This document shows, piece by piece, positions 1-64,000 of a stretch of DNA of 64,000 bases (positions are counted from its first letter, which is position 1; each line of letters starts with the position of its first letter). Under the pieces are notes generated by a model that worked only from the letters and a program-made list of their open reading frames with translations, ran no database searches and was not told the origin of the DNA. The position numbers were made by a program, and so were the translations under genes. The stretch lies in the NCBI GenBank assembly GCA_037893245.1, contig JBAIAA010000594.1, positions 310,001-374,000 of the forward strand, given 5' to 3'. Source of the stretch: Crossaster papposus (Eukaryota; Echinodermata; Asteroidea; Velatida; Solasteridae).

Positions 1-288
1 GCTGTAGTGTAGCTCGTGAAAGAACAGGAGTTTTCAGTTTTGTCATAACATAAAGATCGTCTCAGTCAACGTCTCTTCAAGCACTCAAGATAAATTGAGG
101 TGAGTTCGAAAATGTAAAACTAGACGTTGCACTTGATAATGATATACTAGTTACTACTAATTTAGCATGTTTTATGGTTTAAAAAAAGGCTGTGGCTATT
201 TTTACGTGACCGTAAAACCATGGAGGAATAAGTGCAGAACCTACGTACTTTTGCTTTTTGTACGTGGGTTCTGGTTGCGCATGCGAAG

Positions 289-492
289 TCCCTAGTTAAT
301 TGTATACAGTCCCTAGTTTTTCGTATACACGACTTTTATACCTTTTTCTATAAGACCCGGCTATAGATAAGATTATTAACCAAAATTTTTTGTTAATAAT
401 TATTACCGGTATTCGGTAATTAATAATAGAAAAAGGTATAAAAGTCGTGTATATGAAAAACATACAAGGGACTGTATACAATTAACTAGGGA
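289..492. mobile_element. 204-bp fold-back MITE
   Basis: The outer ends are perfect inverted repeats (TCCCTAGTTAATTGTATACA at the left, its complement at the right). The arms continue inward to about 65 bp each with few mismatches, around an AT-rich loop. There is no coding capacity. Target duplication not resolved. Confidence 0.8.
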
Positions 493-534
493 TTGTATCC
501 ATTTATTTTGGTGAATTATGGCTGTCAACCGTCG

Positions 535-1950
535 TTGGTTTCAGGGTTCGTTTTACAATAAAAAAGTTGCATGCACTGGTGCATGTAGACCAAAAAACCT
601 ACATGCACCAGCAAAAAGTTACATGCACCATTAATTTTGCAAACTCGTACTATACTCCGCGGCCGCCGTTGCAAAAATCACAATTCACTGACGCGGGCAA
701 CTTGTACGTGCGACAGCGAGTGTAGTCTTGGTGCAAGACGTTCTTGTTGAGTTAGTAAAACCATAAAACCATAGGGCCTATGTACTCAACACTATACGCG
801 TCGCGACTATTCCACCGATAGAGGGCGTATTCTGGAAGCCGCGAATCTGTTCTGAGCCGATGTGTGGCACAGACATATAAACACATAGACCGCCAGGTCC
901 TATTCAAAACTACAGGATGATTTCGTGATTTCGCGGCGCCCGACTAAAATACCAACTATGGGCAAATTTAGCCCTCGGTATAGGGAATTTGTACACACCC
1001 GAACTGTTCCAGTCAAATAATTATATGAAGCCATTTATCGATTTAAAAGAAAATTACATAGGGCTATACCATATACCATGTAGATTAAGCATAACCAGTG
1101 TCAATCTTGATACCCTAAAATAAAGAAGTTTTAGGCCCATTTTTGTGTCAAGCGCGTTGCCCGGTATGCGCACAGAACGTAAAAAGCGCGCGGTGCGTTG
1201 CCCGTCGAACGAAATATAGTGTACACAATTATATGAACGCGCGTGCAAAGTGCGTTGTATGATACACGCGTAATTGTACGCGCTTGGCTTTTTATAGCTA
1301 CACGCGCAGCGTCGTTTTGCCCATACTTTGCAAATCACGGTTTTGTGCACACGACTGGCGGTCTATAGGTTTATATGTCTGTGATGTGTGGTGGTTATCT
1401 GGAAGTTTCCCAACAGCGCCCTCTATTGTTTGATAGTCGTTAGGCGCAGGGGCGCTAAATCGCGATAGTTGCGTGATAATGAACAACAACGTCTTGCACC
1501 AAGACTACAGCGAGTGCTGAGCAAATATTGCCTAGAGGGGTAGCCACAATTGAGTCAATTACGATAACCCCTGTATGACGTCACTCCCGTAAACAACGTG
1601 TACGTACGTACGAATATGGAGGGCTTTCCCGATTACAAAAATAGCACTAGCGCTAGAACATGACGCGACGGCGTGCGCAAGTTTACTGATTCTGAATCTG
1701 CTGCAAGGAATAAATTATGGATTTATGAAATAAATAACACGTTCGTACATTATCTGGTAAAGTATTCAACCAACCTTATTCGTATTCTCACTGGGGCTGA
1801 TAAATATATGTCTGAAATGAGTACTTTGGTGGTCAAAAAGCTACATGCACGGCGTGCACGTGGGGCAGAAAAGTTACGTGCACAAAAAAAAATCTACATG
1901 CACTGGTGCACGCGTGCACCCGGGTAAATCGAACCCTGGTTGGTTTTCAT
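535..1950. mobile_element. Fold-back element of about 1.4 kb
   Basis: Several blocks on the left recur inverted on the right in mirror order: TGTAGTCTTGGTGCAAGACG (from about 720) with its complement near 1482-1512; a block containing ATAGAGGGCG and CAGACATATAAAC (810-895) with its complement near 1355-1430; and a CATGCACTGGTGCATGTAG block (about 570) with its complement near 1893-1915. The arms are diverged and the exact ends are approximate. No transposase was found. Confidence 0.6.
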
Positions 1951-2323
1951 ACGTTCCGCGCGTATTGATTTCCCTTGTCTGTGTCGGGAACCAGTTATAT
2001 CACGTAAAATTAGTAGGGTTACGGTCATGTAAAAAAAATAGCCACTTTGTTAAAAAAAAATTGACTTGTGCACTTGATTGAATTGATGAGTTCCATCCAC
2101 GGCCTACCGTACTAATCCGGACCTCCGTCATACTAAGTAAATGCAAGCGAAATATTAATTCATGGACATGCGCAAAATGGCGAGAGAAATAATCTGCAAA
2201 CATTGGGATATTTCGACAGAACAAATAGATTGAGGGAATCAGACACAGTCACTATATATTATCAGTTAATCTTGGTGACCTCCCCCCCCCCCCCCTCCTC
2301 TCCCCCCTTTCCCCCCTTTCTGT

Positions 2324-2454
2324 AAGCAGCGAGCAAGGCCGGAAGTGTGCTTCCCGGTACCATCGGCTTAAACCCGCCTCAAATCTAGTTTCGTTAAAAA
2401 TAATCCCACGCCTCGGCTCAATGAATGTTACAATAATCCTGGCACAAACTGGTC
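2324..2454 (+). mobile_element. Partial copy of the TAACCAGTT MITE family
   Basis: Shares GAGCAAGGCCGGAA, the GGTACCATCGGCTTAAACCC block and the terminal AAACTGG with copies at 6956-7198, 11843-12092 and 22924-23157. The left end is missing or replaced by a C-rich tract. It lies about 70 bp upstream of the ZDHHC17-like start codon. Confidence 0.75.
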
Positions 2455-2525
2455 AAAAAAAAATTGAACTCTGAAGAATTAAATTTTCTTAGGCTAGTTT
2501 TTTATTATTCGTAGGCAGAAGAGAA

Positions 2526-2827
2526 ATGGAAGAATTCAAACCGTACCCAACCCAAGCCATGGCTAGCCAAGCCGACATGCCACCGGCTCAGCTAGTGGTC
2601 AGCAGCAACGAAGTGCATCTTCCGGCCGGTCGCCGGTCACCCCATCAGGAGCAATCCCGATCCAAACCAGACCTCTCCACCTTTGACTCGGTCAAGGCCG
2701 TCCAGTATGGCGCCTTGGATCGGGTGAAAGAACTTGTTGAGAATGGCTTGGATGTACAGGAACCAGACAAGGAGAACGTGACGCTGCTGCACTGGGCTGC
2801 CATCAACAACCGCTTGGAAATTGGGAG
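2526..2827 (+). CDS. ZDHHC17: ZDHHC17-like exon 1: N-terminus and first ankyrin repeat
   Basis: Begins [10 protein letters not shown], followed by a Pro/Ser-rich tail, then the start of the ankyrin stack ([15 protein letters not shown]). It ends ...GGGAG before donor gtaaat, leaving two bases (AG) that complete an Arg codon with exon 2. The segment just upstream (ttttttattattcgtag before the ATG) also resembles a splice acceptor, so a 5'-UTR intron is possible. Confidence 0.9.
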
Positions 2828-5800
2828 GTAAATTCTAAACAGAGGGAACTACAATGTATCTGAGGGCTGTACAAGCCTTGTGTATAATACAGCCTTGTGA
2901 ATGAGTACCATGCTCATCTGCCATTTAAATGCCATCAAAAGCCCTGTTTGCACTGGACTTTTTTTGATAAAACGTACCGAGACGATGGGTGCTTTTCCTA
3001 TTTTAAGTCCAGTGCGGACAGCCTAGGACGTTTTCCTCTCAGTTACTTTTCCCTAGTCCAGTGGTTTCTTTTACCGGCCAACTGATGCCCGGGAAAACTT
3101 CCCAGGTAACTTTTCCCTAGACGATAAGTCCAGTGCGAACAGTGCGAGTCGGTAAAAGCGTCTCAGGAAAACGTACATCCGGCCCCCTACTGTGATTTCA
3201 TGCTACACAAGACACCGCGCATGCGCTTTTCACATTGTTTACGGCCTTCATGAGTCATTATAATGACAGCTCGGCTACTTCTCCCGCGGTCTCGGTAAAA
3301 TTTTCCCGTGTCGAAAGTCCAAGTGCGAACAGTGGTAACATTTGACCATTTTTTATTTTACCATCGTCTCAGTAAAACCTTCCAAAAAAAAGTCCAGTGT
3401 GAACACGGCTAAACACACAAACGTGCACCCAAGTTTGTTGATGTTTTCCATTGTTTGTAATTTTGACTATTTCCGACGGCTCTAATTGGTTTTGAACACA
3501 AATCTCAATCGAGGACACCTAGGGTAGGGTATTATTAAATGCCACGTACTTTTTTGATGTGAAAATATGATACTTTTATCATGATAATTTCATATTTTCA
3601 TTAATTTCGCTACATTTTACTTCTTGGGTACGTACGCTCAGTAAAATCAAATTTATTCGATTTTTTTCTGCTAATCTTTTGCCAAAAAAATACTTGGTAG
3701 TTTGAAAGAAAACATATGTGGGAATTGTATCACGCCAAAATCCCCAAAAATGATTCCCCACTGTCAAATCGGCTATTTTCAATTATAACTCAATATAGCT
3801 TAGCGTGACTTTACGCCGTTTTCGTGGGAGCAGGTCACAATTGATGGTACCAGAAAATCAACCACACTAACCTTGAATTTTGTTTCCCTAGTATAAACGT
3901 CCTAGACATTTATTTGGGGTATGTCTAAGTACATGTAGTAAGAGCATTGTATACTAGTGCTGGGCAAGTATTAACTCGATTATGTCATTACTCCTTATTA
4001 GTTTTTACTACTCATTAAAGGTAGGATATATCATTTGCAGACATCAAAAATATTTCCTACCGAATTATTAAGAAATATCTTACTAAATTGAAAGTAAATA
4101 ATGATTCTAGGTATCTAGCAAAATGATTGCGCTAGATATCCTGTAATTGATCAGAAAAATATAATTTTATAAAGACAAATTTGCGATCGCCGGATGGCGA
4201 TCGCGAAAAAACAAAAATAACATAAGAATAACTGCTCGACACTGGTTGAAAACAAACGCTGTTTTTTCGTACAATTCTCAGCATCCATGATTGTAAAACT
4301 TCGGACAAGTCAGTTAAACGATATTTACTATAAAAAACAACCCCCCAAATCCACCCATTTCTGATAATTCAAGCAATTACCAATGGTGTATCCTACCTTT
4401 AAACTACTCGTGGTTTTTCAACTAATCGAGTAGTCGTGCCAGCCCGAGTAGCAATAATTACTCGAGTATAATTATCGAGCATTGATTGTTGACGAGTACA
4501 GGCAGACATTGCAACACAGTGGGATTATTAACTTATGACAACAGGGTTCTAGCCATGATGGGCGGCGCCGGGCGGTACTATAAATCAAACTATGGGCACA
4601 AAGGAAAGAGAGGAGATACAAAGTCACGTTAATCATGTTCATGTAGTAATTTATTTTATTAACTTAGCTAGACTTTCACAGAAACATGCAAAAATGAACT
4701 GGACCCCCGGCTGTGAGGTGCAAGAGCTCCGCTCGCTGCGCTCGCAACGCTTCGCAATCTGATAATTTACCCGGCACTAAAAAGGTCCTAGCTAGAACCC
4801 TGTATGACAATTATGATGATTTTACGATATGATAACGTGCTTTATTGATTTTCAATTCTACCATGGAGGAATAAAAACACATTCTGAATTGGAACTTGAG
4901 CGATAATCCTCTTTTATCCTACTTGTATTTCCCCACCCAGATACCTCATCAACCATGGAGCTGTCATTGACCAACTGGGCGGGGACCTGAATTCGACCCC
5001 CCTTCACTGGGCCACCAGGCAGGGTCACCTGCCTATGGTGGTGCTGCTGATGCAGTACGGTGGGGACCCCTCCTTGCGAGACGGGGAGGGGGTGAGTGGG
5101 GTGCACCTGGCATGCCAGTACGGGCACACGGCTATTGCGGCTTACCTGATAGCCAAGGGGCAGGATCCTAACATGCTGGATGGCAACGGAATGTCCCCAC
5201 TAATGTGGGCGTGTTACAGGACATTCTCGTGAGTATGGACTCTGTGCAATGACTTGAGGTGTCCTGAATATACTGAATTTTCAATTTGCAGAGTGCAGTG
5301 AGATCCATCAGGTCAGAAATCTCAAGGTCAAACTGCTTCAGAGTCTGTGGTCACAGAGCGCAGCAGGATCCATCTCTGTTATTGATCAATGGGGATTAGC
5401 TCTCATAGTCTTAGATGGTCGTATAAGTGCAGCAGACGTTTTTATCTGATGCACTATGCTGTGTCTAGCAGGGTTAGGGTTAATTGTAAAGTTGTAAAAT
5501 ACATTTTTCTGGTCGGAGCACCTTTTCTTGTTGATGGCACTCAGTCTTTAAAGGTAGGATACACCATTGGTAATTGCTTGAATTATCATGAATGGGTGGA
5601 TTTGGGGGGTTGTATTTTGTAGTGACTATCGTTTAACTGAGCTGTCCGAAGTTTTATACAATCATGGATGCCGAGAAAAGCACGAAAAACAGCGTTTGTT
5701 TTCAACCGGTGTCGGGAAGTTATTCTTATGTTATTTGTGTTAGATCGCGAATTTTTCTTTTTAAAACTATATTTTCCAGAATAATTACAGGATATCTAGC

Positions 5801-8800
5801 GCAATCATTTTGCTGGATGCCTAGAATCATTATTTACTTTCAGATGAGTAAGATATTTCTTAATAATTTGGTAGTAAATATTTTCGATATCTGCAAATGG
5901 TGTATACTACCTTTAACCCTAACCACCCTGAGTCTATCAAAATCCATTTCCTGTTTTGGAGGATTTTAGCGGATTCAGGATACCTCCATATTGAACAACT
6001 GGAGGAGTGTGATGGATTGAGGATTTTAAGCCTAGCGTTACTGCAGGAGTTTGATGGATTCAGGATACAGAAATTTAGGTGATGGACTGTGATGGACTCT
6101 ATGGAGAAACGCACTGCAATTTTTTGTATGCCACCTAGGTATCCTGAATCCGTCACAGTCCATCAAACTTTTGCTGGTGGATTATGATGGACTCAGGATC
6201 TCTCCAGAATGCATACTGGTGGAGTCTGATGGACTCAGGACACCAGCAGTTTTTGCAAACCAAAATTGGTGGACTGTGGTGGATTCAGGATACTTTCTAG
6301 TAAAAGCCGTGAGGGAGTTAGGGTTAATCTGCATTGGTAAAGTTGCTTGACACTTGAACAGTACTTACTGCGAAGGCTTCCCATAGGTTTTGAACCCTCC
6401 GATTATGCCCTAATCCAATCGTCCCTAGTCTATGAATGCCAGTGTGTACATACTCATCAGAGTCATGCAGAATTTATAATATCAGTAAAATAAAACGCAG
6501 TGTGAAAAACTTCAACACAACTGGTCTAAATTTAGTGTAACTTTTATTTCGCATTTTTCTTTAACTTCTCTTTCACATCTTCTCCCCCCCCCTCCCCAAC
6601 CCACTTTCCACTTCCCTCAGAGTTGACCCAGCTCGTCTCCTGTTGACTCTAGGAGCAAAACCCAATCTTCAAGACAAAAACTATCTCAACTCTGCTCTGC
6701 ACTGGGCTACGGCCGTGGGTAATACGGCGGCTGTCACAACGCTACTGCAACATGGCTCAGATAGCTACGTCGAAAACAGCCGGGTAAGTTTAAGGGCTAA
6801 TTTTCAGACAATTGTATATATTTTTCTTAACGGGAAAACTTAAGAGTGATAAGAAACTAATCTTTCGATTGTGGCCCTTTGCGTATCTGCAATCTGCAAT
6901 CATTGAATGAACATTTTATTTTGCTTTATGCAAAAAACACAATAATTCAACTTATAACCAGTTCGCTCCAGAGGACGTATGTATACACGCAAAGTTTTCT
7001 CCAGATTCAAAACGGATGACGCATAAACACGTCGCGAGCAAGGGCCGAAAATGTCTGTCAGCAGTGAGCAAGGCCGGAAATGCGTGGGTGTGCTTCCTGG
7101 TACCATCGGCTTAAACCCGCCTCGAATCGAGTTTCGTTAAAAATAATCCTGCGCCCTGGCTTGGTGATGTTAATATAATCCTGGCGTAAACTGGTTAAAT
7201 AAACGTGCACTGTACACGGAGTGGTCTTTGCCAACTAGGCCGAATGGGTTGTCAAATTTCGACCCTACAACTCAGTTGATATAGACGGAGGCAACACAAT
7301 TATTGCACTCACCAGGTCATACACACCGTAATGTATTCTGAATATTTCCCCTGTTTAGCACGAGACACCGTTGGACGTTGCGATGTCAAGGCGCAATGGC
7401 TACATTGCCACACGTATCAAGGAGCACCGAGGAGAATCTCCTTATGGCTCAAAGAAAGGGAGCAAGGTTGGTTTGTTCCTTTGTCTGTCTGTCGTGGTGT
7501 ACTTTTGGGTTGTCTATGCACTAAACTGTGGACTACACTGCACAAAGGACGGGGATTTGGAGATAGTGTACACACTATGCACAAAACAGCACATCCTCAT
7601 CACTACAGTCGGTTTATTGAAAACAATATTCCCATGGAACAGTAAAGCAACTTTGTCGAACAGCACAAACTGTAATCGGATTATCTCTCTGAGGAGTACT
7701 TAGTGTAATGCACAAAAAGACACAGCTGTGTTTAAACGTTGTGCTGCTGACCAACTCGTTCTAGCACATACACCTTGTTGTGGAGACAGGTTATTTTGTT
7801 TTGAAAAAGCTGACCGAGCTGTGGGGACATTTTCCTGTAACCATAGCATTTTGGGTCTCCAGTAAAGGGGTCTAGAGGTAGAATTGGGTTAGGGTCGAAA
7901 GAATTTTCTGAGTTTGAGTTTAGAGAGATTTCCCTCAGCACACGAACCCTATGTACGTAATGTACGAAAATAATAATTGCACACGTGTGTAAACACCTAC
8001 CATATAGCGGACCCCATATTGTCCCTCTTTTCCTTGTACTTTTGTTTGTCCTGTTTTTGGAAGTCCTCCCTTAGGTTTTGTACACGATTTTCAATCGTGG
8101 ACCCTATTGTATTCTATTGTTGTACATCCACTTTAAGGCTGTGTCCGAAACGAGTGTCCAGAGCTACAGTCTACGTCTACAGCTACAGCTACATCTATGT
8201 AGGCGCTAAGGCAAATGGAATTTGGACACGGCTACGGCAAAGCCTACGGCTAGTTATTGCGCCCCCAAGTGATGCTGGAATTAGTGTTTGCAAAATTACG
8301 ATGTAAGAATTTACAACAATTATCGTCTGCTAGATGTTACGCAATGTTTGTTTACAGCCGGTCGAAATACCTGATGATATTGATGTATTTGTCGATCTGT
8401 TGGTTTCAATTCAATGCACTATTATTTAAAAATAAACAAAAATTTGCTCCAAAATTAACGTTAGTGCTGCCGCCATTTTGTTTTGCCTGAGCTAGACAAC
8501 TTTTTTTACGGCTAGATTTTTGTGACGTGGTAGCCGTAGCTGTAGCTCTAGACGGCATTTCGGACAGCGCTACAAAATTGCCGCCAGAGACAATAGACCT
8601 AGCCGTAGCTCTAGACACCCGTTTCGGACACGGCCTAACTCACCGAAATAGTAACTTTTGCACAGGAGGGTTTAATGAACGTGTTGTCTTTTGCACCCGT
8701 TCTGCACAGGACTTGCGGAAATACATCATGTTGGCCATACCAGCCATCATCATGTTCCTCCTGGGGTTTATCCCCAATCTTAGCGCTTCCTACATCATCA

Positions 8801-11800
8801 AGGCTGGTCTGTTTGCGTTAAGCGGTGGCATTGTGTACGTTTTGCTGCGGTAAGTGTAGGCTAGTCTTGTAGTCTGGGAGCCAGCTCCCAGAATCTGTCT
8901 TTTCATTTCACCTCTAAAGGGGAAAGGGTTTGGAAGGGGCGTTTTTTTGAAGTATTTTAAGGCCGGGTGTAATAAGCATCCAAGGTGTCAGCAAGGTACC
9001 TTTATTCACCAATCTCTCAAGGTTCCCCCGCCTTGCTACTCACATCGCTCAAATTTCTATTTTGTAGGAACAATGTATAGGCTATTAAAGTAAAAAGAAT
9101 TACATCAAAGTCACTTTTCTCATGTGACCGTCTCTACAAAAAGGTGTCTTATGTCGATAACAAATGAAATTGAGTTATATACATGGTAAGAAAGCCCACA
9201 GCGTAAGCTTTCATTTAGTATATAATAGAGACCCATAGCCCCTCTCATTATGGAGACACGACGTGTTTACATAATGATTACTGTTTCGGAGTTCAAATTA
9301 CACAACTGAGAAAACAGGCTTTGAAATAGTTGGCTCTGTTGCACTACAACAGAACGATGCACACAAAATGGTCGTTTTTTCCACTTTATTCATCAAAATT
9401 TCTTTTAATGAAACCTTAAACTGTAGGTATTAAAGATTTCATTTGTGACAACAAATACAAAACATATTTTGATGAAATGTTTACCCTCTCAACGTTAAGC
9501 GGGCCATTACATGATAGTGCATAGCGCGACTTAAGACACTTTTTTGTAGAGCCGGTCACATATTTCATTCAAATGATATTAAAGATGGACTACAACGGAA
9601 TAATGATAAAGGCTGTGTTGCTGTTTTTGTTCGAGAAATGTATAATGATTACTAATATATCATTAGTATTCAATAAAACTTGTTCCTTCATGCAAAAAAA
9701 CACCAAAATTGATCGGCGTTCTACGACCCAGAAAAACTCAGTTTCAGCAAAAGCCCTTAACTCATGAATAATTCATACTTTGTGTGTGACGTACTACCCA
9801 TGACGATTTACTCGGGTCGATCGTGTGCGTGCATTTTTACCGTACAATGCAATGCGGAATAACGGCGGACAAGCTAGGCTATATTTTGGTACAACTATTT
9901 TCGACCGAAAAACAGCGAAAATGTCCGATAGCAGCGAGTATTGGGAAGACCACAGTATAGATGAGGAAGAGGCATTTCGTGGAGGTACTTCTGAGGACAG
10001 TGATGGCAGCTCTAGCGATGAGGGGAGCTCACCAGACGAGGGGAGCTCACCTGCTGATGACTCTGCGGCCACGGCAGACCCGGCGGTTGCCGATGACTCG
10101 GCCGACGTAGAAGCAGTAGGCCTGGTGGTAGTACTAGTACGAATTATCTCGATGTTTGGCGCTTTCAATGTGGGGATCGATCCAGGCTTCAAACGAAACT
10201 TTGTTGTCAATCCCAGTGATTTTTTCAAAGCACTTGAAGGTTCAACACAGTCCTCTGAAAAATGTGCTGAACAAATCAAAGGCCTACTTCTTTCCGAGAA
10301 GGTGAAATCCTTTCGTGTAATATTTACGAACTTCACCCATTCCTTTGATAACGCAGGATCCCGCGGAAATTGCACAAAATGAATCTCTGGATTCTTCGAA
10401 CAATTTCTCGTGCATCCACCAACAACACATGAAGTTGGCATTATTGTAGCTGAGTGATAGTGATACACTATAAAAAAAAGATTCGTAAAAACTTCATGCC
10501 TCTGCATGAAAACGCATACATAATACACACGGAATAACATGGCGTCTTTTGTTTACTCTCGGTTGCTCATGGGTAGTACGTCATCACTTTTCGCTGGTTT
10601 ACAAGTCCGCTGGTACTATATCGTGGATTTCATTGTGGTTTTCAGTGGATCTTTGCCGGGAACCAGTACAGGGCGGGAAATTTCAAAATCGAAGAATCGA
10701 GGTCTAATTTTGTCGGTCAAATTGCAACAAAATTATTTAGAGAAAAACATGACCGTAACAATAAAGTGTTACCTGAACACAACATAAACAAGGTCCGATA
10801 ATAAATTTAATGTGTGAGTTTTCGTTGTAGTCTATCTTTAATGTGGAGCTAAACATTGCGATTGTGTAAGAACCTGTATATTGTTTTCTCCAATCATTAC
10901 CATTCCAAATCCCGCTCTGATAGCCAAGAGAAAGTCAACGTGTGGATTGTTCCGATGGAAAACAAAACCATCCTTGGTCAATCGTTTTTCAATAGAAACT
11001 GAAATGGTGTGTAATGGTGTAAATGCTCTCGTGCGCGCGCGCACGCTTGCAAGCAAAAATAACGGCTGGCACGTGATGGTTATCAACCATTAGCAAAATC
11101 CAGCACAGTGCATCTGTGGTGACTGCTTGACCTTGCTGGACTCTGCACACAAGTCAATGTGACAAAGTATGCAATCTGTTGCGTCTGGCAGGGTTTCTAG
11201 CCAAAATACCTTGGAGGGTTAGGGTTAATGGACCAGTGGGAATTGTGCTCTCTATCATGAATATGTATGTGTATGTATGAGGTATAGTAATGACAATACG
11301 TCGCCTTTTGGCTGAAAAATCATCCTCAATCATGCCAAATCTTCGTATTGCCACCATGTAAAAACTAGATTCAGCCTCAATCCTGCGAAACCCTAAATTT
11401 TGCAGTGAAGGGGTGACCATTGCCTGAATCCTTCAACATCCACCAACAATCACTGTCATGGGTAATTGAGGCAGTGCTAATAACATTTAGAAAGCAGTGT
11501 GGATGATATGGAGCCTAATACAGGGCTCAATTATGCATGGCTGAACATTAACAATGCAGGGCAAAGCCTACGAATTTGACACATTGCATCCTCCATTGCA
11601 TCATCCTTCCTGTTTCATTTATATCTGTTCATAACTGTAGGTTCTTTGTTGATAGTCGAGCTCCTCAACTTTTACCTATTGCTTTGGCAGTTGCAACCAA
11701 GGTCATCGTCAACTTTACATACTTTGCCTACTTCTGGCCTTATATCCTTTTGTTTATCTTCCACATCTGTCATGCATGGTTTTTTTATATTTTTTATTAT

Positions 11801-14568
11801 AAGGTTTTTTCCTCGTGCCTGTTACCTCTGCAAAGCTGTTTGCCAGTTCACGTCGGACGGCCAGTACATATATACACACAATTCGGAATTCGCAACTGAT
11901 GACGGATAAACTTGTCACGAGCAAGGCCGGAAAATATCTGTCCGCGTCCGGCTCACACCGAGCGAGGCCGGACAATTTTTGGTGGTATGCTACCCACAGA
12001 TGCCGACCTAAACCTGTCTTGGACCCAGTTTCGTGAAAAACAATCCTGTGCCTGGGTCCAGTCAATGCCAAAATAATCCAAGTGCGAACTGGTCAACTCT
12101 AACTCCCTATCCCATTTTTCTTACAGTACATAACCTGATTCCTGCAAAACCCTACAATTCCAAAGTGTTAAAACTCTATGTAAAACCTGAATCCTGCAAC
12201 ATCCTCCAATATGTATTACTGGTGACCACTGCCTGAATCCTGCAAAAAACATGCAGTGGGTTTACCATTGAGCTATAAAGCAGCCAAACATGGAACAAAC
12301 AGCTGCTAAGTGCCCTATTACAACCAGGGTCTGCACACATTGACATGATATAGTGGCCATTTGTAGCCATAGTCGCAGTCGTATTTGGCCAGTAGATTGC
12401 TGTAGGTATAGTTCCTTGACTTGAAACACATGTCAGCGATTTATGGATGAAGGTAGGGTACCTTCTTTCAATGGGTGCCATGTTGTACGGCTTCTGGAAG
12501 TGCTGGCGTTTCAACCCTGGTATCATCAAAAACTCCCAGGAAGACCAGAAAAGGGTGAGATTTTTAGTTGTACCTACGTTTTAGCCTTCACCTAGTTGTG
12601 GGGACAGGTTCTTTTGTTTAAAAAAAACCAAACCGAGTAGTGGGGACTGGGGACAATTTTGAGTCCCCATAGCTTGCTAGGTCTTCAGTAAAGGTAGAAA
12701 AAGGTAAAATTGGGTTATAATGAAAGAAAATGTAGAAGACGACAAATTAGGATGATGTTGAAAATTGTAGGATTCTAGAGTGTTCTGAGTTTGAGATTAG
12801 CACACAAACCCTATAAATTGTCCCCATAACGCAATGTACGAACAAAATTGATGCATTTCTCAGTGTGTTTCTGATAGTCAACTTCTTTGGGTAGGCACTC
12901 ACCGCGTTAGGGGGACAGGCTCTTTTGTTTGGAAAAGACAGACCGAGTAGTGGGGACATTTTCGAGTCCCCATAGCGCGTTGGGTGATCAGTAAAGGTAG
13001 AACAAGGTAAAATCGGGTTAGGGTATAATGAAAGAAAATGTAGAAAAGGAAAAATTAGGGTGATGCTGAAAATTTTTGAATTGTTGAGTGTTCTGAGTTT
13101 GAGATTAGAGAGATTTCAGTTTACACACAAACCCTATGGATTGTCCTCATAACGCAATGTACGAACAAAATTGATGCGTTTCTCAGTGTGTTTCTGATAG
13201 TCAACTTCTTTGAGAGTTCGTAATACACCTTATTCACGGTGAAGTTATTTTTGATCGTGCTCCCTGAATCACATACATGATTTTGTCGAGCGATAATACA
13301 TGCCCATTTTGTCAATTTTGTGAAACAATTGTGTATAGAAATATTATGCTTTTCTGAACTTCAAACTTCAAAGCTGTTTATCTCATAATTAGGTTGTCTG
13401 GGTTTTATCACTAAATTCTTTCACCAGGGGAGATAGGGTGGGGTACTTGTAAATAATACATCATTTAAAAAAAGCAAAATCTTAAAAAACTAAAAAAATC
13501 AACTTTGTCTGGGTTTCGTTGGAGCAGGTTACAATTGATATCCAGTTTGTTTTGCCTTTATTTTGTCCTATATAATCATTTGATATCACGTTTGGTTTCA
13601 TTCTCAGACAATCGTTGAGATGGCAGAGACAACTGGCCTGGACCTCAGCAAGTTCTGCACGACCTGCCTGATCAGGCGACCAATCAGATCAAAGCACTGC
13701 TCGACGTGCGACAAATGCATTTCAAGATTTGACCACCACTGCCCCTGGGTAGACAATTGTATTGGTGAGATTTTACTCGAATAAAAGCACTTTTACATTA
13801 TAATGGGGAGTCAGGTTGGCGTGGCGGTTCTTTCCTCACCTTTCACCACTATGACCCGGGTTCAAATTTGGGCCTGGGCCGAAATGTGGATTGGGTTTTC
13901 AGTCTCTGCCTGACTCCGTGAGTTTTTTCCAGGATATTCTTCTGGTTTTTTTTCCTCACACCTCTAAAACTTACCTTTTTCTCATTGTCTTCTCTGTAGA
14001 GGTTTCTTCAGGCTTACGAGCTAAAGTGGGATCTTTGGTTTCATTACCAGAAATTTATAATAATAATAATTTTAATAATAATAATTATATTACCTCCAAA
14101 TAGGCACTCTGGGAGTCAATCCCATAGAGATGTACACAAACTTAAAACAGTCCTAACTTGTTTACCCTAATCTTTTTCTCTAAGATCTTCGAGATTTATG
14201 CTATTTAGACCAAAAGCTGTCGTTCTAAGACAAACATAACTCCCAAATATTGTTTTTTTAGGGTAGCTAGACACTTAGGGAGACACTGAAATGTCTCCCT
14301 AAGTGCCACTGTCTCCTTATAACCTAAAAGCTTACACTAATTTGTCTCCCCAAGTGCCTATTTGGAAGAATTATCTGTTCAGTGCTCCAGACTAGAAACT
14401 TCAAACTCCATTCTTCTTTCTGCACGACGCAGTGCAGGGATGTATGGTGGCCCTGGAGGGACTTTGCAGATCGTGAATATTGACGTCAATATTCACGATA
14501 TGCATGTCCCTCCAGGGCCACCATAGGGATGCTACCGCGTTAATTCTCTTCCGTATTCTGTCTTCCTC

Positions 14569-14602
<34 letters not shown>

Positions 14603-17600
14603 AGAGCATCGGCAGCCAAGAATTGCATCAACAAATAACTGCAATTCTGAACAATCTTTGTGAATTCATTCGTGTTTGTTGTAACAAATTTGTACAGTCG
14701 ATGGCTAATGTGATTAAATGGTATATTTATTCATGCGAGTTTTGAGAATTTGTTTTTCTCATTATATTTTCAGGTTCCTTGAATCATCGTTTCTTCCTTA
14801 TTTACCTGGGTTCCCTTCCAGTTTCCAGCCTCTTTTTTCTGATCGGGAACGCCATGTGTAAGTTAAATGTAGCAGTGTATTATCTTTGGCAGTCTTGAAT
14901 AGTTTAAAAGGTAGGATACACCATTTGCAGATTTTGAAAAACTAAAATTACTACCAAATTATTAAGAAATATCTTACTTATTTGAGTTTAAATAATGATT
15001 GTAGGCATCAAGCAAAATGATTGCGCTAGATATTCTATAATTGCTCCGAAAAAATTCACAATGAATTTCATTTCAACAAATTAGCTGAGGGTTATAATCC
15101 AAACTGAGTAGTAATGGGAAAACAAGTGGTCTTGGGTTCAGTTCCTTTCAATCCAAAATCTTTGCTAGTTACTCACACTTTATGAATATCGTCTTTCTCC
15201 CTTTTTTTAATAGTCTGGATGGAGTCCTGCCGAACTACTTTTGAGGAGAATGGTGTTTGGACTTTTATTGGCGAGGTCATGTCTTGTTCCCCGTGGACCT
15301 TTGTGTTGAGTCTGCAAGTTGCCGTCTACATGATGTGGGTCACCATGCTATTTGTTTGTCAGTTCTACCAGGTAAAGGCATCTTAACCAATCAGCCCACC
15401 CTACCCCAATCAACCCACCCTACCCCAATCAACCCACCCTACCCCAATCAGCCCACCCTACCCCAATCAGCCCACCCTACCCCAATCAGCCGACCCTACC
15501 CCAATCAGCCCACCCTACCCCAATCAGCCCACCCTACCCCAATCAGCCCACCCTACCCCAATCAGCCCACCCTACACCAATCGGCCCACCCTACCCCAAT
15601 CAGCCCACCCTACCCCAATCAGCCCACCCTACCCCAATCAACCCACCCTACCCCAATCAACCCACCCTACCCCAATCAGCCCACCCTACCCCAATCAGCC
15701 CACCCTACCCCAATCAGCCCACCCTATCCCAATCAACCCACCCTACCCCAATCAACCCACCCTACCCCAATCAGCCCACCCTACCCCAATCGGCCCACCC
15801 TATCCCAATCGGCCCACCCTACCCCAATCAGCCCACCCTACCCCAATCGGCCCACCCTACCCCATTCAGCCCACCCTACCCCAATCAAGCCACCCTACCC
15901 CAATCAAGCCACCCTACCCCAATCAAGCCACCCTACCCCAATCAAGCCACCCTACCCCAATCAAGCCACCCTACCCCAATCAAGCCACCCTACCCCAATC
16001 AAGCCACCCTACCCCAATCAAGCCACCCTACCCCAATCAAGCCACCCTACCCCAATCAAGCCACCCTACCCCAATCAGCCCACCCTACCCCAATCAACCC
16101 ACCCTACCCCAATCAACCCACCTTATAGTCCAGGAGCTAGCAGACTTTTATTGGTATTGTTGCGTACGAAAGGTTTGACACCTGAAATGAGTAGGACTAT
16201 GTGTGGGAACCCCAAAATGTGGATTCTTAAGTTTGGCACTCTTGCACTGCCCCCTGGGGGCACTCTCAAAATGACCCCCTTATATTTTTTATCGGTATTG
16301 TGGCGTACGAGGACCAAATTGTTGTCATATGTACTTCAAGGGAGTCTAATTTCAAAAAGCCAATTCTTAAGTTTTCAACTAATGCACTAAGCCACTTAAG
16401 AATGGCCTAATTAACGCTAATTAGCACTTTTATCGGTATTGTCACGTACGAGGACACATTTTGGCTCAAAATGTACTCCAAGATATCCTGATTCGGAATA
16501 TCTAATTCTTAAGTTTCAACTCCATGCACTAATCCACTTAAGAATGGGTCAAAGATCGATAATTGACCTAATTACGTTTGGAATAATGTGACCCGCTCCA
16601 TCGAAATAAGGAATAAGTCTCAAAAGAGTTATGGTCTGATGAAGATGACAGGTGTATATTTATTTGCCGAATCCACATTCCGAGAAAAACAGCTCTGAAA
16701 TAAACAAAATTTACCAAAATCATACGGACAGCCCAATAAAATACTTGGTCACGATTTTCACCCATGCATTCACTTCAACGGCCGATTGTGTAAAACGGCC
16801 TCAGCGACTTATTCCTGATTACGATGGAGCGGGTCACATATGCCATTTCTCCGGAACCACATGGGGTAGAGGATTGAAATAAGGTTTAATGTGAAGGTCT
16901 AAACATTGTGGACAAGGACCAGTTGGTAAAGTAGTATTTTGTTGGTGTCTTCATGGCTTAAACATGCAATTAAGCCTAAAAGTGTACCCTTTTGACCCAC
17001 CACGTGTTTATAATTGTATCGGTGTGATCGAGTACGTCCACAAAACTTATGTCAACATGTTCATCTGGCAACCCAGAATACGAAAAACTCATTATTAAGT
17101 GTCCATCTGATGCACAAATCCGCTTAAGAATAAGAAATCGGTCAAATCATGAAAGCATGTTTAAGCTATTATTGAGTTATTCCTCATGAAAAGGAGGCCT
17201 TCATCAAAAGTTTAATTTACCAAGAGCTTTTCGGAGTTTTCATGTGTACTTTAAGAATTGCTCGCATCCAATTATTAAACTGGATAGTACAGTAACCATG
17301 TGTCTGTGTCTAGGACAATAAGACTATATTTATGCCCTATTGTTCATTGTACCTTATAAAATAAGCACGAGCTCTCGTGACAGATGAGGGCACTTGACAG
17401 AAGATATTGATTGAAATAAACTTTAATTAAAAATCAAATCAAAATTACGTGTAACACTTAATATGTATTATAGTCATGTTCTCAGTTTGCGATTTGAATG
17501 GTTACAAATTATGAAATCATTCAATTCCCGGCTGGTGTATTCCCACCTTGTTTCAAATTGAATCACTCAGCTGTTATTTAGTTCTCTTCGGAAAGTCCTT

Positions 17601-18550
17601 CCTCTTCATCAGATGGTGCGACCTTGCCTTTCCTCACTCCCGTCAGTCTTCATTTCATCTTCTTCTACCAGGGTTTGCGGTAGTTGATGTCCTTCAAGTT
17701 CAAACCAGATTGGAGTGTATATCCATACCCTGACCATCATGCTTATTGATGTTTTGCATAGCTAAGAGTAGAACATTTACAAAATCTTCTAAACTACAAG
17801 CATCACAACAAATTAAAGGAGACGGAGAGATATTTCATTGTGGCGGTGTGCCAATAAAATGTAACTCGCAATTATACGGCCAGGCCTACTCACAATGAAT
17901 ATTTACATACCTTTACCGTAAACAATACGGAAACCTTTTACAGGTTATTTCCACACTTTTTTGATAATCTTTTGCTTAATAAGCTGTGGTTGATGATGAA
18001 TGTTGCTTACCAAGAATCAGTATTAACCTCCTCATCCTCTCCATGACGCTATGAACATTTTTGTAGAACAGAAACCTAACTGATCCCTTATCCAAGGGGA
18101 GACCCCCCGAACTACATGTAGTTTCTAGATGCTCTATTTTCCAAAGACTGCAGCCAACCACGATTCTTCGTTCGCAGGGCAAATAGTCGGCTTCTGCCAA
18201 TTCAGTATGATTTTTAAAACGCTAAGTTTCTGGATTATGAATCAAGGTATACACAAAATTGTAGCGATTTATGATACAGGCTATTCCTTACTTTACTAAA
18301 TCACATTAATCTTGTCCTTATATTGAAGTCATCTATACAAGTTGCTATAAATGCAACTTGAGTTTATTCATGTCCATGGTACTTTAGCTACCAGTAGATT
18401 TTGACATGATAATAGTCTGCCAGTTAAAATGCATATATATTTTAAAAAAATATTATAACTTACACCCGGGAACTTACATCCATGTAAGCAAGGCGCTGCA
18501 GCTTTATTCATGGATAACATGTTTGGGAAATGTAAATCACCAAGATTAAG

Positions 18551-18588
<38 letters not shown>

Positions 18589-21500
18589 TTACACGTAATT
18601 TTGATTTGATTTTTAATTAAAGTTTATTTCAATCAATTTATTCTGTCAAGTGCCCTCATCTGTCACGAGAGCTCGTGCTTATTTTATAAGGTACAATGAA
18701 CAATAGGGCATAAATATAGTCTTATTGTCCTAGACACAGACACATGGTTACTGTACTATCCAGCTTAATAATTGGATGCGAGCAATTCTTAAAATACACA
18801 TGAAAACTCCGAAAAGCTCTTGGTAAATTAAACTTTTGATGAAGGCCTCCTTTTCATGAGGAATAACTCATAATAGCTTAAACATGCTTTCATGAGTTGA
18901 CCAATTTCTTATTCTTAAGCGGATTTGTGCATCAGATGGACACTTAAGAACGAGTTTTTCGTATTCTGGGTTGCCAGATGAACATGTTGACATAAGTTTT
19001 GTGGACGTACTCGATCACACCGATACAATTATAAACACGTGGTGGGTCAAAAGGGTACACTTTTAGGCTTAATTGCATGTTTAAGCCATGAAGACACCAA
19101 CAAAATACTACTTTAACAACTGGTCCTTGTCCACAATGTTTAGACCTTCACATTAAACCTTATTTCAATCCTCTACCCCATGTGGTTCCGGAAAAATGGC
19201 AAATGTGACCCGCTCCATCGTAATCAGGAATAAGTCGCTGAGGCCGTTTTACGCAATCGGCCGTTGAAGTGAATGCATGGGTGAAAATCGTGACCAAGTA
19301 TTTGTTTGTGCTGTCCGTATGATTTTGGTCAATTTTGTTTATTTCAGAGCTGTTTTTCTCGGAATGTGGATTCGGCAAATAAATATACACCTGTCATCTT
19401 CATCAGACCATAACTCTTTTGAGACTTATTCCTTTTTTCGATGGAGCGGGTCACATTATTCCAAACGTAATTAGGTCAATTATCGATCTTTGACCTATTC
19501 TTAAGTGGATTAGTGCATGGAGTTGAAACTTAAGAATTAGATATTCCGAATCAGGATATCTTGGAGTACATTTTGAGCCAAAATGTGTCCTCGTACGTGA
19601 CAATACCGATAAAAGTGCTAATTAGCGTTAATTAGGCCATTCTTAAGTGGCTTAGTGCATTAGTTGAAAACTTAAGAATTGGCTTTTTGAAATTAGACTC
19701 CCTTGAAGTACATATGACAACAATTTGGTCCTCGTACGCCACAATACCGATACAAAATATAAGGGGGTCATTTTGAGAGTGCCCCCAGTAGACCACAGGG
19801 CATGGCTGCAAAATGTGCTCAGAAATCAATTTCCTTGGCGCACCTCTTGAATCTAAGTGGAATCACTGCAGTCTTTTAGCTGGGATCATGTGGATCACGA
19901 AAAACCAAAATCCCCAATCGCAAGTTCACCAGTTAATTAAATATTTGCATTTTAATCACCTGTGTATAACGGGCGCCCTCTATTGACTAGGATTGGAAAG
20001 CTGTGTACATTTTCAATGGGAAAATATTGCTTATTGCAGTTGCTTGCTCAAAAGGGAATCTACACAGAAAGAATTCGATTAAAGAGGAATTAGGGTGTGT
20101 TTTAATGTCTTAATACAAATTTTCATTTTGTTCATTGCCATAATTTGAACTTTTTAATAGAGTGTCATTTTTGTATTGTTATTGTTTGATTTTTGTATTA
20201 TAAATGGTTTTTTTTTTTTTTTTTTTTTTTTTTTTGGGGGGGGGTTAAAAATCTAAATGTTAATTGTATGAACAAAATATATACACGACCAGATTTTTTT
20301 TTTAGCTTTAGTCTTTGATTCATGTTTATTCGTGACGGTAAAACTGAAATTTGTCCATGTCTTTAACAATGTACATGTGAGTGGGTGAACAACAACTCGT
20401 ACCGATTTATATTTAATACACAATTCTGTTATAACAAACATTTTGCCCATTTCCAGCTGAATTTATATTAGAGAGAGTCAGATGGAAAGCAGACTGTGTG
20501 ATACAATGTTTCTGTGTTGACAAGATCCTTCCCCTCGATCTGTGAGAGCAGCCACTGATCTTCTTTTTTCCTCGCTGCTTCCAGAAGCTTTCCTGCAGTT
20601 AGCGTCTGGCATTGTGAAAGTTTGTCAAGGACAGTTGTTCGTTTTTTTGGGTCTAAACTCCACCTCTGTTCTATTTTTTTAACGGCATATACTCAACTAC
20701 ATGACGTACTGTTGACAATGCGGATTCCTGCGGTACATCAACCAGTGCGTGTACGATTGGAATGCCGATAATGATCATCTCCGCTTTTTCGGCGATTTTT
20801 GCTTGGGTACATTTTTCCACCTACCGGCACAAGCGTGGAATTTTTTAAAACTCTTTTCAGAGAACAACAAAACCCTGGAATCTGCATCTGAACCGTGCAT
20901 AATACACTTTTTTGTGTTCAAATCGCTATCATCTGAGCAGCTCGTGTCAACAGCGCCTACGCTCGCTCTATTTCACAACGCCCGCTATTGGTCCATTTTC
21001 CCACTATTCGCACAAACGTGCCGCACCACGACAGAAGGGCCTCGTTGATTGGTCGTTGAAAAACATGAATTTTAAATTGAGATTTTATCGAGTACTGGTT
21101 TGCAGACCGTTTGGGGATTTTATTTGTGAGTTTCCCAACAACTTCCTAAGTAGTTTAAAGTAAAATGTATATAGATTCACGATATGCGTCAAGAAGGTGC
21201 AAGATAATCGGCCATGCCCTGTGGTCTACAGGGGGCAGTGCAAGAGTGCCAAACTTAAGAATCCACATTTTGGGGTTCCCACACATAGTCCTACTCATTT
21301 CAGGTGTCAAACCTTTCGTACGCAACAATACCGATAAAAGTCTGCTAGCTCCTGGACTATTACCCCAATCAAACCAGCTGGTGAGAGTTTTATCACAGTT
21401 GGAGGGAATCGTTCTCAGCTCTCTCCTTCCAGACATTTTCTTCGTCCTGAGGTTTTCCTCATCCCAAGATGTTGATAGGGGTTCGACGTGACTGAGGATT

Positions 21501-23506
21501 TCTGAATCCGGTACCCTGTGGAGACCTGGAGCTGCTAAGCAGTTAAAAATTTGCTTAACACAAAAATTCTTGCTTGAAATACGATTACCATCCAAAACGC
21601 CATGTGCTTTTCCAAATTTCGACCCAGGGAAGTAATTGCGGTTCGAGTAGGAGCATTTTAAACAAACTTTTTGACACTCTACAAATGTTGTACTTGAGAA
21701 CAATGCCAAGTGCCACAGTGGTACGAGTTCAGAATTATATGTGTGATGAGCTGTGTAAAACCGGTCGGGGGAGGGTTTAAAAAAGACAACAAAATCACAT
21801 TTTTAAACTAAACCCATCAATTATTGTTGCAGGTGATCTACCTGGGTGTAACAACCAACGAGCGCATGAACCACACGAGATATATGCATTTCCGAGATCC
21901 AAAAGCACCTAAGGGTCCTTTCCGGGATGAAGAGCTACACAACCCGTTCCAGTAAGTAATTTTTCTATTATTCCTATTCCTGTATTCCTATTCCTGTATT
22001 CCTATTCCTTTATTCCTATTCCTTTATTCCTATTCCTTTATTCCTAATTCTTTATTCCTATTTCTTTATTCCTATTTCTTTATTTCTATTTCTTTATTCC
22101 TATTCCTTTATTCCTATTCCTTTATTCCTATTCTTTTATTCCTATTCCTCTATTCCTAATTCTTTATTCCTATTTCTTTATTCCTATTTCTTTATTCCTA
22201 TTTCTTTATTTCTATTTCTTTATTCCTATTTCTTTATTCCTATTTCTTTATTCCTATTCCTTTATTCCTATTCCTTTATTCCTATTCCTTTATTCCTATT
22301 CCTTTATTCCTATTCTATACCAAATCATTAATTCGGTATTGTGGTTAAAGGGAATGTACATCATTCGCTTTTGCCGTAATTTTCAGAAATGGATGGATTT
22401 GGGGGGTTAGTGTGTTATTGCAAATATTGTAACACTGACTTGTTTGACGTATTGGGTTGGTAGATGCTGGAAAAATCAAGGAAACCAATCATTTTCTTGT
22501 ATTCAGGTTCCCTGGATGCAACAGAGCAATTTATAGTCGTTGGGAAAATTGTAAGGTCAGATAATTAGTTGTACCCCTTCACAGGTAATCATTTTGTCCC
22601 AATGCTGATCATCCAGGATTGAGGTGATGGTCACCCTTTCACTGAACAAATACAGGAAATAACGGGGGAATTTGAAGGATTGAGGCTAAATCCAATTATT
22701 ACAGGGTGGCACTAGTTGGATGATTTTGCAGGATTGAAGATGGTTCCTAGCAAAAAGGATCTACGGGGTTAGGGTTAAGACTCATTTGGGGTTCTTGTCG
22801 GGTATGCATACTAGTATAATTCCTCACCCCAGACCCCTTGAGTACTTTGACTAGATTGTATCCTGAATCCATCAAAATCCATCAATATTTATGCTCAATA
22901 TGGAGGTATCCTGCATCCATTAACCAGTTAGCGCTGGATTATTTTAACATCAACGAGCCGAGGCTCGGGATCATTTTTTAGCAAAACTTGATCCTAGGCG
23001 GGTTCAGTCCCATGGTACCAGGAAGCACACCCACACATTTCCGGCATTGCTCGCTGCTGAGAGACACTTCCGGCCTTGCTCGTGACGTGTTTATGTGTTA
23101 TCCGTTTTGAATTTGGGGAAAACTGTGCGTGTATATACGTCCTCCGGCCCGGAATGGTTAAAATCCTGCAGTACCACTAGGCTTAAAATCCTCAATTCAT
23201 CAGATTCCACCAGCAGTCAATGTGGAGGTATCCTGAATCTGCCAAACTCCTCCAAAACAGGAAGTGGATATTGATGGATTCAGGGTGGATATTTGGTTAA
23301 TGTCAAGTACTAGAAATATGTTTGATAATACCAAACATTTGATTGTGTGTTTTTTTTGTTTTTTTTGTAATAGTCGGGGCATTCTTCGAAACATCGTTGA
23401 CTTCTTTGAGTGCACTTGCTTTGGGCTGTTCCGGCCAATGAAAGTAGACTGGGCAGTCCAGTTTACGTCTGAGCTCCAATCCGGCACCAACAACTTTCAC
23501 GTCTAG
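2526..23506 (+). CDS. ZDHHC17: Ankyrin-repeat DHHC palmitoyltransferase, 12 exons (whole gene span)
   Basis: Protein S-acyltransferase of the HIP14 family, which transfers palmitate from its own catalytic cysteine to cysteines of client proteins at Golgi and vesicle membranes. Joined exons: 2526-2827, 4941-5228, 6621-6783, 7359-7466, 8710-8849, 11641-11768, 12457-12554, 13608-13764, 14774-14857, 15214-15371, 21833-21951, 23374-23506. They sum to 1878 nt, an open frame of 625 aa, close to the vertebrate ZDHHC17/13 length. Order: N-terminal tail, ankyrin repeats at about 55-285, two membrane segments at about 294-333, two more at about 344-398, a Cys-rich DHHC domain, two final membrane segments and a short cytosolic tail. 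The active-site motif is DHHC (residues 451-454, Cys454 catalytic), which favours ZDHHC17 over ZDHHC13, whose vertebrate copy has DQHC. All junctions are GT-AG and in phase. The exon 6/7 junction is the least certain. The start is the first in-frame ATG, in good context (gagaaATGG). Confidence 0.93.
2940..3410. mobile_element. TIR element with internal word array (AGTCCAGTGYGAAC)
   Basis: The left end AGCCCTGTTTGCACTGGACT pairs with the right end (complement AGCCGTGTTCACACTGGACT), and a CGATGG-type block lies inside each end. The interior repeats short words such as AAGTCCAGTGCG and GGTAAAAG or their complements several times. Non-coding; in intron 1. Confidence 0.7.
4019..4398. mobile_element. 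TTAA MITE family 1, copy A (380 bp)
   Basis: Flanked by TTAA on both sides (4015-4018, 4399-4402). Ends AGGTAGGATA... and ...TATCCTACCT are inverted repeats. The interior carries the hairpin GCGATCGCCGGATGGCGATC. TTAA duplication is known for piggyBac and Kolobok superfamilies. Other copies: 5552-5912, 14908-15060 (truncated), 24700-25035, 28677-29052, 47129-47478. Confidence 0.88.
4542..4802. mobile_element. hAT-type MITE, 261 bp, with perfect 8-bp target duplication
   Basis: Starts CAGGGTTCTAGC and ends GCTAGAACCCTG. Flanked by the identical octamer TATGACAA at 4534-4541 and 4803-4810. An 8-bp duplication and CAGGG termini are hallmarks of hAT elements. Non-coding; in intron 1 just before exon 2. 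Confidence 0.93.
4941..5228 (+). CDS. ZDHHC17: ZDHHC17-like exon 2: ankyrin repeats
   Basis: The acceptor is ccccacccag. The reading frame gives successive ankyrin cores ([44 protein letters not shown]). Donor gtgagt follows ...ACATTCTC. The exon ends with two bases of a Ser codon. Confidence 0.95.
5552..5912 (-). mobile_element. TTAA MITE family 1, copy B (inverted)
   Basis: TTAA at 5548-5551 and 5913-5916, with terminal inverted repeat AGGTAGGATACACCATT / complement. It is in the opposite orientation to copy A and lies in intron 2. Confidence 0.87.
5913..6327. mobile_element. Word-array element with telomere-like ends
   Basis: Left end TTAACCCTAACC, right end TTAGGGTTAA. The interior repeats the word GGATTCAGGATA and its complement (TATCCTGAATCC) many times in both orientations. 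No coding potential. Related word clusters occur near 11330-11430, 12130-12240 and 22600-23290. Confidence 0.65.
6621..6783 (+). CDS. ZDHHC17: ZDHHC17-like exon 3: ankyrin repeats
   Basis: The acceptor is cttccctcag. The exon encodes ankyrin cores ([34 protein letters not shown]). The donor is a consensus gtaagt and the exon ends in phase 0. Confidence 0.94.
6956..7198 (+). mobile_element. TAACCAGTT MITE, full copy
   Basis: Ends ACCAGTTCGC and GCGTAAACTGGT in inverted orientation. Contains GAGCAAGGCCGGAA and the CGGCTTAAACCC block shared by the family. Lies in intron 3. Confidence 0.8.
7359..7466 (+). CDS. ZDHHC17: ZDHHC17-like exon 4: last ankyrin repeat and linker
   Basis: 36 codons in phase 0, beginning [17 protein letters not shown] (final ankyrin helix) and ending in a basic linker (YGSKKGSK). 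The acceptor is ccctgtttag and the donor gttggt is weak but follows AAG. Family proteins have the same basic linker before the first membrane span. Confidence 0.88.
7738..7965 (+). repeat. GTGGGGACA-type dispersed repeat, copy 1
   Basis: Shares in order a TTGTGGRGACAGGTT block, CCGAG..GTGGGGACATTTT, GGTAGAATTGGGTTAGGG and ACACGAACCCTA with copies at 12588-12892, 12895-13212 and 62758-63025. All four are in the same orientation. Non-coding; in intron 4. Confidence 0.75.
8136..8636. mobile_element. PIF/Harbinger-like element with GCTACRGCTAC word array
   Basis: Terminal inverted repeats GGCTGTGTCCGAAAC and GTTTCGGACACGGCC, each flanked by TAA (8134-8136 and 8636-8638). A TWA duplication and GG-initial ends fit PIF/Harbinger. 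Just inside the ends are runs of GCTACAGCTAC-type words on the left and their complements on the right. No transposase. It lies in intron 4, ending 73 bp before exon 5. Confidence 0.78.
8710..8849 (+). CDS. ZDHHC17: ZDHHC17-like exon 5: transmembrane segments 1 and 2
   Basis: The acceptor is ttctgcacag and the donor a consensus gtaagt. It encodes DLRKY and two hydrophobic segments ([17 protein letters not shown] and [19 protein letters not shown]) separated by a short loop, as expected for the first membrane hairpin of this family. Confidence 0.93.
9794..10441 (-). CDS. THAP-domain protein (antisense in intron 5)
   Basis: The 215-aa ORF begins [14 protein letters not shown] and carries a THAP zinc finger at about 1-92. 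Cys5, Cys10, Cys57 and His60 give C-x4-C-x46-C-x2-H. The conserved Trp35 is present, and KPGSIPTL takes the place of the AVPTIF box that closes the domain. THAP domains bind DNA and occur in host regulators and in transposases (P element, Kolobok). After the finger the protein is Ser/Thr/Glu-rich and low-complexity, with no recognised catalytic domain. An in-frame ATG 33 codons upstream exists, but MPTS matches the usual THAP start. The opposite strand is also open (see 9921-10382). It is probably transposon-derived or a truncated exon; no evidence of expression. Confidence 0.75.
   Translation of the reverse strand: MPTSCVVGGCTRNCSKNPEIHFVQFPRDPALSKEWVKFVNITRKDFTFSERSRPLICSAHFSEDCVEPSSALKKSLGLTTKFRLKPGSIPTLKAPNIEIIRTSTTTRPTASTSAESSATAGSAVAAESSAGELPSSGELPSSLELPSLSSEVPPRNASSSSILWSSQYSLLSDIFAVFRSKIVVPKYSLACPPLFRIALYGKNARTRSTRVNRHG
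9921..10382 (+). CDS. Acidic low-complexity ORF overlapping the THAP gene
   Basis: From an ATG in good context (gaaaATGtcc), the ORF begins [19 protein letters not shown] and continues with Ser/Asp/Glu-rich sequence to about residue 75. The remainder is simply the antisense of the THAP exon. An acidic N-terminus of this kind occurs in transposase and regulatory proteins, but no domain is recognisable. It may be a genuine first exon or only a mirror of the Ser-rich THAP tail. Confidence 0.25.
   Translation: MSDSSEYWEDHSIDEEEAFRGGTSEDSDGSSSDEGSSPDEGSSPADDSAATADPAVADDSADVEAVGLVVVLVRIISMFGAFNVGIDPGFKRNFVVNPSDFFKALEGSTQSSEKCAEQIKGLLLSEKVKSFRVIFTNFTHSFDNAGSRGNCTK
11641..11768 (+). CDS. ZDHHC17: ZDHHC17-like exon 6: transmembrane segment 3 (3' end uncertain)
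   Basis: The acceptor is cataactgtag. It encodes [20 protein letters not shown] and the following hydrophobic stretch. The 3' end at 11768 uses a poor donor (TCT|GTCATG). It was chosen because joining to 12457 keeps the frame and reproduces the family's spacing between the FW motif and the next span. Alternatives are AAG|GTTTTT at 11803 or ATG|GTTTTT near 11779, joined to an earlier start of exon 7. Those would add roughly ten or more residues. Confidence 0.75.
11843..12092 (+). mobile_element. TAACCAGTT MITE, diverged copy
   Basis: Starts CCAGTTCACGTCGGACGG and ends GTGCGAACTGG. The internal GAGCAAGGCCGGAAAATA block is shared with the family. Lies in intron 6. Confidence 0.72.
12457..12554 (+). 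CDS. ZDHHC17: ZDHHC17-like exon 7: transmembrane segment 4 and NPG(I/Y)I motif (5' end uncertain)
   Basis: It encodes [19 protein letters not shown] followed by [13 protein letters not shown]. This matches the conserved DPG-type motif that lies between span 4 and the Cys-rich domain of DHHC enzymes. The donor is gtgaga in phase 0. Acceptor choices are ..ggtag at 12456 (used here), ..gaag at 12452 or ..tcag at 12436; only transcript data would settle it. Confidence 0.78.
12588..13212 (+). repeat. Tandem pair of GTGGGGACA-type repeats (about 305 bp each)
   Basis: Two adjacent copies (about 12588-12892 and 12895-13212) share GTGGGGACA, GAGTCCCCATAGC, AGGTAGAA..GGTAAAAT, ACACAAACCCTA and GCAATGTACGAACAAAATTG in the same order. 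The high similarity indicates a recent local duplication in intron 7. Confidence 0.8.
13608..13764 (+). CDS. ZDHHC17: ZDHHC17-like exon 8: catalytic DHHC Cys-rich domain
   Basis: The acceptor is ttcattctcag and the donor gtgaga. It encodes the zinc-binding Cys-rich domain: [17 protein letters not shown], then [13 protein letters not shown]. The DHHC codons lie at 13731-13742. All the Cys/His ligands expected for two zinc sites are present, so the enzyme looks catalytically competent. Confidence 0.97.
13804..14095 (+). mobile_element. tRNA-derived SINE
   Basis: Head GGGGAGTCAGGTTGGCGTGG, then a B-box-like GGGTTCAAATTTG, then a body ending in an (AAT)n tail. A second copy lies on the minus strand at 48520-48641. 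Located in intron 8. Confidence 0.7.
14272..14305. repeat. Perfect 14-bp stem hairpin
   Basis: CACTTAGGGAGACA and its complement TGTCTCCCTAAGTG are separated by six bases (CTGAAA). A further degenerate copy of the words (TGTCTCCCCAAGTGCC) lies about 40 bp downstream. Confidence 0.8.
14444..14524. mobile_element. 81-bp double palindrome (mini fold-back)
   Basis: Outer arms of 19 bp (ATGGTGGCCCTGGAGGGAC and complement) enclose a separate perfect 30-bp palindrome (14470-14499) centred on TTGACGTCAA, which includes a CRE-like TGACGTCA. Pieces of the same words recur, separated, near 29176 and 29361. Confidence 0.85.
14774..14857 (+). CDS. ZDHHC17: ZDHHC17-like exon 9: NHRFF motif and transmembrane segment 5
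   Basis: The acceptor is atattttcag and the donor a consensus gtaagt. It encodes [13 protein letters not shown] then a hydrophobic span. NHR(Y/F)F after the DHHC box is a conserved family feature. Confidence 0.94.
14908..15060 (+). mobile_element. TTAA MITE family 1, truncated copy C
   Basis: Begins AGGTAGGATACACCATTTGC and follows the family through the GATTGCGCTAGATATTC block, then stops. The right half and terminal repeat are absent. Lies in intron 9. Confidence 0.78.
15214..15371 (+). CDS. ZDHHC17: ZDHHC17-like exon 10: luminal loop and transmembrane segment 6
   Basis: The acceptor is tttttttaatag. It encodes [20 protein letters not shown], the family signature CSPW and a final hydrophobic span ending FVCQFYQ. 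Donor gtaaag is followed within about 15 nt by the 19-bp minisatellite. Confidence 0.95.
15386..16125 (+). repeat. 19-bp minisatellite, about 39 units
   Basis: The unit is CCCACCCTACCCCAATCAR. A block at about 15885-16075 consists of near-identical units of a variant (CAAGCCACCCTACCCCAAT), showing local homogenisation. It begins about 15 nt after the exon 10 donor. It reads open in every frame of the plus strand because the unit has no stop, which creates a long spurious ORF. It is also the target site of the giant palindromic element. Confidence 0.95.
16126..21359. mobile_element. Giant palindromic (fold-back) transposon, 5.2 kb including a nested element
   Basis: Left arm 16126-17456 and right arm 18587-19788 plus 21229-21359 are about 1.33-kb inverted repeats that appear nearly identical. 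Ends are TAGTCCAGGAGCTAGCAGAC and its complement. The direct repeat TTA flanks it (16123-16125 and 21360-21362), and the minisatellite resumes at 21361. The 1.13-kb centre (17457-18586) contains no recognisable transposase and ends in (AAT)n. A 3-bp TTA duplication is compatible with PIF/Harbinger, but the ends alone do not prove it. Confidence 0.88.
19789..21228. mobile_element. 1440-bp element nested in the right arm of the palindrome
   Basis: Terminal inverted repeats TAGACCACAGGGCATGGC and complement. CAG is duplicated at 19786-19788 and 21229-21231. The empty site is visible in the other arm (GCCCCCTGGGGGC near 16250), so the boundaries are exact. The interior has a T-tract followed by a G-run (20209-20242) and no recognisable coding sequence. 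A 3-bp duplication is known for several superfamilies (CACTA, Academ, Zator, Harbinger); none is assigned. Confidence 0.9.
21833..21951 (+). CDS. ZDHHC17: ZDHHC17-like exon 11: TTxE motif
   Basis: The acceptor is tattgttgcag and the donor a consensus gtaagt. It encodes [24 protein letters not shown] is the TTxE motif of DHHC enzymes. It ends with two bases (CA) completing a His codon with exon 12. Confidence 0.96.
21963..22316 (+). repeat. Pyrimidine-rich tandem array, about 14-bp unit
   Basis: Repeats TTTATTCCTATTCC with single-base variants (TTTCTT, GTATTCC) for about 350 bp, directly after the exon 11 donor. Confidence 0.92.
22924..23157 (-). mobile_element. TAACCAGTT MITE with TTAA flanks (inverted copy)
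   Basis: TTAA at 22920-22923 and 23158-23161. Carries the family's CCTAGGCGGGTT, GGTACCAGGAAGCACACCC and TTCCGGCCTTGCTCG blocks in complement. This copy shows most clearly that the family uses TTAA targets. Lies in intron 11. Confidence 0.82.
23374..23506 (+). CDS. ZDHHC17: ZDHHC17-like exon 12: C-terminal tail and stop
   Basis: The acceptor is tttttttgtaatag. It encodes [20 protein letters not shown], then PMKVDW and a short polar tail ending NNFHV before TAG at 23504-23506. This is the typical C-terminus of ZDHHC17/13 proteins. I see no AATAAA close to the stop, so the 3'-UTR length is unknown. Confidence 0.95.
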
Positions 23507-24605
23507 CATAGGTCAGGGGTCATGTTTAATGTATTAATTTGACTGGGTGCATTCATCTTACACCAGCAATTAATGCATCTCCAGTATGTTCATGTACCGG
23601 TACATGTAGGTTTTTCTCGGTCAAGTTTGACGAAAAAGCATCCAATTTCATCACCGCGTCGTTCGGTTTTGCTGGAATTCAAATGCTGCTCTTAATCATT
23701 ATTCAATTTTGTTTTATGAGTTTGAAAAAAATACTCTTGTGTCATGCAATTTAAACAAAATAACCATCTAAATTAATAATCCATGCACTCAAACAGCATT
23801 CAAATTTGCAAACGAATTTAAATGCCAAACGAATTTGAATGTCTCTAAACCATGACCAAAATCGCTCGAATACATACATTCGAAAAAAGGAATTTGAATG
23901 CTTTTCTTACGAACTTGTTCGAGAAACTTTTATTAAAGGCAACATTTAACTTTCATGTTTTTAACGATGTTGTGCATCATGCTTGTATATTTACCCCTTT
24001 CTATGTTTGTTTTCAAGTACACAGGCTTTTTGTTTCTGAAGAAGATCTTGTTAAGATCGAAATATTTGGCCCTTTTAACTTATTTGATTTTAAAAGCTAC
24101 TATCCGAAAAGATCAATACTATTTTCGAAAATTTGAATCTCGGATAAAAAGACACTTGCCGATAGCCCCCAAACTAGTTTTTAGCACTTTCCTGTCGAGT
24201 ACCCCATAATGTTTTACGCAAACCTAGCTTGTACCGTACAGGCCAGGATCTGACATTCCCAAGAAATTTGAGAAGAAAAACTCTGAGCCCGAATGTTTGG
24301 TTTATTGAAATCCTAAGGAATGGGCAGTACCCGGATCATCGGATGTGATTCAACGGGTACATCAGAAAGCACCTATCATAATTCACGTAAAGAATTTAGG
24401 GAACTGTGCGCAAACTATTTGACGGGTTGCCAGAGGGCTCCAACCATTTTTGCATGTAAACGATTCCAGGTAATGCGCGTGCCTTCAGGATTCCGATTAA
24501 GCAAATATATTCTTGACACGTTCGTTACGGGCTCAGAGTTTTTTCCTGTACTTGTGTAGGTTTGTTTTAAAAGATCATGTATAAGTGCTGAACTTTGTGT
24601 GCGCG
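23507..24605. other. Downstream of the ZDHHC17-like gene; 3'-UTR and AT-rich DNA
   Basis: No further exon was recognised. A segment near 24037-24086 (GAAGAAGATCTTGTTAAGAT) matches the hairpin at 55526-55615, so it is repeat-derived. No AATAAA close to the stop codon was noted. Confidence 0.5.
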
Positions 24606-25172
24606 TATTGGGCCCAATTTCATCATTGTGTAACATCGGATCTTAAGCTAACAGCCTGCAATCTGCGCTAACCGAGCTAGCAATGAAATCCAGTGTTAAA
24701 GGTAGTATACACCATTTGCAGATATCGAAAATATTTACTACCGAATTATCAAGAAATATCTTACTCATTTGAAAGTAAATAATGATTCTAGGCATCCAGC
24801 AAAATGATTGCGCTAGATATCTTGTAATTTTTCCGAAAAGTCGAAAAAACAAAGATAACATAAGAAGAACTGCTCGACGCCGGCTAGAAACAAACGCTGT
24901 TTTTCGTGTTTTTCTCGGCATCCATGATTGTAAAACTTCGGACAGCTCAGTTAAACGATATTTACTATAAAATACAACCCCCCAAATCTACTTGTTCATG
25001 ATAATTCAAGCTATTACCAATGGTGTATACTACCTTTAAGCATTCAAGCCTTACTTAATTGTTAGAGGTCAAAATTCCCTGCTAACCCGTAAAATAAGCT
25101 AACCGCATAATTATCTGTAACATTTCGCAGCATATTTTCTGCTAATGATAAGTAGAGTCTTGAAATTGGGCC
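24606..25172. mobile_element. TTTCAT-type MITE split by a TTAA MITE
   Basis: Ends TTGGGCCCAATTTCAT and CTTGAAATTGGGCCCTGG are inverted repeats. The interior contains GCTAA/TTAGC words as in related copies at 36440-36730, 50955-51200 and 63153-63415. A family 1 TTAA MITE (24700-25035) is inserted in the middle. Confidence 0.65.
24700..25035 (+). mobile_element. TTAA MITE family 1, copy D (336 bp)
   Basis: TTAA on both sides (24696-24699 and 25036-25039). Ends AGGTAGTATACACCATTTGC and complement. It lacks the GCGATCGC hairpin present in copies A and E. Confidence 0.9.
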
Positions 25173-25463
25173 CTGGTTTAAGCGCACATTATATGGTGCT
25201 ATGTAATTACATAATCACTTTATGTTACAAACAAAGCTGTAAAAGTACTCCTTTACTTTCTCTACATTTAAATTCCCCTCCCCCTTCTCTTTTTCCCTTA
25301 GTAACCATTGAGGGGGTACTTGTGCATGGAGTCAATACAGTAGGTGGCCATAATGCACCCTCTGTAGTAATATTATATCAGATAGTGTGTGGACATTGCC
25401 GAGTAAAATTACTTTGCTTGACCTACCCGGGACATTCAAGCGACTTTAATCCTATGGAGATGA

Positions 25464-25698
25464 CCTAACCCTAACTCCCAACGTCCTAGTGTAATTTACC
25501 AATACCCATCCTAGCAAATCCCATCAATCTACCATCAATCATATGGCAAACTGTACACACAAACTGTTGGACTCTGATTCCGGAGGTCTGCCTTATAGCC
25601 CAGTGTAAACGACAGTTTAGGGGTCCAGTATCCATCCTAACAGATCCCAACAAAACCTGGTGTTGGAATTTGTCCGGATGGAGATTGTTAGGGTTAAT
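25464..25698. mobile_element. Short element with telomere-like ends
   Basis: Left end CCTAACCCTAACTCC and right end TTAGGGTTAATCC. The interior has repeated ATCCATCCTA / CCCATCAATC words. Same end style as 5913-6327. Confidence 0.5.
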
Positions 25699-25881
25699 CC
25701 ACATTCCATGTGTTACTGCCAACTATTATATAGATTAATTCTGACATCCCCACTGGGCTCTGGGCGTGAACAAAAGAGGGCACTTTCTGAGAGCTGTGTA
25801 GATGGTAAATGCTGCATGCCCATAGTGCAAAGTACCGGTATGCATAACTGAGTTTATTCTGACTGAACAAAGCCCCAGAAT

Positions 25882-26699
25882 CTAAAGCCTAGGTCACACT
25901 TAGACGATTTGGAGGCTTAACTCTCCCAACCTTGATGGTCTTGATAGGTAGGGTGAGGGACAGGGGGAAGGGCGAGGGTTCTGGTAAGGTCGTGAGAGGT
26001 CGGTGAACTTGGTCGAGGTGTTGCCGACTATTTTGAACTTGTCAAAACAATCGGGAGTGATGGACGTCAGTAGTTCTTAAGGAAATGTCGGAGGCGATTC
26101 CGGTAAGGTCTTGAGATGTCAGTGAACTTGGTCGAAGTGTTGCCGACTATTTTCTAACTGTTCAAAACAATCGGGAGTGTGATCGGGAATGAAGGAGGTC
26201 TTGAAAGTTGTTAGGTGGTTGTATACGTGGTTGTGAACATAGTCGGCGGAAGGTGTGCATGGTCGGGTGCTTGAAGAGGCCCTGCCGCCACGCTGTGGCT
26301 TTGCTCTTGGCATCTTTGTAGAATTTACCTAAAATAGCAGATGTACACCTGCTAATATGAATATACGGCAAGATGGGAGCCAAACTTATACTGGTCGTGT
26401 AGACGTCAGAGAAGAACAGATACGTTAGCAGGTCGGCAAAAGACTCGGAAGGGCGGGAAAAGAAGCGACGTTAGTAGATATATGTTGTTGGTATGGAGTA
26501 GTCAGAAAAGGTAGTTATCAAGGCGGCATATCTAGACGGTTTTAAAACTTCATTGGAGCATGAATAAGATGGGAATGGTCATTAGAAGGTCAGGAGCGGT
26601 CCAATTCTCTCCAGACTAAAAACAGGTTGGCAGAGGTCGGTAACTTTCAGGTCGTGGGAGGACGGGACCTCAAGATGGCTAGTGTGACCTACGCTTTAG
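25882..26699. mobile_element. Word-array TIR element (GGTCG words), 818 bp
   Basis: Ends CTAAAGCCTAGGTCACACT and its complement (AGTGTGACCTACGCTTTAG). The interior is saturated with GGTCG/AGGTCG words and holds two tandem versions of TTGCCGACTATTTT...CAAAACAATCGGGAGTG. No coding capacity. Confidence 0.75.
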
Positions 26700-26751
26700 T
26701 GTGAACGTCAGGCGTCGTCAGCAATGTGTTCAAAATTATCTCTTGCAGTGA

Positions 26752-27001
26752 TCTTCCCCCCCCCCCCATTCCCCCCCCCCCCCCCATTCCCCATTCCCCC
26801 CCCCCCCACCCCCCCCCCCCCCCCATTCCCCCCCCCCCCCCATTCCCCCCCCCATTCCCCCCCCCATTCCCCCCCCCATTCCCCCCCCCCATTCCCCCCC
26901 CCATTCCCCCCCCCATTCCCCCCCCCATTCCCCCCCCCATTCCCCCCCCCATTCCCCCCCCCCATTCCCCCCCCCCATTCCCCCCCCCATTCCCCCCCCA
27001 A
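26752..27001 (+). repeat. C-tract satellite (CCCCCCCCATT)n
   Basis: About 250 bp of C-runs punctuated by ATT at roughly 10-11-bp spacing; the minus strand is G-runs of 8 or more separated by AAT. It makes long Pro- or Gly-rich reading frames that are not genes. The G-rich strand has strong G-quadruplex potential. Confidence 0.95.
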
Positions 27002-27003
27002 CA

Positions 27004-28672
27004 TCTCTCCTATTCTTTCAATGAGGGCATATTTGTCCACGGAGCCCAAGTGGTTTGTTAATAGCTGCCTTAGCCAGGCACCAGTTGAAACAACCAGGCA
27101 GCTGCAAGGAAATTGAACAATCTGGCAGTCAAGACTAATTAATACTATTTGTGGATATGTAAGTACGTAACTCGTGTAGCTTTTAAAAAAACCGTGAATG
27201 TAGACTTTTTGTAATTACATGGTTTTTCTAAAATCATGTTTTGTGAAATCATTTTAAACAGGAGCCAATAAACAAGATGCTTTATGTCAGAAATATATGT
27301 TTATTTGATTGTCGCATCATGGTCTATCACTGGCTGACAGGGGTCGTTTTACTATTGGAGTAGGCTGTAAAATTTCACAGTTTCAAATACACCTTGTGGT
27401 CTTTATACTTAATAGGAACAGTATTTCGTCACCATTGTTAACTGTTGTTTCCGTCGAAACAGTTTAAGCATATGAAGTTTTGAAATGCTGAAGGGAAGTT
27501 ATGGCGGCAAAACTTGTATTTGGGTTCGGATTTAGCTTGAGGCGATTCAAGAACCAGACCTGGGTGGACTCGGGTACGGGTACCAGACTGATAATTTTTG
27601 GTGTAATAAAAAACCACTTTTCGATCAAATGACCAATAATCAAGACCAGACACTCTTTATTTTGACAACAACATTGGTTTTATGGGTGAAACTAGGCAAT
27701 TTATGCTAAAAAGTGCTAGGCCGTATTATTGAACGTAGAGGGCGCTGTGATCAACAGTGATTAGGAGATAATTCACGTGTTTAAATATTCTTACAGCTCA
27801 AAAAAAAATCTTTCTAATATTCAATTTTAAGATAAAAGTAAAGTTACTAAAACTACTTCAATAAACGCATGTTTTGCCTGTTTGGGGTACCCAGAAAATG
27901 ACGTCTTACAGCGCCCTCATGCGGCCAAAATTACGGCGCAATGCACTTTGTTTAATCATGTAGAATGAGAAAGTAGAACAACACGTTATCAAACGTTACT
28001 TTGAACATTTCAAAGTTTATTGAAACTTTGAAGAACATGAACAGAAAAAACAATATCAAACGGGGAGAGAGGGTGACCTCAAAACAACAAATTGTTAAAA
28101 GTTCGCTTTGCAAACGGAAAGTTTAGTTTACACCCAACTTGCTTGTTTTACAAAAGTGCAAGTTTATCAGAAATGATTTGCAATTGTGTCTGAACATTCC
28201 GTTTCCCAAAAATCAAAACAGATAAAAAAAAAGGGTTCCAATGTGTTTGGTCTATGACCAATTCGTTGGTTAAACACATTGCCTGTGCAATAAGTCCGTA
28301 TATTAATACATGTAGTCCTAATGCGTTCTGCAGCACACATCACCCCATATATACCGAATATCTCCCTTGCAATGTAGGGCACGTGCGTGAGACACATACC
28401 ATTACCATACCATGTGACCTCGTGAAAAACTCAAAGTACGAGGTCAAATATTTATTGTTGAACAAAATCGTTGGAAAACTGTAAAAGTTTTGACTTTTTT
28501 ACATAAAGGTTTAGGAATAAAATGATTAATAAAATAATAGCCAATTATAATGCAAACAAATTGACAAATAATGCATGTATTAACGTTTGTAAAACCTAAA
28601 AGATATACACATGTACTATGTACATCAGATAATTAAAGCTTTCAAATTAAAGTAATTAAAAACAAGCCTGCG
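27004..28672. other. Gene-free stretch
   Basis: AT-rich DNA with no coding exon that I can support. No RNA gene or inverted-repeat element recognised. Confidence 0.4.
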
Positions 28673-28676
28673 TTAA

Positions 28677-29052
28677 AGGTAGGATACACCATTTTGCAGA
28701 TATCAAAAATATTTACTACCGAATTATTAAGAAATATCTTACTCATTTGAAAGTAAATAATGATTCTAGGCATCTAGCAAAATTGCGCTAGATATCCTCT
28801 AATTATTCCGAAAATTTAATTTTATAAACAAAAATCCGCGATCGCCGGACGGCGATCGCGAAAAAACAAAGATAACATAAGAATAACTGCTCGACGCCGG
28901 TTGAAAACAATCGCTGTTTTCTGTGCTTTTCTCGGCTTCCATGATTGTAAAACTTTGGACAGTTCAGTTAAACGATATTTACTATAAGATACAACCCCCA
29001 AAATCTACACATTCATGATAATTCAAGCAATTACCAATGGTGTATCCTACCT
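28677..29052 (+). mobile_element. TTAA MITE family 1, copy E (376 bp)
   Basis: Left TTAA at 28673-28676; the right flank is mutated to TTTA. Inverted ends AGGTAGGATACACCATTTTG and ..GTATCCTACCT. Contains the perfect hairpin CGCGATCGCCGGACGGCGAT..., as in copy A. Confidence 0.85.
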
Positions 29053-30804
29053 TTTAGTTACATCCTTTTAAATTTTGCAATGTATTCATTCTATAGTCCC
29101 ATCGAGGGAAACTAGTCTGTTCAGCCATCCTGCACTCAATGTAGTCTCCCGATCTAGGCAAGTCATGAAATTTGTCGTGAATATTGACGTTTATTATTAA
29201 CTTCGGCCTTTGGCCTGAGATGCACTCGGACCCGAGCTTAGTGCCAGGCTATTGCTGCGCCATGTTCTACATTTTTTTTTTAATTAAGAAGAAAATTAAG
29301 AAGAACACGGCGTTGCCTTATAGTCTGGTTTTCTGACCCGAGGATCGCTTGCAGTGACTGTGGTGGCCCTGGAGTGTAGTTCTATATAATAGGAATATAC
29401 GATTGCCATTGAGTTTTGATTTCATGAACTCGAATCTACAGGAATATTAATAGCAAGCACGACATGTAGGCCTACCTTTTTCCCCGGCAATACCCTGCAT
29501 GGTGATTGCGAAAATGCCGAGTGTCTGAGAAAAATGTTATCGGAACACACTTTTGATCATAATATGACAGTGGTGTCTGTATATCGCCCTATAATATTCA
29601 TTATAATTCCCGTCATCGTTCGGTCTAGAACAATACAAACATTAGTACGAACGAAAAGGTATTCATAAAGCTAATAGATAAAAAGGTCTACAAATACACT
29701 ACTTGGTTACCTTATTAAAATAACATTTAATGCAAAAAAACACAATGCACAGAAAATTGACGTGTTCCAGCATGATATATAATATATACACTGCTCAAAT
29801 AAAAGATAGGTTGAACTATTTAAACATCGGTCCCAAACTGCTTTCCGATCCCAGCCAAGCACTGTCGACGCAGGCTATCGTGTGATGACACTGTCGAATC
29901 TGGCATGGGCATGGAGCCATGTCATCAGTCCCGACCCGATGTTACCGTCTGTACATGTACGTCATTGCGTTATCTGTGACAGCTTCGTTCGTTGTGGATT
30001 GCCTGTATGCCCGGTTGCTGTGAATCAAGAAACAGTGGGAGTTATCAAATTGACTTCATATAAAACAGATTTCTGTGGATCGGTTGCCAAAGTTGAAAAG
30101 TAAACTTCATCGGCTAAACAAAAACTGCTATCAAACATAAAGACACATTTTGAACAATGGTAATCACCCGAAAACGCACCCACTGAATCAATGTGAAAAA
30201 GAATTACCGAAAGTAAAGCAAATATACCCTTCAAATTTATTCAGATAAAAATGATTTTATAGAAAGAGCAGGAGATAGTTTAAACAACTAAGTTCAGCAA
30301 TGCCTTGTGAAATGCTTATCGGCTTTGATTGTATACAGTAACCCCTGAGCCTAAACTTTAACGGTTGGTCCACGCGTGAAGGGAACAAAGATCGCATTAC
30401 CTTTAAGTAGTCAGAATTGTTGGTAATTTTTTTGTATGGATGAAGTTAATTCTCTAAATTACCGTAATAATAGACCATTGGGGAGCCATTCTATCATTTT
30501 TTTAACCTAGGGAGACAAGTGACATTTGGGGACTTTTGGATGTCTTCGTAATGTCTCGGCCCCTATATTAAGAGGCAAATAAGTTATAATTATTTTGTAG
30601 ATTTTGGTCCCAAATGTACAGATACCAAATTTCGTAGAGATATCATAAGGAAAACTTAGGTGACAGTAAACTTGGGGTTAGGTGACAGTAAAGTTCGACA
30701 ACTTTTGTGCACATGTCAACGGGAATGTCTCCCCAAATGACCCATCAGAATGAGTTGGTTCGAATTCCTTAATTGGCGTTTTTCATGAACCCGTTTCGCG
30801 CTTT
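29053..30804. other. Gene-free stretch with repeat fragments
   Basis: Contains separated fragments of the 14444-14524 double palindrome (near 29176 and 29361) and GGGGAGACA-type words near 30480-30735 resembling those around 14272. No exon recognised. Confidence 0.4.
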
Positions 30805-31023
30805 TTACGACCTACCGTTTACCAGCGGTGTGTGGTTGTGCATCTTGGGTGTAATGTTAACATGGTCCGAGTGCTTTTTCCTGTAGCGCGTCACCAGGAC
30901 GTAGCAGCTGATCAGAACGATGGTGACGATCCACTTTATGACGTCACTACTCCACCACACCCAGCACAATAGGACGTAAGACAGAACGGAGACCCAGCCC
31001 CACTCAAACACTGTCATTTCCAT
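30805..31023 (-). CDS. Candidate small two-span membrane protein (72 aa)
   Basis: From a start in good context (gcaagATGGaa), the ORF begins MEMTVFEWGWVSVLSYVLLC. It has two hydrophobic segments (about 9-26 and 31-46, WIVTIVLISCYVLV), then a basic stop-transfer stretch TRYRKKHSDH and a polar tail ending VNGRS. Segment spacing and charge (basic end after the second span) are what a hairpin membrane microprotein would show. I do not recognise the family. It sits head-to-head with the candidate at 31555. It could equally be one exon of a longer gene or a chance ORF. Confidence 0.4.
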   Translation of the reverse strand: MEMTVFEWGWVSVLSYVLLCWVWWSSDVIKWIVTIVLISCYVLVTRYRKKHSDHVNITPKMHNHTPLVNGRS

Positions 31024-31492
31024 CTTGCTCTATGAGTTGTTTCTCCTATTTTTCAGGTGGCGAGGTGGTTCAAATACTAGTTGCGTGTGCTATCGGAATC
31101 GTGAATCGATGACAGTACACTGTACATGGGGCCGGGGTCTGCCTATATATTTGCCGACTTTTGTTTCGGATTGACCTTTGGAAAATGCGCGAAGTTCAAC
31201 GAGCTTTTGTCTTTCTTATCTCAAATAGTTGTGGTCGGGTTAGTCATCTGAACTTGAGCTTATCAAGATAACCTAACACCGCCGGAACATAATATACGAT
31301 AAACTAAGCACATCAATCTAAGATATATGCGCTTATGTTCAATAAGTGCATGCCTACGTATGATTTACTAAAAAGTAACACATCAAAGTACTGTTATATA
31401 TTAGCTTATACCGGTACTTGCTGTTAATTTCAATTATATACTAAACTTCATGTGAAATTATTACTTTTGAAATGCTTTAATTTTGAAAAAAA

Positions 31493-31500
31493 TATAAAAA
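31493..31500 (+). promoter_or_regulatory. TATA box-like site
   Basis: TATAAAAA lies 55-62 bp upstream of the ATG at 31555, which would give a very short 5' leader. Weak evidence on its own in AT-rich DNA. Confidence 0.35.
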
Positions 31501-31554
31501 GGTCATTTCCAAAGATGTGTCTATTTCAATTAGTAGTTGGTTTGTAATACGCGA

Positions 31555-31854
31555 ATGATGCGCACCGTGAGCGTTGGAACGACGTACACGTGCGCATTGA
31601 CGCTATTTTTGGGTGCGTTCGTTATACAAATGTTATACGAGATCGTTCGATTAGCCATCACATCATCTCCGTGTCTGTCCCAGTGCCAGCCCACCACTGC
31701 CCCAGCTCACAAGCGAGTATCAAATTCGCTCGGTCCTACCGCCCATGTCACCACTTCCGCGGCTCAGCTGAGCTGCGTGCAATTTGAAAAGCCATGGTAC
31801 GATACCCAGAATGCCCTGCGTTTCCTTCTAAGAATTCTCGAGAAGCTCGATTAG
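31555..31854 (+). CDS. Candidate type II membrane protein N-terminus (99 aa)
   Basis: Starts MMRTVSVGTTYTCALTLFLG. A short cytosolic end is followed by one hydrophobic span (about 13-30) and a Ser/Thr/Pro-rich stretch (SSPCLSQCQPTTAPAHKRVS). This resembles the signal-anchor and stem of Golgi glycosyl- or sulfotransferases. No catalytic domain follows before the stop, so if real it is a first exon (a possible donor is gtacga at about 31797) or a small protein. The local GC content is higher than its surroundings. Confidence 0.35.
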   Translation: MMRTVSVGTTYTCALTLFLGAFVIQMLYEIVRLAITSSPCLSQCQPTTAPAHKRVSNSLGPTAHVTTSAAQLSCVQFEKPWYDTQNALRFLLRILEKLD

Positions 31855-34080
31855 CGTTTCGCAGCGCCCAGTGCAGTATAGGCACAAGCGAAGGTCTTTG
31901 GTGGTTGCCCAGGTGTAATGACGTCAGCGATTGTAATGGACAGGTTTATGGCACAAATTACTGCCAATTAATATTAACGGTGTTCAATTTGATTTAATGC
32001 CCAGTGTGTTTGCTATTTAAAGTCCCGCCCTAAACAACATTTGGCCTTTTCGTTAACAAATGTCTTGGCGAATACGTACATGTACATGGCAGCGTTCGTT
32101 CTCGATCGTATGTTCGCCACTCCAACTTTTTTGTGTGCGCATTCTACTGCGCATGCCAATGCCGTCGAAAATGGGGCCGGGGAGTACTTGTGCAGGGAGC
32201 CCATACTTGTCAGCAGCGCACCCAGCGTATGGGCTTTTCATATTAAGATTCAGTGGTATTGTTATAATACTTTGAAAAGTTTTGATCGCTGTTATTCAAC
32301 TTTTACGAAACGACGAAGTAAAAAAGTGGTGTAATTGTTGGTTACTTATCGGGTTTCTTCCCCTTAAAATTCCTAACGAATCTGTACTGCAATTTTGGTT
32401 AATCAGCTTTGGATGGTACAATAATATGATTGATTTAAATCTTTGGGCTCTGACAAGACAATGTTAATTCCTTAATTGAATTTACAGGCTAATCTGGGAA
32501 ATGAGAAAGAACTCGACAATGGACGTAATCTTCACAGTTTGAAGCAGTTGCTACTATTTTGTTTTATTAAACTTAATCCAGTATTATAATAGGCTACTCT
32601 GCTGGCAAATAATATATTTATACATACAATTGCCAATGTGGTGGTGTGCAGTTGAATATAAATGTGGTTCAAAATGTAATGAAAAATGGATTTGTAAAAG
32701 ACTATGATCCAACCTTAAATATATCGTTACCCAACCTCGGTTTCAAATTGCAAAACCTGGGGACGAGCTTTGTTTCAATCAAAAACAGAATGGCTCCCCA
32801 ACGTGCAAATGTGTTGGTTTCGAGCAATCGAGGAGGTAGCCAGACTTGGTGAAGTTTGAATTTGAACCGAGGTTGACTTCTACAATGCTCAGGTCTAAGG
32901 TGAACTCTAACATATTTGTTGGATAACATATTTTAACCTCATGTTCATTCAACGGCAATGCAATATCCGTCCACTGTTAAAAATAAAAGAAGATACAGTG
33001 ACGATTTATGTTAAAATATGCTGTATACAGAGACTTGTTAACTACATTTAAACTTATAAATTTGTTTCCTATGTGAATCATTATAATCTTCCAATACTGT
33101 GCATGAACCTCTGGAGTATACTCGCACATTGGCTGGGGTGCAAACGAGCTAGCAAGTACAGACGTAACTCAGGCACAAACAAAAACCACAGAAACGAGCA
33201 AGGAAAACAGCTATTTGGGGGTATGTTGCTTAGCTGAAATTAACACCGCCCACTCTGGCCTTGAAGACACAATACAGGTTCAATACTGTTTAGCTAATTG
33301 CAAGTCAGGTCACTGTCAATTATAAAATCATATCTATTTGTAAAAGTACAACAGTTATAAATGTGTATCTAGTGGTGTTGAATTCAACAGTCAAGATTTT
33401 AGCCATGTATACGTTTATAGTAAGCTCCTACTCGGAAGAAAGAAATATTAGTAGAATATTTTTTCAATACTCAAAGGCATGATTCTGATTATTTGTATAT
33501 ATCTGTTTTCGAATATTTTAATAATTTTAAAGATTAGACTTATATACAGTTCATTGTTAATCTTGTTAATGTTGTAGTGCTTATACAGTATAACTGATGT
33601 TTCGAAAGCTATATCTTGTGTTCAACAGCAAATGAAATGCAGGTGCTTTATTAGGTTGGTTACGATGAATGTCTGTGTTATTACTTACAACCAAATTACC
33701 AATAGCCTCTAAAACGCAAGTGCATCCCGCCATATTTGCTGCCAACTTGGATGGCACCCAACCACATTATAATCTTCGGGCAGTCAAATTGGTACTCTAA
33801 AGATTGAAAGTCAGTCAGACTGTAGAGGGCGCTGTACTCTTGACAACTAATATGGCGGGATAATAAAAACCTGGCCATTCGGACGCGGTAGTAGTACGTG
33901 GGTGCGGTGAAAGAAAACTTGTGGATGTCAAAGCCCTAAATGCACCAACCTGTACAAACAAAAAGTGGAAGAAAAAATGCCCAATTCAATTTTCTCAATA
34001 GATTACAAACCGATTTATTATGCCCAGCACGATATGAGACCGAGGGCCTTCCCCCTTAGTCCCCCATACCCATAGACTAT
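31855..34080. other. Gene-free stretch
   Basis: AT-rich, with short ORFs only. The CpG-containing segment 32050-32230 carries overlapping ORFs on both strands but no recognisable domain. Confidence 0.4.
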
Positions 34081-34091
34081 GTGTCCTCTGT

Positions 34092-34291
34092 TTACATCTA
34101 CATGTATATTCAAATGTGCCCGTCAATATGCGCACGCATCGTGTTTTACATAAATTTGGGAAGAGGCGACATCAGAGGTCACATAATTCAAAGGTGGTCT
34201 GACCTGTGGCGTTACTCCTCAACCAAAATTGTATGCAAAACACGATGTGTGCGCATTAAGACGGGCACATTTGAATACAGATGTAAACACG
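34092..34291. mobile_element. 200-bp fold-back MITE
   Basis: The left arm contains TATTCAAATGTGCCCGTC and GCGCACGCATCGTGTTTT. The right arm carries their complements (AAAACACGATGTGTGCGC, GACGGGCACATTTGAATA) in mirror order. Arms are about 60 bp; termini read GTTTACATCT / AGATGTAAAC. Confidence 0.82.
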
Positions 34292-34423
34292 TGACGTCAG
34301 AGGGTGCATCGTACTATCTAGACTATTGTTACCTAACGCACCCCTCTAAAAACCTAAAAAGATTCCCTGAGAAATCACAACATTCCGCAAGCACAATGAT
34401 CCTGACCGCCACAAAAGAGATCG

Positions 34424-34451
34424 GGGGGGGGGGGGGGGGGGGGGGGGGGGG
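34424..34451 (+). repeat. Poly-G tract
   Basis: Uninterrupted run of about 28 G. Similar homopolymer C/G tracts occur at 35158-35205, 45970-45992, 54145-54163, 58120-58134 and 61939-61968. Confidence 0.9.
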
Positions 34452-34813
34452 TGGTTCCCTCTGTCACATATCTTGCTTTATATGACTTATACTATTTACT
34501 TTTCTAGTTTGGGTCATTGAATAACAGCTTAACATTTTGCCAAACTTTAGCAGTAAAATATAAAACGTGTCCCTTTTGAGGACATTTTAATATTCTGGAG
34601 GCATAACACTTCGGGACGTAGGCCTATTCTTAAACGAAGATCGCGCTGTATCTACTGCGTTTTGGGAAATAATCAGTAGGCCTATAGGGAATCAAAGGTA
34701 ACTCGCATCAGCGGTATAAAAAAGGGGCACTACAAATTGTCCCCAGTCTATCGACTATGAACATGGAATATCTGGGTCTTGTACCTTGACTATACTTTTG
34801 TAGCGAGTCGCGT

Positions 34814-34982
34814 CTACGCCTTGTTCTCAGCTGGCGTGTCCACTGATCGCCTTCTCTTTCCTGGTCCACCACTCCCGAAGCGGGAATTGCCGTTAGCCAG
34901 CATGCGGGATAAAGCGTCCTGTCCGACTGCCAGTTGTGCGCAGCCGCTGAATGATGAGCAACCCGAGCTCGACCGTTTTAGC
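34814..34982 (-). CDS. Calcitonin-type precursor exon 3: mature peptide
   Basis: The acceptor is acgtttccag. Encodes LKR, then SSSGCSSFSGCAQLAVGQDA and the remainder of the peptide through FGSGGPGKRRR, then a tail ending AENKA and TAG. This is the exon that identifies the family. The minus-strand frame here also extends upstream of the acceptor without a stop, but that part does not resemble a precursor. Confidence 0.95.
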
Positions 34983-37516
34983 CTGGAAACGTAAAAATAT
35001 AAACGGCGTATCTGTACAGGGTGGCCCATACAACAAAAAATCACAAGCATACTTCCATCCACTACCCCAAGGCCCAAACAGACTACCTATGGATGGAGAA
35101 TCTTTCTGTAAGAAAAATGATACCAAGATATATCGATATTAAGTAAACTAGTCTCTACCCCCCCCCCACCCCCCCCCCCCCCCCCCCCCACCCCTCCCGC
35201 CCCCATCCTGTCGGGGCTTGCTTTCTGCACCTCTTTACGAGTTCTCATCCAGATTTGAGGATTTTTCTTTAGGGAAAACCTTAGTGTACCAGCAAGTTTT
35301 AAGAGATCGTTGTGTTCTAAAGTAACATTACAAAAAACAAAAACAACACACATTATTTTTGACAGCGAAGTGGTTTAAGGTGTCTTATGTGTTCAAACTG
35401 TTATTCAAACGAATGTCTCCATCGTCTTTTCGATTGCATAACCAAAATACACAGCATTTAGATTTGGTTACCATGACCCTCATACTCATAGCCTTGTGTG
35501 CATTTATCTGCCGCGTTTTCCCCGAATAGAAATATCGTCGAATCATGTGGTGCACATAATTATGCGCAGTTGGAATACCGAACTGGCTAATTTATTGTCA
35601 CGTTTCCATTCTCATCGTCTTTTTAAAATGATTATTTATTCAAATTGATTAACTCACATTGTCTGGAACTCGTTGCTTCTGGAAAACGTGAGTAGAATTT
35701 CGTTGTATGCGTCTACTTTGTCTGCTAACTCTCTTAAGTCGTCGCCTTTCAGTGGGAATGCAAGGTCTGCTTCGTTTCTGCAATGAAATAAAATGGAGTT
35801 TTAGACTCTTGGTGGCAGCAGACAGCCCCTTTAAAAAAAAACTACTGGTGGCAGCAGACAACAAGCATTTTTAGGAAGACACATTGGTCGTGTCCGAATT
35901 GCTGGCTTTGGCTATGACTTCGGCCGTTGCTATGCTGTTGTTATGGGCGGACAAGATCACCAACCATAGAACAAGGTTGAAGGGAAAACTGGGTTAGATT
36001 TCAAGTGCCCTGAAAAATACAAAAGAACCGCTACGCTGGCTTGTTTTTAGTGACTTCCTTTTAAAACTACTGGTGGCAGCAGACAACCGGTCATTTCCGT
36101 GTTCATTGAATGAAGGTGATTCAGCGTTGTCTTTGGAGCGTCGCGCGCCACGATATCAGCTATGAAATTAATGGTTTACAGGCACTCTCTTCATACCATT
36201 CCCGAGAGGAAAACCCCTGTACAATATTGTGACATCAGTCACCCGTCTATCTGAAAGGTAAGTCATGATTTTAGTTTTCATGATTTAATACATGGTGTGT
36301 TTTTTGTAGGCTAATTTAACTTGCGAAAGTTTGCAGTGGCTATCGTTACGGCAGTTTCTAGTTGATGATCCTATTCCCTGACATGCCCAGCCGGACAACC
36401 ACTCTTGGAACCTGACTATCAATCTAGTCTGATTTCAAGAACGATATCCAATTATTATTGTTATTGTGAGGTCGGTTAGCTTGTAACCTAGGGCTAATTT
36501 CATGTAACATGTAAGCAACAAGAAAATGCTTAGCATGAAAACTCTCTCTTGACAGAAACAGGGTGGCAAACCAAATTTTCTGGTGATGTTTATTGTTTGT
36601 GATTGGTATTCATGCATCTCTTTTTTGCTTAGCATGAAAAGCACAAAGTTTTGGCTGGCAACCTGTTTTTACTGAGAAAGATTGTTTGTGCTAAACAAAT
36701 TTGGGTGCTTACATGTTTTATGAAATTGGCCTCAGATCGACTGCGTTTCGGATGGCAGGGCAATTGTAAAGTTAAAGGGAATACACAGCATTTGCAAATC
36801 CCCCCCCCCCCAAAAAAAAAAAAAAAAAATGGAAACAAAATGACCACATTATCACAAAATACTTTACTAGACTGCAGGGAATGGCAGTCTGAAGCATCCT
36901 GTAAAATAATGGCTCCTGGTGTGCTGACATTTTTAGGTAAAGTGGTATTTTTGTATCATTTTCCAACTTAACGCTGGTCGGCCGACCAGCGTTGCAATAA
37001 GTTACACATCTGTAAAGGTGTACAATTAACTGAATCTCTAAACTTAAAATGAACAAATTGCTCCGGTTCATCTTAAGTGGGGTCAGGGTACCTGACTAGA
37101 AAAACATGATTTTTTTCAGCATTTACGAACCCGAAACGTCAAATAAGTCAGTGTAACAATTCTTGCAGGCGGATCTAGCTTTTTTTTGTTAAGATAAAAG
37201 CTCAAGGTCAAACTATTTAATTTAATTTTTAGGAACAAATATGATTTTACAAAAATAGTATTTAGACTTATAGAATGATATAACGCGCAGCGCAGGGCAG
37301 CCCCAAGCATGGGCTAAGTTGACACTAAACGCCCATTTAGAATAAACGCGCCTGAAATAACAATGCGGGTATTAAACAAATTTCATGAATGTCAGTATAA
37401 TTTATTATTCGATAATGTCAATGACTGTTTTATATTTACCTTGATAATGAGGCGGCTGTGGCGATAGTGTAGAACGTACACAGAACTGCTAGTGTTAGGG
37501 TCACCGTTGGCTTCAT
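34814..37516 (-). CDS. Calcitonin-type neuropeptide precursor, three exons (whole gene span)
   Basis: Joined minus-strand exons 37516-37440, 35777-35658 and 34982-34814 give a 121-aa secreted precursor. Residues 1-21 are a signal peptide (MKPTVTLTLAVLCTFYTIAT). Next comes an acidic spacer to about residue 66, then the dibasic site KR (68-69). The mature peptide of 37 residues (70-106) follows. It has Cys74 and Cys80 in the ring GCSSFSGC (C-x5-C, as in calcitonin), and FGSGGP before Gly107 and the cleavage site KRRR (108-111). Gly-Lys-Arg after Pro predicts a C-terminal Pro-amide, as in calcitonin. A short acidic tail follows. Both introns are GT-AG and phases match exactly. The peptide is expected to act on a class B G-protein-coupled calcitonin-type receptor; in echinoderms such peptides affect muscle. 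No second calcitonin exon was found nearby. Confidence 0.93.
35658..35777 (-). CDS. Calcitonin-type precursor exon 2: N-terminal spacer
   Basis: Acceptor tttcattgcag and donor AAT|GTGAGT. Encodes NEADLAFPLKGDDLRELADK followed by VDAYNEILLTFSRSNEFQT. It is acidic and helical with no internal dibasic site, so it is probably not itself cut into a peptide. Confidence 0.9.
35810..36100 (+). repeat. TACTGGTGGCAGCAGACAAC repeats
   Basis: The 20-mer occurs exactly at 35843-35862 and 36068-36087, with a near copy (TTGGTGGCAGCAGACAG) at 35809-35825. Between them, 35935-36035 resembles the complement of 56025-56092 (AAGTGCC..., GAACAAGG). Lies in calcitonin-type intron 1. Confidence 0.6.
36440..36730. 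mobile_element. TTTCAT-type MITE (GCTTAGCA words)
   Basis: Begins near GGCTAATTTCATGTAACATG and ends near TTTATGAAATTGGCCTCAG. The interior repeats GCTTAGCATGAAAA and TGCTAAAC words. It belongs with copies at 24606-25172, 50955-51200 and 63153-63415. Lies in calcitonin-type intron 1, upstream of exon 2. Confidence 0.55.
37440..37516 (-). CDS. Calcitonin-type precursor exon 1: signal peptide
   Basis: Encodes MKPTVTLTLAVLCTFYTIAT plus AASLS and two bases of the next codon. Donor AAG|GTAAAT. The hydrophobic core and small residues (ATA|A) fit a signal peptidase site near residue 21. Confidence 0.92.
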
Positions 37517-37529
37517 GGTTGGGAATTGA

Positions 37530-37537
37530 TGACGTCA
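37530..37537 (-). promoter_or_regulatory. CRE-like palindrome TGACGTCA
   Basis: A perfect consensus CRE octamer 14 bp upstream of the calcitonin-type start codon and downstream of the TATA box, so probably in the 5'-UTR. CREs are common in neuropeptide genes. The exact octamer also occurs inside the palindrome at 14470-14499. Confidence 0.5.
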
Positions 37538-37648
37538 GTACCAGTGATCTGCGCAAACGAATCAGTACAGATAATTGATCCGAACAGTATGTCATTATTA
37601 CCTCCTCTGGTACTATGGCCAGTGTCAACAGTGTTGCAAGACGCACTG

Positions 37649-37655
37649 TTATATA
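37649..37655 (-). promoter_or_regulatory. TATA box of the calcitonin-type gene
   Basis: Minus-strand GGTATATAACAG lies about 135 bp before the ATG with no in-frame ATG between. This would place the transcription start near 37625 and give a 5'-UTR of about 110 nt. Confidence 0.55.
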
Positions 37656-38033
37656 CCATGGAGCTATTCTGATCAGTATGTGATCAGTATGTTGTTCAAA
37701 GTTTGATCTTTGAATTGGTAATTTTTTGCTTAAAAGTTGTCTTTTCCAGAAAATCTTTTCTTTTGTATTCGATGCGATAAACTAGTTTTCGTCGTTGCAT
37801 TCATGCCAGACATACTTAATAGTTGAACTCGGTGTCGTTAGCTTAGCCAACAAACCTCAAAACTTGATTTTGCAACCTCAAAACTTGATTTTTCTTTCTA
37901 CTTCTGACTTTAGAGAAAACACGCCCCCAAAGTAAGTCCCACATTCAAATCATACAATTGTTCATTTACCAGAACTTTATACGCAAACAAACTACCCAGC
38001 CCATATACAAATGATGTTCTTTATAGAGAAAAC

Positions 38034-38414
38034 ATGGAAACACTTAATTCTGGGACTGTTTGGTGCGCGGTCTTCATCTTACAAACCACGACCGGTTTTG
38101 CTATTTATAACAGCGTGCGCGGGGAAAACACTGTACCGGTGAGGCCGGGTTACAACCGGCGGGTGCCTTGGCAAGAACACCGGTACGGTCCGTATCGGAT
38201 CGATATTTTAACACCCAGCTGGGCCGAGCTCAAGTGTCTGAGGGCCGCGCTGCAAGGTTATGGTGTAAGCGCAGGAGGGCATTCGCGCCTAACGTGGAGA
38301 GGCCGATCGTGCTGCAGCATCCGTAACGAAAGAAACACGAGTGGGGAAAGTGAAGTCTGTACAACCCACGCGTGTCACGAATTATATACAGGAAGCCGTG
38401 AGGTCCGAGATTAA
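38034..38414 (+). CDS. Candidate secreted protein ORF (126 aa, or first exon)
   Basis: Starts METLNSGTVWCAVFILQTTT (ATG in good context, aaaacATGg) with a moderately hydrophobic leader that could be a signal peptide. It continues with RPGYNRRVPWQEHRYGPYR and ELKCLRAALQGYG. At 38265 the sequence GGT|GTAAGC is a good splice donor, so the Cys-rich remainder may be intronic. It is GC-rich relative to its surroundings. The family is unrecognised. It lies head-to-head with the calcitonin-type gene, with start codons 517 bp apart. Confidence 0.35.
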   Translation: METLNSGTVWCAVFILQTTTGFAIYNSVRGENTVPVRPGYNRRVPWQEHRYGPYRIDILTPSWAELKCLRAALQGYGVSAGGHSRLTWRGRSCCSIRNERNTSGESEVCTTHACHELYTGSREVRD

Positions 38415-38847
38415 CAATCAGGGAGGTCGGTTAGTAACGTGATTGGACGTAATACAACGATTGGTGGCAGTAAACACTATAGTCTCTAGCTCTATAAATA
38501 AAATACAGTACGGATTAGAATAGGCCAAATCAATCTCGATGACAGAATAGCTAACAATTATGTGCCCTATTTAATAATAGCTTGAGTTTCTCTCAAGTAG
38601 GGCAGTCTTCTGAAATAAATCTGTATTTCTTTGCAAAACTACATCGATCTTATCTTTTGAAATGTACTTCCCTTGCCCGCCTGAAGAGTACAGATATAAC
38701 AAGTTAGCAGGGTAAGCCGACTTTTACTGTTTACCAGTACGTGAAATCTGACTGCAGTTTATGAAAGCGTGTACGTTGAGCTGTACATTTTGTTTGTTTT
38801 ATTTTCCGGTATCTCATCCTTATGTGACACACAGAGAATATTTAATA

Positions 38848-39222
38848 ATAATAAGCAGTTCTTATATCGCATGTATCTACCAAGACTGGTAATCAAGGCG
38901 CTTTTTGATTTCCAAAGCCAGGTTAATGAAGTTTTATGAGAATAAGAGACCCATTATGTAGCACCTTTGTGAGAGTTTTTACAAGGTACTGCGGCGCACT
39001 TTGCAGCCACTGCCAGGAACCCCTCCTCTTAGCGATAAGTGTTACTGGGTTATTTTACGTGCATTACACAACACACGGGACCTACAGCTTTACGTCCCAT
39101 CCTTAAGGACGAAGCAATAGTGGTCAAGACCAAGTCATGTCAAGACCGGGACTCGAACCCACAGTGATCAGAAACACCAGGGCACGAGTCCGCGTGCTCT
39201 TAACCGCTCGGTCATAACATCA
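38848..39222 (-). mobile_element. tRNA-derived SINE, minus strand
   Basis: On the minus strand the head reads GACCGAGCGGTTAAGAGCAC, followed by the B-box GGGTTCGAGTCCC. The body ends in GCGATATAAGAACTGCTTAT and an (ATT)n tail. The head resembles a Leu/Ser-type tRNA. Confidence 0.82.
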
Positions 39223-42200
39223 TCTCAACTTTAAAAAATGGGGCGACTAAGTTCACCAGAAGTGGATTTATGAATCTACGTCACACATTTCTGAATGTGT
39301 GATCTTGAATGGCTTCTGAGCTTAAAATCACAATCGAAGCCTGAACAAGCATCATAATCTAGTAAAACATTAAAATAACAAAATGCTATATGCTTGGAAT
39401 AATATCGTCAGAATGTCGAGGGATAAACGCTAATGCATTGCATGTTAGTTCATTAATATGTTTTATATAACGCCCAAGTAGATCCTTGTCATTTTATTGG
39501 AGGATTGTAGGTCACGCGGCATTCATTCAGTCAAACCATTACTCGACTTACGTCACGACCGTGTATTTTGGTTCCATTCACCGTGCATTTTCGTCCCATC
39601 CTTTTAATTAATTATTGCACGCTATAGGAGATGCACGCGTTTTTGTACACAGCAGTACAAAACGACTGCATGTAATAATTGTGTAAATTTGGTTTATTCT
39701 TATAGTTTTATCCTTCAATCAAATGACAAAGATATACTTGGGTGTTATATAAAACAAAATAATGAATGCATTGTGTTGTAATCGTGCAATGGTGAGAATA
39801 TTCGCATCCATTGAAAGGTGAAATGTTCTATTCAACTCGGTTTCGTGGAACCTTGCATCTTTCTATTCATGAAAAACATGTTCACTGTTGCACCTAAAAC
39901 ATCCATTATTTGTATAGTATTTCGAGACTCTCTGTGGCTCAGCAAGACATCTAATAGTCGTGCCTGACGCATCATGTTTGACTTGATTGAGAACTTGCTT
40001 CTCCTATAGACACACTTTCGGCTCATGTGAGTTAAAATGCCAAGATGTGTATAGTTCCATCACTAATGACTCTTTACGTGAGCAAAATCGTTCGGCCCAG
40101 CCTTCCGTCTGTTTCTAGAGTCCACTTCGCGTTTATTTGCCAGCTGGTTACAGGACCATTTAGTCGTGGATTGAAGGGCCCTGAGTGGGGCTTAAGGTAG
40201 TGGGGGCGGTGTCGCGTTGCATGGGATGCGGCGCACCTGTGGTGCACACGTAGCCGTCTGCGCGCCCTTGGTCGTCTTTGCATAAAATACTAAAGTTGCG
40301 CTTAATCTGGATCTATTCGCTGGTCCCAGATGACCACATTAGTACCATCTATGACTCTCTGACTGACGGGCAGACCATAATGGGCTGACGTATTAACTGA
40401 CTGGGTTGATTGTCAATATTTGTATCTTCGACCGGTTAATAAAAAAAGCCGGGCAGAGTTTTTGTTTTTTGCATAGGATTACCCTGCAACGTCTTTGGCA
40501 CTCCATATATAAAACAGCCAAAACAATTTTTAACAATCAATCTTGAAATTATGCAATAAGCTGTATTAAAAGTCAGCTATTTAATCATATATGGAGCGAT
40601 AAAGGAACAAAATCTCACAGAGTGTGGTGACATTGTGACCGAGATAAAAAGAGAAATATGACGAGGTAGAATGAAAACCAATTCTACAATTGCTGCTTGT
40701 AATATTACACTTGGCGACTGCAAGTTAGAGATTAAGAGCAATGTTTGACAAGCTCGTCCCTTTATACATCAAACCTGTGTGAATTAAGTTCACCAGAAAT
40801 GGTTTGTATAAAAAAAATTGCGTCAGCAAAGAAAACCCACAAGACCCAAACATGTGCATTATGTTTTTTGTTTTCCACTATAAACAGGAAACGTAATATC
40901 AATTGAGCAAAACTTCAACACAGTAGGCCTTGTTGTTAAACATCCTATTTAACACTTTGACCAATTTTGTAGCATCAAAATAAATGAAAATATATTTACT
41001 TCTATTCTATTTTCCCCCGAAAACACAAAACACTTACACAGTAATTGCGGTCTTTGTACTATTATTTCGTATGCAGGCGCAATTATAAGATTTATTGTAT
41101 AACATTTGACGTGGCGATCATTACCAAAATCCCCATAGTAAATAAATGAAATATTAACTGTAATTGTTCCTAGTTCAATAAAGCAAAAAGCCACTAATGA
41201 AACGAACTGTGCCTTTTGTCTTTTTGATAAGCTGAACAATTTCCGCTCCGTTTGTGTTCCAAGTTGTGAATATTGTAGTATCAATCAGTCACCCAAATGA
41301 CGATTAAGCTCTTGGTATTGAGGCAGGGACCTTTGTTCAAAAAATGATTAAAAGAACATTATTGTTCGCTCATAATAATTTAAGTAGCCCTGCCGCCTCA
41401 AAATGAGCGGTTGGAGTTGGCTCATTTACATTACAAACTAGAAAGAGGCGATGAATATTAAGCCTTTGCACCCACCGTCGAGCTTGGAAGCAAGTTGAGT
41501 GGTTATATGTTATTCACAAGTAGTAGCACCAACAATTTGCAATTTTGTATATAATGTTGCAGTCATTAGGCAATACTATCTTTACAACGTGCTTGAAATG
41601 GTTTTTGTCTTTGCATATTGCTTGGTAATAGTCTACACGACTGTGTCCTGTGTAACTGTATTTGCAATCTTTATTGGCATTTTAAATGTATTTTGGGCTA
41701 GCCTTTTGGGTTTGAGCTAACTATTATTATTATTATTATTTATGTGGTACTGTTTTTATTTATGGGGTATGTGTATTTTCCGTCCTCCATGGTATTACGA
41801 TTAGCGGCCCACCGTGATGGATATAAATGTGCTGGCTTATTCAAGCGTTTAGGTTGGACTCGACTATCAATCGTTTGTATCCCTGTGTTAAATTAACAGT
41901 AAAGTATATAGTTGACTGCTTATAGAAACAGCGCTTTTGTACATCCAGATCGCCGCTTGTGCTTTTCCAATGTAATTGCTTAATTTGTCACAGAGACACT
42001 CGTGTTGTTACACACAATAGTACATACAGTGTACCTCCCCTCAGAAAGCATCAGCATATGTATTATTCATGAACTGATAAACGAAGCGCGTCGTATGCGC
42101 ATTTCAAATTGTCGTTCAATAATGGATGTACATGTACATGTAACACGAAGTCCGCTGATGCGTTCTGTGAGCGCAATCAATTATTTGATGGCTGGTTGGG

Positions 42201-44157
42201 AAGAGGGATCGACCAACTAAAAACCGTTGAAAGGGCGAGCGTTATTATCACCGTACACTGCACCTAGTTTGCACTCGAGTTTCTACCGAATTGTTTTTAG
42301 GATTCGATCCAACTTGTCGATTGTCCTTATAGTTTAATACTATAGAATAGTTAAAAGGTAACTCCATACACAAACAAACCGGGACAAGCACACGTACCTC
42401 CGCCTGAAGTGAAAACTACCAATACCAATTGATGGAAAATCCTTCTAGAAGAAGAAAAATTATACTAAGAAATTCCGATTTAGTCCAGCAGTTTCCGCTT
42501 TAGATCCTATGTTGGTATCGTTCTTCTTTCAAAAGACTCCCAATCCGTTATGCCTATACCAATTTGGCATTAGTTTATAGCGAAAGTACTCTTTGCTGTT
42601 GTTTTTTGTTGGAGGGGGCAACCTGTATAGATGTGTAAATGTGTAAACTTGTATCCAATACTCTTGTATCGTTGTATGTATTTGTTCTTGTACTTATGTC
42701 AATTTTCTTTGTATTGACATCAGTATTATTAATAGTTGTTATGATTGTTTTCCGTTTAAAGATCCACTCTTGCTTGTGTATTTCACTTTATCCAATACAT
42801 GTAATAAATAATAATACATAATGACCCCAATGAAACCAGTTTGAAAACTATTTTGGCATATCCTGGGGAAATACATTTTATAAATAACTTCTTTGGAATT
42901 GGGAGAGAACAGGAGAGACGCTATTTACTGTATAGTAAGTAGAATAACTAAGTCGGGTCAATTTCTTAGAAATTCATGTACTAAAACAGCTGCTTGTAAA
43001 GGTTCAAGAAATACTTTTTGAACATCCGTTTACATTGTAAAAGCATCGTGAACGTTGCTGGTTGCTAAAGTGTTTAGAAATATAGCATACTTAAATTTCG
43101 CGTCATTCAGCGAAGCGCAGTCTTTCTATCAAAATTAGTTTTTAACATTTTAGTATAGAACATAGCAGTAATTAAGAAATGTAATAGTTTAACAATGATT
43201 TGTGTAAATGTATACAAAGGGCATTTTTTTCGTAAAGCCTGCAATTTACGAGTGCATAGATATTATTTATAACAAAATGTTAACTTGTGGACTATTATCA
43301 GGCCCTCTTTGTTCAGACTTAACAAATATTCGGAAAATATCGTGGAACAATATCAAGTTATATTTAAAATATAATTTTTGAGAGTGACCGGTGTAGCATG
43401 ATTTTGTAGACGTACTCGTAATACGGCCTCATTGGTAGTATTGCGTATGCCTAATGAACTGATGATGACCATGATAATTAGAAGAGTGACCGGTAACGTT
43501 AGAGGGTTTAACCAATAAGAGTCCGATTTCCACAGGAGTCTGGTTTGTATACGACACCTATACTTAAGTTCTCGTTAGGTCTCGGCAATTCCCGTTGCGA
43601 GTGCGCGGGCGTGAATACTGGTGTAGGTTGCACACATTAAAGTTATTTTGTTCATTATTATTTGTGGAATCTATAGGGGAATTTGATTCAACTTGCCCCG
43701 AAGCGTCACATTCTAAATTTAATTTGCTTGGCTCAATTGCTTTTGCAACTGAGTTTCTTTGACATTTTGGAAAACAAAGTGACTTTCAGAGGGAAGTTAA
43801 TTACTGCTTCGGGCTGCAGCGCTGCCGTATTGATGTATACGGTACATTATGAACAATGTGAGGTGAATGGGAGGAACATTCCGTAGGGCTTATAATGATA
43901 ACAAATCCCGCGCGATCAAATACATGCATATAGGCACTCAGCCTCAGCCCACACGGCGCCCCTAGGGTGGAATCCCAACCGCTGACATCTATACAGTGTG
44001 TTTAAACAAATACAAACAAAATATAGGAGAATTCTACACATAAAAGGTTCAACCGACATAGATAATAGTTTGAAAGATACACCTTTTCACTTTAATATGA
44101 GATCTGTCCAAATCTGAAAAATATTTGACAGAATTATGAGTAATTTCACAAGAGACA
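39223..44157. other. Gene-poor stretch
   Basis: No exon with recognisable homology. 41499-41720 gives a hydrophobic ORF that simply reflects T-rich DNA. A GC-rich island at about 40070-40280 has no domain. Near 42400-42480 is one copy of the AAACTACC..ACCAAT..GATGG unit seen in tandem at 57900-58160. Confidence 0.4.
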
Positions 44158-44161
44158 TTAA

Positions 44162-44547
44162 AGGGATCGTACACGTTTGGTAATTGGAACCCATTGTTTT
44201 GTTTCAATGTAGTTATAGATAGGGCCTATATACCATAAAACTAACCTATAACAAATTCATTTCAAAAGGTGGTAGCGATTTTGAGATATTGCCGAAAATC
44301 TGGAGCGGTTATGTCCACGCCGGAAGAATAATCTGCATTGGAATACACAGTTTGAGAAACGTCACTGCAGTAACGTTTCTCAGATTCATTTTTTGGGGGA
44401 TAAAAAGTGATATCTTTTTTTTTCCATAACCGCAGTAAAGTGAACAATTTCAAAAAATGCATACTATCCAAAGCTGCTCTACTTCTTACCAAGTAAGTTT
44501 TTATTGCCATTATTTTTTGGAGTAATTACCAAACGTATACGATCCCT
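44162..44547 (+). mobile_element. TTAA MITE family 2, copy A (386 bp)
   Basis: TTAA at 44158-44161 and 44548-44551. Ends AGGGATCGTACACGTTTGGT and ..ACGTATACGATCCCT. The centre has an internal hairpin GAGAAACGTCACTGCAGTAA. The inverted copy is at 55111-55676. Confidence 0.9.
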
Positions 44548-45000
44548 TTAAATAGACCATGGGATGGGAGAAAGTTTTCAATTTTAGGTATTATTAGGAC
44601 TAAGGTAGCCTGTCGCTGTGTGAATAATTGCCTGCCCTACACTGCAAAGGCTGTCTTTAGCGGGTAAACAACATTCATGTTTGTGAATATGTTTACATGC
44701 TAAGATTAGAATGTTTAGCACGATGATGGATAGTATTTAGCCATTGGTCATTAATGTTTAGGAATTTGACGTTTAGCTGCTAATCACCAAAAGTTCATCC
44801 ACATTGCAACACTTTCACATCCAAACAAAATCTAAAAACTTGGTCGCATGGTCAATTTGACGTCTCTTGGATAATTACTCGTAACTCTGTCAACATTCTT
44901 TCAAACCATCTACGTTAGTTGCACATGGTTAGCTCTTCCTTAAATCGTGCTGGGTATACAACTCCCGCCACCAGTGTACTAGTATAAGTCAGTCGATACA

Positions 45001-45640
45001 CCGATACAGTAAAACCTAAGTCACATTTGCCGCGTCGGCCGTGGGGTCTAAAATATCAATAGCAATTATAGAGCCGCCGCAGCATTCCCACGGTCACATA
45101 CTGTAGCAGTCACATGTTAGGGTAGCCGCACGGCGTATTTTGAATTTGTGGAGACAGAAAACCTGAGGCGGCCGTACGGGAGCCGTGCGTGGGCTTGCGT
45201 TGCCCGCATGGTGTGCCACGTACCACAAGGCCACCGTACGGGCACCGTAGGGTCGCATTAAGGCTGCCCTGGTCCGCCAGTGGAATTCCTGCGGCCGCCG
45301 CAATTTTGTTGGGGTCCGCAAAAGTCAATTGTAATTCATAAGACCCCAGGACAGCCGCACGGCAAACGCAAGGCCACCGCACGCCCGACGTATGGTCGCC
45401 GTGGAACCGCTCTACGGCATGGCTACGGCGTGTCTAATTGCTACGGCGAACCTAGAAATGAAAACAGTTATAACTCCGCGCTATATTCCCACGGCGACCC
45501 CTACGGTCTGTAAAAGATATAGAGATACGCCCTAGGGCAACCCTGAGGCCACTGCAGATCCTCTGCGGCCGCCGCAGGGGGTTACAGCCGCCGTATCCTA
45601 GCCGTAGAGCTTAAGCCACAGCCACAGCCCACCATGCCCA
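45001..45640. mobile_element. GC-rich word-array element (CCGTAGGG/GCCGTACGG words)
   Basis: A compositional island packed with words such as GGCCGCCGCA, CCGTACGGG, GCCGCACGGC and their complements. It begins after CCTAAGTCACATTTGCC, which resembles the ends of the elements at 25882 and 61139. The right end is not clear. The ORFs here are by-products of the arrays. Confidence 0.5.
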
Positions 45641-47124
45641 TAGCTTGACGCGTGCCTTGCCGATCGATCACGTGCATAGTAGGCCTATTAATATTATAAT
45701 GCCTCTAGATTAGGAAATGACCCCAAATTACCTTTCTCTTTATTTGCGGTATTGGGAGTCGGATATATAATTATCTTAACAACACCACTTATTCGTGACT
45801 GTGATTAAAACCAGGCTGACAATAGAATTGGGGCTTAAAAGTGAAACAAATGTAAAATCAACAAAATGTGTGCGGTAAACTATATGCTGAAGTGGATAAT
45901 TTGTGTCTGACAAAATGGCGATAGGCCTAATTTGTCGTACCTTAAACTCATAGATTGATCCCTTTTCGGGGGTTGGGGGGGGGGGGGGGGGGACTGAATT
46001 GGTCTATTAGTCAGCTAGTCAGGTATAAGGGCCATGGGCTGTATCTATAGGACCAGCACAAAATGGCGAATCGAGCGTGTGATCTCGCATAAATCATGTC
46101 AGGTTACCAAAAACACACTTGTTTAGCCGCTCAGTGTCATTTACTTGTCATAGCTGCCAGGTTTGTGATAGTAGGATTAAGGTAGTGTCTTTCACGCTAT
46201 AGGGCATGGCACGCAACGCTGTCACATCCTTGCTTATTAATCTACTGTCTGTTTGCTCCCAACGGAGCTGAAAGTGACAAAGAGCCCCTCGAGCTCTCTC
46301 AGGTAACAAGTAGCATCTCAAGTGTGGCCGTAAGATGTATCTAACTGTATCTGCTCTCAGATTTAAGAGCAGTATAACGGAACCCAAATTGTGGAATTAC
46401 TCACATTTGCACTAGCATAAAGATGTGCATTCCTGTATTTTGTTTAAACCACCTATTACTTGACTTACTAATGGGTGATGGAACAGGCATGTCTTCTGAT
46501 GTAGGACTTGTAGAAAGCGAAACACCGTAAATAAATTATTTTCTTTATTAAAATACACCTGTCGTTAACTGACAAAGTTTCCAATGGACTCTCTCTGTCA
46601 GTTGCGACATAATGGCTTTAACTAACTTTACCAAAGTTACCAAAAAGTTACCAAAAAGTATCTTCAAGACTAGTTACCCTTTATCATTAAAGCTATGTAT
46701 GAGGATCTATTGAAGTTACCGAAATAGTGACAGGAACCATGCTCAAAATGAAGGTAGGACTGGTAAAAAAACAACCTATGTGAAATTCCAACATTATTCC
46801 GCCTGGAAAGTACATCGTAGAAGAAGAAAGCATCTATTGATAGTGTTTTTAAAAGGGCGTGCAAAGATGTAATTTTTTGTACACATTATAGCAACGGAAT
46901 GTTGTTAGGACACCCAATCATTGTGTGCCTTTATACTTTTGTATGTTTTGTCGATGGAAGTGTATAGTATCTCCTGAGCTAACAATTCAGAAAGTAAAGT
47001 TGTAATGCGATCAACTTGACACTTGAGCAATTGTTGTCAATTCAAAATACTTTTGTTTTTTAATCCACAAATTCTGCGTCTCAATAATTGCATATTATGT
47101 TGCAGAAACCTGCATCGAGTTGAC
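45641..47124. other. Gene-free stretch
   Basis: Contains a G-tract at 45970-45992. No exon recognised. Confidence 0.4.
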
Positions 47125-47128
47125 TTAA

Positions 47129-47478
47129 AGGTAGGATGCACCATTTGCAAATATCAAACAATTTTACTACCGAATTATTAAGGCATATCTTACTTATTTG
47201 AAAGTAAATAATGATTGTAAGCATCCAGCAAAATGATTGCGCTAGATACCCTGTAATATTGCATGTTCCGAACAAAATGACGGCGATCGCAAACAAACCA
47301 AGAACAACATAAGAACCACTGCCTGACGCCAGTTGAACGCCGTTTTTCTTGCTTTTCTCAGTATCCGTGATTGTAAAACTTCAGATAGGTCAACTAAACG
47401 ATATTTTCTATAGAATACAACCCTCCAAATCCACCCATTTATGATAATTCAAGCAATTACCAGCGGCGTAGCCTACCC
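47129..47478 (+). mobile_element. TTAA MITE family 1, copy F (350 bp)
   Basis: TTAA at 47125-47128 and 47479-47482. Ends AGGTAGGATGCACCATTTGC and ..GTAGCCTACCC. The GCGATCGC hairpin is partly deleted. Confidence 0.87.
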
Positions 47479-47482
47479 TTAA

Positions 47483-48519
47483 ATCCAATTGACTGTATGT
47501 TCTACGTTTAACGTTTGTGGTGAGACACTTGTGGATGCTCACGAGTTCATTGTCATGCCGCACAAGTTTGACCAACTTTTGAGATGGTGAAAAGAGGCAT
47601 CGATTTTCACAGGTTTTGTCCATGGCCAGCAGCATCCGACAGTAACCGAGATAGTGAATTATTCAAATGTGGCTTATATTTTATTCATTTTTCAGAAATT
47701 CTAACCCAGTCACGCTCTATATCGATCCAGAACATATAAAATGTCCCCAAAATGTCAGATCTCTTATACGCTGCCAAAGTCGTGACGTCAACTCTTTACA
47801 ACAACAGTGACCGTTTGCACGCGCAAAGCCTCTGCCCTACGCAAAGACAATGTTTCGCTGTGACAATACAGTTGTAGTAAAAACCCATTGTAATCACCTC
47901 GCCCATCTCTGATGGTGGAGGTTCTGTATTCATCCCTGTCTGTCTAACTATATGAATTTCCAGGCTATGTCTATTGGGTTTGGGGTTATAGCCCAGGAAA
48001 TTAACCCTGTATAGTTGAAATAGGACCATTTTGAAAATGGTCCTTGACGTTACGACAATTTTGTACACGAGAACAAAGCGATGTCTCCACTAGGATACAC
48101 AATTTAATTTGAGAATGGGTGGACATTAAACCGCGTTAACTATACTACGTGAACCAACACGCGTGCGCACTCGGTTTGTTTGTCAAGTCGTGTCAAGGCG
48201 ATAAGAACGCTTTACTACGACTTATGAACTGGAGAACACGAGAAACACGACGTGATTGGAACGCAGCATTAGACCGAGGACCTATACTGACGTCACGCTT
48301 TTTTTTACATACGCGCTTTTAAATGTGATAGTATGTCTCTACTTTGCTTGGCGTCCCGACTTCGTCGCTACCATTAGGGAACCCCATAAGTAAACAGCGT
48401 CATTACGTCATTAAGTCTCAAGTCAAATTATGAATTGAATTGAAATATTCGAATATTGTTTTCTTGGAACATACAGCATTCACAGAGCTTAAACTTCATC
48501 AGGGTATTTTATCAACGGT
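47483..48519. other. Gene-free stretch
   Basis: No exon or element recognised with confidence. Short ORFs only. Confidence 0.35.
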
Positions 48520-48641
48520 ATTGGGTATTTTAGGGACTGAATACCCAATCCACTTAATTGGCCCAGGCTGGATTCGAACCGGGTCATAGTGTTCACTGGT
48601 GGAAGGCGAGCAAAGAACCCGCCACGCCAACCCGACTCCCC
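48520..48641 (-). mobile_element. tRNA-derived SINE head, minus strand
   Basis: The complement reads GGGGAGTCGGGTTGGCGTGG and then GACCCGGTTCGAATCC. This is the same family as 13804-14095, with a better preserved B-box here (GGTTCGAATCC). Confidence 0.8.
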
Positions 48642-50954
48642 ATCATGATTTAGTATTTTGTTTTGCAAATGGTGTATACTACCTTTAATACAGCAGGTGA
48701 AGACGAAGCAAGCGAATGTCAGTATCTATAGTTGATAGTACATGGTCTTATGCAAAGTCGAAAGTGATAACATCAGTTTGTACAGGTTGTCACTCTGTGT
48801 TGAATTCAACATTGATGTACTGGCGCACGCGAGTCACGATAGAGCATGACATTATCACACAGATCGGGTGATAGGAAGTCATGCTGTGGTAATCTCACTT
48901 TTGAGCTCACTTTATAAGAAAAAAAATCCCAGTCAGGTAAAACAAAAATGTTTTAGCAATTGCTCTCGGAGAGGATACAAATCCTTTTTCTTGATGAAAA
49001 CGTATATAGTTTCCCATTTATCATCTTCCCCAAACCATTAGCTGGTATCTTAAATCTCGTTGCCGTTTTTTTTTCTTCTTTTAAATCTTTTATTTTTCGA
49101 ACCGAGTCAGCGGAGCCCCTTCTGTAGTAATTAATGAAACGAGAAATTAAAAACGCTAGTTGGGAGAAGAAAATATTAGGTAAAGCAGGGATTGGCGCGA
49201 TTCCTCTAGGGTTACCGGCGGTAAGCGAATCATCCGGGCAGGCGAGGCGGCCCACTTCCGCCCTCGGTCCCACAAAGACGTCAGCGCGGTTCGTCCGTCC
49301 GTGAAATCGCAGAGAAATTCCGGGAGCAGAGGGGACGGAACGAGGAAGTGCCGAAAGCCATATACGACGTTATACGGGTCACCCGGACGATTGAAAGAAT
49401 TCAGCGTATTGTGTATACGCCTTGATATGAGGTGTGCAAATCGTGGACGGACCAATACTTAACGTAACATTCACGTGTGAAAAAATAGTTTTAAAATGAG
49501 CCAATATCGTAATGTTTAGGCGTAAAATTGTTATAAAAGAACGAGCAAATTATGGTGAAAACTTTCCCAGCCTTAAATAAGATATTATTAAAAACAAACA
49601 CACTTCCCAAGCTAATATATGTTTGCTTCATATTGGCTGTAAATTGTTTTTAATGCTATCGGACATCTGTCTACAAGGTTGAATCCGGTGTTTATAATAT
49701 GTATAATATATCTATCTATGTTTAATTGTGCACATTAAATATTAAAGTAAATGAACAGCACCAAAGCGCCAGGGCAAGTTTGTCATGATACCAAACACGT
49801 CCGTGCTACTCGAATAACGATTGACCGTTTGTACTTTTCCCAATAAGCAACATGCGTATTAACTGTATACCCAATTAAACATCGTGTGACAATCAATCTA
49901 CCAAAGTCGTAAATTCATTGGCATTGGCATGACATGGCAACTGTAATTGAGCACGAACGTATATAATCCAGTCGCTCTGAACGATACCAATCCCACCAAA
50001 GTTTTCTTAGAAGCTAAGGAAAATGAAATATAAACAGCCTCATTCCCCTTCCGGCCTGCCATCAAAAAATGATTTCCAGCGAAGAGACGAGAAATTCTAA
50101 CCAAAGATCGTGCTGTCCAGATTTCAATTTTCCCTTCAAATCAATCAATGTCGTGGCGTGTGCGTAGTGCACGCGTCACGCACCACGCGCCACGCTCCAC
50201 GCACCACGCGCCACGCTCCACACTCCAAGCTCCAGCACGCAGCACGCGCCACGCTCCACGCATTACGCGGGAATTGAACCAAGGGAAACACGCCGAAACG
50301 ATCCTAAGGCACCCATGTTTACACGACGAAAGCCTACACGGACCAAGCCCTACAGGTGTACAACAACTTTTAAATCGCTATCACTTTTTTTTTTACTTTC
50401 CCCCTCAAATCGACATATTCGGAATTTATGGCGGATACTGCTCTCGGGTAAAACGAATGAACACTCCTTATAAAAGCTATACAGTTACATTTCCCCGTGT
50501 ACGGTATCTGCACAACAATGTATCGTATGGCACGGCGTCAGAAAAGGCCAGTTGTAAGAGAATCGTTAATAACTGAGCACTTTCTCCTATTAGCAAAACC
50601 CATCATGATTTTCGATAATGAACGTTTGAGGTTTAACTTAAGTATCATTGCTTCTTTGCGACTCGGTGGGGGACATCGGAAACCTGAAACTGTTTTTATA
50701 CGAGCAATGACTCCAGCCGGTCCTCGGAAGGTTACGAACAAACAGAATCCCATTGCCGTGAGATCCCCCACGTATTGCTTTTGTTTGAGTAGGCTATTTC
50801 AGTAAAGACTTTTCAGTTTAATGATACCCGTTCATGATCAATACAAGACAGGCGAGTGAACTCAAGCTGGTGCACGGTACCGTAATTGATTTTCGTGTTT
50901 ATTTTACAATTGCGCCTAGGCGCAGATTGTGGAAACCCCCTGTACCTCCCTGTA
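48642..50954. other. Mostly gene-free; GC-rich ORF-bearing island at 49156-49460
   Basis: The island is open in several frames on both strands (for example plus-frame ..KCRKPYTTLYGSPGRLKEF..) but matches nothing I recognise. A solo right end of a family 1 TTAA MITE (GGTGTATACTACCTTTAA) lies at about 48671-48688. A (CACGCGCCACGCTC)n microsatellite at 50157-50270 creates a spurious ORF. Confidence 0.4.
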
Positions 50955-51200
50955 CCTTACAGCCAATTTCATAGAGCTTATTCAAGCACAAAATGTTGCT
51001 AAAGCACCAACAAAATTGCTTGGTAAATAAAGTTAGGAGCCCACATTTCATGTGATCGTTATTCTAACAACAGCTAAATACCAATCACAATTAGTATACT
51101 TCACATAGAGTGGTGGCTGGTAAGCTGGTTTTACTAAGCAAGGAAGTTTTGTGCTTAAGTAATGTTTATGCTTTATAAGCAGCTCTATGGAATTGGCTCC
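50955..51200. mobile_element. TTTCAT-type MITE (GAGCTT.TTCAAGCAC words)
   Basis: Left end CCAATTTCATAGAGCTTATT; right end AGCAGCTCTATGGAATTGGC. The interior carries TACCAATCACAATTAG and CTTAAG/AAGCAA words matching 63153-63415. Confidence 0.75.
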
Positions 51201-54200
51201 AGTTAATGTTTCGCATGTATGCGCGTGCGTCCTTTTTATGAAAACAATTTGGCAGATAGCCTACAACCATAGAGAAAGGATGCTAAATCCCAGTGTGTTA
51301 TCCAGTACAGAGTGCATTCTCCTGGTCAAAAGGATACTGCGGGTCCCCAAAATTACTCCCTTTTGAGGGCATTCTAACCCTAAAAACTTTGCAAAAAGTG
51401 TCATTTTGGCCCGAAAATGTGATTTTTTGGCCAGAAAATGTGACCCGGAAATGTGATTTGTTTACTCAAAAGTCCAAAGCTTATTGGCTTATAGCGGCTA
51501 TATTATTGAATTTTATACCAACACAGCCCGTTTTATTACCATCTCTTGCATCAACGCATGCGCCAACTCGTGATCGCATCAGCCTCCGTAGCCAACAAAC
51601 AGGAATAACCCCCTAAACATGTTTAGCTTGAGGAATTAGGTTTAGCTTGAGAAATTAAAGGTTTAGCTTAAGGAATTAGCCATTGAAACTAGATGTTTAG
51701 GAATTGCGTTCAGCTTCTAAACATGTTTACAAACTGTTTACAAACACAGTTTTTAGAGTACCGCAACTGTTTCTGTAGAATGACAAAGTGAAATTGAATG
51801 GGAACGCGCGGTAGACTACCGGATAACGTCCCTGTCAACATATACCGCGACGGTGATGTAAAACTATAACGGATCGAAAGTGGTAGCGAAAAGTTTCCCC
51901 TCAGCCGCGGAAAGTTATCAGCACCAACATGCAACATGTTTGACATTCTGCCAGCTTCGCAGGCCATCAAACACGTACTCTGTCGCGGTAAAACAACTAA
52001 ATGTCCCAGTGGGAACACACGGTAGAATTACGCAAAGGCATGTCGCGGTAAGTTTCGGCGAGCTGAGGCCGCAGAAAAAGTCCAATGAAACACGAACTTT
52101 AGTTGCGTTTTTTTCTTCTTCTTTCGAATGATGTTTAGAGCACTGGCAACTTGGACTATTCAGGGTGATACAAAAAACACGAAACGGAACGGCCTATTTC
52201 CAGTACTCTCCGACCAGAAATAAAAATAATTTGAATGGACGGGGAATCTTTGTACATGAAATGACACCGAGATCACTCGATTTGGTCCAGTAGTTTTTAT
52301 TTGAAGGTGGTAAAGTGGCCTTTTCATAGTCTGGTTCCCCGACCTGACAATTTGTTTAGGCCTATAGACGTCTAAATTGCAGGTCAGGTAGCCGCCGGCG
52401 ACAACAATAGATAATGTCGCAATACAGGCAGCGTAGCTGTTTTTAGACAGACGACGCAACAATCAAAATGTTAACGGCTCTTCCAAAAAATAGCACAATG
52501 ACTACAATGACTGTGATATTATTTGGCATTTCATCTGGTGTTGCCATTGCGAGTTTTATTTCATAAAAAAACCAGAAAAGAGAATGGACATTATTTTATT
52601 CACGTTACATCGCGAACGTTAACGATAATACCCGACCGTCAATAGAAAACTTCAGAAATTTTCGGAAATTGGCGGCTACCAGACCTAATATTTAATCAGA
52701 AATAGTCAGAAATATTTGTTACGTGGGAACCAGACTAGCCTTTTCATTGCGTTCGCCCTTCAGTGTTGATCAACTGTCCAACTGACCCCTCCGATTTGGT
52801 TCCAGGAAAAAGCCACCAAATTAAAACTACTCGGGTTAACTTGGCAACATTTTTATCTAGAAAGATTCCCCATCTATACAAACTAGTTGTCTGGTTGGAG
52901 GGTACGGAAAATAGGCCGTTCCCATCCTGTATAGGAGCTAAACAAATAACATGTGTACAGTGTTTGAGGGTCTGACATTTCAGGAGGAGGATCTTAGGGC
53001 ATCTCAGGAGGAGGGTTATTAGACAAGCTTACATAGCCTAGATGCACTAAAACAGAGGAACACTATAGTGTCCTTTGGCGTCATGTGCCGACAAAGAAAA
53101 CCGCAACCACAACAAGACATTTTTTTGAAATAAGAACAAAAAAAATCATGTCCAACAACGTAAAAATTGAATCATTTACGCAGTGGCACACACGATCGGT
53201 AATAATAATAGACCAGAAGCTATAGTGGCTTAAAGCTAATTTACAAAACTGTAAATGTGGCACTTTTTTGTAGAAGACCCAAAGCAAATAACCCCAGGTC
53301 TATACCCCTGCTTGATCTAAACATGATCTAGTTGAACAAATTAGTACCATGGGCAAACAGAGACACAACTGTATATTAAAACATTATGCTAAGGGTGCAC
53401 TCCAGTAAATACACTTCCATATAGACGTCAGTGCCAAAATCCGCCCCTTCCGAAATTCAGGTACATGTAGTATAAAAATACTAACTCACAATGTCCGAGA
53501 CACACATCAAAATAACACTTATTTCATCATCATTCGGTGTGTGTTCCAATTTAATTGAGTTCGTTTTTGATTGAAACAGGGGACGTATAACAATAGAGGA
53601 CAATCATCCCCCATTTTTCTAAGGTCCCCGATTCCGACTCCTGTGCAAATTCTATGGCGATCAACCGAAAACGTTAGAGTACAAACAAAAGAGGAAAGAC
53701 GGTCGGACAATGCCCCGTCCCTGATTGACGGCATTTACCCACTTGTATGTGTGTGTGAGAGTTTGTATCGGCATTCAAATAGTGGACGTAGAACAATAGA
53801 GGGCAATAGGGTTCACGATTGACAGAAAGTCCACGATTGAAAATCGTGTACCAAACCTACAGGAGCTGTTGGAAAAAAGAAAGAAAAAAGGAATAACAGG
53901 CAATAAAAGAAGAGAACAATAGCGATTCCTAAGCTCTTTCCTTATATTACGACCGAGGATTGAGACGTACAAGATAACAAAAGATATTACAGGGACAAAG
54001 AATCTTCAGACTACAGTTTCTTTGTCAAAATGTGTCCTCTGTCCCTCGGGTAGCGTAAGGTAAATCGGGTTAGGTTATACAGTACAGGAATCAAGGAAAC
54101 ACAAAAGGCTATCTTCGAATGTGGTTTACGGCTGGGTGTGTGTGGGGGGGGGGGGGGGGGGGGCAATGTCCAATGACCAATGACCAACCACCAATTAACA

Positions 54201-55106
54201 AAGACAAATTTAGGGAGAAATATCACCCCAGATGACCACCACACGTAGTCATGTAGCCCATTGGCATCATGTCCACGCTCGATTGCAAAAAACAACAGAG
54301 CACTTTGGTGGCCCAATTTCATTCGAATGTTATAGTAATACAAGCTGTTAGTCCTGTGCACGACGTCCACTTTTTTTGGTTAAACCTCAAGTTCATGGCC
54401 TACAGAAAGTGAATGGAATATTTTAGAAATGAATGAATTTGTCGTTTTCCAGTTCTGCTTCATATATACACGCATGGTGGGCTTTTCTCAAGTCTAAAAT
54501 CGGAAATTGCCTTTCTTGACGAGAGAACATCTCCAATACAAACTGCAAAACAAGACGGGATGTAGAGGGAAAAAAATCCGGAAATTGAAATTTTACACCG
54601 AATTGGCGCCAATATACGCTGGCGTATGACGTCACCGTGTCTGTGATTGCGCGCCGAGAGAGTCTTTGTCAGCGGATTATGAGCCGGTTGAATTGTTATG
54701 ATGATCGGTGAACATGCAAGATCGTGTGACCCGATCCGTTTTTTTAATACTGTGCCCTAGCCGTGCACCGGGATGATTCGCGTAGACAAATACCACAAGA
54801 ATGTCTTGTCGATACATTTGGGCTTTCCTGGAATACTAATAAAAAGCGACAAACCTGTGCTATAATGTGAATTAAGGGACCATAGTTTTATGGTCAGCTT
54901 GGATTTTGATAAAAAATAACCCTCCAAAAGTCAAGATAGCCGTATATAGTAATACACTGTACCGAAAACGAAGATCCCCTGATACTTTTAGTATAATTAA
55001 AAAACTGCTGGGCAGTTATCAGTGAACTGAACTCGTCAGACTTTAGAACTCGCTACCTTCTGCTGGTGTTGCCAATCTCTTAAAATTATTGTTCATTGTG
55101 ATTTCC
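51201..55106. other. Gene-poor stretch
   Basis: Small tandem copies of TTTAGCTTGAGGAATTAGG lie at about 51618-51690. 52230-52300 matches the ATGG..GAATCTTTGTA unit found at 35095 and 57900. 53780-53900 carries TCCACGATTGAAAATCGTGT, the complement of a block at 8082-8101. No exon recognised. Confidence 0.4.
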
Positions 55107-55110
55107 TTAA

Positions 55111-55676
55111 AGAGATCGTATACGTTTGGTAATTACTCTAAAAATTAATGGCAATAAAAACTTACTTGGTAAGAAGTACAGCAGCTTTGGATAGTATAAT
55201 GCCTTTTTAGAAACTTTTCACTTCGAAGTACTGCGGTTATGAAAAAAGATATCACTTTTTATCCCCAAAAATTTGAATCTGAGAAGCGTTACTGCAGTGA
55301 CGTTTCTCAGACTGTGTATTCCAATGCAGATTATTTTTCCGGCGTGGACATTTACCGCTCAAGATTTTCGGCAATATCTCAAAATCGCTACCACCTTTTG
55401 AAATGAAATTTTTACAGGTTAGTTTTATGGTATATATCTATAACTATACAGGAATAAGATTAAAACTGCTGCAAACTGCTTACTGGCTGGAATGACCTGA
55501 AATATACAAATCAAATAAGTTAAGAGGGCCTAATATTTCGATCTTAACAAGATCTTCTTCAGAGACAGAGTTATGTCTCTGAAGAAGATCTTGTTAAGAT
55601 CGAAATATTAGGCCCTTATAACTATATAGAATTGAAACAAACAATGGGTTCCAATTACCAAACGTGTACGATCCCT
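55111..55676 (-). mobile_element. TTAA MITE family 2, copy B, carrying an inserted hairpin
   Basis: TTAA at 55107-55110 and 55677-55680. Inverted relative to 44162-44547. It contains about 180 bp of extra DNA (about 55447-55625) absent from copy A. Confidence 0.87.
55526..55615. repeat. Perfect 42-bp stem hairpin
   Basis: Arms 55526-55567 and 55574-55615 are exact complements (core CTGAAGAAGATCTTGTTAAG) with a 6-bp loop. One arm also occurs singly near 24037-24086. It lies inside the extra DNA of the family 2 MITE. Confidence 0.92.
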
Positions 55677-55680
55677 TTAA

Positions 55681-57502
55681 TAAGCCACCTGCTCGCAATC
55701 TATGAACTCTATAGCTGTAGTTTTTCTACAAGCCTTCCTAATTGTTCTCTTGCGCAGGGTTTATTAAAACAAAAACAATGAGTACAGAAAGTTGTAATAG
55801 GAATCCAGTCATACTTTTTGTTTTACCAATGATATTATAGACGGGATTAAGCAATTCATGGGAAAAAATGCTGGGAAATGCTGCACATTTGTGTAACCGA
55901 GTAAGAAAGTAGACCTCTACTACCCAATATTAAACTTTAAATTTAAACATTTCATTTGTTTACTTAGCCCTGAAGAACATAAATAATAACGGAAGTCACT
56001 ATAAACTATCCCGTGTAGCGGTTCTTGTATTTTTCAAGGCACTTAGGTAACCTAACCCTGTTTTCCCCAGCCTTGCTCTATGGTTAAAGACAACAGAAAC
56101 ATTTGCCGAAGACAAACGTTAACGATATTCGGATTTAAACCACAGACCTTTCGATCCATAGCTCACCGGCTCTACCAACTATAGGCTATTTGGCGAGTTG
56201 GTTGAGGACAGCCATTCTTTGCATTTCTTTAATGTATCTGATTTGCCATTGTTCTTTCTCATGAATATATACATGAGATATAAAATCGCGAACCGCTACA
56301 CAAGGGAGAACAAATAGCCACAACATTTGAAATGTTTAAAACAATCTTTGTTAAAAGATTGCTTCAGAAATGTTCAAACACAAATTGTCCGTATAAAAGT
56401 TTTTTTCACCAGTAGTTGTCATTATCGGTAAACACGGATTATAAAACCACATACGTTCATTTTTGCTGCCGGTTAGTTGCTGGGATTCTTTGTGATAAAT
56501 GAAAACATAAAATATGAATCCTTCCATAAATAATTGAAAACGTCTTACAAAAATCGATTTGAAGTAGAAAATAACAATAACAAAGTGTGCAAGTTTGTCA
56601 GACAATAACATTATATTGATATTGAGAATTATATATTGGGAACATTAGGCCTATACTATTATATATATATTATTATATTGATATTGAGCAATTCGAAAAC
56701 CTAAAAGGAACCGTTGATAATAAATCTAATAATACTTCTTTGAGAAGTGACATTATTGCTATAAAATTTAAACCCTCTGGAGTATTGATGACCGCACCTA
56801 AAATATTAACAGGCCCCGAGTCTTGATTTAAGGAACATTAAATCTTCTATATAAATGTCAGTAATATTTACCCACTACACAAGCTTATAGCCTGTGACAG
56901 CCTACGATATCTAAACGGTAAATGTTTGGAGATGATTACGTTTTGAAAGAAAACAAAGGCTGGCGCCGCCGCGTTAAAGGACATGCCGACCGCGGGGTTC
57001 TATAGTTAAAACGAAGTGGTGTCGTGTGAAAATTGGATTCTTCTCAAACCTAACCTGGCCTCTTTTACCCTTTAAGACGTGACCGGTCAGTGCCCAATTT
57101 ATGTCTATGGTACAGATTTTGAATTCAAGAACACGTGTTTTCATAACTCGTAAGGCTATTCCAAATTCATCGTTGTAATATAACTCTCTTTCTATGCCCT
57201 TACATACGTATATACCTGTCTTGCACGTGTCGGGAATGCGTAATGCACACATTGAGGTTTTATTATGTACCCAAACTGTATACAGTGTTTTTAAAGGTCA
57301 AGACCGACAAGATTATACCGGATACTCGAAATATCAAGTAAATTAAAAAAAAAGATTTGTGAGACAATGGAAATTACGAGAGAAAAGCATCTAAGCTAAA
57401 TTTTACATACTGATAAATAAACAAAACCCAATAATTATTTTAGCACTAACAGTATCCAGTTGGTGTTAGTATCACAAGTACATGTAATGTTAAACTTTAG
57501 TG
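55681..57502. other. Gene-free stretch
   Basis: AT-rich. 56025-56092 resembles the complement of 35935-36035. No exon recognised. Confidence 0.4.
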
Positions 57503-57800
57503 CGGCGCTGTGGTTCAGTGTTTACGGTGTTTGTCTAATGTACAATGATACGTGGGTTCGAACCCTGGCAGGAAACATGGTGTTTGTGTTCTTGGGCAAG
57601 ACACTTTACAACAATTGCCTCTCTCCACCCAGGAGTAATGGGTACCTGTGAAGGTAGAGACCACATGCGCTGATCTTGAGCTGCTGCAGAAATTGTCTCG
57701 TTCCTAATGAACAGGGATAATAACTGTAAAGCGCTTTGAAACACGACATTGTAGGGGTATAAAGCGCTATATAAGCACCAACATTATTATTATTATTATC
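57503..57800 (+). mobile_element. tRNA-derived SINE, full length
   Basis: Polymerase III A-box region GTGGTTCAGTGTTTACGG and B-box GGTTCGAACCC (57555-57565). The body ends in AAAGCGCTTTGAAAC and AAAGCGCTATATAAG, then an (ATT)n tail. This is a typical SINE with a LINE-like tail. Confidence 0.92.
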
Positions 57801-57929
57801 ATCATAAGCAACTAAGATTAATAATAAAAACACAAAGATATGGGGAAAGAGGTTTTATTATACAACGAGGCTCTTTACTGTACAGGGAGGGCCGAAAAAA
57901 CAACAACAAACAAACAGGCACAACAACAC

Positions 57930-58160
57930 CACCCATCAACCCAAAGCCAAAACTACCTATACCACTGGATGAAAATCCTTCTAGACAAGCACACCTCCAC
58001 CACCCAAAGCCCAAAACTACCTATACCAATGGATTGAGAATCCTTGTAGACAAGCACAACTCCACCCTAAAAGCCAAAACTACCTATACCAATGGATGGA
58101 AAATCCTTCTAGACAAGCTCCCCCCCCCCCCCGCCACCCCAAGCCAAAACTACCTATACC
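57930..58160 (+). repeat. Tandem repeat of about 63 bp, about 3.5 units
   Basis: The unit contains AAAACTACCTATACCAATGG and AAAATCCTTCTAGACAAGC. Single diverged units occur near 35085, 42405, 52230 and 52860. Confidence 0.75.
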
Positions 58161-58211
58161 AACCTTTATTACGAATGTATTAAACTCCTTACTTTTATAT
58201 TTGTTTCGCAG

Positions 58212-58381
58212 ACCACAATACCTTTAACGTCAAACAACGTGTTGCATCGGACTGGCAATTCAAAAATCGCTTCAAGGGGATCGGAGATCGCCGTGCAGTA
58301 AGCACGCGAAGACGAAAGGAAATTTGCCCCAATTACGAGAGTGTCAAGGAAATTTACGGGAAATCGAATTTACACAACTAG
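58212..58381 (+). CDS. Candidate 3'-terminal coding exon (55 aa)
   Basis: A good acceptor (atatttgtttcgcag) is followed by an open frame HNTFNVKQRVASDWQFKNRF ... RRRKEICPNYESVKEIYG ending NLHN and TAG. Composition is protein-like (basic, amphipathic, balanced), unlike the AT-rich chance ORFs around it. An AATAAA lies at 58498-58503, 117 bp after the stop. It needs two codon bases from an upstream exon, which I did not find in the window. The family is not recognised. Confidence 0.45.
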
Positions 58382-58497
58382 CAGGGAGAGCCGAGGGAGA
58401 GCCAAGGTAGGGCCATAACTCTTCTTTTAGGAGTTAATATCAATGATAAATTCAAGTCGACTCTTATGCTATGCCGCTAGGCATCGACCATGTCGTG

Positions 58498-58503
58498 AAT
58501 AAA
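58498..58503 (+). terminator. Polyadenylation signal AATAAA
   Basis: A consensus hexamer (GTGAATAAAATGCC) 117 bp downstream of the stop codon of the candidate terminal exon at 58212-58381. Confidence 0.4.
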
Positions 58504-61138
58504 ATGCCATCACTTGCCTGATCCAATTGTCAGTGTATATAGGGGAATTTTATTTGGATTATTATTACGAAAGTTTAGGAGTAATGGAGATCCTCAGTGG
58601 GTGCATTAACTTGTTTTGCATTTAGCCACGGCAATCTTTCGTGAGTTTGCATTCATTTGGTTCTGAAAGGAACCGGGTGAAATATGTTCTGCCTGTCGTT
58701 AAAAGACTGAGGGGATTTCAACAATTAGAGCTGTTAAGTATATAGATAAACTAAAACTTATAGATCTAGAATTTCATGCCATTTAATACGTCAATTTTGT
58801 TGTCAATGAAATTTGAAGACATGTTCTCAGGTTGTCATCACAATGTCAGACAGTTATCTTAAACAGCCGAAACAGCCAGTGTTTGTCCACAAACACATTT
58901 CTAGTTTTGGGTTGGGTTTCTGTTGAGTCGTTACTTGTTTCTTCCGCACGACTACATAACGAAGCTCTATCTAACTTCAAAACTACATAAGTTTCAGAGA
59001 AGGAAGAGGTATATACTGATGGAATCTAGAGTGATTGAAAGGCTACGGCCTACATTCCGGGGCCGGCGCGGTTTTAATTTGAAAGTTCAAATATGTTTAG
59101 CTGACAGCTGTTCTTAGGGCGAGCAACAGAAAGCTAACAACATTCATTTGTTTCATTACTCGAAGCCAATTGATGAGGCTAGCAAAATGTCAATAAGCTG
59201 GTTGCTCGGCTGTGCGCGGTTTGTTTATTCCAGTGATTGCCAAATCGCAGATTCACTTAAACGCACGGCAGAACTTTTATCCCCTACCACTATCGGCAGT
59301 ACGCATGCCCCCGAAATCCAGAATGTCAAAAAGGTGAGGAATACGACATATTGGAAACGTAACCCGCTCCGAAATAGGGGCTTCTTGTCCTCAAAGTCGT
59401 AGCTAACAGCGGTTGAATTTGTGAGGGGAAAACAATGTAGTGCTAAAACAAGACTCGTTACCAACACCTGATACCAATAGTCAGACAGCGCAGATTGGTG
59501 AAAAAAAATGGTTCAATCGAATGATAAAAGCTTGGAATTTGTCACACAACTATAGTATTTCATGAATGAGATATTTGGCTGTAGGACCATCACACATTTC
59601 TTTACTGGAACAAAAATATAGGTCGAATAACAAGCAATTTTCACAATTTTCAAAATGACTGCTGTTGCATGTTATTACCTATATTTTGTTCAAAGGTTAA
59701 ATCTGCGATAAGATACTTTGACGTTGTGCCAAGTGTTATGCTTGTATCAGCAAATGAACAATTATATCACATTGTGCACCAGTCTGCCTGGCTATATTTT
59801 TATTATTGATAAACGTCAATCCGGTACATCAGCATGGTTGTCGGGCAAAACAAAGATAAAGGAAATGAATGACAAAAATATATGAACAAACTCAAACCAA
59901 AAGATAGGCCTATTATCGTCGAAATTGCCCATGGAAAGAATTATAAATCCAATAAAAACAGAGAAAACGGGAACATTTTTACAGTGACAATACAAAAAAG
60001 CTGGCATGCTTTCTTTTGTATAAAAAATATGACCGTTTTCCAAACACCAGCTTCATCTTCGTTTCTGGCTTCATTCGTGTAGTTGAGCAATACGCTGAAA
60101 CCGGATATGGAGCCGAAGCCAGGGGTTTGGAAAACGGCCTATAGGACTATAGAGCCATTTTCAAAATGATGAATTGAAATAAATTCTCCCCAACCTATCT
60201 TTGCGTCTCTTTCTGTCTGCCTGCCTGTCTGTATTTTTTTCGTTGTCAATGTCTCCATGCTCATCTGTCGTCTCGTCTGTTCATTGTCCACTTTATTCCC
60301 CTAAAATTGATTACTTAACCGCGGGAGCATCCGTCCATAACCGGATTAATACAAAATCCCCGGACGCCGCCGGCTTATTCCGGATCTGACGTATATCCGT
60401 AACGGCTTTAAAAAGTCAAATCGTGGACGCACCATGGAATATAGACTAGGCCGACTTATTCCACACTTTTATGACACAGGGGGTAGGAGCTGTCCATCAA
60501 TAATCGAAGAAAAAATAATAACACAATTAGATTTGTAAATTTCATGTCATCGGCAGGAGAATCTTCAGAGTCTATGTGCTTCTTAGGCAAACGAAGATTA
60601 GCAGGTCAGTGCTTAATGTGCGGAATCTGTTGATTTTTAGTTTGGAAGTTGTTTTCCATTTCCATGGATATCGTGTCTTTGTTTGATGTCGTTAACCGTC
60701 TCATTATTTTTTGATAGAAAACAAAATTCTGTCATTTTTATTTTTAGATGCCAATACAATCTAAGCTGAATGTGTTTTTTAGTGGCAGACCTCGGGGAAG
60801 ATTTCAGTAGTAGGCCTATAGGTTTTCCCGGCTTTTTCAAAAAATAAAATCATTTAAATTTACCAACTATTAGTATTACATTTAATTTTGTTCGAAACAA
60901 AATCATACGCTAGGAAGCTTTTACCAAACCAATTTAATTATTTACAAATATATTTAAAATTTTGTTCACTCTATTTGAACATTGTCTCAGGAATTTTTTT
61001 CATTACAGATTAAAGTTGTCATTACTGATTAAATTCGTCTAAGTGCCAAAATGCAGCATTCAGAGATCGAATTCGCCTTATGTCAATCAATTGTTATAAC
61101 TTATATTAAACAAATTAGTCTGATGTCTGATTAGTCTG
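58504..61138. other. Gene-free stretch
   Basis: Short ORFs only. No exon, RNA gene or inverted-repeat element recognised with confidence. Confidence 0.4.
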
Positions 61139-61762
61139 AAGGCCCAGTCACATCGGATCGTACGATTTCTGGATCGTGCGATTTCTGGATCGTGCAGATA
61201 TACGACCGATCGCCAATGTTTGCGACGATCTCCACATAGCGGTCGTTTGCTGTGATTGCTCTTATAGGACTGATACGTACGATTGGTGGCACGCTTAGTC
61301 GTGCGATTTCAAGCAATTGGAGAAGATTGATCGCAAAATCAGTCGTAGGTAATCGTGCGCTTAGTGCCAGGTACCCACTATTGATCGTACGAGCAATCGT
61401 GTATATACCTGCGACCACTCGCACGATCAGTCGTGTATACTATACAACCATGCAGTTGCACGACTAATCGTGCGACTGTGGGACCCGCGATCATCCATGA
61501 CTGGTGGTGCGAGCATGCACGACTGGTGGTACGAGCATGCACGACTGGTGTAAGACCTGTCTGCAACCTCTTACGATTTGGAATCGCAGGTCAAGAGTGT
61601 TGAACATGACCATCGACCTTGCTGCGAATGATTTTGCTATGGCGATGAACCACGACCTCTGCGACCAGTCGCATGCTCTTTGTACGATTTGCCAAGGATT
61701 GCAACATTTTTCAGTCGCAGCTAGGTCGTAACCTGGTCGCAAGCCCGGTGTGACTGGGCCTT
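61139..61762. mobile_element. Word-array TIR element (GATCGTGCGA words), 624 bp
   Basis: Ends AAGGCCCAGTCACATCGG and CCGGTGTGACTGGGCCTT. The interior is dense with CGATCGTGCGA, ACGATTT, GACTGGTGGT and complements, and includes a tandem GCGAGCATGCACGACTGGTG pair. No coding capacity; target duplication not resolved. Confidence 0.82.
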
Positions 61763-62757
61763 TAGACGAATGTGATCTGTAACGACGAATATTCTTGACC
61801 CGGTGTTTAAAAAGGATGACCAAATGTTGAAATTGAATGATAAATTACTAAATTGGTTTGGTAAAAGCGTGTAAAAATAATTATTGGACGAAATTGAAAG
61901 GCGAAGCCGAGAGAAATGGAATATGCTTCATGGATCACGGGGGGGGGGGGGGGGGGGGGGGTGGGGGGGCTTATTTTACTACACCGAAATATAAAGCAGT
62001 AAAAATTTGTTGTATAACACCTCACACACATATTCTGCTTGGTTTTAATATTTACAATGCAACATTGGTGGAAATGTTCTCTTTCAAACCACCCTTTCAT
62101 GAAATGTTTTAACCCGTGTGGCGCTGGTCCTTGTGGACAATACATGCTACTCGCCACACTCAACGCGCACATCATATCAGATGAATACATAACCAGATCG
62201 TAAGGGCGTATACTATACCTTTAAAGACTTTTTTTTACGCAACTCATCGTGAGGTGTTATAATCATAATTAAAATGTATTGACAAAGGGACCTGGTAATA
62301 TACACACAAAGCAGTCGCAAAGAACAGATAAACTTAAACCCTCTCTCTTAAATGTTTATGTGCGACTTGAATCTGCTTTTCAATTATGCATAAAATCATC
62401 CCTTTCGTCAATTCACAGCTTACTTTATTCCAGATTGATGTTTGTGTCATTGAGGGATTGGAACAGTTCATTCATTACGGGTCAAATCGTCGTAATGTCT
62501 GATGTTTTTTCATCTTTTCATCGTTTCATTTTTTTACCTAATTTTACAGATATTATTATGCAAGACATAGATAAAAAGTTGGTTCGATTGTAAGCACAGT
62601 TTAAAAATATTCGCGATATAATTATATCCATTTAAAAAAGTGAAGACAAATTGTTGCTATTCTAACATTATGTTGTGGCGCTGCCTCTAATAGTGTTACG
62701 TAAAATCAGATATTTGGTTCTTCATCCGCTTAAACAAAATAGTTCCTGTAATGTCAG
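61763..62757. other. Gene-free stretch with a poly-G tract
   Basis: A G-tract at 61939-61968 produces Gly- or Pro-rich spurious frames. No exon recognised. Confidence 0.4.
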
Positions 62758-63025
62758 GTAGGCATACACCTAGTAATGGGGACACTTTCTTTTGTTTGAA
62801 AACAATCTGACCGAGTTGTGGCGACATTTTCGTGTCCCCATAACATTTTGGGTCTCAGTAAAGGGGTTTAGAGGTAGAATTGGGTTAGGGTATTAATGAA
62901 AAAAACTGGAGAAGACAAATTAGATTGATCTTAAACATTTTAGGTCGAAAGAATTGTCAGAGTTTAAGTTTTGAAAATTTTTCTTAGGCACACGAACCCT
63001 AGTGAATTTCCCCATAACATCATGT
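62758..63025 (+). repeat. GTGGGGACA-type dispersed repeat, copy 4
   Basis: Shares TAATGGGGACA, CCGAG.TGTGG.GACATTTTC, GTCCCCATAACATTTTGGGT, GAGGTAGAATTGGGTTAGGG and CACACGAACCCTA with the copies in introns 4 and 7, in the same orientation. Confidence 0.78.
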
Positions 63026-63152
63026 ACTGCAACCAGTCTTATATTAGTTCGCCGCTGTCTATTTATTATTCATTGCAGTTGGCTTCACGTTCAGGGCGTT
63101 GGCTCCGTCATGACGTACCACACTTTCTTTCAGTAGTAAAATACTAAAGGCC

Positions 63153-63415
63153 TGGGGCCAGTTTCATCGAGCTGCTTAAGCATAACAATATCTTAAGCAC
63201 AAAACATTCTTGCTTAGTAAGACCAGCTTACCAGCCACTATGTATTATATACACTCTATGTATTATATATTATGTGTGATTGGTATTTAGTTGTTGCTAG
63301 CTTAGAATAACGACCACATAACATTTGGGCTTCTAAACCTGTTTTATCAAGCAAGGGTTTTTGTGCTTAAGCAACATTTTGTGCTGGGGCAGCTCTATAA
63401 AATTGGCCCCAGTTC
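63153..63415. mobile_element. TTTCAT-type MITE, best preserved copy
   Basis: Left end CTGGGGCCAGTTTCATCGAG; right end CTCTATAAAATTGGCCCCAG. Interior mirrored words include CTTAAGCACAAAACATT and GTGCTTAAGCAACATTTTGT. A short TATTATATACACTC duplication sits near the middle. Confidence 0.82.
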
Positions 63416-63557
63416 ATACTTCCCCCGAAAACTTTTGCGAATTTGCAGCGCGCAAATTTGCCGGGACCTCACAAATTGTTTGCTTTTGCGTCGAGCATGA
63501 AGCGGGCTGTAGGCGGGCTCAAGTGCGCACCAAGTGCGAATATAATATGTTCCTTTA

Positions 63558-63962
63558 AAGGGATCATGTACCATTTGTCAATTGTGCATTTTAATCGTTT
63601 GAAGCACAGTTTAAATTGCGACTACAATCTGCGTTCAGGGCGCGTTCTCAGCCAGCGGGTTGCAGCTAATCGCGTGTCACGCACATATTCACGCACTAAA
63701 CCGACCAATAGTAGCGCCAAACGTGCTGCGCGTCGTTCGAACACTTGCGCGCACTATTTTGCGGAAATCTCCAAAGGTGCTTCTCTGACACGCATATTTA
63801 GAAATGGCATTTTTTTCTTATTTTGTTCAAAATTTAAACATGCCAGATGGAATAATTTCACAGGGCGTTTAGAATAATTAATATCTTTACAGCAAGTAGC
63901 CTTTTTAATAGTATTTTGGTCTGCTACTTTTTTGATACCTGCAAAAGATAATATTCTACCTT
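63558..63962. mobile_element. Possible TTAA-flanked element
   Basis: TTAAAGGGATCATGTACC on the left and ATATTCTACCTTTAA on the right, with TTAA at both outer edges and AGG/CCT ends. The interior is CpG-rich on the right half. Terminal similarity is short, so this is tentative. Confidence 0.35.
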
Positions 63963-64000
63963 TAAGACGGCTCTTAAATACGATAATGACACATCGAGGA

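Follow-up and report, generated by a model that had tools for sequence, protein, structure and literature searches.

Gene structure and splicing of the minus-strand locus

The window, by which we mean the whole 64-kb stretch of Crossaster papposus DNA that was analysed, holds on its minus strand a complete gene of three exons with an intact frame, splice borders and processing sites. The coding exons lie at 37516-37440, 35777-35658 and 34982-34814 (77 + 120 + 169 = 366 bases, including the stop) and join into a single open frame, from ATG to TAG, that encodes a precursor of 121 residues. Both introns have GT-AG borders and interrupt the frame in phase 2; intron 1 spans 1662 bases (35778..37439) and intron 2 spans 675 bases (34983..35657), with donors AAG/GTAAAT and AAT/GTGAGT and acceptor ends TTTCATTGCAG and ACGTTTCCAG, respectively. 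The coding part of exon 1 carries the signal peptide and the start of a spacer and ends in phase 2, exon 2 (phase 2-2) is taken up by spacer sequence that separates signal peptide from hormone, and the coding part of exon 3 carries an LKR site, a 37-residue peptide, a Gly amide donor, KRRR, the tail and the TAG. All three are supported by the joined frame and by tblastn, and exon 3 additionally by a profile search. Within intron 1, the segment 35962-36063 matches the inverse of 55984-56085 at 82% identity, and intron 2 contains, at 35158-35204, a run of C on the plus strand.

A first-pass annotation had proposed three minus-strand exons that join in phase, and its coordinates and junctions proved exact. 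Its statement that no single frame shows the gene is true of the gene as a whole, but the hormone with both cleavage sites can be read within one open frame, 34814-35077 on the minus strand. Exons 1 and 2 are indeed shadowed, as it had said, by longer minus-strand ORFs in other frames that cover them (37392-37646 and 35649-35864).

The precursor and its predicted peptide

The precursor comprises a hydrophobic N-terminus, a spacer, KR at positions 68-69, a stretch of 37 residues, Gly107, KRRR and a short tail. The signal peptide, encoded within 37440..37516, is probably MKPTVTLTLAVLCTFYTIATA, its 21-residue length being borrowed from PpCTP of the starfish Patiria pectinifera rather than predicted by a program. 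Cleavage sites K68R69 and K108R109 bracket the 37 residues and the amide-donor Gly. The predicted mature peptide, SSSGCSSFSGCAQLAVGQDALSRMLANGNSRFGSGGP, corresponds to residues 70-106 (34862..34972 on the minus strand, hand-counted from the stop at 34814-34816); with a disulfide and an amide, its computed monoisotopic mass is 3559.6 Da. The layout described in the first pass, running from a probable signal peptide and spacer through the KR site and a 37-residue C-x5-C peptide to GGP-G-KRRR, is present in the translated joined frame. The tail that it had called acidic, SVDTPAENKA, has one Asp, one Glu and one Lys and is barely so.

Independent placement of the exons

Using Patiria miniata LOC119743440 and Acanthaster planci LOC110975074 as tblastn queries against the window, with the earlier gene model playing no part in the input, we obtained nine matches at E <=1. 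Six of these fall, in exon order, on 37516-37439, 35779-35657 and 34993-34817, in agreement with the splice borders to within a few codons and with best E values of 7e-11, 2e-17 and 2e-27 for exons 1, 2 and 3; the remaining three lie elsewhere in the window (E 0.025, 0.15 and 0.66). Since the three exons are recovered in order, a chance origin of the gene model is excluded. Exon 1 is 92% identical to the P. miniata protein and 88% to that of A. planci, and exon 2 is 83% and 76% identical, respectively.

A search of the joined precursor against about 5.8 billion proteins gave two matches at E <=1 among 15 candidates. Both are starfish proteins of the order Valvatida that match over the full length: P. 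miniata LOC119743440 (85% identity, 100% coverage, E 8.7e-59) and A. planci LOC110975074 (80% identity, 100% coverage, E 2.7e-55), each labelled only 'uncharacterized protein'. These matches by themselves point to a starfish source, probably within or close to that order, and the window sequence is distinct from those of P. miniata, A. planci and P. pectinifera. The alignment of the three proteins is gap-free at both exon junctions, and the A. planci protein has one extra residue in the ring region relative to the window precursor.

Assignment to the calcitonin-type family

Cai et al. 2018 (PMC6002491) describe deuterostome calcitonin-type peptides by an N-terminal pair of cysteines with a usual spacing of 4-5 residues, a C-terminal Pro primed for amidation, a Gly fifth from the C-terminus and an amphipathic helix in the core. 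The predicted peptide has its Cys pair as C5-x5-C11, a C-terminal Pro with an encoded Pro-Gly before the dibasic site (GGP-G-KRRR; amidation is predicted) and, fifth from the C-terminus, the first G of ...G-S-G-G-P. It is also similar to the experimentally identified members ArCT and PpCT. For the core helix, 11-residue windows starting at residues 13-23 give a helical hydrophobic moment of 0.35-0.57, a value calculated from sequence only.

We searched six-frame segments of the window with at least 15 codons between stops. ArCT (with G-K-R appended) matched exon 3 at E 2.6e-11, and PpCT (with G-K-R appended and one Gly added) matched it at E 3.4e-18. When the segments were searched with a profile built from five starfish peptides, among them that of the window, exon 3 scored E 3.7e-26 and the segment ranked next E 0.73. 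By Pfam scan, the precursor matched no family up to E 10, and thus not PF00214, the calcitonin/CGRP/IAPP model; the P. miniata and A. planci relatives are likewise without a Pfam domain. A PDB sequence search of the precursor returned one match, GldL at E 0.34, which is probably due to chance.

With similarity and layout, rather than a tree, as the basis for orthology, we put the probability at about 0.97 that the gene encodes a starfish single-peptide calcitonin-type neuropeptide precursor orthologous to ArCTP and PpCTP. The description of its product as the species' calcitonin-type hormone is supported within this one 64-kb window by the family features and by the PpCTP-like ORF size, residue count and cleavage-site numbering. 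Genes of this type are known and already recorded from other starfish; here we have a new species' copy, with its exons mapped exactly on the genome. Its precursor goes unrecognised by Pfam, and its two closest database relatives are named only 'uncharacterized protein'.

Comparison with PpCT and ArCT

PpCT was purified from P. pectinifera as a relaxant of the apical muscle, and its precursor PpCTP was cloned (Cai et al. 2018, PMC6002491). PpCTP and the window precursor have in common a 366-bp ORF, 121 residues and the sites K68R69 and K108R109, and the two peptides share a length of 38 residues counting the Gly, cysteines at C5/C11 and a VGQDALSR core. By eye, 8 of 37 residues differ when PpCT is taken with the Gly that its mass requires: the window peptide has SSSGCSSF for SGTGCTQF, AVG for KVG, RML for RVL and ANGNS for ADSNS. 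PpCT as printed in section 28 of the paper comprises 36 residues, for which a mass of 3597.7 Da is computed; if GGP replaces GP, the count rises to 37 residues and the mass to 3654.73 Da, where the paper gives 3654.7 (theoretical), 3655.1 (measured) and 38 residues including the Gly. The published mass and residue count require FGSGGP, and either the printed version or its text copy seems to have lost one Gly.

For ArCT of Asterias rubens, mass spectrometry in the radial nerve confirms both the disulfide and the amide (PMC6002491). ArCTP and ArCT share with the window gene a single peptide, the C-x5-C spacing, a Pro-amide (predicted here) and dibasic sites; ArCTP differs in its 114-residue precursor, its 39-residue peptide and another N-terminus.

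One peptide or two

In sea cucumbers and brittle stars, as described in PMC5627052, PMC12638048 and PMC6586643, the gene carries a second calcitonin-type peptide on an additional exon, which splicing either includes or skips, and published asteroid precursors are described in PMC12638048 as having a single peptide. The A. japonicus gene has a peptide on its last coding exon, as does the window gene; AjCT2 ends in FGSGGP-amide like the window peptide, whose amide is predicted (PMC12638048), and the AjCTP2 transcript has three coding exons, the same number as found here (PMC12638048, PMC6586643). The third exon of that gene, which encodes AjCT1, has no counterpart in the window gene by profile or by enumeration of cassettes, hence no two-peptide form.

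A second calcitonin-type exon was found neither by motif scan or profile of the window nor by enumerating, in introns 1 and 2, AG/GT-bordered in-frame cassettes 60-300 bases long. None of the 11 open cassettes in intron 2 holds C-x4-7-C. Three of 46 do so in intron 1, all in one nested set at 36292-36423, and in none of the three does a basic residue follow a Gly; a stricter search for GT[AG]AG donors left no open cassette in either intron. Since the profile was made of starfish peptides only, a much diverged second exon could escape it. Of the two motif-scan matches in the window, one is the hormone; the other, a C-x6-C stretch ending in LGKK at 10376 on the minus strand, is without a Pro-Gly end and was dismissed by eye.

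These results make it very improbable that the gene is alternatively spliced in the holothurian or ophiuroid manner, as published for those classes (PMC5627052, PMC12638048): the profile shows no second calcitonin-type exon, and the in-frame cassettes with C-x4-7-C all lack a Gly and then a basic residue. What speaks for such splicing in the gene itself is the symmetry of exon 2, which, with 120 bases and phase 2-2, could be skipped in frame to leave signal peptide and hormone, but the hormone would be unchanged by the skip. The single-peptide gene is, with about even odds, directly comparable with the sea cucumber AjCTP2 form, which likewise has three coding exons with the hormone on the last; no CT1 exon was detected in intron 2. 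That no second peptide exon is found in this starfish gene bears on the origin of the two-peptide form, treated as an open question in PMC12638048. The gene fits either history, a single origin with loss or two origins; compared by genomic intron phases across all five echinoderm classes, such loci could tell whether starfish and urchins lost a two-peptide gene of single origin or whether that gene has two origins.

Likely processing and action of the hormone

By reference to its orthologs, the precursor would be made and secreted by neurons. As in the family at large, a convertase would cut it at K68R69 and at K108R109-RR, Gly107 would be converted to the amide on Pro106, and C5 and C11 would close the disulfide ring. 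The resulting 37-residue peptide would act on calcitonin-type, and possibly also PDF-type, receptors and may chiefly relax body-wall and tube-foot muscle; by analogy with its relatives, it is most likely a muscle relaxant.

As the search was confined to 64 kb of the genome, one may ask whether the window gene is instead a duplicated or silent copy, the true hormone gene lying elsewhere. We consider this very improbable: the gene is intact in its frame, splice borders and processing sites, the protein search gave one full-length relative per species (85% and 80%), and the published asteroid precursors are of the single-peptide kind (PMC12638048).

Upstream elements

A CRE-like TGACGTCA, the palindromic cAMP-response element, occurs at 37530-37537, 13 bases upstream of the ATG. 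With nine copies in the 64 kb, as against about one by hand estimate from base composition, we give it no weight as a promoter element. Further upstream, TATATAA at 37649..37655 on the minus strand is a possible TATA box. This reading is weak, because the motif is so frequent in the window (13 times on the minus strand and 12 on the plus strand). If transcription started about 30 bases downstream of it, the 5'UTR would be close in length to that of PpCTP, which has 117 bases (PMC6002491).

Neighbourhood of the gene

The same window carries plus-strand exons that appear to belong to a ZDHHC17/HIP14-type ankyrin palmitoyltransferase, at 2493-2828, 4900-5229, 8491-8850 and ~13600-13790. The second was assigned by alignment, the last by a DHHC motif near 13.7 kb and the others by eye. 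Among the best 60 of 427 matches to the ORF at 4900-5229, one 98-residue stretch aligns with the ankyrin domain of ZDHHC17 at 181 bits, and a higher total is reached by six ankyrins, whether designed or natural, each of which has several matched stretches. The calcitonin-type gene thus shares the window with ZDHHC17-type exons; a conserved linkage with the vertebrate ZDHHC17/13 region is a lead only, and a literature search on calcitonin, ZDHHC13 and synteny found no paper. At 9797-10552 on the minus strand, a 252-codon open frame has by eye the look of a THAP-like zinc finger (...HFVQFPRD); it apparently lies inside a ZDHHC17 intron and is possibly transposon-derived.

Rfam (at gathering threshold) and ARAGORN returned nothing in the window. 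The surroundings were scanned with Pfam on translations in which X replaced each stop, without a positive control. The scans covered all six frames of 37001-52002 and 49001-64000 and four of the six frames of 20001-35002 (the three minus frames and one plus frame). They gave three matches (E 0.024-0.088), none of which reached the cut-off of its family, and the six X-joined frames of 37-64 kb, read without a positive control, held nothing at a family cut-off. A 19-base tandem repeat at 15387-16122 (38.7 copies, 96% matches) keeps long plus-strand frames open; the longest of these, of 381 codons, is likely a spurious ORF.
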